Source: Owenia fusiformis
Lineage: Eukaryota > Annelida > Polychaeta > Sabellida > Oweniidae
Assembly: GCA_903813345.2 (NCBI GenBank)
Contig: CAIIXF020000011.1
Coordinates: 27,706,166 to 27,770,165, forward strand
Direction: 5' to 3'
DNA length: 64,000 nt
The position numbers and the translations under genes were made by a program. This document shows, piece by piece, positions 1 through 64,000 of the stretch; the stretch's first letter is position 1, and every line of letters starts with the position of its first letter. Under the pieces are notes generated by a model. The model did not search any database. It worked only from the letters and a program-made list of their open reading frames with translations, and had not been told where the DNA came from.

Positions 1-802
1 TGGTGCAACAATTACAAATAATAGTTAGATTGCCAGAAAGAATAATTGAACAGATGTTTTGTGGCTGGTTAACCTCAAATAGCCAATGAAATATAACATT
101 GCTTTCTGGCTGTGTTTCTCAGGACAAGCCAAGGCCAATAAAATAGGTCACCTGTACATTTATCAACACCAATTCGTCAGCTGTTTATTGAATTAGCTGA
201 AATATTGTAATTGCTACCTGGTATAAATTGTAAAAAACTGTTCCTGGCTGGATTTGTTAGTATTTGGTAGTACTGACAAGTTACTTGCATGGATTAGAAC
301 CATGTTGTGTTACTTGAAACCATTATTTGGATATTTGATGGGATAAAAGAAACAATGACATCGTAATTGCCACCATTTTTGTGACAACATTAGACACAGG
401 GTTCAGATCTGGAGCAAAATGTTACACATTTGTAAAAAAAAACTTTATGCATATACATTTGTGCAACCAGGGTTAGCATGCCAATGTTCTGTTTGATGAT
501 TGCATACATTTTTAGATAAATGTGAAAATGTATGTTTAACTACATGTAAAATCTATTATTCTGGACTCTGTGGGATTATATCTGATATTAAAGTCATCTC
601 ATTATTCAATTTATTATGCGCCACTTTAGCATCTTTTGTTTCCTGGTTTATAAATTATTTATGCGATTGTGTCTTTCCTATATCCTGGTTTCGCTCATTA
701 TAAAACGTATTGAAATTATAATACCCTGGATTATGCACATCTTCTCATTAATTTTAACTCTGTATTAAGAATATAGTGCAAAGATATAAAAATGGGATTG
801 TT

Positions 803-990
803 GTACAGTACAGTGAAAACTGACTAAGTAGAACAACTTTGGTACCTCTAAAAGGTGTTCTACTTATATTGGGAGGTGTTCCACTTATAGAGGTTCTTTC
901 AGCATTAAGTCAATTGGTCTTGGGACTCTGAAAAATGTTCTACTCACAGAGGTGTTCCACTTCTAGAGATGCTCTACGTACTTCACAGGT
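803..990. repeat. Dispersed GGTGTTCCACTT-type repeat
   Basis: The segment repeats GTACCTCTAAAAGGTGTTC and GAGGTGTTCCACTT motifs and ends near a CACAGGTTTCA motif. A related copy is at 10012-10160. Distantly similar stretches built on TCTGAACACC and TATGAACAC lie at 16966-17149 and 36600-36715. This is an interspersed family, class unknown. Confidence 0.6.
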
Positions 991-3429
991 TTCATTAGAT
1001 ATTTTTAGACATTAAAAATTAGTGAATGTTCATACTTTGGTGCTATGGTGGAGTGCATCAGCTAAATGAAGTAGATACCTGGTGTAAATATCCTTCAGGA
1101 CACAACCTTGACCTGTTTGGGTACTTCAAAAAATATCTCCTAATCCTATCAAATCTGCAAGTTAATGTATTAAAGTTGATTCATAGAAAACATCATCCAG
1201 ACTCATTCCAGGTGAACTGGTAGATAGATACGGCTGACTGATCAAAATTGTTTTTCAAGATTTGTTGCTGAAATGGTTGTCTTCGCTTATTTTCAGAACA
1301 GATGAAATGCTCAATTAGGCAATCTAATTCAGAAGGATGCAAGTTAATCAGGTGTGATTACCATGGTAACTGAGTGCCAATAGCTTCTCCATTGAAAGCA
1401 TTTTAATATGTCTCTTCTTATGTCATAGCATTGACTTCATGAAAGGGTTAGATATGTCAGATACCATTGATAATATAAGTGAACTGTGTGTACTATGTTG
1501 AACCTACTGTTGTTGAAGTGCGTTGTGATGATAGTTGGATCAGAAAATTACTGTTTGAGCTTTTGAGAAAATGTTTTGGACCTTACTCTGAAAACATGCC
1601 TTAATTGCTTTTAGCCTAATTTTTCAAAAAACCTTGTTTAATTCTCAAAATGTCCCTAAAGACTTCAGCTGAGATATTTTATAGTTAGCATACGGTATAT
1701 CTTGATGTAAAGCAACCAAACTAATTATCTTAGAGCAGTGACATTTTTTACTTACTTTTATCAGACTCTGGATAAAAAAGCAGATATAGATAATTATATC
1801 TTGATGAATAGTGATACAAAGCATACCAGGTCCATACTGAGAACATGCTTGATTAGCCATATATTCATAGAGGATAGCTAGCTGGACTTGTAGCCTAATG
1901 GACCATAGTCAGAAAAACATCCAAGTTTTATTAAAATATCTATATTTGCAGTAAGTCCTTGTGTTATTTGCCTCAGTTGTATTACCCTTTTCCAGAATGG
2001 TCGAGTTTGACTCCAACTCTGCATGACAGAATGTATGGAGTCAGAGTTAACGGTAATGTTAATGTTCCATTAATTTTAGATGAATAAAGCATAGTAAAAA
2101 CTCAACAAAAAGCTATGAACCCCATGAAACCATCGACTTTCTGATTTGAAACTATGAAATGATCAGTTCTAGTCAGAAGGTAGGATGTTGTCTGAATAAC
2201 TGATGAGTTCAGGGTAGGAATACTCATGGGTACCCTGCGTGCAGAGTCTAGTTAAACTACAAGAAGACGAAGCTCTCTTTTAAGAAGTGAAGTCAAACGA
2301 ATGCAAAGGGTAACTCATGGGACAAATAAGGAACAGCTAGCATGGTTGTCATGGTATTCAGTATTCAGTGACATGGTCCTTTGGTCAGTTTGAAATCAGA
2401 TTATGGTGCCCTGACATGCTCAAAAATCAAGACAAGAATATTGACTTAAATCACTAGTTATTAGGAAATCTTCATATGCTCTAAATTGAGTAAACATTGA
2501 ACAAAGATATAGTTTAGGGGAAGTGATTTGGCATTAATCATTGTTGTTTACTCTTTGGCTTAATATGGCACCTTTATCAGTTTGTAGTCAACAGTTTTAA
2601 TAATTGAAATCAATATCTGTATGAAATGTAACATCATGGAATTCTGATATGTCACACTAAATATCATGCTTTCTATCCTCATTGGGATTCTCCTCACATT
2701 TTTCTGTTTGGAAACTAGCAAATGAACAAATAAAAGGCTGTTGGGATCTATCTGGACAAATAGGATATTGCTTTGGGGGATAGGAGTACTCTTAACATAT
2801 GGGAGGGGGGGGGCTGTTGACCAGTCAGCTGGGTAAATGTTAACCACCTACTTGTAACTACATGTATTGTTACATTGAACTGGGGAGAATATATGTAAAC
2901 TGCACATTTAATACTAAATGAATACTATAAACCTTAGAAACATGGGATAGAACAATGAAATATACAACTCCATAAACTCATATATACCAGAGTCGTGACA
3001 TCCGTCTGTGGAATTGCTTTTTTATATCTGATAGTAGGCGGTAAACTTTAAAAATTAAGAGATCTAATATGATTTTAAATAGTTTACTACTATACATAGA
3101 GATGATAATAGAGATAGATCAGGTTCATCCTTAGGAATGAATAATTACATTAAATAGAATTCAGTAAGTAATTTAATATGATTTCTGAGGTACTCACAAC
3201 TGAATGTTCCAAAATAATTTGATTAAAGAGAAGTGCTCATTAAGAAAGCTGTTCTTCTAACAGAGTTTATACTGACATTTAAGATAGTTTATACTGACAT
3301 CTTTGTTATGCCTCATTGACGTTTCAAGATAATGTTTAAAACTGGTTTTCCTAAGACTGTTTTTGAGGTTGAGGTGTTCATTTAACGTGATTTGAACTGT
3401 TTGTGTTTTATTTGATATTGGTGTTTGTT

Positions 3430-3540
3430 TAGTCTTGCCTCAAGCCTGTGTACCCCCTCCCCCCTGTATACATGTACTCCATCTTTCCAATACAACAAAG
3501 GGAGGCACAGGGGGTACACGACAGTCTTGAAGCAAGACTA
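3430..3540. mobile_element. Short MITE, TAGTCTTGC family copy 1
   Basis: The ends are inverted: TAGTCTTGCCTCAAG at the left and CTTGAAGCAAGACTA at the right, about 111 bp apart, with C-rich and G-rich inner arms. GTGTTTGTTT stands on both sides and may be a 10-bp target duplication, although the same 10 bases also begin the local tandem duplication. Other copies are at 12096-12190, 24280-24372 and 60228-60330. Confidence 0.65.
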
Positions 3541-3745
3541 GTGTTTGTTTAACATTGTTGGTAATAGTCCCACATTTACATATTTCTAGATTGGTGCAGA
3601 GTTGAGATGGTGTACCAAATGAGTGTATTTGTTGACAGAGACAGAAATGTTCATTAGAGAAGTGTTTGTTTAACATGGTATATGACAGTCCTATATTCAT
3701 ATATTTGCAGACTGATGCAGAGTCTAAATGAAGTACCAGACTGCT
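3541..3745 (+). repeat. Tandem duplication of the exon 1 acceptor region
   Basis: Two units of about 120 bp start at 3541 and 3662 with GTGTTTGTTTAACAT. Both run through an acceptor-like pyrimidine tract (TTTCTAG and TTTGCAG) and a GGTGCAGAG or GATGCAGAG motif into GTACCA. The second unit contains the real start of Shank exon 1. The first is degenerate and its reading frame closes quickly. Confidence 0.6.
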
Positions 3746-3922
3746 AACATTAACCACTTCAACCATGCTGCGGTGGAGTCTGGACAGGGAGGCACATATA
3801 ACAAGATGCCCGACACAAAGGACATGATGGAGCAAGACGACTCAGGGGTGGAGAGCAACAATACTGACCCCGGGGATAGCACTGTTTATATTAGGATATC
3901 TGTCCCCGAACAGAAGGCTCAG
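3711..3922 (+). CDS. Shank: Shank exon 1 (5'-UTR plus residues 1-65)
   Basis: Acceptor TTTGCAG ends at 3710; the coding part runs 3728-3922 and ends in phase 0 before GTAAGA. It encodes an acidic leader and then STVYIRISVPEQKAQ, the first strand of the SPN domain. An alternative in-frame Met is at residue 27. A second acceptor (GATGCAG, ending at 3720) would give the same protein. Confidence 0.9.
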
Positions 3923-6900
3923 GTAAGACTAGAATCTTCGATTTGGGTGAGAACAAAAATGCAGATGATAACATAAGAAAAAGTGAAGAAAAAATGTATA
4001 TAAGAAGCTGTCTGACACACCTCTTATGGGGTATGAGTGGTCCATTAAATTGGTCACACAAGGTTGGCAAACAATTTGATTCTGTTATCAACCTTACTGT
4101 AGTGAAATATGACTGTTTTTAAAATCTACTGGTGTATTTGTATATCTTACACTTGCATGTGTCACATATATCAATTGTTCAGGGTTGGGTGATGTCACAG
4201 GATGCAATAAATAAAGCATATACCTTGTAGTGACAAACTCCCAAATACATATACCAATCAATGTTCCCAATTTACTCTGTTGTAGCACAGGAGCTATATA
4301 AGGTATTTGACAGTTTCACAATGACTACAGATCTCAATCTGTGTGACTATGACAGGTCTCTTATGAAGAATAGAGAAAACAATTTCTAATGTCTCATGAT
4401 TATTAAGATAAGGTAAATAGGGGCAGACCTTTAAATGCCTTGTGATATATAGGACCCTTGAATGCTATATATACTGGACATCATGTTCAAGTCCCATGAT
4501 ATATGATAAAAGGATACAAGAGGTCTCCTTATCACCTTATTCATTGACCAAAGTATATTTTACAAGCTTTAAATCATTGTGACCAATCCATTTACTAGTA
4601 TATAGGATGATATATCTTATATGGATGACCAATAGATAAGGCACTTGACCTCTAACATTTAACCTAACATTCATCATTCTTGTAAAGCATGGTGTGTCAA
4701 TGGAAAGTTGATATACATTGATATATGTACTGCTTATATAGCTGGTACAGTATGATTAGAATTCAATGCCAACCAGCCTTGAAAAAATTCCAGTCGGATA
4801 TGAAAGTTGGAGTTGCAATGGTGTTGGAGTGCCTATTAGAGGTGCATGAAACAAAAATCCCCCTATATATACACCACCATATTCAGTTCTATTTCTATGA
4901 ATAATGTAGGATGAAAAAGGGAACAATACAGGAACCAGTTTTTAAAATCTCATTATTTTGTAAATGTCATTTATTTTGTCACCACCACATGTGGTGACAT
5001 ATTGTTTGACAGTGGTCGGTGTTCAGCATTTGTTAGTTGAAGTTCGGCATTCGGCATCTGTAACAAATGGCAGGTGTTGACATTTTGTGAATGTGAATGC
5101 CTTTAGTATACTGAATTATATTTATGTTTTATGAGCCTGGTGCTAACAAACCTACATGTATTTATATATAGAGCATCGTATAAAACATTTGATTTGTAAT
5201 TATTACTGGATTAATTATTGATAAATATGCAAATTCTACTGGTACATGTAAATTATTGATCAATAACTAATTACATATATTTATTCAAGGTGATATCTAT
5301 ATGTTATTGAAAGTACTATCACTAAACGCAGTCTGTAATACAATCTAAAATAAAGACTCATTTGAGAGCTAACACAATTCTCCCTTTCGCAGTTCGCTCT
5401 TTGAATCAGAAAGTCTGCAAATATGTACTGAAAAAGCACTCAAAAAGGACAAAATTTGATTGGTCAATATTTTCCCACTATGCATTTCGCTTAGCTATTT
5501 GCGTGACCCGAAAGTTCTAAATCAAACTAATTATGCAATTTTGTTTTTACACCCGCACGCATAATAAAACAATGGCACCATCGAAAGTATTCTTCTTTGT
5601 CATTGCTTTATTAGTCAGTATACCGAGTTTAATCAATAAAAGATTGTACAATGAACAAAAAAATTCGGAAACGAGTACTATAGATTTGCTTTCGGACCAT
5701 TGAACAGATTGACCTAGATAATAACGACGCGTCTTCTTTGGTCTACTGCTCAGTTGTTGTGGGTTTTCAACATAACTCTATAATGTAATTTGAAGATGAA
5801 TACTTTTATTCAGTTGTTGCATTGGTGCTGCAGTTTGTAGTGCGGTAAGATTGGCATGAACGTATTGAAAGTCGAATGGAATTGTTTTTTCCAATATGGC
5901 GACTAGTCAACTGATCACGTGACCTTCTCTTCCGGAATATTTTCTCACTTTTCAATCATCGTTTTCACCATGCTATTAATCAATGCAATGAAAAAAATAG
6001 CTGTTATATTAAGATTAATAAGAGATCAATAGTTTCTTATAATTTTTTCTGTACTCTCGTACGGGAATATGAACGAATATATCGTTTGAAAAATAGGTGT
6101 GAAAATCCCCATGTTAAACCTATGAGGGAAAACAAGGAAGTATAAATTTGTTCCTCCACGAACTGCATCATGGGAAATATTTTGACCTTATAAGGAAAGA
6201 TTTTCGCGTCTCCTCTTTTGAAGAGGGAACAACGATTTCGAGAATTGGGATTCTGCTTCATCCTAGTCCCTCTTTATGTACAGGGATGTAGTTTGTGGAT
6301 CTAGAAATGGGAACTCTGAAAATAATTGTTTTATAAGCCACTTTGTCGAAGTTATCATGTATAATATGACTTTAGACTTTACTAGGTGGTGGTGTTCATT
6401 TCTAAATTCTCAAATAATAAGGAAAAATTTTCCTGTGATTCAAAAGTACTATTTTCTTATTGCCCTTAACAGCATTCCAGTAAAGAGATTTTAAGAGAAA
6501 TAATTAATATGTCTTTTTGTTTGTTTCAGAAATGTCTCCAGTTTCAGTTAGATGACCTTGTCTGGGCAGCCAAGGCAAGGATATTGGGCACATTGGCTAA
6601 GGTTAGTTGATTGGCTGTGCTACAGCTTGTTTGTTTGTTTGTTTGATTTTTTGTGTGCCCAGTGATGCTGGATATTCTTTTTGTGTGTTTATGAGATGAA
6701 AATGTCAATGTTCAAAATTCCAAATAAACACTGTATAAGTAAGTAAAGTAATTAAAATTGGCCTCTGATGCTCAAAAGAAATATGATCAAATGCAGAAAT
6801 ATTGAATGACACCTGATTTATTGAATCATTGAGATCAACTGAAGTAGGCAGATTACAGTTTTTGTTGTCGATCAATTTAGTATAAAAATGTCAATATCAT

Positions 6901-9900
6901 CTCCGTTGTCACCAAGATTCTTTAGTTTCTGTAAGGTCAAACTGTAATATAACACGTAAAATGTTATAAAACTTCATCATAAATTCTCACATGTGCTCAC
7001 ATGTAACCTTTAAACCTAGTTCAATCAAATTTCTCAATGAGGAAATCAGTTTTGTTGAATCAGAATATTTTAAATATTATTTATGACGCTGATAACACCA
7101 TTTCACTATAATCTTAAGTAAATTATTTGTACCTACGATAAATTCAAATATGAAGGAGGTGTATGAATTTATGTTATTTGATCCATTTTAACCCGAAAGC
7201 CAACAAATGTGTTTTGCAACTTATTTCACATGGAGTATTTCGAAAATTAATTTGATTCAAATATCTGTATGTAAAGCACGCATGTCATCTGAGATAAGCT
7301 GGCATTCTTTGACATGACTGTTGAATATAAAATAGGCGTCATTAGTATGCAGTGCATGGATCTTTTTAACCTACGCCAAAGTGTGTACCTCAAAGTACAT
7401 GAAGTTGGTACCTCAGGCTTAAAGAAATCATCTATCAGTGCTCGTTTCCAAAATAGTTTTTATTTCAATGTTTAAAGTCACTAAGATGTACCATTCAAGA
7501 TTTTTACATGGAGCAGATTAATCTTGTTATGTCACCACCAGAAGTGTTGACAACATGTTAATGTCTGAATGCCTTGTTTACTCTTGTTATCAATGGACAA
7601 AATTTATAAAAATACATTTATTGCTTCACAAAATAAAGAGATTAAGAATTCATTAAAATTGCAACACTTGAATTCATCATGTTATAGCACATTGATTGGA
7701 AGGTGTAATAGAATACATGGTATCTAAGATATAATATCAACGATTAGCAAACTGATTATTACAGGTATTCTGTTCTATTATTACTGGTGTTCTCTTACGT
7801 CTTTTAGGACTTGAAGGACGGAATGAACTATGGTCTCTATTGTCCACCAATGAATGGTCGTGCGGGGAAGTTTCTGGATGAGGAACGGCCGCTACGTGAC
7901 TACCCACTACAAGGTCCCATTGGTTTCCTTGAGGTAAGATAACTCAACCAATCAATCAATTATTCAATCAATCAATCATTCAGGCTTCAAACAAACAGTA
8001 TAGAACTATCCATTGCTTGTATTAAGGTTACATTGTTCAACAATGTTTCCTGAATTCTCTTATCCTCCCCTAATATCTCCCTAATATTCCCCCACCCTCC
8101 CTAAATTCCCCAATTTACTGTAGGGGACATATAGGGTTGTTTCCGAAATTTCAATAAAAATGAGGAAAAAAATGTGATCACTGATAAGTGATGATATCAG
8201 TGGTGTAGTATGACAACAGATTTGTCGTACGGCAATCACACATAAAATTCATGTTAATCTTTGTAATGTTATTAAACAAAGTATATAGTTCACCAACTAT
8301 AAAAATGTTAACATGACAGTAACCTTGTCATGTAATGTATCATTTAACTGGGGCGGTGAACTTTTTTGGCAAGTTTTTCAAGTTTCCTGTGAGTTTATCT
8401 TATCTCTCCCTCCTCATAATTGGAGTTGTTTAGATAGACAGAGACGTCCCACATTTTATTTATTGAATTTTGTCATTCCAATTGATTAGTTTAGAAGTCA
8501 TGGTGCCCTTTTCTGGCTTAATTTTCTAGGTACATGTAGTTGTTTAAGTTTTGTGTAAACATTTCGAAAATGTGGAAGACTATTTGTTGTGAAATGAATA
8601 TACAAAACAAAACCACTTAACCGCACTACATTTTCTCTTCAGTCTGTAAAGTCTGTGGTGTCACAGATCTTAAAGTCTTAAATGTCACAGATAATAAAGT
8701 CTTTGGTGTCACAGATGGTAGAGTCTGTGGTGTCACAGATCTTAAAGTCTAAAATGTCACAGATAATAAAGTTTTTGGTGTCACAGATCTTAAAATCTAA
8801 ATTATCACAGATAATAAAGTTTGTGGTGTCACAGATCTTAAAGTCTAAAATATCACAGATAATAAAGTTTTTGGTGTCACAGATCTTAAAATCTAAATTA
8901 TCACAGATAATAAAGTTTGTGGTGTCACAGATCTTAAAGTCTAAAATATCACAGATAATAAAGTTTGTGGTGTCACAGATCTTAAAGTCTAAAATATCAC
9001 AGTTTATAAAGTCTGTGTTGTCACAGATGATAAAGTTGATGATGTCACAGATTATGAAGTCTAAAATGTCGTAGATGATCAAGTCTAAAATGTAACAGAC
9101 AATAATGTATTAAGTGTCACAGAAAAAGAGTGATGTTGGTGTGGTATTTAACAAAAAACATTTAATGATATTAAAGTGTGATTTACACATATGGGTATGA
9201 AGAGCTGTAATTATGAGGATGGGAAAATAAAATGTTAATGTCATTGTTCTAAGATTACCTATAACTTGTAAAAAGCTTTCAGCATTACATTGTTAACAGC
9301 TAATTGTACTTCCTTGTTCCCTTTCATATTAATTGATGTCTCTAAATTAAATAATACGGTAAAACGCTACGGTAAAACAAGAACATGTGAACACTTTTAC
9401 AAGTTACGCATCTCAAATATGAACTTTTTTTTATTTATAGATGAATAATTGACTACTGTAAAAATAGAATATGTGAACACCTTAACAAGTTAAACATCTA
9501 AACTATGAACGCTTAAATAAATTGATGTCTCTGTGTTATTTGATTGACTACAGTAAAACAAGCGTGTGTGAAGACCTAATTTTACATCTCAAAATATGAA
9601 CTCTCATAGCTTCCTTTTTTGATACAAAGTATTTTACGGGATGGATCCCATGTTATCAGACCTTTAAATTTGAAGATCTTGCCAATGTATATCATCTTTA
9701 TAAATTGATATTAGATTTGTTTTTGTAGTTTTGTAGCTTAAATGACAATTTATTGACAAACATTGACATGTTGATCTCAAAACTTTGATTCGCAGAATGA
9801 TACAATCAATAAAAATGTTGATAAAGATGTCATATATCATGATTAAAGGTGTGTTTATCATTCAATAGAAGTGTACCTGTGTTACTGATCACTTTCTCTT

Positions 9901-12900
9901 TTAGACTATTGATTTGAAAATCTGGTCAATTAATGATAATGAGAATCTTAATGAGTGACATGCAAGAAAATATTATTGTATCGACACTAGCTTTTGCTCA
10001 ACATTTTACTACAGTAAAGCCCGTCTAAGTGGAACACTATTTGTACCTCTAAAAAGTGTTTCACTTCGGAGGTGTTCCATTTGACTTTGAAAAGTGTTTA
10101 ACTACCAGAGGTGTTCCATTTCCACTACCAGAGGTGTCCCTCTTTACAGGTTTCACTGTATATTGTACTGTATTATAGATGATGCACCTAGTAATATCAT
10201 ATTCAAACGATATTAAGTAAATTTAGATGCAGTGTTAAAAGAGCAATTAATATTAGTTATGACTCCAGTGGGAATTGAACCAGTGTCCTTGTATTTTGTT
10301 CCAAGTGGAAGTTCCAGTATAGTACAGCAGGGCAGGTTTGGTGAAATAGTAGACCAACATTGCTATGAAATGTCATTCTTGTAAACATTCCCTGGCAATA
10401 TACATATAACAAATGGGCAATTTGAAGTATAATGTAATAGTATACCCCTCCCTCATAATTCTCCTACAAAAATTCACCTGTAGTGAAATGATTGCAGAAG
10501 ATTTTGGAAAGTATTCATTGTTTGTTTGTTTGATATGTTACCATGACAATGATTGTAGCTTCACGGTCTACTGGGACTAGCAGGCGGAATGATGGAACCT
10601 TTATCTTCTACATGATGAATTAGATATCTCATGGAAATAAGCGGGAGGGTACAATGATGATGAAATCATCATTCAGTTAATATATTGTTTAAAACAATAG
10701 CTAATAGAGTGTTATTGCTATAACATCTAGGGGTGGTGGTAATTTGATTGCTACTTCGCTATTAAGGATTATAACAGACACGTGTCAGCTTGTCAGGAGC
10801 TATTTCTGTTATATGGAACAAGTCCTTGTACTCTGGTTGCACTCTATATGTGTATGTCCTTGATGTGTTTCAAACAACCAACAACCAAAAAAGAAGCACT
10901 TTAAGTCTATTGTCTGTTATGGTTTCATAGCATTATGTACTGTAGAACTGGAATGATAACAAATTCATTATTGCACCAGTTCCGGGCACCAGTTGCTTAT
11001 TATTTCAAACAACCAACAACCAAGCTATGAGCAGTAAACTATAATTGTCTGTTATGACTTCGTGACAGAATTGGAAATGATTCCAGACAAAATATTTTAT
11101 GTATTTATTTCATGTACATGTATATGGCAAAACCCCTTTTGTACAGTTCTCATTGTTTGAGGTATGAGCTAATAATGATGTCTCTTTTACACCTGTGGCA
11201 CCGGGGAAACACCACTGGTATTAAAAGCAATATCAAATTTCTATTTCCTTTTTCTCATATCAATGCACACAAGGAGGCGAGGAGGCGATCCATTTTGCAG
11301 AATATACTTTGAAATATTCAGTCCTATGTTTATTGCTCTGTGAGATTTCTGAATGAATATTTTATATGTGGTTCTTGTAGTTAAGCAATATAATGATATG
11401 TTTTCATGATTTATAAGGGTTTGTGCTGTTTCTTTTTTCAAATTTTGCCCTGTGTGCTAGAATTTACACATTCACAATTTCGATTCGATCTGTCTACTTT
11501 ATGAAGCTTTATTTTTTGAGGTGTATTAAACAAAAAATCTGTCTGCGGTTAGACAAAGAATCTCATTTCTTAGTATTTGAAAGTGTCTTATTTCTTTTCA
11601 CTTAAACTTGTATGCATTCCTACTGTTTATGCATTTGTTTTCAATTAAATACCAGCTATGTGTTATACATCCTCTATTGTTCTTTAAAAAACATACTTCA
11701 AATTTGTCTCAGAATTCACCGAACAATAGTAGACAATTTCTAGTTAAATCAGACAACAGAGGATTTCTTAATTTAAAGAATACTATAAAGATATATTTTT
11801 GCGATGATAAAGGAAATTAGCACCCAGTTTAATGTGTGTAACAATTCTACTATGACGTGTATTGAGATGAACAGTGGAGTCTTAGGATGAGATAACTTCA
11901 AGAAATCTTGTTCACTGGGAATGATGAATGTTCAAAAGTGTTTGGATGCTGATGACAATGGTAGCAACTCTAATATTGATGCATTTTGTATGTTTCAGTT
12001 CAAGTATAAAAGAAGGGTCTACAAACTGATGCAGATAAATCAAACAAAATTGAAGAAACTACATACAAAGGTAAAGAAATATGCATGGATTATGTTAGTC
12101 TTGCTTCAAGTCTCTGTTGTCCCCTTCCCTTTTTATCTCCATAGGGAGGTGAAGTAGACAGGAGGGATCCAGAGACTTGACGCAATATTAACATAACGTT
12201 TATGAAGTAAAACGCACTTCAGAGGGTGTGTCTGAGTTATTGCCTGTGATTGGTCAATCTGGTTGGGGAAAAAGTATAGGTACAGGTGAAACTGAAGAAT
12301 GGCTCTTTTGCAATTAAATGCAGCACAGTATTATAAGCAGGACACAAGATCTGCATATTAGGCACATTTTTATGCATTGGTTGATTTTGAGAAGGTCATA
12401 TGGATTGATAAAATAGTTGTTTTGGAGTTTTCATTCCCAAAGCATACAAATGAAACAATTTCATTGATCTGTGTGACATTTTATCTTCTATGGAGATATC
12501 CTAATCTTACACTATGGCTGAGTCATAGTAAAATAGTATTATTAAAGATAGTATATCAACTAAATCTACCATACACAATAACTGTTATCTTAGGCCTTGG
12601 AAACTGTGGTGCCGTTTAATTGGATCTCATTCAAGTTTCCAAATACAAGATCACAGTTCAGACAAATCATCCAGAAAATTGCCGATATCTGATATTTCAA
12701 TTTTTATATTTGGTTCCGTAATTGGAACTGTCTCTTCGAGGGTCTAAAAGTCAGTAATGTAATGTATTTTCCGCCTAATTGCCTCCTCAGGGATTCATTC
12801 ATTGGCAGAGGAATAAACATAGTGATAATTTTAGAACAATCATTAATGAGCCCTTCAAAATGCAGAAATTATTCTGGAATGTATGTCGAAGTGGGTAATA

Positions 12901-15900
12901 GCTTCGTTAACTTGATCTTTTATTAAAGATTTTTAGCATGCCTGTGGTTCACCATATTTGCTTGCCAGTTTGATTCTTTGGAAATTCAAGATGGTGGTTT
13001 ATTGTCTGAAATATTCGTGTGACCAATCAAGATTAAAAACATGTCATATGCAGTTTTTCCTTGAGATTTTCAAATCAAACAACGGATGTGTCATGGTTGC
13101 TGTGTTGATGTCATGGTTACTGTGTAATTGTCATGGGAAATTCCTATTCAAATTGAAATAGATACACACCAGAAAATGTAAAAATTAAAAGGTCCATCTT
13201 TGTGGATTCTGTAATTATGTCACCACTTGGTGTGCACTCTCCTCCATAACTTAGGCAACTTGTAATCGATCCCCTTTAGAACATGCAAGATTACCTAACG
13301 GCAAATTAGGAAATTGTCTACAATGAATGCCTGGTTTTGAACATAAGAGAGTACAATGAGTGGGTTGACATTCATAACTCCAGATGTGACTATTTTCTAC
13401 TAACTAACAGAATCTGCACGATATATGAACAGGTCGCCTTCTTTGTATTAAAGATGTGTTCAATTTAATAAGAATTAAATCACATTACGCCTCATCTGCT
13501 GTCATTTCTCAAATCATTTTCCTTCTTTATTTAATTTGTTACTGCCTTATATATGTGCTGTGCTGTCATTTATTTCTTCATCATAAACTAAATGGAGAAC
13601 ACTGATTGGTTTTTGTAAATATATTTTGTATCATTATAAAAATTCACAAAATGCGATGTTCTTAGTATTATTTCCACATGTATTTTTATACATTACACCC
13701 CCCCCCCCCCATAATATTGTTAAACATGTACATGTGTAAAAAAACGTTGACACTAAATTTCTGTTTCCAGGCTAATCTGCGTCAGTTCATTGATTATGTA
13801 AAACATGCAAATGTGGAGAAAGTCAACAAACTGCTCACTAAGGGACTTGACCCAAACTACCATGACCCAGATAGTGGAGGTAAGTTCTATATAAGGTTTA
13901 GTATATAGTATAGTTGAGGGCATAAGGGGTAGTGTACATTCCCAATAGAGTGAAATGAAGCATAAAACTACAGACACGCTGAGAAGTTCACAAACTCTTT
14001 ACAGTATGTCACCACCACATGTGAAAACGTATTGTTGTCATTTCCAATTTTTGTGGATGGTGTTTGGCATCTAGCAGTTGGCGTTCAGTGATTGGTGTTT
14101 GATGTTCAGAGTTTGATCTTTGTTACCAATGGCAGGTGGTGACATTTTGCATGTTTATGCCTTGTGTAAAATTATTTTGCTGAGGCCCTGTGAATGTACT
14201 TTGCCCATAATATTTATAAGAATTCAAGAATAAAGCCAGAGTGGAGACACTAGAGTCAGCTAATGTGGTTAAATAAAGCAATTCTCAGTTGGATTGAAGT
14301 AGATTATTAATGATGCTACAAACACATTGACTGCCTATTACCTGAATGAAATCCTGAATGATCTTACTCATTACTATGGTTCTAATGTTGTATGTTTATT
14401 TTTAGAAACACCATTAACTCTAGCTACAGCCCTGTCCAAGCCCCATGCTATGATTGTTGCCCTGGTGAGTGGTGGGGCACATATAGACTTCTAATGTTTT
14501 ATGTTTATTTTTAGAAACACCATTAACTCTAGCTACAGCCCTGTCCAAGCCCCATGCTATGATAGTTGCCCTGGTGAGTGGTGGGGCACATATAGACTTC
14601 TAATGTTGTATGTTTATTTTTAGAAACACCATTAACTCTAGCTACAGCCCTGTCCAAGCCCCATGCTATGATAGTTGCCCTGGTGAGTGGTGGGGCACAT
14701 ATAGACTTTAGGAGCAAAGAGAACCTCAGCCCTATGCACAAAGCTGCTATGCGGGGAAACCAAGATGCCATTAAGGTGAGTCAATTCATTTATTAAATTG
14801 CATATAAACTTTCTCTCGAGACCAAAAAACATACAGTTACTATAGAGTTTAATTTTCCATAGTAACATACCATGCACAAGATATATCATGTGGGTGAAGC
14901 CAATTTTGACTATGTGATGCACACAATTTTACAGTTTCTGGGCTTTATTATTCAAATTCTGAAGCTATTTTGGGTTAAAGATAATTTTTTTAGTAAATCT
15001 GTATGATAACCCTTTTGAACTAGTACATGTGTAGTTTCCATAAACATGTGTCCAAAGGTTAATTGACCTGAAGTAATACTGTCGTTGTCTCTGTGGTTAT
15101 GACGTACTACTGAAATTATCCTATCAATTGTCACATTACCAGAGGTGTTAATAGTCCTGTGCCAAGTCACGTCCTTGTTTTCTCATGTCTGGCGGGGAAA
15201 TGATATGAGTGGGTGCGAGACTATACAGGAGAAGGGAACAATAAACTCTTAGAAGGACAACAATGTGAACTTGAAGCCTATGTCTCCTTGAAGAACACTT
15301 GAACAACTTTCATAGAGCTATATGCATTTATACTCGAAAGTGTTTGGAAATGTTAGACACCGATAAGGACAAGAGAAACGTTAGACTTAAGCTTAGTGCT
15401 ATATAGTGTTTGATGCTACAAGATTAAAGAATATATGAGATCTGAATAGCTCTTTAACATTTACTAAACTCTTAAATTCCTATTAGAAATGTATAAACAC
15501 ATGTTTTATCACATATCAGTAGTTCTTAATATATTAAAACAATACAAGAAATTCTGGAATCTGGGGTCTCTTTTGTAATTGTAGTTTATAGATATTGTAC
15601 CTAATAAAAGGTACAATATTGTCATCAATTTGTTTAGTCTTACACTAAACCTCTTGTTCCACCTCAGAATGTATTCTGCTTACTTAAATGGGAATGGGAG
15701 ATCATAGTGGCTAATTGTTGTTACCTTAGTAATTGTTACTATGGTAACTTCCATTGTCAACATATCAAAAACAATAACTAGTCTTTAAATGCTTGGAAGG
15801 GTAGATTATGGAATATTTTCACTTGAGGAGATCTTTCTAATGCTGTAATATCAAACAAGAATAGTAATTACTGTACAAGTTGTAATAAAAAACATATTTG

Positions 15901-18900
15901 TAATCGTCAAAATGCACTTATCGTTAGATATTATCTTCCAATTACAGCTGTATTCCCTTTGATTAATGGACAATGCGATTTGAACATATTATCCTGCATT
16001 GAAGAGTGTTTCATTAAAGAATCTGTAATAGTAATGCTGTATACACCCTAAAAGTATACAAGAAATGCTAGAGAATGAAACACTTTGTGTGTAGGGTGGA
16101 TTGAGACTAAATTAAGTGTTTTGAGGTGTAAGAACTTGTTTGATTGAATGGATAATAATTGATATACCATCCAATGTTCATGTTACAACTAGGAGCTCAG
16201 AATTGTCAGGAGTAACATAATTTCTTATATCTATTGTGCAATCTCATATATAGTACTTAATGTATCAAGTATCATATGTACCTTATATCCTGCAAACTTT
16301 TCATTAAGAGCTTGGATATTGCGTCTATTATGTTCATGAATTATCCATTTCTAATTGACCGATTTCTGGTTTAAGATGCCTGTATTCAGGTACATTGAAA
16401 CTCTTTCAAGGTGCCATTAGATCAATGTAACGATTAATAATATTCAGTATCTATTATATACCACATTCTGTTCATGAATGCATTTTACAAGGGGTGATCA
16501 ATAAATATCGCAAGTGTATCTTTATTTCAGAAAATATTTGTATCATTGATTTGTGTACCACTCTTTATGCAGTTGCGTTCATAATTGAAATGTTTCTTTG
16601 CAGGCCTTGTTGGACCTAGGGGCGTCACCAAACTATAAAGATTCCAGGGGTTTGACGCCACTCTACTTCTGTATGTGTTATGAAGTGGGAGCAGCTTGTG
16701 CTGAGCTTTTACTACACGACCATGCAGTTATTGGAATAGCAGATGAGAGGGGATGGTATGAAGTGCACCAGGTAAGAGGTAGTAATTCCTAGGGGTGGGG
16801 CAATGACCAAGGGGAGGGGTAGCTTGTGCCAAGTTTTTGTTTTAATATGATATTAATATGGGGTGTTGATCAAGGGGTGTTGGTATGGAAGGAGTGCCAT
16901 GTGCCAAGCTGCTACTCTATGGCCATACCATGATTACAATACAAGTCAATGGGATAGTAGAAGCGCAGTAAAACCTGTATATCTGAACACCTCTCTAATC
17001 TGAACACCTTTCAATATGAACACTTCACTGTCGTTCCCATTTTTAATCTGTCATAGACTTTTGTTTTTAAAAAAATCATAATGTGTAAACATAATATCCA
17101 AACACAATAAGCTGATCCCAGTGGTGTTTTCATAAGACCAGTTTTACTGTTATTGTGTCCAGTCCTTTCATACTGATTTTCCCTCATAGCATCTTTTTAA
17201 ATTTTGTTTTAGTACTAGCCTAGGTCAAAATGGAATTATCTGCACTTTTCCCAAGTAAAGTAACGCCTTTAAGCTGGCTCAAATGATATTTATATATCAG
17301 TTGTAAAATTACCATTAACTGCTATTCTCAAGTTCAGATTGTTATTAATTGCGTCATATAAATCAGCAAGCCAATTAATTGTACATTCAAAGCTAGATTT
17401 ACTTTGCATTAATGGCCTTACTTTCTTTATATGATTAATGATTCATTATCATAAAATGTATGGGTAATTTAATCTCGATTGACATCATAATACGTAGTTT
17501 TATAATTATAACAGACCATTGTAAAGTGGCTGTGTTTGTAATCTGATAATATGATACCAGGGGTAACGTAACCATAGTGACAAAACATATGTATGTGATC
17601 TGTATAAAATTAATCATTAGTATGATTTTTTACTTTTAAGTCTCCAATTTGAGGTCTTGATTGTAGTTTCTTCTGTACTTACTGTTCTTACCCATTTATT
17701 TGTTTGTTTCTAGGCCTGTCGGTTTGGTCGCGTTCAACACCTGGAACATCTGCTATTTTATGGATGTGACATGAATGTTAGAAATTCCAGTGGAAATACA
17801 CCGCTTCATGTATGTGCAGTCAACAACCAGGTTAGTAAGACATGTGATAGTCATATTGTAGTCATGGAGTCATAGTGTAGTCATATAACTTACCGTATTC
17901 TCTCTAATGAGAACACGGTGCGGTTTCAAAATTGAAATTAAAAGGGTGAGATATTGAGAGATTGGTATAAGTGGTCATACAAAAAATTAAGAAAAAAAAT
18001 CAACAATATTTTTAGTTGTTCAAGAAAAAAAATCAGCAATATTTTTCTTGGAAAAGTCGGGTGTGCGTTTATTGGAGTGTGTGCCTTTATTAGAGATAAT
18101 ACGGTAAATCAAGATCTGTAGCATGTGTGTTGAACTTTTAAGAGAGGTGTGAGACATGTCTCTTGTCCCACTGCTCTCTTGTCTGAGACTGTCTGCTTCA
18201 TATTGCATTGTCATTATGGTACTGTGATCATGACAGATCTTTTCTTTTATCTAGGATATTTGCATATACAGTATATAGGTGTTCTATTATCAGTTATTAC
18301 TCTCACAATGGTCAGTAAAGAGGATTGGTTCAAAAATATTCTCTCATTTAACTTATTGGGAAGTAAAAAAGGACTTTGAACTACTGTACATGTACACTGT
18401 AAATGCATTCTTAGTTGTTTTTACCAAAATGGTCTATTGTTTTGAGAAATTTGTAAAATGTTTTCATGTTAAAATGATATTCTCTTTTATTTCGGCAGTT
18501 GTTTTCAATGATTTTGAAGACAGAAGATAGTGTCCTTGTGTCAGAAGGGGTTTCAGTGAGATTTTAAACAACGGGTCAAAATCATTGAAAACAACTGCCG
18601 AAATAAAAGAAAATATAATTTTAACATGAAAACATTTTCAAAATTTCTCAAAACAATAGGCCATTTTGGTAAAAACAACTGAGAAAATCACCTTATGCCT
18701 ATACTATTACTCATGAAATTCCTGGCTTTGTTCATATTATTACGTCTTATTCTCATTTTTGCATAATATCCTGTCTGTTGTCATATTCTAATAATATTGT
18801 GTCTTTTGATATTCCAGGAGTCGTGCGCTCGACTATTAATGTTCAGAGGATGTGACCGAGATGTACTAAACTACGCCAATCAGTCTCCTCACCAGGTTGC

Positions 18901-21900
18901 GATAATTGCAGGGAACACAGAGTTAGCTGATCTGATTGCATCATATAGAGATGAAGATATTGGTAAGTAAAACAAAATGTTCATTAGATGTCAAAATGTG
19001 TGAACATGTAGAAATTTGGTCTTAAGGGATTGGTTTTCTCCTTTGTAGTATTTACTCGCTTAATTGAGAAAAATAAAGGAATGAGGAGAATAGTTGCAAC
19101 ATTAGGTCCAGTTGTAATTTGATCAACTTCATGTAGCTTTACTCCCTATCATAATATTCCTGTGAAACATTATTTCGATTTTATCCATAGAATTTTCAAG
19201 GACAAAATTTATTTTTTCTTTCAGTTCCATTTCGAGTGGCGCCAAAGTTAAACCCAAAAAGACGTTACAGTGTAGCCACAATGTCCCGTACTCGCAGTGA
19301 CCCAAGGATGAGTATCCTACCCGATAACCACTCAGATCCTTACACACAACATACTCCACGCACTCCGAGAAACGACTCCCATCAAAGCCTACCTATGTAC
19401 CCCTCTACTGGTAACCTGTCTGAGTGTTCGTCATACTCAGGAGGAGGGGGAGGCTTGACAGGCCCAGGCGGAGTTATGTACTCTGGTTACAACAGTGAAT
19501 CACCCAGATCCCTCAGTATATCTAGCACAGGCTCTACCTCAGGTAGGACATCTATATATGTCACCATGTACTACATTGCATTCAAGGTTTTTCAAAACTG
19601 TTAATCATCATTTACTATAAGAATCATGTATACCGGATTTACTCGCATATAAGCCCTGGGCTTATAACTGAAAGAAGGGGTAATTTCGTCTGTTATTTTA
19701 CCTCTTATTTTTCGCCCATGGGCGTATAAGTGTACTACTTTCGATTTTTGGCCCAGTGGGCGTAAAGGTGAGAAGAGCTGATGAATAAAATGGTTTAGTA
19801 TATATATATTTTTTATTAGTACTGGACTACCGTACCTACTGTTATAGTCCTACCGCATGTTTTGTAAAAATTATAAAGGAAATGTCACCTACAACCTTGG
19901 ACTTAATGTTGAAACAAAGTAACAACAGAACGATCCACCACTGCCACTTACGGCACAGCGTTGAACTTAATGTTGAAACAAAGTAATGACAGAACGATCT
20001 GCCAGTGACAAAATACTCTTGAATTTATTGAAAAAAATCAATAAATAGTCATTTTTTATAGACCCATGGGCGTATAAGCGTACTACATTCGATTTTTGGC
20101 CCATGGCCCTAAATTTAGGGGGGCGTATATGCAAGAAAATCCGGTAGTATGCAATGCAATTTATGGACAGTTAATACCTATTTTCAAAGATATGACTTCC
20201 TTATAATTTGCCATCCATACATGATCCCTGTAATTGTTTTGCAATTATTTTATTCAGACAAATATGTTTCCAGGCAGGTCATATATGGGCGGGAGTTCAT
20301 AGACAATGTAATACAATGTACTTTTAATTAGTCAATGCAACAATTTCTAAGAAATGCTAATAATATAAGATTTTGATTACCAGGAAGTTTCAGTAGCTAG
20401 TCACGTTCATGACTCCAATTTCAACTATTGGTTTGATACCCTTGCATCTGTATTTCCATATAATATTAATATATAACAGTATCATTATTATGCACCTCAT
20501 TAAAATACTCAAATTTGATTGGTTCTTAGTTGCTTTTAATTTGGCAATACTCTGCTCTTTTCTGAAAACTGCCGGATATTTTTTTAATATCTGACCCTTT
20601 CTAGAAAAAGGATCGAATATTTTTTTTTTCAATGTTTTTGCAACATTCCCACTTCAGAGTTTTATTTCTTAATAACAGGAGTACTACTTAAAGCTTACAT
20701 CTGAAACTGGCGGAAAATAGAAGAAAAAAATGCACTTAATCAATCACAATTACCCTTATCATTCAAAAGTTACATATAATTCTGCAAGAACGTCTCGAAT
20801 AAATAAAAATTAAATTCCCGGGGCAAATATTTTTGTCCAGTGTAGCGAATAAACTGGCCGGAAGTCGTCTGAGTTTTGAAAGAAAAAATAAATAAATGTC
20901 AAAATAATGTCAACTAAACCACAGTTTAAGCCTGTAAAAGAGGATGAAATAAGTAAGTACTCCACTTAACTTTGATTGGGAAGTGCATAATAAAACAAAT
21001 ACTGGATGATCAGGAGCTGGATATTGCCAGAATACCTATCCTCGAAAAAACATTGGGCTGGCTGCCGCCTCGCCCAATATTTTTTCTCGAATATATATTC
21101 TGCCATATCCAGCTCCTGATCATCCAGTATACGTTTAATATATACTATCATGTTACTGTGATACTGTACCAGGCCCGTAGCCAGGATTTGCCAAGGGGGT
21201 TCACTTTTTGAAAAATTCCAGGAGGGTTCACTTTTGACATCTTTGGCCAAAAGTGGCCATACTTCATACATTGGTAATCCAAGATGGGTGGCAGTCACAA
21301 ACTGACAGTTTTAATTTTTAGGAATATGGAAGTGCATCGTGCATGTGCAGATTATTTCTAGCATTTACCCCTCTGGAATTAACATGCAGTTTATTCTTCA
21401 GAGATTTTACTTTCTCATTGTTATTTCAGATTGAATGGGAATTTATAGAGAAGTACCATGATATGACTTTTAATTCATCTCTTCACTTTTTTTTGTTGAA
21501 AAACAATACCCCATCTCCTACCCTTCCCCCTCCCTAAAAAATTGTTCAAGGTTTTCCCAGTCACATTTGCTAATAAATTGAATACCAGTATGTACTATAA
21601 TATAGTACTAAATCATGTAAATATGTACTTTATGCCATACATGTCTTGTTGCCATGCTAGGTAGAGGATCGCCCTATACTCCTACACTTACGCCAGTCTT
21701 CAATTATCCAAAAAAGAGGCTGTATGAAGCAGTGCCAGGACGTGTGTTTGTTTGCGTCAAAGATTATACTGCAAGGAACCAAACTGAACTCATGCTGAAA
21801 AAAGGAGACTTTGTAGAAGGTGCTGCCCTCTTTAAATGTATCAAGAATGTATTTAGAATTATGATTTTGCAAAACCTTTACTTGATAAAATTTTTTGTGA

Positions 21901-24900
21901 GTTGGTTTGTTTTGATGATTCAGAGGTTTAGAAATGTTGGTTTTGCATTTTGGGAAAGTCACAATAAATTGTCTATTTTGATAACTTGAATTATTTAAAT
22001 GTTTATTATAACTAAGTAAAAAATATTGTCAGACATGATTTAAACATGCTACATGATACAGCTGTTCCCCCTTTAAGTTGCGCAATCCTCTTGATGTCAT
22101 AGCTAATGATAATCAATGTCACTCGTCATAGAACTTATAATCTTTAATTTAATTGTGTTCTACTCTCAGTTGTTTCATAGCAGCCTGTCCACCCACCTAG
22201 ATAATAGCTTTTTATTGCTATGCTACATGCTACCCTGTATGTCACATCAATTGTGTATCTTCACCAACACATCTTACCTTTGGTGAAAAATCAAGATTTG
22301 TCTATGTTTTGGACTATAGAAATATCAGAGTTGGCTGTTGATTAGGTATCATTGTCAGCAGGGAGTGTCTATTTATAATGTTAACACACGTTTTAAATCT
22401 GGGATTTAATTCCCTGCCAGTACCTCAATGGATTAACAGACACCTGGAAAAAACTCAAATATGGCATAATTTAGTGCAAGTGAGGCCATTGCTAATGAAA
22501 TAACAAAATTTTCTATGTACCTGAAATCTTACAATTTTGTAATCTTCATGACATCGCTGTTTGCAAAACACAAACATCATATATTAGTAAAAGATTAAAT
22601 ATTTTGACAAAAACAAATAATTTCACAAACACCAGCCAATTATAGCTCATTGCCTCTAGACCAGTTAATTACAATGTCACACATAAAAACATGAACTCCA
22701 AATTAGCAATAATTAAATTTCGTTTTCATCCCTGAAGCCACTCAGATCATACAGATGAACATAATAAGTAATTTCATGCAAGAAATACATACAGGTTACT
22801 TGTGAATAAGATGAAAGCAAGATTCAGTCACTAATAAGCTCATAGGGGAAATGCATTGGAAACCTGGCTCACTTTTATGTAGTAACAAGATAAGCCAAGA
22901 CTAGGATAAACTTCAACTGTGTCCATTTTTGGCTGGATAAAGAAAATAGTGTAGATTTGGCATATAATGCATATGGATTAATAATTTGTGGATATAAATA
23001 GTTTATTTCAATGTCAACTAAACCAGAAATCTTGTGATAGCATTTAAAGTAATTATTATGGAAAATATGTTGTCGGATATGAAATGACTGGATTTTGAGA
23101 GAGAAATGATATTCTAAGATCAGATATGACTGAGATTTGGAATATTATTGATATGTAGATATTCACCTCACATTCATGGATTCTTTTATCAGCGTATAAG
23201 TAGAATTGGAAATAAGATCTATGCATGTTGAAGTTGCAATCAATATAATAAAATGGCATGTAATATGATGTATCTGGAAACTCCAAATAGGCTGAGACGA
23301 GGTAAATAATATTATATGTGGTACAAGTTTCTCAGTTGTTTTTGAACTAATGGATCTACTCAATGGAGGTCTTGTATCATTGAAAGGTCGCATTTTTAGA
23401 GGTTTATTTTTTGGAAATGATGACATCTAAAATTGGAAGTTGTCACCCTTATGGTTTCATTTGATTAAATCCTTAATGTCCTTTACATTCGTGAATCGAA
23501 TGTCATCATTTAAAGTTGTGGCCAAGGGCAATAAGTCAAACCAAATATCTGTAAAAACATAATATGTCAGACATGGTCATTTTTGGATGTGACTACAATA
23601 GATCATTAAAAGTTAAATTACAGTATTGGTTTTCAGGAAAAATATTTTTAATGATTGTTGATTTGATTTTCAGTACTTAGCGTAGGTGAGCAGGGGTTCC
23701 TTGAGGGGAGATCTCAAGGTTACGAAGGCTGGTTCCCACCGTATTGCGTAGAGGAAGTGAAAATGAGACGTAGAGGTACATTTAATGGCTGCATGTTAGT
23801 CTTTCAAAATGTTTGATGGTCGTGATTTCTTTGGAAGAAAGCCGTCCAGGGAAATAGGTTGATTCAAAGAATTATGGGTCAGAATTTGGGGAACTGAGAG
23901 GTGGTTTACATGGGGAATATTAATACCTCTTCACTCCATCAAAGTGTTCTTCATAATCAGCAAAAATCTGGTCCCATTGTCTTGTAGGGAAAGTGTGAGG
24001 GGGTGAAACAATAAGGCTGTCTTTCTTCTAAGTAAATCATGGCCATCATCATTTTGAAGATAATTGAATTTTTTGTAGGTTTTCTACCTGAACTAACATT
24101 TAATAAGTGTGATGCATGGTTTTGTTGTAGGATTTATCTAACATTTTTCATGCATGGTTTATTATAGGAGTGACTTACTAACAAATTTTATTTGAAGCAT
24201 GGTTTGTTTATTTTAGGATCTAACAATTGTGTATAGTGAATATACTAATACATCATTTACTTTACTTTTTACTACCCTGTTATGCCTCAAGACCCCCCCC
24301 CCCCACCCCCTACCTCAACATCTTAAACAATTGAAGTAGATAAGGATAGTCTAGGGTCTTGAAGCATGACTATTTTTCCCATTTTGAATGATGCATTTTT
24401 TATGTGATCAATAGGTGTTTTATGCATTTTTTAGGTTTGCTTATTTTCATTACAATCCCTAAATGTATAAATCTGAATAGTGTCAGTTGATCCTGTTATG
24501 ATTACCTATTAATTCAATCAATCATTAGAGGTCATTATCCATGGCATGCTGGGATTGATTACCATGCTTTGTTTTTGTTTACCACCATCTTTTGTCCAGA
24601 TGGGGAACTATTTAGACATATTAACGCCAATCACTTTGACAAATGTCATGTTTCATTTGAACACCACATAGACCAATTCATCATCATTAACACTTTGCCT
24701 TTCATATGCTACATTCCCTTTAAATCAACCAAGATTTATGAGCAGATTTCTAACCATGTATCACATTTGACCGGAAATGTTTTATTACCTATTTAAAATC
24801 TTAAATTGGTTCATCTAAGACAAAACATCATTTAATGATAATTATCATTTGACTGATATCTTGATTTGGATTATACTCAGCCAGTTGTACATGGTATGTA

Positions 24901-27900
24901 GGGGTTTATTGATTAAGATTTCTATTTATTTATTAAGTTATATCACTTCAGTATACATAAGATTTGTGACATATGTTTTGGGACATTTGAAATCACTGTT
25001 AATACAATGCTGTTGATTCGTATTATTTAACATGCACATGTGCAAAGGGGTTCTATGAATATAATCTCATAATGTTCATAAATGTTTATGATCAAATGGA
25101 TCTGAGAAGGATGGATTAAGATGATTGAAGTAATCGGGCATGTTATTAATAGTATTCATTATACAGAAAACCTAGTGGGAGAATTTGATCAAGGTTCTGA
25201 TAGAAATTCATCATAATTAGCTAGACCCATTATATTTTATTTACTGGTACATGCACTTCAAATTAATTAAGAAAGGATTTAAAAAATGTAGACTTACAGA
25301 TGGTTCGGGAAGAGAATAATCATGCAGTGATCTCTGGGAACCTGGAAGCATACATGTAGAAGGTGATCAGTAGTCTCACAAAAGTCTGGGAACATTTGAA
25401 AGGATTAGTCGACACTTTGGTTGTGAGATCCAATCATGAAGTAGAGTGTACATGAAAATACATTAATCTTGATATGTGAACTACTGAGGCTGCATTCTTC
25501 CTTATGATGCTGTCACGTTAGATTATCTGTCCTACATGTAAAAGACACAGTGGTACACCTACCTATTGGATGTAATATGCTGTCTCTTTGCTCATGGTGT
25601 AAGAAAAAAGTCGAGGTGCACAATGAGGACACCCTGCAGTACATGGAAGCTAAGAGATGTAGGGATCAAGACATAAACATTGACAGACTAAAAAATCATG
25701 TTATTGGAAACAAAAAGCTGAATAATGGTGTGGCGGTTAATCTCGATAAGAATGACAATGAAGATAAACATACTGCTAGAGATAAAACAAAGCAGCTAAA
25801 GGCAGAGAATCAGTCAAGTTCTAAATCAGAGAATAGACAAACTGATTATGTACCTAAAGATACGGATAACATTGACACTAATGGTGATACTAATAATGAT
25901 CCTGAGACTGATGATCACAATCAAAGTAAAGATTCAGATATCAGTGACATTTATAATGGTGCCAAAAGTGAACACAACAAATCAATCAATAAGTCTGGTC
26001 ATCAGGATTTTCAAGTATTTGACGAGATACAAAACAATGAACCTGATAAAGACAATAATTCAGATGACCCTAGTGATGCCTTTGACCCTGATAGCCATGA
26101 TTATGACAACACACATTGGAATCTCAAGGATTATAGGACTGATGAATGTGATTCAGATGTTGATGATGATAGAACACATTCAGATTCGGAAGATTATGAG
26201 ACCCAAAATGTTGAATTGCAAGGTGAAATCAATTTTTGGGACCATGGCAGAAAAGCATGTTATACTATGCACATCCATTAATTTTACCATTTCATCATAC
26301 CTTTATATGTATTAATATAAAAACCTCAATTTTTTTTCTCCAAGAGCCTTCTGTTAAGTGAGTTATATCAGGCAGTCACCTTCATCCTCTCCGTACCATG
26401 TATAAAAATTACCTTGTTATGTAACATCATACTGATTTTAATTTTTCTGTGTTTACAGGTTTAAAATGCTTACCAGACCAGGATGACTCAATCCTAGTAA
26501 AGAGGCACACATTAGCAGCCCTTGTTCACTCCGATAGGTGAGTATTTTACGTTGAGCATTTTTATGTCACCACCAAAAGTGTTATATTCACCAACCTTTT
26601 TGTGGAATAAGAGGAGGGGAAACTCCAAATACTACACTTTGATTTGCTGCTTAAATCGATTTAGGGGTCCGTACACCTTCTTTTATCTTGATGTGAAATA
26701 AGAAGCTATGATTTGTTAAACCCGCTTCAAATGAACATAATATTATTCGAAGCATATTTTGATGCCGCCATTGATGATATCATTTGTCAATTTTGACGAA
26801 TCAAAGATATATGTCTTCTCAATGCAGGTTTACAGTATAAGCGTATGTCATCTTTGAACTTTGGGATTTTTCCCCCTCTTGCATAAATACAACTTAACAG
26901 AGCTCAATATGCAGTCAAAGAGAGAGAGGGTGGGGTTGAATCATATCAACTGTCATGTCTCAAGTATAAAAATAGTTTATTTTCTCATATACATTTTGAT
27001 CTTGTTTTATGGACGATATAGTCTCATTGGCTTGTAATTTGGCTTATTAGTCCTGTTCTGCCTCTATATGTAAAACGTGACTTTCCTCTATTAAAAGATG
27101 GCACTGTTTTTCATAGTCTCCCAACCACATTTGTATTCATTAAAAGTTAAATTAGATATTTAGTATTTTGGCACATTCTCACCAATTTCCTTCTTTGCAT
27201 ATGATACAATATAATGGTTTTATTTTTGCAATATGGATAATGAACCATTATTTTCAAGTGTAGTAGTGTCTTAGAGCATGAAATAATTATTCTTAGAGAA
27301 ACAGCAACATTTTAAGCTAATCAATACCTCTTATATACGTGACTAACCATGTTTCAAATTCTGAAATAAAAAAGTGCATTTAAATTTGGTACAATTTAAA
27401 AGCAAAAAATAATCGCAAAAAACTATCACACCATACATAGTGTATTGATAAAATCTATAAAACCTGTACTTTCAAGATTTTTACAGTTTATTTCATTGAT
27501 AAATGTGAACTTTTTGTAGTATTTGACATGAAATTATTCCAACTGTAAAATGACATGACTCTTTTCATATCCTTCAACTGCGTCCTTGACAACTTTATAT
27601 GATTCCTTACGGGGCCCCTGGGAACATAGCACGAAGACTCAAAACAAAAAGTATAGAAAATATGAGATAAAATTGAACTTGATATTTACTTTTCAGCTAG
27701 CAATTTATTGTAATAAAGTTGTTGAATAATTTGTAAGTTGTAGACTCAACATGGATGTCTCTGATAGTCTTGTTTTGAAACATAAATTCTTTAAATCAGT
27801 ATAATGCAAAGCAACTAGAAAACCCAACCACATATGGTGTATTTATATCAATTGAGCCAGTTTTTGTAAATGTGCACATTACTGTAGTTATTATACCATT

Positions 27901-30900
27901 GCCATTATAAACAGAATTCTGATGAGGACCCCGAGTTAATAAACAGGAAATTAAAAAAATTATTTCCTTAATGCTAATATGAGATAATGATATACAAAAC
28001 GGGGTGATTTTATTTCCCTATTAAAATATTAATTAGTTCACTTTATCTCTGTCTGACATCTAATTTGATATATACTCGAACAATGTCATGGTGATTCGTC
28101 TTATTTATTTGGCAATCAGACCTAATTAGAGCCATCCATATTGTCGTGATGAAGAAGAAAACAATCTGCAGTGTATTTGTACATATTGGTTCAGTCTTGG
28201 TGCAAAAACCACTATGCAGTCTGGAGGGGGTAAAGGGATGAAATAGAAGGTGTGGGGGGTAGTGCTCGTATGGGGTATAGGGGGGGGGTAAAGGTTGAAA
28301 GTAATATTGAAAGAGAATGTTGTTTTCTGGATCGATCAGGGGGTAGGGGTAGAGTTAGGGGTAGGGTATCCAGCTTTAAATCAAAACTTCATCATCATTT
28401 CTAGGGATAATTTGTGTATGCTGTCATAGAAACTGAAACAATATGTCATCGTGATGCCATTGGCAGATGTGAGACATCCAGTAGCTTGCATGTTCCTAGT
28501 ACAGGTTGTCCATGGGACACACTCTTCTATTATATTGTGATACATTGTAGTGTGACTGATACATACTCGATGAGACATCTGCTCATCTCAGAGACAATAG
28601 CACACAAAGAGCCACTGCCAGTTTAAATGACCACTAAATCATCCCCCATTCAAAAGTTTGATCATTGTGTAGATAAGCATACAGGTCAATCATTCATACC
28701 CACCTGTAGCTATATTCATATATCAGTACAGGTAAAGCATTGGTACATGTCTACGGTAGTCTTTGTTTTGAAATTCAACAGATGGGAAATACTGTCTCTA
28801 GCATATAGATTTGCACTTCAAGTTACCAAAAGTCAGATAGTCAAGAAAATCGAATCTAAATTTAGAAAATATTTTCGAAGATTGCAGAAACTGGAGTATC
28901 AAGGAAGGAGGAACGCGCTTTTGGAATAAAAAAAGCTGGTCATTTTAACCATCAATATAATTTGATTCAGTCGAGGAATGATTGCTTGGAGACAAAACAG
29001 CAGTTAAAAATCTGGAGAATTTATAAACTCGTAGCAAACAAAACTAAAAGACTATAAGAATTAAAGTCAGCAAGAGATAATCTTTTAACTTAACAAATGC
29101 CACTCGAGAAAACACTTTATTTAAAAAACAAACATTTTCTGAATTCCATTTGCACTATTAAAAATATGCTATAAATTTTATAACTGTAGATAGCTACCTA
29201 GGACTTCGTACCAAAGTATATTTGGCCTAACCATATGGACCTGAGGCATTCTGCATGTCAATGTAAACCGGAATGAATCAATCATGGCTAAAAACAAAAA
29301 TGTTATAAATTTTGTTGAAAATATTCAACAGTGTTTAATGTAGTGATTGGGAAAATCAAAAACTGAGAAAGCTTTTATTGATGCTTAGTTGTCACATTTG
29401 AAGCTGTTATCATCGCATGTTAAGAATTAATTTTGGGGCGTTCATCCTTAACATGCAACTAACTCCCCATGTACTGTGCGTGTAATATGTGTCACGGTTG
29501 GCAGATATACCTACTGGAGGCAATCTGATTAACTCATTATTTTAAGACAACTCGTGTTCATAAATGCAACATGTACATACATTTTAAGGACTAACATTTA
29601 AGAAGCAAGATGCTCAGATTCTAGTTTACATTTTTACAAAAAAATCACTAATGAGAAAATTACAAAAACATACTGGAGAGCATCTGGTTAGGAACCATAC
29701 CTGGGAACATACAGAGAAACCCCAGAGAGAATTTACAAAAAATTAACTAAAAGAAACAAAAGATGCTTCTGCAACAACATGGATCTCTTAACAAGGCTAA
29801 TTGAAGAGCCAATCATACTGTCTGCGCTCAGAGGTGTAAGAAACTTTTAAATTAGAAATATCGTAATTGGAAGCACTAATTCAAACATTTGTGAGAATCA
29901 TCATAGAACACTTGACATGTATATTTTAAATGCAGCATTGAATACAATATAGCGGCAAGGATATAAATAGGAAATGCAAATATTAAGATGCAGTCAAAAG
30001 TGGACCTGAATTCGATATACAAATAAACCAATTCCGAACTTTGACATTTCACTGAGAAAGAATTGAACTAGTGACATTTCAATTGAAAAGTTCAATCACG
30101 GAATTTTGTTTTCATTTGGTATGAAGGATAAATATTTAAAGTCTGAATTGTTTGACATTGAAACTTGATGGATGCCTTCTATGTTCTGTCAACCCTGTAT
30201 TATTGTGCAATCAAATAAACGACTAGACTAAGTTTAATTTAACGTGATGGGCTGAGAAAACAGACTTAAAGCTGGAGAGGAAGCAGTCGAAGCAAGATAT
30301 GGATATATGTTTTGTTAACTCAGAAAGTTTTTGCATAAAGGTTCCTGAATTGCATCACATCGTAATTTAATAACAAATGATTGTTCATTTCAAATGGGAA
30401 AAAGGAGTGTTGTAACAATGCCTGAAGGATTTTCTAATCAAGCAATAACCGCAAGCATTCATCGTTAACTGATAATAACATTATTTCATATTTCGTAGAA
30501 CACTATATGAATTATAGTAATTTTAATTAAACTCTAATTCCCAAAAGGAATTTTTAGTATATTGCACAACAGAATTTTATGATTGTAATACCATCAAAGT
30601 GAAGGCTGATCTCATTAAGGACTTCAATGTTAATGACATTAATGACTCAATTAATAAAAAATAGTAAATTTGGTTAAAACTCTTACCACATGAAGGTTTA
30701 ATTTTTGCTAACTTAACCAGATGGGCACTACTTTGAATACCTTAAGTTAAGGTATATGACGGAAGTACACACATGTTTGTTGAATCATAGCAAACTAAGC
30801 CTATTTGAATAAGCCTTATAGGCTGAGAGCACCGTAGTTTGAGCAAGAGCTTATATTTGATATAGACCATTTTCAATGGGACCTTTAACTTGCCTACTCC

Positions 30901-33900
30901 TATGAAGTGTGGTTTAAACTATGAATGTTTTGGAATGCTGATTTGTTTAAAGGACTCAGAGAGTACACAAAAAAGACATGAATAGGCAAACGGAACTAAA
31001 CTAGCGTGAATATAGCAATGGTATTTTTATATGATGGGAACTCAATTTAAACAGGATTTACATATCACTTAAATAAGGTTGACAGTGAGAGATAAGATCG
31101 TAGTAAAAGTAATGGAAACCCCACAGTTATTGCCAATGATAAACTAGCTTCCCTAATAAACTAGACGTGGGAGTTGAACCAAATTATTTAACATGACACA
31201 ACGAGCTATCAGAAGACGTGAGATACAGAAGTACCACGAAGGATTATCATACAGTAAATCTCTCCCGTATATCAAGCTCTACGCTTTAAAGCGTCCTGCA
31301 GTATTCCCTGAATGGATTAACAATCAAGCGGTTGCATTGAAAAGGCCGGGTTCTACACCAAATATCAACCAAGGAGACTTTCTAGATGCCTACATGAACG
31401 GGGTCACTCCGACCAAAAGTGATAAGTACATCATAGAAAAAATTAACTCAGATTATTTTAACAGCTCTTCTCCTGATAAGAAATATTTTGTGAAAAAAAT
31501 CGAGGAGAATGGACGTGTGAGAGGTCGACGTGACACAAGATTGAAACGCTCACTTAGTGAACTCGATCTGGATACAAAGAATAACAATCATTTGGATTTA
31601 CCAGTTTTAAAGGATCTCCCTAAACCTAATGGTGTAATCAAAATGGAATCTAATAAGCAAAGAAGTGCTAATGTTGTTGAGGAAGATGACCATGAATTGA
31701 TGTTTGTTGAAGGAAAAGGATTTGTAAAACAATTAAAACATCCAACTCCAAATGGAAATGTTAAAAATACAAGAGAGTTGAAATCTGACACTGAACTAAT
31801 GGAAGATGATTTTGTGACATTCCACGAACATTCTGTATTAAATGACTCTTTGAATGGTAACACTGGAGAGATTCAAAAGGACATGACGCAAAGCAATGAT
31901 AATAAAAATCAACAAAATGGTGGACTCCATATAAGCAACACTTCAAATCTTAACAAAAGGATATCTCAGAATAACACAAATGACCTCAAACCAAATTCAT
32001 ATCAAAATGGGTCAGTTGTAATAAAGGACAATGACACTGTTGAAGGTGAAGATGATCCAAAAATATACCCAAGTGTGTTAAGCATAACCACAACAGCCGC
32101 AGACTCACAAACAAGTCAGGGAGATCTCAGAAATAGACTTATGAAATATTTCGGTGATTTAACCAAAAAGAGTAAAATGAGTCGGACAAAAGGACGGAAA
32201 CCGAGTGTTGAAATCAAGTGCAATGTTAATATTAAACCCTCCAGCAATGGAAGTGTTGTTATAAATTCAAGTAAAACAACTGATGCAATTAACTGTACCT
32301 CACCTTTACAAGGCAATGAATCTGTATCACTTAATACCAGCACAGATGAGAATGAGAACTTGAATGAATCTACTGCCAGTGACGATGCTAGTGTTGGTGT
32401 TGTCAGTCCTTGTGATGTCATAATAGAATTACCAGGATTAAAACGAAGTAGAAGTAGTGATAGTGTATTAGATAAAACACAGAGGGATAAACCACAGAGG
32501 TTCAGTGACTATTTCAAACCAATCAAAATTCACCAAAAATTCACATCAAAGCCACCGAGAAATCTCGCTCATATAGCTGCGTTAGAATATCAGAATATCC
32601 CTCTGGATGTGGATAATGATGTGAATAATAGAAAACAGAAAGCAAACAAACGCCTGTCCGGATTATTTAACATGGATAGACCAAAGGAGGAACCCGCTCC
32701 AGTGGACCCAGCCATTGGGGAGGTTAGGGAACTCAGAATTGAGAGTGATGAGGACATTAACAAAAAGGCAAAGTCAAAGAAGAATTCTCAGGATGCCGTT
32801 CCTGTACAAGCATTGAGGAAGTTACGAAAACAAAAAAGCGTAGATGATGCCACCAAAAATTCTGTCTCAACACCCAATGTTCTCGATGAAACATTTAATA
32901 AGTTTAAGCAGCATAGTTATTTCCAGCAGATTCCAAAAGACACTAAAAAGGATAAATACAGTTCTAAATCAGTCCCTAAAAATTTAGGGCAGATATTTAA
33001 ATCTCCAAAGAGTGAACGAAAGGATATAAAGAGAGAAAAGGAAAAAGAGAAAAAGAATGACAAGAAAAATAGAGGACGTCGGAAAACGATCTTAAACCCA
33101 ATCTTTTTTTCATCCAATAAATCGCCACCACCCAAACCAAAGAAGGTCCGATCAACATCCGCTGATAGAATGGCATCATACAGGATATTGCGGGATGACT
33201 GTAAAGACAAACCAGTCTCAATTTCCTTTCTTTCTGACTCTGGTATTACATCACCAAAAGCGAGGTTGGTATTATTGTCATAATATAGAAAGTTTTGTCT
33301 GACTTAAAAAGAATATCCAGTTTTTCAAAAAAGGGAATGAATTTTAAAAAGGTTCATGATTGAAAATAGTTGCTTTACCAGACACACAGTTATAATTCTA
33401 AATAACGCCTAGAGAGATGGGAGGGGGTTACCTTATATATATGTTATATGGCAAAGCTTAAAAAATATCACACATAAAAACAATAGCTCTAGAAATCAGC
33501 CAATATGATGAGTCATAATCTGATAATTTCATATAAAAGTTCAGCCCGACATACATCAAAAATATATAAATTTTATCTTGCATAATTGAATATATTGGAA
33601 ATTCATGTCGACTGCAGCTGGTGATATTGTATTTATTGTGTCAGTTTTAGTGTAGAATATATAAAAGATATAAAGCTACACAAGCAGGCACATTGTACGA
33701 AGCATTTAACATACTGATATATTCTGTGGTTGCTTTGTGATGTTATATTCGGTTAGAAACATGACTGTCTTTCACTCTAACATTTAACTTGTTACAGTCA
33801 TCATGGGTGTAGGCAGTCGAGGCAGCAAAATTTGCCTCTCTTAATCAGCTTTCTTTCCTCGCATAATTTGAGATCCTGGCTACGCCCCTGGTCATTCTAT

Positions 33901-36900
33901 ACTTTACCCTGCTAACAAATTTGTTCCCTAAGCACATGTCAACAGTAAGCACCTATATACTCTGATAAAGAGTATCTGTAAGTTGAAAAGGGGTGCTAGA
34001 TGTTACTTTTTTGCTTTCTGAATATCGCCCTTTGTATTTTACATATGTATGAGTACAAGATGTTTAAAGTGTGGATGGACCCCCCCCCTTCCCCCACACA
34101 CACACACACATCTGCCTTGTAATGAAACACCAGTTGAAAAGGATTCACATGTTTTAAATAATATGAATGTGTCACCATTGTTGACGCATAGTACATATAT
34201 GTAGTCTACATTCCTAACAATGGGACATCATAGTACATGCTGGATTATCTCCAACTAAACTGAATAATGCTTTATTGCTCATCAAATAAATACATGTAAT
34301 GTAGCGTATAATACGTTGTTAGCCCTTTATATTGTTACTGAATTTTTTGTCATGTGAAGTTTGTGTTAAGATTTTCATTTTCAAATACTGCATATACTAG
34401 TATACATTCAGTTTATGAAACTAAGCAAATAAACCTGAAAATGGCAGAGAACTGAACATTTGCCGATGAAATAACAAATAAACTGCATGAAATATGGGTT
34501 CTTTCTATATATGTACATGTACATGTATAACTCTCTTTCAATTGTTGTATATAGTGATTATTCATGAACATAATTTCAGTTATCACTATATTGGTAATAA
34601 AAAATGAGATATGGGGAAAGTGATAATTAATCAAGTCTCATTCTTGATCAATGGATTCTGTATATTCCAATATTAAAATTTTTTCTTGATCAACAGTTAT
34701 AATTTGAGGTTAAGTCCAATATACAAACACCTACATATAACTGAATACTGTTTTTTTGCTATGATATTTCTTTCACAAGTTATAGCACATGCTGACACAT
34801 TTTCTTCAATTTAGTATAACATTGAGCAATATGAAAAGAAAAACACATTTAAACTTTACAGTTCAAAAACTGAACCTTTCGAAATAGAACGCATTGTTTA
34901 AATGCCATTTTAATTTATAGTGCCGGTATTTCCCATGGCAATATATAGTCTCAATACAGACTTTTGATGTCGAATGAATAGCTTGGTTTTTAAGGTTGTT
35001 TGATAGCCTATATATGGTTGAATGTGATGTACACGGCACAGTTAAATAGTTGTATTAAATTCCAGTTTTAAATAAGGGCTACTGGTTCATGGAGTCAAAG
35101 TTTAATAAAACATCCCCTTAAAACATTTTCAAAGAGGAATGCAATTTCGATTCATGACAAGAATCATATTGCACTTTTTCAACATCTCAGAAATATTGAA
35201 TTTTAACTCCATAATAGATATTTTGGGTTTTTAAAAGAAGTAAGCATCTATTCCAAAATTATTGATTTATTTAGTATTCAATTCTCTAAATAAACATATA
35301 AGTGTCAAATACTGCCACTACGTCCCCAATAATGATTGTAATCACAGAATTTTGATGATTCGTGGATTTATCTTTTGTATAGGTTACCCACATTTGCCCA
35401 GGGTAAAGCTCTTTAAGTTGACCAGACACCAGTGGCATTTCCTTCAATGTTTGGATAATGTCTTATAAGGACAATGCCTGACCTCTCTCTCTAAAAGCAC
35501 CTTGTTGAAATAATTGTGTTCAAGTATTTTTAATAGGTCTAGCCTCTTAAATTGTATGTTAAATGTCTAATGTTAGCAGAGGCCAATAATTCTTTAAGCC
35601 TAGGCCCTTCACAATTTATGTACTGTATACATATGAATTCATTTTGCATATTAAGAAGTGTATTTCCATTTTAAAATGTCGTTTTGTGTACTTAACAATG
35701 CAAATGTATTTATTTTGTATTTAATTGATAATTCTGTATAAAATTAATGTATATTCAAGCAATTATATAATAACATCCACTTTCATGTAGATATCTAACT
35801 TTCTAACCAGGTGTAGACAAATTGACAAAATAATATGTATTTTTCCTATTAGGAATAACATAACATTTACATTTATAGCTGTATTACCAGGTGTAGGTTC
35901 TCTAATTTAATAATGTTCTGTATTTTCAGTGCTTATGCTCCCAGAACAGTGGTTTTACAGAAAGGCAAGAATGGCTTTGGATTTGTACTGAGGGGAGCAA
36001 AATGTAAGTTTATCAGACTTGAATACTCTTCTCCCATCTATATGTTCTATATAGATTTAATTTAGAGTAAGGGAATTCAACTGATGTTCTGTTCTATAGG
36101 GTTCGGTTTTTGTTTTGAAATGTTACCATTTGTGCACTCCTCATTGCCTATGTTACTGTAAAGGAAGATGCTTCTTGATGTTTTACCAATCCTTTTTTAA
36201 ATGAAATAGTAATTAAACTCTACTTGTGTGTGTATAAAGCTGTTAAAATAATGATGGCAAAAAGCTCCATGAAAAGTGTAAAATCAGAGACTCATAAATT
36301 GGTGTGCTTAGAATGACATGATAGAGAAATTTAAAATTTGATAACATAATTTGACATTTAACCCAATAAACATATTTCCAGCCAAAGACCCATCAACAAG
36401 GATACTAGACTTCCAGCCAACCACAGACTACCCGGCCTTACAGTACCTTGACCGTGTTGACCCTGGAGGTATGGCGGAGAAAGCTGGTCTACAGGCTGGG
36501 GATTTCCTACTGGAGGTAAGCCAGAAGACTATTGGATTATTGTGCTGAAAAATGAATATCTTTAATTCTTTCAATTGACATTTGGTTTTTCAGCCCCATA
36601 GACTTCGCGCAAACCCTGTACATCTGAACACTGTGTAGACCGAACACCTCCATCCCAATATGAACACTTTCTCAGTCCCAATTATATATATAACATTGAA
36701 ATTTGAACACCTACAGTTGATTTTTATGTCACCAGCGAGTTATTGCCATCTTTTTTGCGGCATCACCATCTGGAACAAATGAACTCACTTTTATAATTAT
36801 CCCATCGAACGAAGTTCGGAGGGATATAGGGAACGCCTCCGTCCGTCCGTCCGTACGTACGTCCGTACGTACGTCCGTACGTACGTCCGTCCGTCCGTCC

Positions 36901-39900
36901 GTCCGTCCGTCTGTCCGTCCGTCCGGGCAATAACTCAAATACCGTTGGCCCGATTTTGTTCATATTTTGTACACATATACCCTATGGGGGTAGAAGTTCT
37001 GCTCGAAAGCCGATTTTCAAAATGGCCGCTCATTTCAAAATGGCGGCCATTTTAGTGCCGATTTTACAGTAATTTAGGTGTAATATGTAAAACTGTAAAA
37101 GCAATATGTTTTAAATGTAAAAAAATTATAAAGGACATTAATAATGCTACAAATGAAGATATTAAAGAAGCACATGGCAGCCATCTTGAAAAATGGCGGC
37201 CTTTACTCGTCATTTTACGATTTTTGCTTTAACTCAAAAAATAGTGGAGCGATTTTGTTCATATTTGGTATGTGAATACTATAAGCATTGCACACTGTCT
37301 AAAGACACTTTTGGTAGAAGGCGGCCATTTTTCAAAATGGCCGCCATTTTAACATATTTTACTATAACTCAAAAAGTAGTGGAGCGATTTTGTTCATATT
37401 TGGTATGTGAATACTATAAGCATGGCACACTGTCCTATGACACTTTTGGTAGAAGGCGGCCATTTTGAAAAAAAATTGAAAAATGGCTGCCATTTTAACG
37501 TATTTTACTATAACTCGAAAAGTAGTGGAGCGATTTTGTTCATATTTGGTATGTGAATACTTTAAGCATGGCACACTGTCTTATGACACTTTTGGTAGAA
37601 GGCGGCCATTTTGAAAATTTTTTTGAAAAATGGCGGCCATTTTAATGTATTTTACTATAACTCGAAAAGTAGTGGAGTGATTTTGTTCATATTTGGTATG
37701 TGAATACTATAAGCATGGCACACTGTCTATTTCTAATGACACTTTTGGTAGACAGTGGCCATTTTGAAAAATGGCCGCCATTTTAACGTATTTTACTATA
37801 ACTCGAAAAGTAGTGGAGCGATTTTGTTCATATTTGATATGTGAATACTTTAAGCATGGCACATTGTCTAATAAAACTTTGGGGAGTAGTCGGCCATTTT
37901 GAAAAATGGCCACCATTTTTATGTGTGTTATTTTACAAGTACGTCTGTGATTTTTCAAAAATTTTAGAGGTGGCTACTTAAAAGCATATTATTTCTTCTG
38001 ATGACAACTTGGCTAGTGAGCAACCATTTTGAAAGTGGTGGCCTTTCTGGTGTGTTGTTTTATGATATTTGTTATTCGTTTGTAAAAATGCCAGCCATTT
38101 CTGTTCGATGGGATTCGCTACGCTTTGGCGTTGCCGTTGTTCTGGTTACAACCAGGCAATTCTTTGTTTGTATTTTAGAATATAAAAAAGATTTGTGGAT
38201 TATACTCAGCTTTTCACTACTATGTTTCTAGATTAATGGTGAGAATGTGATCAGCGCAACACATGAGCATACCGTGAGGCTGATTATGAGATCGGATGAT
38301 ACGCTAGCTTTGAGAGTTGTCACGGTGGAGAACCCATTTCGTAGTGACCGTGAGAGCAGCCTGGATAGCCGCGATAGTAGTGTCACAGGGAGCATATCCG
38401 GGAGCATATCAGGCTCGGCTACCCTAGAGAGACCACAAAAAAACAGAGGTAGGCATCAGTTGAATGAAACCAAAAACTATTGTAGACTGAGACTGGAATT
38501 ATTTAAGCGGCTCTTGCGTCTACAAATAACAACCAAACTTAGGATGATCTAGTTATTACGATATGTAAATAAGGGTGAAAAATAAGGTATAAGGTGGCTG
38601 GTTATTTGCATTGTGTGTGAATTACTGTAGTTATAACTGTGATGGGTACTATGGAGATATTGCATGTTGCTATGGTTTCTATTCCAGCGCCAATGCCACC
38701 TATACGTAGTACGGGTACTAAACTGTCTGCTGGTCGGGCACGTGCCAAATCTATGGTAGATGGCCTAACAGCGTTAGGTAGGTTCATATACCACCTCTAT
38801 TCCTCTGCATGTGATTCAAAACATGGTGTTATTGCATGGATAATAGAGAAAAGAGAGGAATGAGCAATCAAAACATATACCAGGATGGATGTTATATATG
38901 ATGTAGTTAAAGATTATATAATCTGTGCATGATTAGTGGGATTTTGGTTTGAAAGACCATTATTAGCTAAGTTAGGGTTAAACATGTTTATGGAGAGATA
39001 TTTCTTCCTCACGTGTTTCTAAACATTTTATTAAATCTTGTAGAAAATGGGAATTGGATATGATAACTAACTCATTGTTTTTTCTATTTCAGAGACACTA
39101 GAAAGCCTCGACAAGACCTTAGATGAATATGCCTCATCTGAGGCAAACTCTGCGACAAGCTCTTCAGAATCAGATGCCAAAACAGCATCCATACGCAGAC
39201 GTAACCCGCATCTGAGAGTGTCAACTGTAGAACTTCAAGACATTTTCGCACGTCAAGATGGTGCATATCCAATACCAGCTGAAAACCCCAAAGTTCCAAA
39301 AATGAAACCTTCCGAGGTTAAGGCACGTAATGCTCGTAAGAAAAGCAATGGTATTATAAATGGGAGTTTGACACGCTCAAAGAGTAGCAGTACACCTAAT
39401 TTAGTTGAGAATGGTACAATGAGTCTCAGTAGGAACTTTAGCCAGGAACGGCTGGATTATGACGCTTATGCCGATATTGCCCCATATGCAACACCCCAGT
39501 TGCATCGACAGATGCCCCCTAGGGGTCCCCCACAGGAAGACTCAGGGGTGTCTATGGGTTCTCATCATGACCCTAGTGATGTTCAAGGCCAAGGTGCCCA
39601 TGGTGGTGCGGACTTTAATAATCAGATCCATATTGCTAAATATGCCATGGTATCTGGTGACGGCAGTAAACAACACAGACGTCAAACTTCTAATAGTTCA
39701 ACAGATTCTGGGGTGCCGTCTCTGCCCCCTGCTGATGGTGACTACCCCCCTCCCCCAAGTTTTGCCCCTGCTCTGGGTATGGTGATCCCAGCACCCCCTG
39801 AACACCCCCCACCCTTACCGCCACCAACAAAACCCAAGGGGGAAGTGGTAAAAATCACAACCAAGGACCAACATAATATTTATGCAAATGTGTCAGCTGA

Positions 39901-42835
39901 CATTCAGAAAAAGATAGCTACCGTCACCAGGAGTGATAGTACGAACTATGAATCAAGTTTTCGACCAGGTATCGAGGCCAAGTTAAGCACTAAACCTAAA
40001 CTTGCCCCGAAAACCTACTCCCAACATAGACTCAGTCAGCCAGCAATACCCGAAAATATTTCCATAAAATCACCTGATATTAAGGAAAATGATCAGGGAA
40101 AAGTGGACATTAGAAAAATTCGTGAAAACTTTGAACAAGGTGATGCCTCGCAAGGTGATAAACATTCAGTGAAGTTTGCAGATGATCATATATATGAAAG
40201 TGCGGCACAATTTATGAATGATCACCCCAATGCCTCGTTGTTGGTCACGGCAGATGTACATGCATCAGCTCCATCTAGTGGGGAACCACGTAAACTTCCC
40301 CGAACAAAACTTGATAACGAACAACCGATATATGCAACCACGATAAATAAAGATAAAACAGTGAGTGTAAAAACAGACAATGTTTATAATACAAAACTGC
40401 CTGAAAAACAAGAGCCTTCTAAGACTGTATCTAACACCAGAACGGGATCAGATAGCTCATACTTTGAGCCTGATCCAGATTATGATGACCCAGCAAATGT
40501 TATTAAAGTAACGCAGCAATCAACGAAGGAGTACTGGCGTGAGAAAGAGGTTACAAAGAGCCTAAAAGTAGTGCCTGCCACTCAGGGACATGATAAGACC
40601 CCTGAGGTGAATACCAAACCATTAGTGCATCGACATAGCGAACCAAATATTCTCTCCCCGATACATTCTCCAACAGTGCAAGAAAAGCCACGGGAGATGC
40701 AACGAAGACCTAGCGTTGAGCGCCAAGTATCTCAGAGCTCTTACATTCCTCCCCCACCCCCACCAATCAGTAATGAGATCTTAGAGAAACATCACCAGAA
40801 GGAGCAGAGACAACGAGAAAGTGCACCTCCCCCACCCCCACCCCCTAGGAGCCAGAGTGACAGCCACTTACAAGGCAGAGACACAGGGGGTGCTCAACCA
40901 ATGCCATTACAGGGCTCAGAATTTGCTAATGCCATCAAGCTAGCTGCACTTGCCAGAGAGAAGAAACAAACTGATGGTGCGCAAGACACTACTACATCAA
41001 AACCTCTTCCCAAAGGGGTCAAACAGCTGACCCCCAAGAATGACAACCATTCTGCTTTAATGGCTGCAGTCGCAAAAAGAAAGTCCATCGTTGAGTCCTC
41101 AGATATGGAGTCCTACGCTAACAAAATTGAACGAAAATTAAGCAGAGTGCATAAGATCAGAATGGGAGTCGGAAATCCAGTTGAGCCAAAGAAAACAGAC
41201 ACTGAGCCTAAAACTACAGCCCCTGTTAAATTTACTCCCACTGTAAAATCTACCCCTGTTAAGACAGAATCTACACCCGCACAGAAAAAACAAGCACCTA
41301 AAACTCCTCCCAAGATAACTACAACTGTAAAGCCAAACAGTGCCATCCCCAACCCTAAAAGCCCTACCCTTTTACCTGATAAACCTATGCAAATACATGA
41401 TAAAGACACTGTACTAACATCAAAAATTGCTCAAAAACCCATTACGATTGAGGAGAAAGCAGCTCCAGAAGTTATAGCAGTTGTGAAGGAAACTGCGGTG
41501 TCTCCTGTGAAGAAAGAAGCAGAGAGTTTCATGGCAAAAGCTGAACAGGCGCGACTTGATTGGCTAGCGAGACAGAGTGGCGGGAAAACTAATAAAGCAA
41601 TGGATTCCAAACAAGAACAAAACAACCAAGGTATCAATATTAAAGCTCCAGAGGACACTCCTTCAACACCATCTATTAAAGATAAACTAAACCAATTTGA
41701 AAAAACTGGTGGTAATAAAAGTGAACAATTGAAAGATAAGAAAAGTGAAATGACACTTCCATTGGTAGAGCTAAAGGGTGTTACTGTTGAACAGACATCT
41801 ACAGAAACACCAACTGATAATAAAGATACTACAGATGAAATGCCCAAATTGGTGTCGGCTAGGGCAAAAATGTTTGAGACATCCCCACCTTCAACATCCC
41901 CTCGGCCACCAACCAAACCAGGAAAACTCCCCAATAATTCCGCATTGCCATTTTATATTCCTCCCCCTGTGGTGGAATCAGAGGTTGATATGTATGCTGA
42001 TATTGATGTGCCCCCTCCACCATCCATAGTACCCCCTCCCCCACCCCCTGCAGCCTTCAGAAATACCCCTGAGCGAGAACTTTCCCCAGGGTTTTCAATT
42101 AAACCACCAGAACTTAATGGGGGCTCTGTGAGGGCGAGGTCATTGAGTCAAAGGTCAAGTGGAAGCTCAGAAGAAAGTGTCGGGTATATCCCCCCTCCCC
42201 CACTGTTCCTAAATGAAGACATGGCAGATGATAACATCAGTTACGGTTCATCTATCTCATCAATGTCAACATATTCCAGTGAACGAAGCGACGGCTCAAC
42301 AGATATCCCGAAATATCTCACAAATAGAAACACGGATCATAAACAGAATCATTACATGACGGGTCCAGGTAGTAACAATAAAAGTGGCAATTATAGCTTT
42401 TTACATAAACAAGGTGTTGCGGCACCTAAACTTGAAAATATGTATGAAGAGGTGGGTGTTGCACCACCCCCACCTCAGTTTGGTGCACAGAATGGTGACA
42501 ATAATGACAATATTTATGAAGAGCTGCCATGTACTAAAACACACACTATAATCCCCCCTCCAACGCGGCATATGGCCTCAACTAACACTATGGGAACCCC
42601 TAAAATGGGTCGCCCATTCCGAACAAAGCCATTAAAAACATGGACTAACAGTGATGTCACGGACTGGCTTGAGAGCTTGTTTCTATCTGAATATAAAAAC
42701 AATTTTATCGAGAAACAAATTGATGGATTTAAGCTAAGTAGCATGGAGAAAGATGATTTCCTACAGTGTGGTGTATTAAGAGTGGGGCATAGGATGAACA
42801 TTGAAAGATCATTGAAGAAACTTCTACAAAAATAG
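3728..42835 (+). CDS. Shank: SHANK multidomain postsynaptic scaffold (18 exons, spliced)
   Basis: Shank proteins are master scaffolds beneath the postsynaptic membrane. They link receptor-associated proteins to Homer and actin regulators. I joined 18 exons with GT/AG borders: 6072 nt, 2023 aa, no frame break. Residues: 50-150 SPN (FERM-like) with the conserved GRAGKFLDEER; 156-385 ankyrin repeats with LLDLGASPNYKDSRGLTPLY; 513-572 SH3; 610-705 PDZ with GFGF at 620-623 and the helix-B His at about 685; 780-1950 low-complexity, proline-rich; 1958-2023 SAM (TWTNSDVTDWLESL). The ATG at 3728 follows an in-frame TAA directly (3725-3727). Arg56 in YIRIS lines up with the Ras/Rap-contacting Arg of vertebrate SHANK3. 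Length is similar to vertebrate SHANK1 and well above fly Shank as far as I recall. Only one Shank locus is seen, as expected outside vertebrates. Exon choice rests on homology and phase; minor isoforms are not excluded. Confidence 0.97.
4977..5082. mobile_element. TGTCACCACC MITE, copy 1
   Basis: The left end is TGTCACCACC and the right end GGTGTTGACA, an imperfect inverted pair about 106 bp apart. Between them are CGGTGTTCAGCA and GGCATTCGGCAT stretches. A closely matching copy lies at 14007-14144. Isolated TGTCACCACC-like ends also occur near 7530, 26568 and 36728. Confidence 0.65.
5380..5945. promoter_or_regulatory. Possible internal promoter (CpG-richer patch)
   Basis: CpG is denser here than in the surrounding intron. 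At 5893-5940 there is a tight group of motifs: CCAATATGGCG (CCAAT and YY1-like), TCACGTGA (E-box/USF type) and CTTCCGGAA (ETS type). This could be an alternative promoter within Shank or for an unseen transcript. The call rests on motifs alone and is weak. Confidence 0.3.
5572..5703 (+). other. Doubtful 43-codon ORF with signal-like start
   Basis: The ATG at 5572 opens a short ORF starting MAPSKVFFFVIALLVSIPSL, a positive residue then a hydrophobic stretch like a signal peptide, followed by a polar tail and a TGA at 5701-5703. It lies inside the CpG-richer patch. The length is within chance expectation and no family is recognised. Confidence 0.15.
6530..6601 (+). CDS. Shank: Shank exon 2 (residues 66-89)
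   Basis: It has acceptor TTGTTTCAG and donor GTTAGT, phase 0 to 0, 72 nt. It encodes KCLQFQLDDLVWAAKARILG and four more residues, the second part of the SPN domain, with the KCLxF and VWxAKxRIL patterns of animal Shanks. Confidence 0.95.
6602..7807 (+). other. Shank intron 2
   Basis: AT-rich. A partial TGTCACCACC-family end is near 7530. I see no coding potential or other structured repeat. Confidence 0.8.
7808..7933 (+). CDS. Shank: Shank exon 3 (residues 90-131)
   Basis: Acceptor CTTTTAG, donor GTAAGA, phase 0 to 0, 126 nt. It contains NYGLYCPPMNGRAGKFLDEE, the most conserved block of the Shank N-terminus, followed by RPLRDYP. Confidence 0.97.
8650..9125. repeat. 24-bp minisatellite
   Basis: Units of 24 bp begin TCACAGAT and alternate CTTAAAGTCTAAAATG with AATAAAGTTTTTGGTG, giving a 48-bp dimer, with about 19 units. 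Because 24 is a multiple of three, both strands stay open for over 130 codons. The two ORFs are artefacts of the repeat. Confidence 0.9.
10012..10160. repeat. GGTGTTCC-type repeat, second copy
   Basis: It shares GTACCTCTAAAAAGTGTTTC and GAGGTGTTCCATTT with the segment at 803-990 and ends in TACAGGTTTCACTGT. Confidence 0.6.
11999..12070 (+). CDS. Shank: Shank exon 4 (residues 132-155)
   Basis: Acceptor TGTTTCAG, donor GTAAAG, phase 0 to 0, 72 nt. It encodes FKYKRRVYKLMQINQTKLKK and LHTK, the junction between SPN and ankyrin repeats (FxYKRRVY and KLHTKANL patterns). Confidence 0.96.
12071..13770 (+). other. Shank intron 4
   Basis: It contains the second TAGTCTTGC MITE at 12096-12190 just after the donor, and a poly-C run near 13697. 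Several short ORFs have no recognisable content. Confidence 0.8.
12096..12190. mobile_element. TAGTCTTGC MITE, copy 2
   Basis: TAGTCTTGCTTCAAGTCTCT at the left faces AGAGACTTGACGCAATATTA at the right, a good inverted pair about 95 bp apart. It lies 25 bp downstream of the exon 4 donor. Confidence 0.6.
13771..13879 (+). CDS. Shank: Shank exon 5 (residues 156-191)
   Basis: Acceptor CTGTTTCCAG, donor GTAAGT, phase 0 to 1, 109 nt. It encodes the start of the ankyrin region, with KLLTKGLDPNYHDPDSG matching the Shank signature GLDPN(F/Y)HDPDSGE. Confidence 0.97.
13880..14623 (+). other. Shank intron 5
   Basis: It carries a TGTCACCACC MITE (14007-14144) and, at its 3' end, two extra copies of the start of exon 6 (see the repeat at 14381-14707). 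Confidence 0.85.
14007..14144. mobile_element. TGTCACCACC MITE, copy 2
   Basis: TGTCACCACC and GGTGGTGACA form a perfect 10-bp inverted pair 138 bp apart. The interior matches the copy at 4977-5082 (TGGCATCT, CAGTTGG, GGTGTTTGATGTTCAG). Confidence 0.7.
14381..14707 (+). repeat. 109-bp tandem triplication of intron end plus exon 6 start
   Basis: Three nearly identical 109-bp units start at 14381, 14490 and 14599 with TCTAATG. Each holds a pyrimidine tract, an acceptor (exon starts at 14406, 14515, 14624) and the first codons of exon 6 up to ATAGACTT. Only the third continues into AGGAGCAAAG and a full exon. In units 1 and 2 read-through meets TAA right after ATAGACTTC. Near-identity means a recent event or an assembly artefact. 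Confidence 0.92.
14624..14775 (+). CDS. Shank: Shank exon 6 (residues 192-242)
   Basis: Acceptor TATTTTTAG, donor GTGAGT, phase 1 to 0, 152 nt. It encodes ankyrin sequence with SGGAHIDFRSKENLSPMHKA, matching the vertebrate GGAHLDFRT block. I chose the third of three tandem acceptors because only it yields a complete ankyrin repeat. A cryptic donor CTG|GTGAGT lies inside each copy. Confidence 0.93.
14776..16603 (+). other. Shank intron 6
   Basis: AT-rich intron of 1.8 kb. I see no clear repeat with inverted ends and no coding potential. Confidence 0.8.
16604..16771 (+). CDS. Shank: Shank exon 7 (residues 243-298)
   Basis: Acceptor TTCTTTGCAG, donor GTAAGA, phase 0 to 0, 168 nt. It contains LLDLGASPNYKDSRGLTPLY and AELLLHDHA, two of the best conserved ankyrin blocks in Shank proteins. 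Confidence 0.98.
16772..17713 (+). other. Shank intron 7
   Basis: It contains a 184-bp element at 16966-17149. The rest is AT-rich with nothing recognised. Confidence 0.8.
16966..17149. mobile_element. CAGTAAAAC MITE-like repeat
   Basis: CAGTAAAACCTG and a facing CCAGTTTTACTG are the ends of a 184-bp segment. It includes TCTGAACACC and TATGAACACTT motifs shared with 36600-36715. Confidence 0.55.
17714..17830 (+). CDS. Shank: Shank exon 8 (residues 299-337)
   Basis: Acceptor GTTTCTAG, donor GTTAGT, phase 0 to 0, 117 nt. It encodes ACRFGRVQHLEHLLFYG and SGNTPLHVCAVNNQ, a typical ankyrin repeat with the Shank block RFGxVQHLEHLLFYG. Confidence 0.98.
17891..18106. mobile_element. ACCGTATT MITE, 216 bp
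   Basis: TACCGTATTCTCTCTAATGA faces TTATTAGAGATAATACGGTA across 216 bp. TA at each end suggests a TA target duplication, as in Tc1/mariner-type MITEs. The family resembles CCGTATT repeats common in marine invertebrates; the class is an inference. Confidence 0.7.
18410..18683. mobile_element. Hairpin element with 108-bp arms
   Basis: Two 108-bp arms, 18410-18517 and 18576-18683, are inverted copies with few mismatches, around a 58-bp loop. Shared blocks include CAAAACAATAG, CAACTGCCGAAATAAAAG and TTTTAACATGAAAACATTTT. The structure fits a fold-back MITE and would form a stable intron RNA hairpin. Confidence 0.85.
18818..18962 (+). CDS. Shank: Shank exon 9 (residues 338-385)
   Basis: Acceptor ATATTCCAG, donor GTAAGT, phase 0 to 1, 145 nt. 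It encodes ESCARLLMFRGCDRDVLNY and the QVAIIAGNTELADLI block, the last ankyrin repeat. Confidence 0.98.
19225..19542 (+). CDS. Shank: Shank exon 10 (residues 386-491, ANK-SH3 linker)
   Basis: Acceptor TTCTTTCAG, donor GTAGGA, phase 1 to 1, 318 nt. It starts with VPFR, as in vertebrate Shank after the ankyrin block, then a basic, Ser/Gly-rich linker (KRRYSVATMSRTRSDPRMS, SGGGGGLTGPGG). The KRRYS and RTRSDP sites look like basophilic kinase targets. No domain is expected here. Confidence 0.93.
19631..20146. mobile_element. TACCGGATTT element, 516 bp
   Basis: TACCGGATTTACTCGCATAT at the left faces ATATGCAAGAAAATCCGGTA at the right. Inside are two copies of a CCCATGGGCGTATAAG...TTCGATTTTTGGCCCA block (about 19,707 and 20,064) and a duplicated GAACTTAATGTTGAAACAAAGTAA-like stretch. 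GTA flanks both sides, a possible 3-bp target duplication. There is no transposase, so it is non-autonomous. Confidence 0.7.
21000..21129. mobile_element. Palindromic MITE with TA flanks
   Basis: CTGGATGATCAGGAGCTGGA and TCCAGCTCCTGATCATCCAG are perfect inverted ends. Imperfect pairing continues to a small loop, giving arms of about 60 bp. TA dinucleotides at 21000-21001 and 21128-21129 fit a TA target duplication. Confidence 0.85.
21170..21262. mobile_element. Truncated CAGGCCCGTAGCC repeat
   Basis: It begins CAGGCCCGTAGCCAGGATTT and matches the reverse complement of the right half of the complete copy at 59282-59480 (GGGTTCACTTTTGACA, TTGGCC). The other end is missing. Confidence 0.75.
21661..21819 (+). 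CDS. Shank: Shank exon 11 (residues 492-544, first half of SH3)
   Basis: Acceptor ATGCTAG, donor GTGCTG (weak), phase 1 to 1, 159 nt. It encodes PKKRLYEAVPGRVFVCVKDY and ELMLKKGDFVE, matching vertebrate PKRKLYSAVPGRKF at the SH3 start. Without splicing the frame would continue into AT-rich intron, so the weak donor is supported by the exact join to exon 12. Confidence 0.95.
21820..23673 (+). other. Shank intron 11
   Basis: This intron is AT-rich and splits the SH3 domain. I see no repeat with clear ends and no coding content. Confidence 0.8.
23674..23775 (+). CDS. Shank: Shank exon 12 (residues 545-578, second half of SH3)
   Basis: Acceptor TGATTTTCAG, donor GTACAT, phase 1 to 1, 102 nt. 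It encodes VLSVGEQGFLEGRSQGYEGW and FPPYCVEEVKM, the SH3 end. The vertebrate GFWEG is GFLEG here, so one usual aromatic ligand-groove residue is missing. Confidence 0.96.
24280..24372. mobile_element. TAGTCTTGC MITE, copy 3
   Basis: TTATGCCTCAAGACCC and GGGTCTTGAAGCATGACTA are inverted ends about 93 bp apart, with an inner poly-C run. Confidence 0.6.
25577..26222 (+). CDS. Shank: Candidate alternative first or cassette exon of Shank, acidic
   Basis: An open frame runs 25508-26281 without interruption. From the first ATG (25577) to a donor at CAAG|GTGAAA (exon end 26222) it is 646 nt, ending in phase 1. That is the phase needed by exon 13, only 236 bp downstream. The 215 residues are rich in Asp, Asn, Ser and Glu (for example DNIDTNGDTNNDPETDDHN) after a short Cys-containing head (MLSLCSWCKKKVE). 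No domain is recognised. As a first exon it would give a 1660-aa form with PDZ, proline-rich region and SAM but no ankyrin or SH3. Alternatively ACACAG at 25545-25550 could be an acceptor for a 672-nt cassette exon (25551-26222), phase 1 to 1 and divisible by three, though its pyrimidine tract is poor. A chance ORF of this length in AT-rich DNA is unlikely. An independent nested gene is also possible. Confidence 0.55.
26459..26537 (+). CDS. Shank: Shank exon 13 (residues 579-604, SH3-PDZ linker)
   Basis: Acceptor GTGTTTACAG, donor GTGAGT, phase 1 to 2, 79 nt. It encodes GLKCLPDQDDSILVKRHTLA and ALVHSD, the linker before the PDZ. It corresponds in place to the vertebrate stretch leading to VLQKRDHEGFGF. 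Confidence 0.85.
26538..31192 (+). other. Shank intron 13, first part
   Basis: AT-rich. A G-rich stretch lies at 28223-28370 with a likely G-quadruplex, and a TGTCACCACC-like repeat end at 26568. ORFs here are short with no recognisable domain. The last few hundred bases would include the 5'-UTR of the alternative exon at 31193, but I see no clear TATA box. Confidence 0.75.
28339..28368 (+). other. Potential G-quadruplex
   Basis: Four G-runs (GGGGG, GGGG, GGGG, GGG) are separated by TA, TAGAGTTA and TA loops, meeting the usual G4 pattern on the coding strand. Another G-rich run is at 28233-28300. Confidence 0.6.
31193..33264 (+). CDS. Shank: Candidate alternative first exon of Shank, basic, 690 aa
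   Basis: This 2.1-kb open frame starts at an ATG with an in-frame TGA 18 bp upstream (31175-31177) and has no AG between them, so an upstream acceptor cannot feed this ATG. Read to GCGAG|GTTGGT it is 2072 nt, phase 2, exactly what the PDZ exon at 35930 needs (AG+T gives Ser). The frame closes 20 nt past that donor. The product would be 2109 aa: a novel 690-residue head, then PDZ, proline-rich region and SAM. The head is Ser/Asn/Lys-rich and largely disordered, with repeated basic phospho-site motifs (LKRSLSELDLD, LKRSRSSDSVLD, KRLSGLF), a KRPGSTPNI block, a Lys/Glu run (KREKEKEKKNDKKN) and a PPPKPKKVRSTSADR SH3-ligand-like end. No known domain is seen. Vertebrate Shank genes are known to use internal promoters giving ankyrin-less forms. 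A nested single-exon gene is the alternative. The donor is weak. Confidence 0.65.
33265..35929 (+). other. Shank intron 13, last part
   Basis: AT-rich. It holds a fragment of a CCTGGCTACGCCCCTG repeat near 33880, a C-run and (CA)n at 34081-34110, and an ATGTACATGTACATGTA run at 34512-34528. Nothing coding is recognised. Confidence 0.75.
35930..36003 (+). CDS. Shank: Shank exon 14 (residues 605-629, PDZ start)
   Basis: Acceptor GTATTTTCAG, donor GTAAGT, phase 2 to 1, 74 nt. It encodes RTVVLQKGKNGFGFVLRGAK. GFGF (620-623) is the carboxylate-binding loop that receives C-terminal ligands. Three different upstream exons could splice here. Confidence 0.98.
36004..36381 (+). other. Shank intron 14
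   Basis: Short AT-rich intron with no repeat or coding content seen. Confidence 0.85.
36382..36515 (+). CDS. Shank: Shank exon 15 (residues 630-674, PDZ core)
   Basis: Acceptor ATATTTCCAG, donor GTAAGC, phase 1 to 0, 134 nt. It encodes YPALQYLDRVDPGGMAEKAG and LQAGDFLLE, the usual PDZ core (ALQYLxxVDxxGxAxKAGLxxGDFLxE). Confidence 0.98.
36516..38231 (+). other. Shank intron 15, mostly one composite repeat
   Basis: The intron splits the PDZ. It contains a TGTCACC-like end near 36728, a TCTGAACAC repeat (36600-36715), and from 36801 to 38112 a composite element with (CGTC/CGTA)n followed by a 135-147-bp array. Confidence 0.85.
36801..38112. mobile_element. CCCATCGAAC element with CGTC microsatellite and tandem array
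   Basis: CCCATCGAAC at 36801-36810 faces GTTCGATGGG at 38103-38112, a perfect 10-bp inverted pair. Just inside the left end comes GAAGTTCGGAGGGATATAG, then a (CGTC)n/(CGTA)n run (36837-36925). Five tandem units of 135-147 bp follow (TAGTGGAGCGATTTTG at 37242, 37377, 37523, 37670, 37811), each with a GGCGGCCATTTT motif. No transposase is present. The class is unknown. Confidence 0.75.
38232..38448 (+). CDS. Shank: Shank exon 16 (residues 675-746, PDZ end)
   Basis: Acceptor TGTTTCTAG, donor GTAGGC, phase 0 to 1, 217 nt. INGENVISATHEHTVRLIMR holds the helix-B His (about 685) that defines class I PDZ binding. A Ser/Asp/Arg-rich stretch follows (DRESSLDSRDSS). Confidence 0.97.
38688..38777 (+). 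CDS. Shank: Shank exon 17 (residues 747-776)
   Basis: Acceptor TCTATTCCAG, donor GTAGGT, phase 1 to 1, 90 nt. It encodes APMPPIRSTGTKLSAGRARA and KSMVDGLTAL, matching the vertebrate APPPPKRAPSTTLTLRSKSM region after the PDZ. Confidence 0.95.
38778..39092 (+). other. Shank intron 17
   Basis: Short AT-rich intron, no feature seen. Confidence 0.85.
39093..42835 (+). CDS. Shank: Shank exon 18 (residues 777-2023, proline-rich region and SAM)
   Basis: Acceptor TTCTATTTCAG, phase 1, one 3743-nt terminal exon ending in TAG. The central 1180 residues are disordered, Pro/Ser/Lys-rich with several P5-P7 runs. Four PPxxF motifs fit the Homer EVH1 ligand: PPPSF (996-1000), PPAAF (1761-1765), PPPLF (1811-1815), PPPQF (1902-1906). 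PPLPPPTKPKGE resembles the cortactin-type SH3 ligand. Many hydrophobic-Tyr motifs occur (NIYANV, HIYESA, PIYATT, DMYADI, NMYEEV, NIYEEL). The last 66 residues form the SAM domain (TWTNSDVTDWLESLFL, FLQCGVLRVGHRMNIE), which polymerises Shank into sheets. A giant proline-rich exon before SAM is typical of the family. Confidence 0.98.
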
Positions 42836-44735
42836 AACAATACCTTCATGGTGATCATTTCGTATTTAATTGGGAACAAGACACAATATCTTAGATTTCA
42901 TTCTGAGAATTTTCCACTTGTGGGAATAAAATTTGACATTACATATTCTTGCATTTTTATATTTCCTGCTTATGAATACAGTTTTTATGTAAACCAGCAT
43001 TGTATTTCTACTGGATTAACTAGTCACATTAATGTATAGAAGTCCAATCTTGAAGCTTTGTTGTCATTTATTTTGTGAAAATCACCCATTTCATAAGTTT
43101 GTTGTTTTCATTTTTAACAACACAAAATATGTGATCATGGATCTTCAACATCGGAGTGTTAAGCGTAGCTTTATTTTGATACAATTTTGTGTAATTTGTT
43201 TGTCTTGTCTGTATTTCATTCAATGTGAACTTGAGGATCAATTTCTCAATCCATATGTAGATTTTCCAATCCATATGTAGACTTTCCAACCCATGAACTG
43301 TATTTAACTTCGTAGTTTCTTCTACCTCCGAGTCTGATATTATAACACACTTTCATACAGTACAGTTGCCAATTTTTCTAATTCAATTTTGCGAAAGCAG
43401 TTTACAATTCATGACAGCATGTAGTGCATGCCAAAACAACAAAGTCAACAACAAAATATATATTTTTACATAATTTGGGCATTTTGATATATTGATTGAA
43501 AAAGTGAATAATTTGAAATTTGGAATATTAAATTTTGACAATGCATGTTTCATATAGGTTTTATTTATCATGCTCTTTTGTTGCCCCCTTTTGGTACCTG
43601 CTTCCTTCTCTTAAGAAGTTGAGATATCAGGGGGGTGATTTACATGCATTTAATTAAAGGCAGAATCAGATCTATTGAATAATTGGTGACATGATTTCAA
43701 GCAACATGTAAAATTGAGCATATTTTAATTCTGTGTGTAATTTTCTATCAAAACAACTTTGATTTGCACTGTTATTTACCTTTATTCAAATTCTAGAGAA
43801 TTTTAAGTTTTCTAAAAAGGGTGGGGTAAAATAGATATGACAAGAATTGAGATGAGCCAAAAACAACAATTTGTGTTTAGCTTGCTCTCTAGATCTGATT
43901 CTCTCTTTAAGCACCACAAAGTTTTAAGTTCTCCAGCAAGTTTAGTGCACATATACAGACAAATGGACAGCTCTATAGTAGACTGTCTAGGGATACTAAA
44001 AGAATAGGATTTAAAATGTAAAATTTAAGAAATGTATAATTTTGATGTTTAATACACAAAGCTGCTGAGGAATGAAACAATGTAAATGTACAAAAATGTA
44101 AAATTACTGATCTATTTATCACAACTGCCCTCTATAATTGCTTGCATAAACATGACACAGTTCGTCATGTGTGAATACAGTGTAAACTTGTAAAAATGGT
44201 GTTGGTTCTGAGAAACTCAACTTGGAATTAAGATTTTTAAAAATGTATTTCACAATGGTGCTTTTCAAAGATTTCTTTCAAGTGTATAGAACTGACATTG
44301 TCAGTACAACTATTGTACATGTAGATAGGGAATATCAGTCTGTGGCACAGCTCTGAGAAATTATTTAGAATTCTCGCAGCTGTGCAATGAACTGTGTAGT
44401 ATTGGTAAAAGTCAATATTTAATTCCAAGTTAGTTTTCATGTAAATATTTCAGTTTAGTAAATAGACATTATTTATTATTGTTTTTCGTTTAAATGTCTT
44501 AAAAGCACTACAAAAGTGCAGTTTGTTTTAGGTTTATGTGTTCATCAACTATCTAGTTGAGATTAATTTCAAGATCTTTTATGTTGTGAGGTTAGTCAAT
44601 AGACGGCAGTGCAATGAGTAGACAAGATTTTGTCTTCAGAGGTTCAATATTTTTAAATTCAGGGGTACTAAATCGAAATAAAACAAACATTGTTATGTAA
44701 TGTACAGATAATAAAACTCATGTAAAATACAAAAT
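42836..44735 (+). other. Shank: Shank 3'-UTR with poly(A) signals
   Basis: AT-rich with no coding content. AATAAA occurs at 42925-42930, 44677-44682 and 44710-44715. The last pair, about 1.9 kb after the stop, is the best candidate for the long 3' end; the first would give a short UTR. Which one is used cannot be decided from sequence. Confidence 0.6.
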
Positions 44736-44838
44736 ATATACTTCTTTTTAGTTGTTATTTGAAAAATTATGAATGTGTAGTTTGATGGAACAGGGGCAGA
44801 AATTTCACAAATATTTATTTTCGAGAAATTCCCTGAGT

Positions 44839-44868
44839 AATGCCTGGGTCACATTTGCTCCATTTTAA
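44839..44868. mobile_element. Fragment of the Harbinger-like MITE
   Basis: TAATGCCTGGGTCACATTTG, then CTCCATTTT, matches one end of the element at 60596. It is cut off exactly where the 290-bp mariner-like MITE begins. Confidence 0.65.
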
Positions 44869-44870
44869 AG

Positions 44871-45160
44871 TACAGGGTGACACAAAAATGCCATCCACTA
44901 ATTTTATAATTACTTTCCAAATGATAAAGGAATCTTCATGATTTTTTATGTATAAGTGAGTCAGTTTTAAGAAAAACATGCAGATATGACATATTATCGG
45001 TAATATATGTGAAAGCAATCCCGAAATGACTCGATGGATAAGAAAGTTATTTTTTATACATTGAACACTATCTACACACAAAAAATCATGAAGATTCCTT
45101 CATTATTGTAAGTTATTCCAATTTAAAATTAGTGGGTGGAATTTTTTATGTCACCCTGTA
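44871..45160. mobile_element. TACAGGGTGACA MITE, 290 bp
   Basis: TACAGGGTGACACAAAAATG faces AAAAATTCCACCC-type sequence ending TGTCACCCTGTA; the arms pair over about 35 bp, and an inner AAAATCATGAAGATTCCTT block is also inverted. TA at both ends and TACAGGGTG starts are typical of Tc1/mariner-related MITEs. It abuts the fragment at 44839-44868. Confidence 0.8.
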
Positions 45161-45389
45161 TGATACTCTGGCGAAGATTTCAATAGCTTTTCCTCAAAGC
45201 TTTATTGAACTTCAAACAGAAGTGAAGTTTACCCGCAAATGATATACCCATGACAATTGCATGGAGTAGGTAATTTTCTCATACATAACAAAAAATATGA
45301 GTTAAAAAATAAATGGTAAATTCTTATTTGGTGTTTTTATGAAAAAAACGCACACTCCACCATGGCTGAAAAATCTTTCCATCTAAACC

Positions 45390-45577
45390 CAAGGAGGATT
45401 GGCTCCCAGAATGCAACACCGATATTCTGCAAAACAATCACCTAGCGATAGCTTTGTTGGAGAGTATCGGGTCATTCTCCATGCAGTCGTACAAATTATA
45501 CAGACACGAATAGCAAATGACGCATGCGTGGAGATTAAAGAATATCGAGTTGGAACCCTGGCTTCCAATCCTCCTTG
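45390..45577. mobile_element. CAAGGAGGATTGG MITE, 188 bp
   Basis: CAAGGAGGATTGG and CCAATCCTCCTTG are perfect 13-bp inverted ends. ATCTAAACC at 45381-45389 and 45578-45586 is a 9-bp direct repeat, a clear target duplication. A 9-bp duplication is common for Mutator-like elements; assignment is an inference. Confidence 0.85.
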
Positions 45578-45845
45578 ATCTAAACCCATGAGTATTAGTA
45601 TAAATGAACACAGATGGATTGGCCTGCCCTCTTTATTTAAAAATTAGTTCTACCTCCCTGCAGTCTGAGAAAATCAATTCCATGATCAAAACCAACATAT
45701 TTTATCAAATCACTTGTTATTTTGAATATCACACAACAGAAATAACTAGGCAGGAGTAGCGCCTCATTACGCCTTAATAAAAATTCCTTCTCATTAGTAC
45801 TTCCAAAACAATCCCTTTGAATATATTAGATTCAGTGGGATAGCA

Positions 45846-46030
45846 GTGGCGGATCTGGGAACCAACAAGGGGGGCAAACTTCTGGTCTGAGAAATAAAAT
45901 TTTGGGCCCCTAAAACCAAAGAGTGGGCCTAAATTTTGAGGCCCATTTTCTTCAAAATTTGACCTAAAAATAACAAATAAGGCCTTAGAAGGCCCATTTA
46001 TGACCTTAAGGCCTTTTTTGGCTCCATCAG
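45846..46030. repeat. AGTGGCGGATCTGGG repeat fragment
   Basis: It begins AGTGGCGGATCTGGGAACCA and continues with GGGGGGC and GGCCC-rich segments in which AAGGCC and GGCCCA recur. The right end is unclear. Such starts are frequent in marine invertebrate repeats. Confidence 0.45.
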
Positions 46031-46250
46031 TGCATAGAGAACTTTTTTATTGAAATCTTGCGGTTGAAATAAGCTGGATTAGTGAACACTGGTAATTAGA
46101 TAAAATTCAGCTTTGTGTCAGGACTAGGCCTACTGGCAAGGTTTACAACTGCAGGATTTCAATACACTATAATGTGGGGATGAATCAGAAAATCAACCTC
46201 ACACAGATTAAAGCGTTCATAAACCTAATTCTCTTTTGTAAGTAATGGGT

Positions 46251-46266
46251 GGCCCTGAAAAGGGCC
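46251..46266 (-). promoter_or_regulatory. Histone mRNA 3' stem-loop, H1 copy A
   Basis: On the minus strand this reads GGCCCTTTTCAGGGCC, a 6-bp stem with a 4-base loop matching the replication-dependent histone consensus. It begins 30 nt after the stop. A purine-rich ACAAAAGAGAATTAG stretch follows, like the histone downstream element. Confidence 0.95.
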
Positions 46267-46296
46267 TTTGGGTTTGTGTTGGTTGAAAGCTAGTGT

Positions 46297-46848
46297 TTAC
46301 TTCTTGGCTGGTTTCTTTGCTGCTGCCTTCTTCTTGGGAGATTTCTTTGCAGCTGGCTTCTTTGGTTTGGCAGCCTTCTTGGTTGGAGTCTTCTTAACTG
46401 CCTTCTTGGCTGCTGGCTTCTTTGCAGCTTTCTTGGGTGTTTTTGGTTTCTTTGCTGCCTTCTTTGGGGTCTTTACTTTCTTCTCTTTCTTGGCCACTGG
46501 TTTCTTTGCCTTGGGTTTCTTGGCAGCTGGTTTCTTCTTCACTACCTTGACCTTCTTTGGCTTCTCTACCTTGCCAATTTTGAAAGAGCCAGATGCACCA
46601 GTTCCTTTCGTTTGCTTGAGAGCACCATTCTTCACACCAGCACGAAGAGCCATCTTCAGGTGAGAGTTGACAGCTGCATCACCACCAAGGTCCTTGAAGT
46701 TGGACTGGATGTATTTCAGGATTGCAACTCGGCTGGATCCTGTACGATCTTTCAATGAAGTAATCGCTTGCTGGATCATCTCGCTGTATTTGGGATGGTT
46801 GGAAACCTTCTTTGGCTTTGCTGCCTTCTTTGCTGCTGTGTCTGCCAT
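46297..46848 (-). CDS. H1: Histone H1, copy A (183 aa)
   Basis: Linker histone that binds nucleosomal DNA at entry and exit and compacts chromatin. Residues 1-16 are a Lys/Ala-rich head; 17-92 form the winged-helix globular domain (HPKYSEMIQQAIT, GSSRVAILKYIQ, GALKQTKGTGASGSFKIGK); 93-183 are a Lys/Ala/Pro tail with TPKKAAKK and SPKK-type repeats. It is a single exon. The stem-loop behind it and TATA box before it indicate S-phase type expression. Differs from copies B and C at a handful of positions (TPTKKAAK here, TPSKKAAK there). Confidence 0.97.
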   Translation of the reverse strand: MADTAAKKAAKPKKVSNHPKYSEMIQQAITSLKDRTGSSRVAILKYIQSNFKDLGGDAAVNSHLKMALRAGVKNGALKQTKGTGASGSFKIGKVEKPKKVKVVKKKPAAKKPKAKKPVAKKEKKVKTPKKAAKKPKTPKKAAKKPAAKKAVKKTPTKKAAKPKKPAAKKSPKKKAAAKKPAKK

Positions 46849-46929
46849 TGTTATGTGTAGGTCGAATGTCTCCGAAGTACTCTGATCAGATAAAACGAAC
46901 GTATGAAACTATGACGAAGGGTTTGTAGA

Positions 46930-46935
46930 TTTATA
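46930..46935 (-). promoter_or_regulatory. TATA box of H1 copy A
   Basis: TATAAA on the minus strand, 82 bp before the ATG, next to a conserved GCGCGGACGTTAG block and a CCGGAAGT (ETS-like) site upstream. The same block precedes copies B and C. Confidence 0.75.
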
Positions 46936-48852
46936 CAAATCGCGCGGACGTTAGAGAACAAACTTCCGGTTTTACTGAATAAGAATCAAAATGTCTGCTG
47001 TGATTTTCAAAGTGTGCTTGTCGATATTTTCTAAACATTAATTTCTATACTAATTGGCATTAATATATATGATTTGTTGAACTATATAGAAAGTCATGGT
47101 ACTATATTTTATCGCAAAATAATAGTTGATACACTGCATTAGTTGCTTAATGCGAATTTTACTGTTTGAATGTCATTTGTTGAATAAAAATTCTTCGAAA
47201 TTCTACTTCGTAAGTGTTTATCGCAACGAAATTGACAGAAATGTATTAACTTTTATTTATAAACAATATTTCCAACATATATGTTATAAGCCTAAACCTA
47301 ATTCAGAAACATTATGCTTAAATAACGAGTCGAAATTAATCATTGAATTTGGGTAACAAACACACTTTATTTTGATTGGCCGCCATTTTGTTCTCAAGAT
47401 CGTAAAATTCCAGAATGTTTTCCTGTTTAGTGCGATCGAATCACATTGAACAACACAACAAAACAATAATAAAACAATAGAAATACACCAAAGCATTAAT
47501 TACCTGTTCGAAATAGCAGCTTTCTAACTTGGGAAACGCTCTAATAACAGTAATTGCGTTACCTCCATTGAAATACATAATGAGAAATCTGGGTCAAGAA
47601 TTCGTGAATATAAGATAACTGTTTTAGACAATTCACCAATTTATAGCAATTTCAATCATCATTCTGAGAATTTGACTGATTAATTACATCATTGTGATGC
47701 ATTCAAAAGCATTGAAACGACTTTTAATCATCACGTTCTGATAATTCAGGTATTTTTGATGGGGATTGCGTTTTAACGTTTGGTTGTGCCTTATGCTACT
47801 TGAATTTTCGAAAAGTTTTGAAAAACGGAATACATCCCGGAATTCATGCATTGGTGTACTTTCTAAGAGTGTTTTGGTTTCACGTTTCATTTGATATTAT
47901 GATTAAATCTCTCCCGGAGACTATCAGACCCAAGTAAAATTATCATTCAGTTCAATCATGGGCTTTCAACTACTAGAAAGCCCATGGGTTCAATAATCAG
48001 AATTGTGCTTTACACTGGATACTAAATAAGTAAAATAAGAGCCTATATAAAGTAAAATATAATGTGTATCTTGAAAAATATATAATTACCGAAAATACAA
48101 AACAAAGCTGAGACAGACCATACATTAGAGGCCCGATGAAATTAAAGCAGAAAATCCACATGATACATAAAATGTTCAGATAATTTTGTTAAAGATGAAC
48201 TGCATTTCGTTATGAGATGTGAAACTGTGAAAATAAACGTACTCTTATACTGCATATTAGATCAAATTAAAATCATGGACATGTCTAAGGAAAACAAGTC
48301 CCTGTACATTAAGTCATACAAATAAGTATTGAGGAAGTTTACGTTTCATTGAAGAAAGGGATGTCTATAACTTATTGCATGTATCCAACAAAACTGTAAT
48401 GTATGAATGTAATTTGTAATGATAGATTCAAATTTGGCAATGTCCTGACAATATACCGTGGCCATGCCTTAATAAATTCTCATGGAATATTCAAAAGCAT
48501 GTTCATTGTGCTATCATACCCCATACGTATTCTAGATGCTGATCATTATTTAGACGAACTAGTGTACTTTCCTGGATTCAAGTCCTCATCCCTGTCAGGG
48601 GCGCAGCCAGCTTTCAATCAGAGAGGTTGTGCGATCACCAAAATATTTTCGGTTTTTCAGTCGGGGGGGGTGCGATCGTGGCATAAATTTGTTTTCAAGA
48701 TGTTTTGAAATCTACAAAAATTGATGCAACTTGCGGTCGCACCGCCCCCCCCCCCCCTTACACTTATGACTCAGGAAAAATATTGCATATCACAATCCTC
48801 CCAAGATGAGGCAATCTGGTCTAGTAACAGTATAAGAACACATAATTGAAAC
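46936..48852. other. H1 copy A 5' flank
   Basis: Duplicated upstream sequence with no gene. AAACACA (47358-47364, plus strand) and ATTGGCCGCCATTTTG just after it are conserved in all three units about 500 bp from the H1 start. The former matches the H1-box sequence but is unusually distant. A 76-codon frame (47126-47356) is open in A and B but broken in C. Confidence 0.7.
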
Positions 48853-48856
48853 CCGG

Positions 48857-49021
48857 TGTGAAAGAAATGATGGTCCCCCAGGGATTATGGTCCCTTTTCT
48901 TAACGGCCCTTACTGGCCCTGATTGCGTATAAGATAATGAGGGAAAGAGTTGTATTTAGGTCACCATATAAATCAATGGAGAGTAGGACCATAATTTGAT
49001 AGGACCTCCTACCCCTTTACA
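48857..49021. mobile_element. 165-bp MITE with CCGG flanks
   Basis: TGTGAAAG and CTTTACA are inverted ends. CCGG on each side (48853-48856 and 49022-49025) is a 4-bp target duplication. The matching place between units B and C (54177-54180) has one CCGG and no insert, so it is a clean empty site. Confidence 0.85.
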
Positions 49022-49072
49022 CCGGAATTGACACATATTCATAAACCTAATTCTCTTTTGTTAATAATGGGT

Positions 49073-49088
49073 GGCCCTGAAAAGGGCC
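49073..49088 (-). promoter_or_regulatory. Histone mRNA 3' stem-loop, H1 copy B
   Basis: Same GGCCCTTTTCAGGGCC element as copy A, 30 nt past the stop, followed by a purine-rich AACAAAAGAGAATTAG stretch. Confidence 0.95.
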
Positions 49089-49118
49089 TTTGGGTTTGTG
49101 TTGGTTGAAAGCTAGAGT

Positions 49119-49670
49119 TTACTTCTTGGCTGGTTTCTTTGCTGCTGCCTTCTTCTTGGGAGATTTCTTTGCAGCTGGCTTCTTTGGTTTGGCAGCCTTC
49201 TTGGATGGAGTTTTCTTTACTGCCTTCTTGGCTGCTGGTTTCTCGGCGGCCTTCTTGGGTGTTTTAGGTTTCTTTGCTGCCTTCTTTGGGGTCTTTACTT
49301 TCTTCTCTTTCTTGGCCACTGGTTTCTTTGCCTTGGGTTTCTTGGCAGCTGGTTTCTTCTTCACTACCTTGACCTTCTTTGGCTTCTCTACCTTGCCAAT
49401 TTTGAAGGAGCCAGATGCACCAGTTCCTTTCGTTTGCTTGAGAGCACCATTCTTCACACCAGCACGAAGAGCCATCTTCAGGTGAGAGTTGACAGCTGCA
49501 TCACCACCAAGGTCCTTGAAGTTGGACTGGATGTATTTCAGGATTGCAACTCGGCTGGATCCTGTACGATCTTTCAATGAAGTGATCGCTTGCTGGATCA
49601 TCTCGCTGTATTTGGGATGGTTTGAAACCTTCTTTGGCTTTGCTGCCTTCTTTGCTGCTGTGTCTGCCAT
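49119..49670 (-). CDS. H1: Histone H1, copy B (183 aa)
   Basis: It has the same length and globular domain as copy A. Tail differences include AAEKPAAKK in place of AAKKPAAKK and TPSKKAAK in place of TPTKKAAK. Intact frame, TATA box and stem-loop suggest it is active. The long antisense ORF opposite the gene is a shadow of its biased codons. Confidence 0.97.
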   Translation of the reverse strand: MADTAAKKAAKPKKVSNHPKYSEMIQQAITSLKDRTGSSRVAILKYIQSNFKDLGGDAAVNSHLKMALRAGVKNGALKQTKGTGASGSFKIGKVEKPKKVKVVKKKPAAKKPKAKKPVAKKEKKVKTPKKAAKKPKTPKKAAEKPAAKKAVKKTPSKKAAKPKKPAAKKSPKKKAAAKKPAKK

Positions 49671-49762
49671 TGTTAGCTGTAGGTTGCTGTAGGTCGAAAG
49701 TCTCCGAAGTGCTGTGATCAGGTAAAACTGAACGTATGAAACTTAGACAAATGTTTTGTTGA

Positions 49763-49768
49763 TTTATA
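49763..49768 (-). promoter_or_regulatory. TATA box of H1 copy B
   Basis: TATAAA, minus strand, 93 bp before the ATG, in the same CGCGCGGACGTTAG context as copy A. Confidence 0.75.
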
Positions 49769-51360
49769 CAAATCGCGCGGACGTTAGAGAACAAACTTCC
49801 GGTTTTTACTGAATAAGAATCAAAATGTCTGCTGTGATTTTCAAAGTGTGCTTGTCGATATTTTCTAAACATTAATTTCTATACTAATTAGCATTAATAT
49901 ATATGATTTGGTGAACTTTATAGAAAGTCATGGTACTATATTTTATCGCAAAATAATAGTTGATACACTGCATTGGTTCCTTAATGCGAATTTTACTGTT
50001 TGAATGTCATTTGTTGAATAAAAAATCTTGGAAATTCTACTTCATAAGTGTTTATCGCAACGAAATTGAAAGAAAGGTGTTAATTTTTATTTATAAACAA
50101 TATTTCCAACATATATGTTATAAGGCTGAACCTAATTCAGAAACCTTATCCTTAAATTACGAGTCGAAATTAATTATTGAATTTGGGTAACAAACACACT
50201 TTATTTTGATCGGCCGCCATTTTGTTCTCACCAAGATCGTAAAATTCCAAAATGTTTTCCTGTTTAGTGCGATCGAATAGCATTGAACAACACAACAAAA
50301 CAGTAATAAAACAATAGAAATACACCAAAGCATTAATTAACTGTTCGAAATATCAGCTTTCTAACTTGGGAAATGCTCTAAATAACAGTAATTGCGTTAC
50401 CTCCATTGAAATACATAATGAGAAATCTGGGTCAAGAATTTGTGAATGTAAGATAACTGTTCTAGACAATTCACGTCGTTCTGAGAATTTGATTGATTAA
50501 TTATATCATTGTGATGCATTCAAAAGCATTAAAACGACTTTTAATCATCACTTTCGGATAATTCAGGTATTTTGGATAGGGATTGCGTTTTAACGTTTGG
50601 TTGTGCCTTGGCAGTCTTGGATTTTCGAAAAGTCTGAACGGACTACATGCATGCATGCACTTTCTAAGAGTGTTTTGGATCCACGTTTCATTTCTCGAAA
50701 CCGGGCTTCTTTCTTTACTGCCTTCTTGGCTGCTGGTTTCTTTGCAGCCTTCTTGGGTGTTTTTGGTTTCTTTGCTGCCTTCTTTGGAGTCTTTACTTTC
50801 TTCTCTTTCTTGGCCACTGGTTTCTTTGCCTTGGGTTTCTTGGCAGCTGGTTTCTTCTTCACCACCTTGACCTTCTTTGGCTTCTCTACTTTGCCAATTT
50901 TGAAGGAGCCAGATGCACCAGTTCCTTTCGTTTGCTTGAGAGCACCATTGCTTTGCAAGGTCAATCTTTCCCTTGGATTCCAGGCTTTACCATTAGAGGC
51001 CCCATGATGTGAAACTGTGAAAATAAACGTACTCTTATAATGTTATATTAGATAAAATTAAAATCATGGACATGTCTAAGGAAAACAAGTCCCTGTACAT
51101 TAAGTCATACAAATAAGTATTGAGGAAGTTTACGTTTCATTGAAGAAAGGGATGTCTATTGCATGTATCCAACAAAACTGTAATGTATGAATGTAATTTG
51201 TAATGATAAATTCAAATTTGGCAATGTCCTGACAGTATACCGTGGCCATGCCTTAATAAATTCTCATGGAATATTCAAAAGCATGTTCAGTGTGCTCTAT
51301 CATACCCCATACGCCCCATACGTATTCTAGATGCTGATCATTATTTAGACGAACTAGTGT
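49769..51360. other. H1 copy B 5' flank
   Basis: Homologous to the copy A flank. The stretch matching A 47,895-48,215 is replaced by an H1 gene fragment (50709-50950). Otherwise non-coding. CATACGCCCCATACG is a local small duplication near 51,310. Confidence 0.7.
50709..50950 (-). pseudogene. Truncated histone H1 fragment
   Basis: About 240 bp encode residues 74-151 of H1 in the same strand sense as the complete genes (NGALKQTKGTGASGSFKIGK to AAKKAVKK). There is no start, most of the globular domain is missing, and the tail end is replaced by unrelated sequence. No stem-loop or TATA box accompanies it. It sits inside the duplicated flank, so it was placed there after or during array expansion. 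Confidence 0.93.
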
Positions 51361-52972
51361 CACTGGGGGGTATCGTGAGTGCAACAACACCGTGTTGTTG
51401 CATCAAGATGGCCAGAATTCCGGTGATAGATTTTCGTACGATATTTTGTTTTCCCGATTTAAACCCATTTCTAAGACGAGTTGCTCAATAATCATACACG
51501 TGCAGTTAGCTCATGATCTATATTTTAAAAAACTCTCATTAGTATGCATGTAGCATCATCAAGAAGCGAGAAATTCGCGGTTTTAATTCCTCACTATTGA
51601 TGCAACAACACCACTCTGTTTATTATCAATGATGCAACAACACCAATGTGCTGATGCAAAAACGCCAATATAATGTATCATTGAATATCTAGAAAAACTG
51701 TTTTATGTTCTATTTATAGGTGTTGGTCGGGGCATGAATAAAACGCGTAAGTGCGTGGTTCATGAATGAAACGTATTTTGTTTGGTTCCTTAATGTATTT
51801 GTCTTTATCAAAGTTAAAAGGATATACAAGGTAAACTAAATATATAGGCTAAATATTGAATCCCCGGGAGCCAACCTCATTGATATTGTATCTGAAAAAT
51901 AAAGACTATTCATTTTCTAAATTAAATCCCCTTGATTTACCGTATAGTATGGAAATTGTTTACAAAGAACTAATATAACTAGACTTTGGAAATTGAACAA
52001 GTTCAGTTTCAGACTCCAGATCTAGTCTTTTTTAAGCCGAGTCGTCCAGAAAAAGATGGATGGATGAAATAGGAAGGTGGGATAGGACAGAATAGGATGG
52101 AACGATAGGAGAGAATAGAGAAGAAAGATAGGATATAAATATTGGTTTTATTCCGGGAGACATAATGATATTTCCCGAGGGCCCAGGGGGAATCTGGAAT
52201 TACTGTACCCCTATCAATTTACCTTTTCGGGACCTAAATCCTATTACCTACCTTTTTACTCAATCGGGGAGAACGAATCCAAAGAGAACAATACTTCTAC
52301 ATGTGCGCCGTGCAAGATTTCCAATAGCTCGTCGTGTTTACCGAGAACGAAAGATGTTTGTCCACCATTTTGAATGATACTAACTGGTATCAGGGTCATC
52401 AAGCTATGGAACAGGTGTTTATGAAAATAGATTGGGTTACTATAGCTTGCAATGTTACAGGCGATTGAACTATGTTATAAAACAACTCCCAGAACATTAT
52501 GATATTTAAAAGTATAAATTTCTGAAAATACATATACAGAATCTTCGCCCACAGGACGTGTATTTTGAATGCCTGAGAAGAACGCAAATGGGTACCGGTG
52601 TTGCAATAGTAGCATTTAAAAATCTGTTCCTCCCGAGATTTATGGTCTTCTGAAATAATACTATTAATTGGTGTTGTTGCATCATTGCTCAAATCTAGAG
52701 GAGTGTTGTTGCATCTTCGGTTTGGTGTTGTTGCATCAATAGTGAGGAACTAAAACCGTGAACTTCTTGCTTCTTGATGATGCTACATTTATACCGATGA
52801 CAGTTTCTTTAAATATAGACCGTGCGCTAACTTCACGTGTATGGTTATTGAGAAACTCGTCCTAGAAATGGGTTTAAATTGGGGAAACAACATATCGTAC
52901 GAAAATCTATCACCGGAAGTGTGGCCATCTTGATGCAACAACACGGTGTTGTTGCATCACGATACTCCCCAG
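51361..52972. mobile_element. 1.6-kb fold-back element with long inverted repeats
   Basis: The left end (CACTGGGGGGTATCGTGAG) and right end (reverse complement CTGGGGAGTATCGTGATGC) are inverted and pair for roughly 250 bp at each side (to about 51,620 and from about 52,715). A near-palindrome built on GCAACAACAC and GTGTTGTTGC lies close to each tip. AGTGT occurs on both sides (51356-51360 and 52973-52977); unit A has one AGTGT and no insert (48561-48565). No transposase ORF is seen, so it is non-autonomous. CACTG starts recall EnSpm/CACTA elements, but the right end lacks the first bases. Confidence 0.88.
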
Positions 52973-53026
52973 AGTGTGCTTCCCTGGATTCAAGTCCTCA
53001 TCCCTGTCAGGGGCGCAGCCAGCTTT

Positions 53027-53934
53027 GGGTTTACGTAAAACACCGACCGCCGACCACTGACCACCGACCAGTCACTCTCCACAGTTTGGTACATGTGGTC
53101 GGTGGTCGGCTGACGGTCTTTTACATAAAGATGAAAAAATGCAAATTTAGAAGTAAAACTAAAACTGGGAATCCAATGACTATAGTACCTTTACTAGGTC
53201 GTGATTTAAAAACGTATAATTATCATTTCAAATCACGATGAAAACGTTACATCGTCGTGGTGTGTGATGTCATATTTTTAAGTGATGTTTCAGTTGTTAG
53301 AAGACCAATTTCATCCTGGTTAGTCACTTTGGAAAAAAACGCACGTAACATTGCATTAAGTTCATTCTTCATTCATATGAAACGCAATAACAAAAACACA
53401 CAAACATCGTCGATGTTGACGTCGTAACGTTATGTTTGATTTCTCAGTTGTTAAACGTCAACTGGTAAAATACATTTGATATGACAAAAAAAGCTTTCTA
53501 ATGGTGTACTGAAATGGTAAGTCACTTTTAATCCCGATAAGAGAACGCATGTAACATTATATCGCCGTGTTCAGTATGCAGTAGGCTATGACGATAACAA
53601 ATCATTTTTGTTTCGAAATTGTTAAATTTCAGTAGAAAATTAGGATAGATTTCCGTAGAAACGATAGGTTGGTTAATGATAGGTTAGGACCTACGGCAGG
53701 ACAATTAATCGAGAGGAGACGGTCATGACCGATTTGTTTGCTTGCCATTCGTTGCAAGGTACAAAATCGGTAAAAAACGTTGCCTAGTCCAACGATTGAC
53801 ATTCAAAATCAAATTATTAATATTCTAAGGCTACAAATATGTTCGGTCTTTTACACATTTTCTTCAAACCCTGTTTTGAGGCTACCAGTGGAAAACACCG
53901 ACCGGTCGGTGGGGTCGGTCTTTTCCGTAAACCC
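53027..53934. mobile_element. 908-bp element with 9-bp target duplication
   Basis: GGGTTTACGTAAAACACCG faces CGGTCTTTTCCGTAAACCC. Inside both ends are dense ACCGACC/GGTCGGT repeats. GCCAGCTTT flanks it at 53018-53026 and 53935-53943, a perfect 9-bp duplication; unit A has it once (48606-48614). There is no transposase. The 9-bp duplication and GGG ends fit a Mutator-like class, as an inference. Confidence 0.88.
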
Positions 53935-53943
53935 GCCAGCTTT

Positions 53944-54191
53944 CAGTCAGAGAGGTTGTGCGATCACCAAAATATTTTCGGTTTTTCAGTCGGGGAGTGC
54001 GATCGTGGCATAAATATTATTTTTAGGATTTGTTTTGAATTCCACAAAAATTGATGCAACTTGCGGTCGCACCCCCCCCCCCCTCACACTTATGACTCAG
54101 GAAAAATATTGCATATCACAATCCTCCCAAGATGAGACAATCTGATCTAGTAACAGTATAAGAACACAATTGAAACCCGGAATTGAAACAT
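53944..54191. other. End of H1 unit B
   Basis: Homologous to 48615-48856, including TTCGGTTTTTCAGTCGGGG and a C-run. No gene. Confidence 0.75.
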
Positions 54192-54227
54192 ATTCATAAA
54201 CCTAATTCTCTTTTGTAAGTAATGGGT

Positions 54228-54243
54228 GGCCCTGAAAAGGGCC
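54228..54243 (-). promoter_or_regulatory. Histone mRNA 3' stem-loop, H1 copy C
   Basis: Same GGCCCTTTTCAGGGCC element, 30 nt past the stop, followed by a purine-rich ACAAAAGAGAATTAG stretch. Confidence 0.95.
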
Positions 54244-54273
54244 TTTGGGTTTGTGTTGGTTGAAAGCTAGAGT

Positions 54274-54825
54274 TTATTTCTTGGCTGGTTTCTTTGCTGC
54301 TGCCTTCTTCTTGGGAGATTTCTTTGCAGCTGGCTTCTTTGGTTTGGCAGCCTTCTTGGATGGAGTTTTCTTTACTGCCTTCTTGGCAGCTGGTTTCTTT
54401 GCAGCCTTCTTGGGTGTTTTTGGTTTCTTTGCTGCCTTCTTTGGAGTCTTTACTTTCTTCTCTTTCTTGGCCACTGGTTTCTTTGCCTTGGGTTTCTTGG
54501 CAGCTGGTTTCTTCTTCACTACCTTGACCTTCTTTGGCTTCTCTACCTTGCCGATTTTGAAGGAGCCAGATGCACCAGTTCCTTTCGTTTGCTTGAGAGC
54601 ACCATTCTTCACACCAGCACGAAGAGCCATCTTCAGATGAGAGTTGACAGATGCATCACCACCAAGGTCCTTGAAGTTGGACTGGATGTATTTCAGGATT
54701 GCAACTCGGCTGGATCCTGTACGATCTTTCAATGAAGTAATCGCTTGCTGGATCATCTCGCTGTATTTGGGATGGTTGGAAACCTTCTTTGGCTTTGCTG
54801 CCTTCTTTGCTGCTGTGTCTGCCAT
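54274..54825 (-). CDS. H1: Histone H1, copy C (183 aa)
   Basis: Intact, single exon. It differs from A and B by DASVNSH in place of DAAVNSH in the globular domain. The tail matches copy A apart from TPSKK. Sequence around the gene is nearly the same as in A and B, but the 5' flank beyond 55,000 is clearly more diverged, so C is the oldest unit or the gene part has been homogenised. Confidence 0.97.
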   Translation of the reverse strand: MADTAAKKAAKPKKVSNHPKYSEMIQQAITSLKDRTGSSRVAILKYIQSNFKDLGGDASVNSHLKMALRAGVKNGALKQTKGTGASGSFKIGKVEKPKKVKVVKKKPAAKKPKAKKPVAKKEKKVKTPKKAAKKPKTPKKAAKKPAAKKAVKKTPSKKAAKPKKPAAKKSPKKKAAAKKPAKK

Positions 54826-54914
54826 TGTTAGCTGTAGGGTGCTGTAGAATATCTACGAAGTGCAGTAGTCAGGTGTAACTGAATGTATGAATCTTTGGCC
54901 AAGGCAGTTCTTGA

Positions 54915-54920
54915 TTTATA
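54915..54920 (-). promoter_or_regulatory. TATA box of H1 copy C
   Basis: TATAAA, minus strand, 90 bp before the ATG, in the conserved CGCGCGGACGTTAG context. Confidence 0.75.
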
Positions 54921-56048
54921 CAAATCGCGCGGACGTTAGAGAACGAACTTCCGGTTTTTACTGAATAAGAATCAAAATGTCTGATGTGATTTTCAAAGTG
55001 TGCTTGTCGATTTTTTTTAAACATTATTTTCTATACTAACTTGCATAAATATAAATAATTTTTTGAAGTATTTAGAAGGGTGTGATATTTTATTTTATCA
55101 CAAAATAATAGTTAATGCACTGTATGGATTTCTTAATACGAATTTTACTGTTTGAATGTCATTTGTTGATTAAAAAATCTTCGAAATTCTAATTCATAAG
55201 TGTTTATCGAAACGGAATTGACAGAGAGGCATTAACTTTTATTCATGAACAATATTTCCAACATGTATGTTATAAACTGGAACCAAATTCAGAAACCTTA
55301 TGTTTAGATTACGGGTCGAAATTAATTATTCAATTTGGGTAACAAACACACTTTATTTCGATCGGCCGCCATTTTGGTCTCACAAAGATCGTAAAATACC
55401 GAAATGTTTTCTTGTCCATTGTAATCGAATAATATCAAACAACACGACAAAGCTATAATAAACAATAGAAATATATCGAAGCTTTAAAAAGCTGCTCGAA
55501 ATTATAGCTATCTAAGAGGGAAAACGCTCGAAATAAAATGGATTGTTTTCCTCCATTGAAACACATAAGGGAAAAATCTGGGTCAACTTTTCACACATAT
55601 GAATTCGTGAGTACTGTTCTAGACAATTCCCAAATTTATACCATTTTCCCTAGTCGATTCTGTAAATTTGACTGATCAATTATATCAATGTGATGTATTC
55701 AGAAGTATTGAAACGACTTATAATCTTCGCATTCGGATAATTCGTGTATTTTGGGTGGCGATTGTGTTTTACGTTTGGTTGTGCTTGTCCAATTTTCGAA
55801 AAGTCCCTACGGAATACATGTACTGTACATGTACTTTCCAAGAGTATTGTATTTGGGATCTGCGTTGCATTTGGTATCATATTATAATTGAATCTCTTCT
55901 GGAGATTGTTTCATTGAGTTATGTGCATAGATCATCTGCCTCATTCTTTTTGCCTGATGCATGTCCTACTGCCCCGCCGGGGGTCCTAGGCAAATCTACA
56001 TTGTAAAGGAGCCCAAGATCGCGAAGTCACTTCAAACTAATGTTTTGT
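54921..56048. other. H1 copy C 5' flank
   Basis: Homologous to A and B up to about 55,920, with more substitutions and small indels. No gene. Unit C is incomplete: it lacks the part matching A 47,930-48,856. Confidence 0.7.
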
Positions 56049-56119
56049 AACATAGGCCAAGGATAAAGTAATAGTAAGCCGTATGACAGCTTACTATAAT
56101 TTTTCTCTTGGCCTATGTT
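56049..56119. mobile_element. 71-bp palindromic MITE
   Basis: AACATAGGCCAAGGATAAAG and GCTTACTATAATTTTTCTCT/TGGCCTATGTT form inverted arms of about 30 bp around a CGTATGACA loop. Confidence 0.7.
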
Positions 56120-57318
56120 TTTTAATAATAAAAACTTTCTTTAGAATGCCAATGATGTTCGTCCCTTACTGATGCCACATTCCGACAGTTGAATCTGAGA
56201 CGGATCGATTCTAGATGCTCATCTTTGATTTATGGTCATCGTCATTCATTTGTATGATTGTAAAAAAGATTAACTAGTTCCCTAAATTCAAGTTATTTCA
56301 CTATGAAGTGCTGTGTTTGACGATCTAAAAATCTAACTTTTGTTTCTAAAATGGCGGGAAACTCAAATACTTTGAGAATCATGAGAGTAACAACTTAGTA
56401 ATGTTTTTCAAAAATTGTTTAAAATAGTTTCTTTAGTCATGAAGATACCAGATATTTGAATGACAAAACAATGTTTTCAAACTATACACGGGTCATTAAT
56501 GAATAATCATAAATCAGTCAACTGGTATTCGAGCGATCAAACATTACATTTTTACGAATTAGTCAGTAGAAATAATCCCGGGGGATACTGGTAAACTTTT
56601 TGTACAAGGGGTGCTGCTGAGATTCAAAACAAGACCTAGTTAGTTTTTTTTCGTTCAAATGTGACTCAATGTTTTTTTTGTAAATGGGACCCATATCTAG
56701 GGATTTTTCGGTGTAAAAGTGATCCACTTTAGTGGCACGTCCCTGCCAGTATATCGGAGTACCCCCCCCCCCCCTGGTAAGTACCTACTGACATACGAGC
56801 AGCCATGTTGGAAATCCATTCTCATGCAGAGATCCTATAAGGCATTGGCCTATAACATTTGAACCATATCCATGAAGAGTATTTGAATTATTGTCCAGAC
56901 AGAAAAATGGCTTTTCTGTAATCCCCTATTCAAACTTCCCTCAGTTAGAAAATAAGCTGCCTACCAACAATCATTATTTTCCTTATAAATAGAAAAACTA
57001 AGAATTAATGAATATCATTATAATCTTTATTTTATAAAATAGACATCTAAGTTACAGCCAAAACTTTATTCAGGGTACTGAACTAAAAGTGTAAATATTT
57101 GTCTATCAGTATTTTCTTTGTAAGAACTTTCTATATTGAAAATCCAGGAATGAATTGGATGCCTGATAGATAAACATGAATACTTTTTGAAACCCTTTAC
57201 AGTCAATTAAAATCTAGCATTCAGACGATTCTTTGTACAAATTACATTTACATGCTGGAGAATGGAGACATTACAAATGTATCCATTTCAAAACATTTTA
57301 ACACTTCACATTCATGCA
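56120..57318. other. Non-coding AT-rich stretch
   Basis: No gene or ordered repeat seen. A C-run lies at 56762-56776. Confidence 0.7.
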
Positions 57319-57773
57319 ATTAACACATGGCCACATCGTGTCTTTACACATGGCCACACCGTGTCTTTACACATGGTCACATTGTGTCATAACACTTGGC
57401 CACATTGTGTCTTTGCACATGGGCACATCGTGTCTTAACACTTGGCCACATCGTGTCTTAACATATGGCCACATCATGTCTTAACACTTGGCCACATTGT
57501 GTCTTAACATATGGCTACATCATGTCTTAACACTTGGTCACATTGTCTCTTGACACAAGGCCATATTATATTTTAACACAGGACCATAGCATGTCTTAAC
57601 ACAGGGTCACATTGTGTCTTAATGAACAGCCACACCATGTCTTAACAAACAGCCACATTGTGTCTTAACACATGGCCACATCGTGTCTTAACACATGGCC
57701 ACATTGTGTCTTAACACATGGCCACATCGTGCATGGCCACATCGTGTCTTAACACATGGCCGCACTGTGTATG
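57319..57773. repeat. 23-bp minisatellite
   Basis: About 20 units of TTAACACATGGCCACATCGTG-TC with sequence and length variation (CATTGTGTC, ACTTGGCC, ACATATGGCC variants). Confidence 0.9.
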
Positions 57774-59238
57774 AGAAGCATCTAAAAAACCAATGAGACA
57801 CATTCAGGGTCCAGGATGGACAGTGATCCTGCGAGTAATTTATATTGACTTCTGCAACAATAATGTATGGCAGATTAATCAAAGGACAAAAAAACGTGAT
57901 CCTACATCAAAATCTTTCATCAAACAGAAAGATTATGATCTCTGAAAATCCTAGGATATATTTATATGGTTATAAAGCCATCTGTAGATTACCATTTTGA
58001 GTCAATTCACTGCCCGCAAAGATCATAAATCTATATAAATGTCAAAAATTGACTAGCAAATAAGTTGCATCTATCGAGACACTTTAAGCCTATTCAGGGC
58101 CACAGTACACAATACTGTTGTGGTAATACTAATTACAATCCACCCTATAAGAACTTGCAAAAAGATCAAATCGCTTTAATTATATTAAAATCAATTCAAA
58201 ATGTACTCGCATTTTTTTTTCTTTATTTTCAAATCACCAGTTCTGAATTGTGTTGTATCAGTATTCTGGTTTAACACCACCCTCTCCCCTAGCTAACAAC
58301 ATTTGAAAATTTCGATTTTGCTATTTAATTTAGATTTCAACATTCTTCATAGACAAAATCTTTTTTACCCCCCCACACTTCATTCTTCCAGAATTGTCGA
58401 CAATTATTGGACCATAATTTGAAGTAGTTATAGGGCTTCATGTTATTACCAGCAGTGAATTTCTTGTATTTACTGTACTCATATCATACAATAACACAGG
58501 CACCATCTGAACCCTATTTTAATGTTAGCTTGCTTGTGGTATAGCCAGGACCGTAGCCAGGGGGTCTGGGAGCTCGAACCCCCCCCCCATACCACCATTT
58601 TTTTTAAATTTTGCAGTTGGTCGTGAGCATTCAAGTGATTATGGACTAAAATTGTCAAACTTGAGCCTCCTGGACTTTTTAAAAACTGACCCTCCCCTTT
58701 AGCAAAAGCTGGCTTTGGGCTTCATAGCTAATAAGAGCTTCACTTATATGGGTGTGAGGCCCTTCATCGAGCAGATGGTGCAAGCAAACTAACAATATAA
58801 TGGGGTCTGGATACTGTGAATAAGAATATGGGCAGAAACCTCTGTTATACAATAAATACTTTTCTCTCCGAATATAATACTTCAAAGCTCATGTTCTTAC
58901 ATTTCTAAACATTTTCTCCTGTGAATCTGTGATTTTGGCAGACAATGCCCTACAAGCTTGGACTATCTAAACTTTCCTCATCCCATTTGGTTTGAGTGCC
59001 TAAGAAATTACCTACACTGCCTAATAACTATCACAGAAGCATCTGATTTTAATTCTTGAATTCTTTGTCTATCAAAATACAGGCTTACAGAATTCCACCA
59101 CATACTGGGCACATATAGCCCAAGACTTTACAACATTTTTGTCTCACTGTTTTGCCAGACCTTCTCTTGAATAAAAAGGGCTGGCGAGTCAACATTCCTT
59201 ATTCCTATTTCTAACAATAAAAATGTATTTCTTATAAT
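57774..59238. other. Non-coding stretch with one degenerate repeat
   Basis: Contains the degenerate repeat at 58545-58722. Otherwise AT-rich, no coding content. It could be 3'-UTR of the minus-strand gene ending at 62074, but nothing proves this. Confidence 0.6.
58545..58722. mobile_element. Degenerate CAGGCCCGTAGCC MITE
   Basis: CCAGGACCGTAGCCAGGGGG at the left and a decayed AAGCTGGCTTTGGGCTT right end, with ACTAAAATTGTCAAACTTGA and AAAACTGACCCTCC inside as in the complete copy at 59282-59480. Confidence 0.7.
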
Positions 59239-59239
59239 A

Positions 59240-59516
59240 CAGAGTGACCATAAAGTCTATTTACGCTTTACACAGACTTTGCAGGCCCGTAGCCAGAGGG
59301 GTTTGCAGGGTTCAGGCGAACCCCCCTGGCCAAAAATTCTTTCAAAATCATGCAGTTTTTCACCATTTTGAGCCTTATCAAGTAATTTAGCCATATTTGG
59401 GCCAAAATTGTCAAATGTGAACCCCCCCTGGAAATTTTTGAAAACTGAACCCCCCTTGGCAAATCCTGGCTACGGGCCTGCTTTGCATTGTAAAGAGACT
59501 TTATGGACATCCTGTT
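59240..59516. mobile_element. Outer MITE interrupted by a second MITE
   Basis: ACAGAGTGACCATAAAGTCT at the left and AGACTTTATGGACATCCTGT at the right are imperfect inverted ends. The inner MITE splits the element near its middle at CTTTG. Confidence 0.7.
59282..59480. mobile_element. Complete CAGGCCCGTAGCCAG MITE, 199 bp
   Basis: CAGGCCCGTAGCCAG and CTGGCTACGGGCCTG are perfect 15-bp inverted ends. CTTTG at 59277-59281 and 59481-59485 is a 5-bp target duplication. Truncated or decayed copies lie at 21170-21262 and 58545-58722. Confidence 0.9.
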
Positions 59517-60227
59517 TGTCTGTGTATGGACGGTACGTGTATAAGTGTAAATATTACGAGTATTTTATTTTAAATTATCACCAATGGGAACAAAATTACC
59601 ACAGGTTTGAGACTTCTTTTAGAGGTTTAGGTGTTTCAGATTTCACACAGTTTGACTTATAAAGATCTCTATTACATTCCAAAATAGATAAACATTTTAT
59701 ATTTTAACATCAGTGAATAGTCATTAGTTTGTACACCACATAATATATTACTATATACAATTTAAGACTCAACATCATAAGTTATTTTATACATAATGTA
59801 CATGTAAGTCATATACATATCAGAATTCATATTCATCTCTATTTAATTTACAGAGCATTCTTATTTTCATAAATTCGCCAATTGTAAAACTTCATTTTCT
59901 TCCAAATATTGTTAATATATTAATACTATTTATACTCATTAATTTCATTTTTAAGCACAACAACCTTTTTGGCAATATTTACTTTAAATAAAACCTAGTC
60001 ATTGTTGTTTATCAAAATTTTGCAATATGTTAATATTTTGTACTGTTTAGCAAAAACTGCCAAAAAATCAGTACTTAACTGAATTAGAACCATCACTCTA
60101 TAATATTTTTTAAATGTTCCATGCATATAGAGTTTTTCAAAACAAAATGTTTTTAATCAAACCATCTTATTAATTGTTAAAATGAACAATTATCATTACA
60201 AATCCAGATCTAGAATGACCATCATTA
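59517..60227. other. Very AT-rich non-coding stretch
   Basis: No gene or ordered repeat seen. Several AATAAA/TTTATT strings occur on both strands, so they do not identify a 3' end. Confidence 0.7.
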
Positions 60228-60330
60228 TTTCCTAAGACCCTGGACCCCCCTCCCATATATACACTTTAACAATATTGTAAAGTAGATAGGGGGGGGGGGG
60301 GTTGACCAGAGTCTCAAAGCAAGGCTAATC
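60228..60330. mobile_element. TAGTCTTGC MITE, copy 4 (decayed)
   Basis: CCTAAGACCCTGGACCCCCC faces a long G-run and GACCAGAGTCTCAAAGCAAG, then GCTAATC. Only part of the family ends is preserved. Confidence 0.5.
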
Positions 60331-60595
60331 GTTTCTATAAATACATCCAAATAGCCAATACTATAGTAATCAACAGCAGACATGAGAAAAATTAAAATTT
60401 CTCAATTGAGCACCAAAATTATGAAAAATGATACATGCAAGGAGGACACATACACTAAAGAGGATGCGAAATGATAAAACATACAGAATTTGTGATCACA
60501 GGTAATAAACAGATCTCATCATACCTTGTGCATTTAGGATACACACTGAGCAAACCATATCACAAAGCTTGCTAATCATATAGCCCCTTGCCTTA

Positions 60596-60735
60596 TGCCT
60601 TGGTCACATTTGCTCCGATCCATCGGCCGGCGCCCACCCGATTGAGTGTTTTGTTCAATACTGTATTCAATTTTGGACAAAAAAATCAATCGGTCGGGCG
60701 CCATGGAGAAAATCGGAGCAAATGTGACCAAGGCA
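60596..60735. mobile_element. PIF/Harbinger-like MITE, 140 bp
   Basis: TGCCTTGGTCACATTTGCTC and GAGCAAATGTGACCAAGGCA are perfect inverted ends (24 bp in all). TTA at 60593-60595 and 60736-60738 is a 3-bp duplication, as expected of PIF/Harbinger (TWA). The middle pairs CGGCGCC with GGCGCC. A half-copy lies at 44839-44868. Confidence 0.88.
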
Positions 60736-61635
60736 TTAGCTAGGATAGTGCCCAGCAAAATTGTGGCATCATAAGGTCTGGCTAGTTCCAGCCGAATATG
60801 TACAGTACTTAAGTAATTATGGTCATGTGATTAACATACATCATCCTTAAAGTAAGCCATTCATAAAGAGTCAAACAGGGACATAAACTACTTCAATACT
60901 TATTTTTGTACTTTACTTTTTAAAGTATCTTTTGTATAACACTTTAAATTCCATTCATGTATAATTAGGAATGTTGTTTTCTGACTTGAACATAGTATAG
61001 GCTAAGTGATTGTCTCAAATGATTAAGTAAACAGTGACCTACCCTAGTAGAGATTCACTCCGATTAGTCTGATGATTTTAGTTATGAGCTTGAACTCTGA
61101 AGTAATTAAAATGCCATCTAGAATGTTGAAATGGTTGGGCTCTAAATAAATTATTTTGCTAATTAACACTTTAATTAATAGGAGAGTTGATAATGACCAG
61201 ACTTCAGATGAATACTCCTTTGAAAGCTGTAAAAGGAATTGAAAATTGAAGATGTTAGTGAAATAAATAAATGTGTGTTACGTTGGAAATCCTATATGAA
61301 ACCAGCTTAATTTGAAAACTTCATGGAGGATTTTTATGCTTATTAGTCAAAATTCTTTTTTCAATGTTTCATTTGATCATATTTCTTGAACTATTTTCCT
61401 GAATTTGTTCCTGAATTCGCAATTTATATATACATGTACTAGTTTACACCAAAAAGTTGTCTATCATGTAAATGTCAACACTGTTATATGTATACTCTTC
61501 ATTCTGATAAGTCATTTGGAGAACTCAGTCAATATCCAGTCAAGGTATACAATTTATCTAGTCCACCTCTAACTCATTTGTAGTCCTGTACTAAACTGGA
61601 TTCAATAACTTTTAAAGGCTCTAAGAACAGAGCTA

Positions 61636-61770
61636 AAGGTCAAAGTGACACCGTAACTTCGGGTCAATTTGACACATGAACTCGAGGTCAATGTGACATC
61701 TGAACCAAAGATCAATGTGACATCTGAACTCAAGGTCAAAGAATCATGTGAACTCAAGGTCACTCTGCCA
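61636..61770. repeat. Short degenerate array carrying AGGTCA
   Basis: Five or six units of 24-27 bp share (A/G)GGTCAA-TGTGACATCTGAACT. Each resembles a nuclear-receptor half site (AGGTCA), mostly on the plus strand. Confidence 0.65.
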
Positions 61771-62073
61771 TCTTAGCTGACATCAATACTAACAGAATGA
61801 GCGTATGAATGTTTGATAACTATATAATATATGCCCACTTGTATATCACTGTCCTCAAGTTTACTGCAGCCGATTCTACACAGGATTGTTGATTGATATA
61901 AGTACCCACTTTTCCTGTTTTATCAGCCATCTATTTATTTCGAAATATCTGATTCTGTCTCATTCCAAATCCAATCTATTGTGGCTTTCAAGTGGTATCC
62001 ATTGTATAATCCAATATTAAACATGACGACAGTGATATTCTAGCATATGATAAGATCCTATGTGTGGCCAGTA

Positions 62074-62193
62074 CTAGCTTGTGCTAGTACCTGTGGCCTG
62101 ATCGTCTTTGCCCTGGGAGTCCCCTGCTGAATCTAGCCCTGAGTCTGATTTCTCATCAGACTTATCCTCACCTTCTGTCTCGAGGTCAAAATT
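62074..62193 (-). CDS. Likely last coding exon of an unrecognised gene
   Basis: On the minus strand an acceptor (AATTTTCAG-like, TTTTCAG) precedes a 120-nt frame ending in TAG at 62074. It encodes 39 residues, acidic and Ser-rich, including NFDLETEGEDKSDEKSDS and DSAGDSQGKDDQATGTS. CpG and GC content are above the surroundings. I do not recognise the protein; upstream exons must lie beyond or within the AT-rich sequence to the right. The entry phase is unknown (drawn as 0). Acidic C-terminal tails of this kind occur in many proteins, so no function is given. Confidence 0.5.
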   Translation of the reverse strand, partial: NFDLETEGEDKSDEKSDSGLDSAGDSQGKDDQATGTSTS

Positions 62194-63080
62194 CTGAAAA
62201 TATAGACATCATTTAGTAAAAATTCTAAAATCATACATGTTTGGGTCAAAATTCTGAAAATATACAAGTAGGGTCAGAATTCTGAATTATTTGGTCAATA
62301 TTAGAATCACAACTTACGATGACCTTTGATAACATCTACCCAAAAAACAGAAAATAAATTTTCCTTGAATTTACAAAGAAGGCCGTAAGAGAGATCTAAA
62401 ATGGCCACCAAAGCTTGGACTTCAAAGCATTATGAAACAAGAAATAATGAATAATGAATGATCAACTATGCTATTTCAATCCTGGATAGTGACAAACCTC
62501 TCCAGGTCACCAGTTGAAGGATCTGCCTACCATTGTGACTTTATTGTGTTAAAGTAACTCATTAATCTGGGTAGATAGATTGTGTCAGGCACTATTCTGT
62601 GCATCATACAAAACACTCTACATCAAATATCATTTATCATAATTGTTATTTCTGCAGTTATTCATAGATTTCAATATTTTTGTGTACCATCTCTCTCCAA
62701 TATTTTGATATCCACATTATTCCTTTTATACATAACTGCATTTTAAATCTAAAATATCTTCATCATTTTTTTACGATTCGTGGATCTTTCTTTTAGTAAA
62801 GACTACATTAGTTGATTAATTGTAAATATTGCTTGCAATTTTGTCATGACAACCTGAGTATGACAGATTTAAGCTTAATATAGAGAAACAAGCTATCACC
62901 TAATGTAACTTATGTAATTATACACATTAATCCACCTTGAACATGAGCAAGTGTCATTCTATGTCAATTTACCCATGACTCTCTAAAATGGCTCTCCAAC
63001 ATGCTCTACTAATTGTAAATCACTCGATACAGGGTACTCTAGGCTTTTAGATGAAGGGAAAGCAACTCACTTTAATTTGT
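62194..63080 (-). other. Probable intron of the minus-strand gene
   Basis: AT-rich. GGTCAAAATTCTGAAAATATA, which includes the acceptor itself, recurs at 62244 and (as GGGTCAGAATTCTGAA) at 62271. No other exon is recognised. Confidence 0.45.
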
Positions 63081-63084
63081 TTCA

Positions 63085-63972
63085 CCTCTACTGACAATAG
63101 CTTACTTGAATAGCTAAAATGACATTTGCTTCACTCAAATAGCTAAAATGACATTTGCCTCACTCAAAGAGCTAAAATAACATTTGCCTCACTCAGAGCT
63201 AAAATGACATTTGCCTCACTCAAAGAGCTAAAATGACATTTGCCTCACTCAAATAGGTAAAATGACATTTGCCTCACTCAAATAGCTAAAATGAAATTTG
63301 CTTCACTCAAAGAGCTAAAATAACATTTGCTTCACTCAAAGAGCTGAAATAACATTTGCCTCACTCAAAGAGCTAAAATGACATTTGCCTCACTCAAATA
63401 GCTAAAATGAAATTTGCTTCACTCAAATAGCTAAAATAACATTTGCCTCACTCAAATAGCTAAAATGAAATTTGCTTCACTCAAATAGCTAAAATGACAT
63501 TTGCCTCACTCAAATAGCCAAAATAACATTTGCCTCACTCAAAGAGCTAAAATAACATTTGCTTCACTCAAAGAGCTAAAATGACATTTGCCTCACTCAA
63601 ATAGCTAAAATGAAATTTGCTTCACTCAAAGAGCTAAAATAACATTTGCTTCACTCAAAGAGCTAAAATAACATTTGCCTCACTCAAAGAGCTAAAATGA
63701 CATTTGCCTCACTCAAATAGGTAAAATGACATTTGCCTCACTCAAAGAGCTAAAATGACATTTGCCTCACTCAAATAGGTAAAATGACATTTGCCTCGCT
63801 CAAAGAGCTAAAATGACATCTGCCTCACTCAAAGAGCTAAAATGACATTTGCCTCACTCAAAGAGCTAAAATGACATTTGCTTCACTCAAATAGCTAAAA
63901 TGACATTTGCCTCACTCAAATAGCTAAAATGACATTTGCCCCACTCAAAGAGCTAAAATGACATTTGCCTAA
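63085..63972. repeat. 29-bp minisatellite, about 30 units
   Basis: The unit is AGCTAAAATGACATTTGCCT plus CACTCAAAT or CACTCAAAG, 29 bp. Variants combine A-TAG/A-GAG, GACA/AACA/GAAA and GCC/GCT in blocks, showing higher-order structure. The array ends at CCTAACCC, 28 bp before the window edge. Confidence 0.95.
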
Positions 63973-64000
63973 CCCTTAATCTTTAAAAGTAGCACTAGAA

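Follow-up and report, generated by a model that had tools for sequence, protein, structure and literature searches.

Excitatory synapses are organized around Shank, their master scaffold, and the isoforms of mammalian Shank are of importance in autism. In the annelid Owenia fusiformis, the introns of a Shank gene contain two long open reading frames that lie directly upstream of exons with which they could be spliced in frame, and this locus raises the question of whether the gene has alternative first coding exons that would replace the ankyrin half of the protein with unrelated heads. The DNA analyzed is a stretch of 64,000 nucleotides (assembly GCA_903813345.2, contig CAIIXF020000011.1, forward-strand positions 27,706,166 to 27,770,165), here called the window. 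All coordinates refer to the window, and features are on the plus strand unless stated otherwise.

Organization of the Shank gene

The plus-strand Shank gene is described by an 18-exon model with consistent splice phases. Exons 1–13 (3806–26537) encode the SPN domain, the ankyrin repeats and a putative SH3 domain; exon 1 has only an approximate start, and the open frame continues for 26 codons upstream of it. The spliced product of exons 1–9 and the start of exon 10 matches residues 21–373 of Shank3 in PDB entry 6kyk (E 5.3e-133), corresponding to SPN and ankyrin. The putative SH3 domain lies in exons 11 and 12; the half-domain in exon 11, scanned alone, matched SH3_2 with an E value of 0.0028 and 17.8 bits, below the cut-off of 21.8. 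Exon 13 (26459–26537), placed by the splice chain, links SH3 to PDZ; it is entered in phase 1 and left in phase 2, and its alignment with Shank1 and Shank3 PDZ constructs is limited to its last residues.

Exons 14–18 (35930–42835) would be common to all of the forms considered here and encode the PDZ domain, the proline-rich region and the SAM domain. The PDZ domain is encoded by exons 14–16; its best PDB match is Shank1 6ywz (E 1.2e-26), the top 10 of its 29 PDB matches are PDZ domains of Shank1 or Shank3, and the structure of the Shank3 N-terminal PDZ extension, 5izu, is among the matches listed. The SAM domain (SAM_1, E 1.1e-15) is at the end of exon 18, and an AATAAA signal lies 90 nt downstream of the stop codon. 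Exon 14 (35930–36003), where the PDZ domain begins according to the splice model and the PDZ match, is alone among the 18 exons in being entered in phase 2, and it is separated from exon 13 by an intron of 9,392 nt.

A basic open reading frame in intron 13

An earlier note on this DNA, made from the sequence, had claimed that this 9.4-kb intron contains a 2.1-kb open reading frame with an in-frame stop just before its ATG, a phase-2 GT donor matching exon 14 with closure of the frame shortly afterwards, and a predicted product of 2109 residues. Each of these claims is borne out. The open frame (ORF 2) extends stop to stop from 31178 to 33283 (701 codons), a TGA read directly from the sequence occupies 31175–31177, and the ATG is at 31193. 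The candidate first coding exon, head 2 (31193–33264), is 690 codons plus 2 nt long and ends in phase 2 at a donor, GAG/GTTGGT (GTTGGT at 33265–33270), that fits exon 14. Codon 691 is split AG/T after 33264, and the frame closes with a TAA whose last base is 33283, 19 nt further on. By a position weight matrix (PWM) trained on just 17 donors, all from this gene, the donor scores 9.9, which places it in the top 0.5% of the 3588 plus-strand GTs. It is the highest of the 97 GTs in ORF 2, narrowly so (9.8 for the next, at 32722), and the third from last of them. When head 2 is joined to exon 14 the frame is open from 31193 through SAM to the stop codon, giving 2109 amino acids and no internal stop.

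The head had also been described as basic and rich in phosphorylation sites. It is basic overall (pI 9.58, net charge +32), but residues 151–420 are acidic, with a net charge of -8. The phosphorylation claim proved weak: the strict motif R-x-x-S/T occurs 9 times versus 6.3 in shuffles (P 0.15), and the loose motif [RK]-x-x-S/T 27 times versus 19.2 (P 0.025, with no correction for the 13 patterns). With 13 patterns scanned in each head, this loose basophilic motif in head 2 is the only one with P below 0.05, again before correction, and the phosphorylation-site content of head 2 barely exceeds what its composition predicts.

An acidic open reading frame in intron 12

Scanning of the remaining open reading frames brought up a second one, ORF 1, that was absent from the earlier note. 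It is in intron 12, is stop-free from 25508 to 26281 (257 codons), and has its first ATG at 25577. The corresponding candidate exon, head 1 (25577–26222), is 215 codons plus 1 nt long, is acidic (pI 4.49), and ends in phase 1. Its best donor, AAG/GTGAAA after 26222, scores 6.9 by the PWM (runner-up 6.6 at 25658), is the second from last of 35 GTs, and fits the phase of exon 13. Splicing to exon 13 at 26459 would remove a predicted intron of 236 nt, and the joined form has 1660 amino acids and no internal stop. We note that a start-stop, ATGTAA, at 25570–25575 immediately precedes the ATG of head 1; were it part of the mRNA, it could damp head 1 translation.

Coding signal and specificity of the fit

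At the stop rate of the introns, the number of stop-free runs of these lengths expected in the six frames of 64 kb is 2.5e-18 for ORF 2 and 1.1e-4 for ORF 1. The longest run in 2000 base shuffles of ORF 2 was 170 codons, and a chance origin of its open frame is excluded. Both open frames have a strong three-base periodicity, with period-3 ratios of 13.3 for ORF 2, where 281 intron windows of equal length reach at most 6.8, and 24.0 for ORF 1, where 296 such windows reach at most 15.4. Codon log-odds, trained on the canonical Shank exons, are +0.15 per codon for ORF 2 (best intron window -0.18) and +0.17 for ORF 1 (best intron window -0.04). They peak in the proper frame for both; the other two forward frames of ORF 2 score -0.08 and -0.10. 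Taken separately, the two halves of ORF 2 are each scored as coding in that frame, and its first 1000 nt are scored as coding too. Synonymous codon choice does not separate ORF 1 or ORF 2 from intron in this gene, which means that the codon score mostly reflects amino-acid composition.

A phase match taken by itself has a one-in-three chance for each of the two frames. As a control we used all 42 plus-strand open reading frames of at least 60 amino acids that lie between 3806 and 39093 and have no overlap with canonical exons, and asked which have their best donor at a score of at least 6, no more than 90 nt from the end of the frame and with a phase matching the next exon. Three of the 42 do: ORF 1 and ORF 2, which are the two longest of the set, and a 60-residue frame at 4722–4904. 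This last is thus the one such case among the remaining 40, three of which overlap ORF 1 or ORF 2 in other frames.

Promoter, acceptor and polyadenylation signals

ORF 2 is unlikely to be included in its entirety as an internal exon, because no AG dinucleotide occurs in 31178–31192 and the acceptors upstream are weak, with none above 0.4 between 30793 and the start of ORF 2; we rejected this option. Head 1 likewise has no in-phase acceptor scoring above -0.7.

Upstream ATGs are numerous, with 11 in the 400 nt that precede head 2 and another 11 in the 300 nt that precede head 1, and no TATAWA box is found in 30500–31193. A patch of raised CpG around the start of head 2 (31001–31600, observed/expected 0.90) is a possible, weak promoter mark; the 400-base bin at 31151 ranks 27th among 705 overlapping bins of the gene. 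No such patch is present at head 1. The many upstream ATGs, the lack of TATAWA and the weakness of the CpG signal count against a simple promoter just upstream of the heads. A separate CpG-rich patch in intron 1 of the gene (5201–5951) reaches an observed/expected value of 1.26 and exceeds the one at head 2; it could represent an additional promoter or a repeat of recent origin.

Weighing of alternative explanations

Given these open frames, their coding signal, their donors and phases and their in-frame joins, it is probable that the Shank gene uses ORF 1 and ORF 2 as alternative first coding exons, which would yield forms that lack the ankyrin repeats and SH3. The proposal in the earlier note of an alternative N-terminus agrees with the frame and phase of ORF 2, with the position of its donor and with its coding signal, although this N-terminus is not alone, there being one at head 1 too.

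Four other explanations deserve consideration. Part of ORF 2 might be an internal cassette exon, spliced from exon 13 to an acceptor inside ORF 2 and then to exon 14, so that full-length Shank would acquire a long linker between SH3 and PDZ. ORF 2 contains in-phase acceptors at 32380 (score 4.2), 32272 (3.8), 32407 (3.4), 32392 (1.9) and 31465 (0.6), and the true acceptor of exon 14 itself scores 4.2 when left out of training, with some other true acceptors lower still; a part-length exon of this kind is therefore conceivable. Such scores are common, however, with about 5% of the 3454 plus-strand AGs reaching 4.2 and 5–7% reaching values from 3.4 to 4.2, and the strongest acceptor within ORF 2 (32927, 8.6) is out of phase. 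A cassette would also leave unexplained why the first 1000 nt of ORF 2 look like coding sequence, and we regard it as unlikely. It is quite unlikely, too, that ORF 2 constitutes a gene of its own, consisting of one exon inside the Shank intron and ending at the TAA at 33283. It does possess its own ATG and stop, and its link to Shank in the sequence consists of the donor and the phase alone; yet the best donor in ORF 2 lies 19 nt before the end of its stop codon in the sole phase that fits the next exon, there is no AATAAA or ATTAAA in the first kilobase after the stop (the nearest is at 34285), and the same arrangement is seen a second time at head 1.

Both frames could instead be unexpressed relics of a mobile element or a decayed gene, as might be suggested by the tandem arrays in the introns of this gene and by the lack of a known domain in either frame. 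We consider this improbable: a Pfam search found no transposon domain in ORF 1 or ORF 2, the repeats seen in 30400–33400 amount to two weak 25-nt pairs, with inverted repeats absent, and the frame of ORF 2 is intact over 701 codons with strong periodicity. Least probable, and by our reckoning very much so, is the possibility that head 1 is joined not to exon 13 but to part of ORF 2, forming one combined long head. Acceptors of matching phase are available in ORF 2 at 32436 (5.9) and 31605 (3.9), but exon 13 is closer, is in phase, would require an intron of only 236 nt and has a stronger acceptor (9.2 when left out of training). Alternative first coding exons thus remain the preferred explanation of both ORF 1 and ORF 2.

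Relatives and predicted structure of the heads

Head 2 matches no Pfam family at E values up to 1 and no PDB sequence at E values up to 10, and the Pfam matches of head 1 are all sub-threshold, the best being zf-FLZ (E 0.16). Contamination as a source of the heads was also considered: searches of viral contigs confirmed none of 42 pattern matches for head 2 and none of 18 for head 1, and a search of prokaryote contigs confirmed none of 198 for head 2; these collections are without animal genomes by design. We also considered an origin of the heads from another part of Shank or from each other and rejected it, with no BLASTP match at E values up to 1 other than to self. AlphaFold2 models of the two heads from single sequences are poor, with mean pLDDT values of 38.8 and 48.0, and this low confidence fits disorder of the heads without being proof of it.

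Predicted Shank forms and their relation to known isoforms

If the heads are first coding exons, transcription starting inside intron 12 would give an acidic head of 215 residues spliced to exon 13, and transcription starting inside intron 13 would give a basic head of 690 residues spliced directly to exon 14. Both forms (1660 and 2109 aa) would drop SPN, ankyrin and SH3 and keep PDZ, the proline-rich region and SAM; it is from the joins and coding signal described above that we infer the promoters, splicing, translation and function that this requires. The exchange of SPN, ankyrin and SH3 for head 2 that the earlier note proposed is still the best fit, with head 2 joined to the first PDZ exon, except that exon 13 would be dropped as well. 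A scaffold without SPN and ankyrin would presumably lose the partners of those domains, and the choice of promoter would then decide which set of N-terminal partners Shank carries.

The alternative heads of mammalian SHANK2 are short, whereas the Owenia candidate exons encode 215 and 690 residues of opposite charge. Transcription of SHANK2 is driven by three promoters, each with its own translation start (SHANK2E; ProSAP1A, with exon 1b; and ProSAP1, with exon 1c), and one promoter form begins with SH3 and another with PDZ (PMC3276563). Head 2 resembles the start of the SHANK2 PDZ form in its position just before the PDZ domain (PMC3276563), while the head 1 form differs in beginning after SH3, at the linker exon. 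In mouse Shank3, at least five intragenic promoters give rise to different sets of domains, but the available text of that report gives the forms as combinations of five known domains and mentions no long unique head (PMC4113141). The statement in the earlier note that vertebrate Shank genes have internal promoters giving short forms is in line with both SHANK2 (PMC3276563) and Shank3 (PMC4113141). Ankyrin-less forms made from internal promoters are established in mammals, and what would be new in Owenia is therefore the length and content of the heads. A comparative paper made use of Shank intron positions, and the word 'isoform' is absent from its main text (PMC2824662); among the open-licence matches listed in our literature search, no title or abstract opening named a long alternative N-terminus of an invertebrate Shank.

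The fate of exon 13 is a further point of difference between the two forms. In Shank3, residues 542–563 before the PDZ domain form a hairpin that, with PDZ, binds SAPAP tightly (PMC6337207). The head 1 form would keep exon 13 and the head 2 form would skip it, so that the position of residues 542–563, where Shank3 has its N-terminal PDZ extension, would be occupied by exon 13 in one form and by the end of head 2 in the other. The homology of exon 13, unlike its position, cannot be traced back past its last few residues, and sequence comparison found none with the SAPAP-binding strand of Shank3; a shared role is thus suggested by position. The PDZ match is nearly equal when the end of head 2 replaces exon 13 (95.3 versus 96.5 bits). 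Because exon 13 is kept with head 1 and removed with head 2, the forms may differ in SAPAP/GKAP binding.

A broader proposal, which we put forward tentatively, is that promoter choice in a lophotrochozoan Shank gene swaps SPN, ankyrin and SH3 for either an acidic or a basic disordered head. It is conceivable, with a similar degree of doubt, that the exon next to PDZ, which may tune SAPAP/GKAP binding, is kept or removed at the same time, giving scaffolds of opposite charge with different partners. If an invertebrate Shank gene indeed has long alternative heads at the corresponding place, this would suggest that loss of the ankyrin half is an old or repeatedly chosen way of diversifying the scaffold, and the locus would constitute a natural experiment on the purpose of the Shank N-terminal half and of the PDZ extension.

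Other features of the window

Several repeats lie within the canonical part of the Shank gene. At 14380–14708 a 109-bp tandem triplication (98% alike) repeats the acceptor of ankyrin exon 6 together with the beginning of that exon; only the last copy continues into the full exon, and use of either of the first two acceptors would lead to a stop right after HIDF. Within the PDZ-coding part, intron 15 contains a TCCG microsatellite followed by a 146-bp satellite of 4.9 copies (36838–37907). Further tandem arrays are found at 8659–9123 (24/48-bp units), 57320–57731 (23-bp) and 63112–63970 (29-bp, 29.7 copies). An open reading frame in the array at 8659–9123 matches Pfam RMI1_N_N (1.4e-07), which we take to be spurious. 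A tRNA scan of the window gave no hits.

Downstream of Shank, the minus strand of 46297–54852 contains three complete genes for linker histone H1, all of them with a histone 3' stem-loop, together with a partial H1-like open reading frame at 50590–51042 that has no stem-loop match. None of the seven open reading frames of this region scanned against Pfam matches a core histone, and the cluster resembles the H1-only clusters of Mytilus (PMC4106214).
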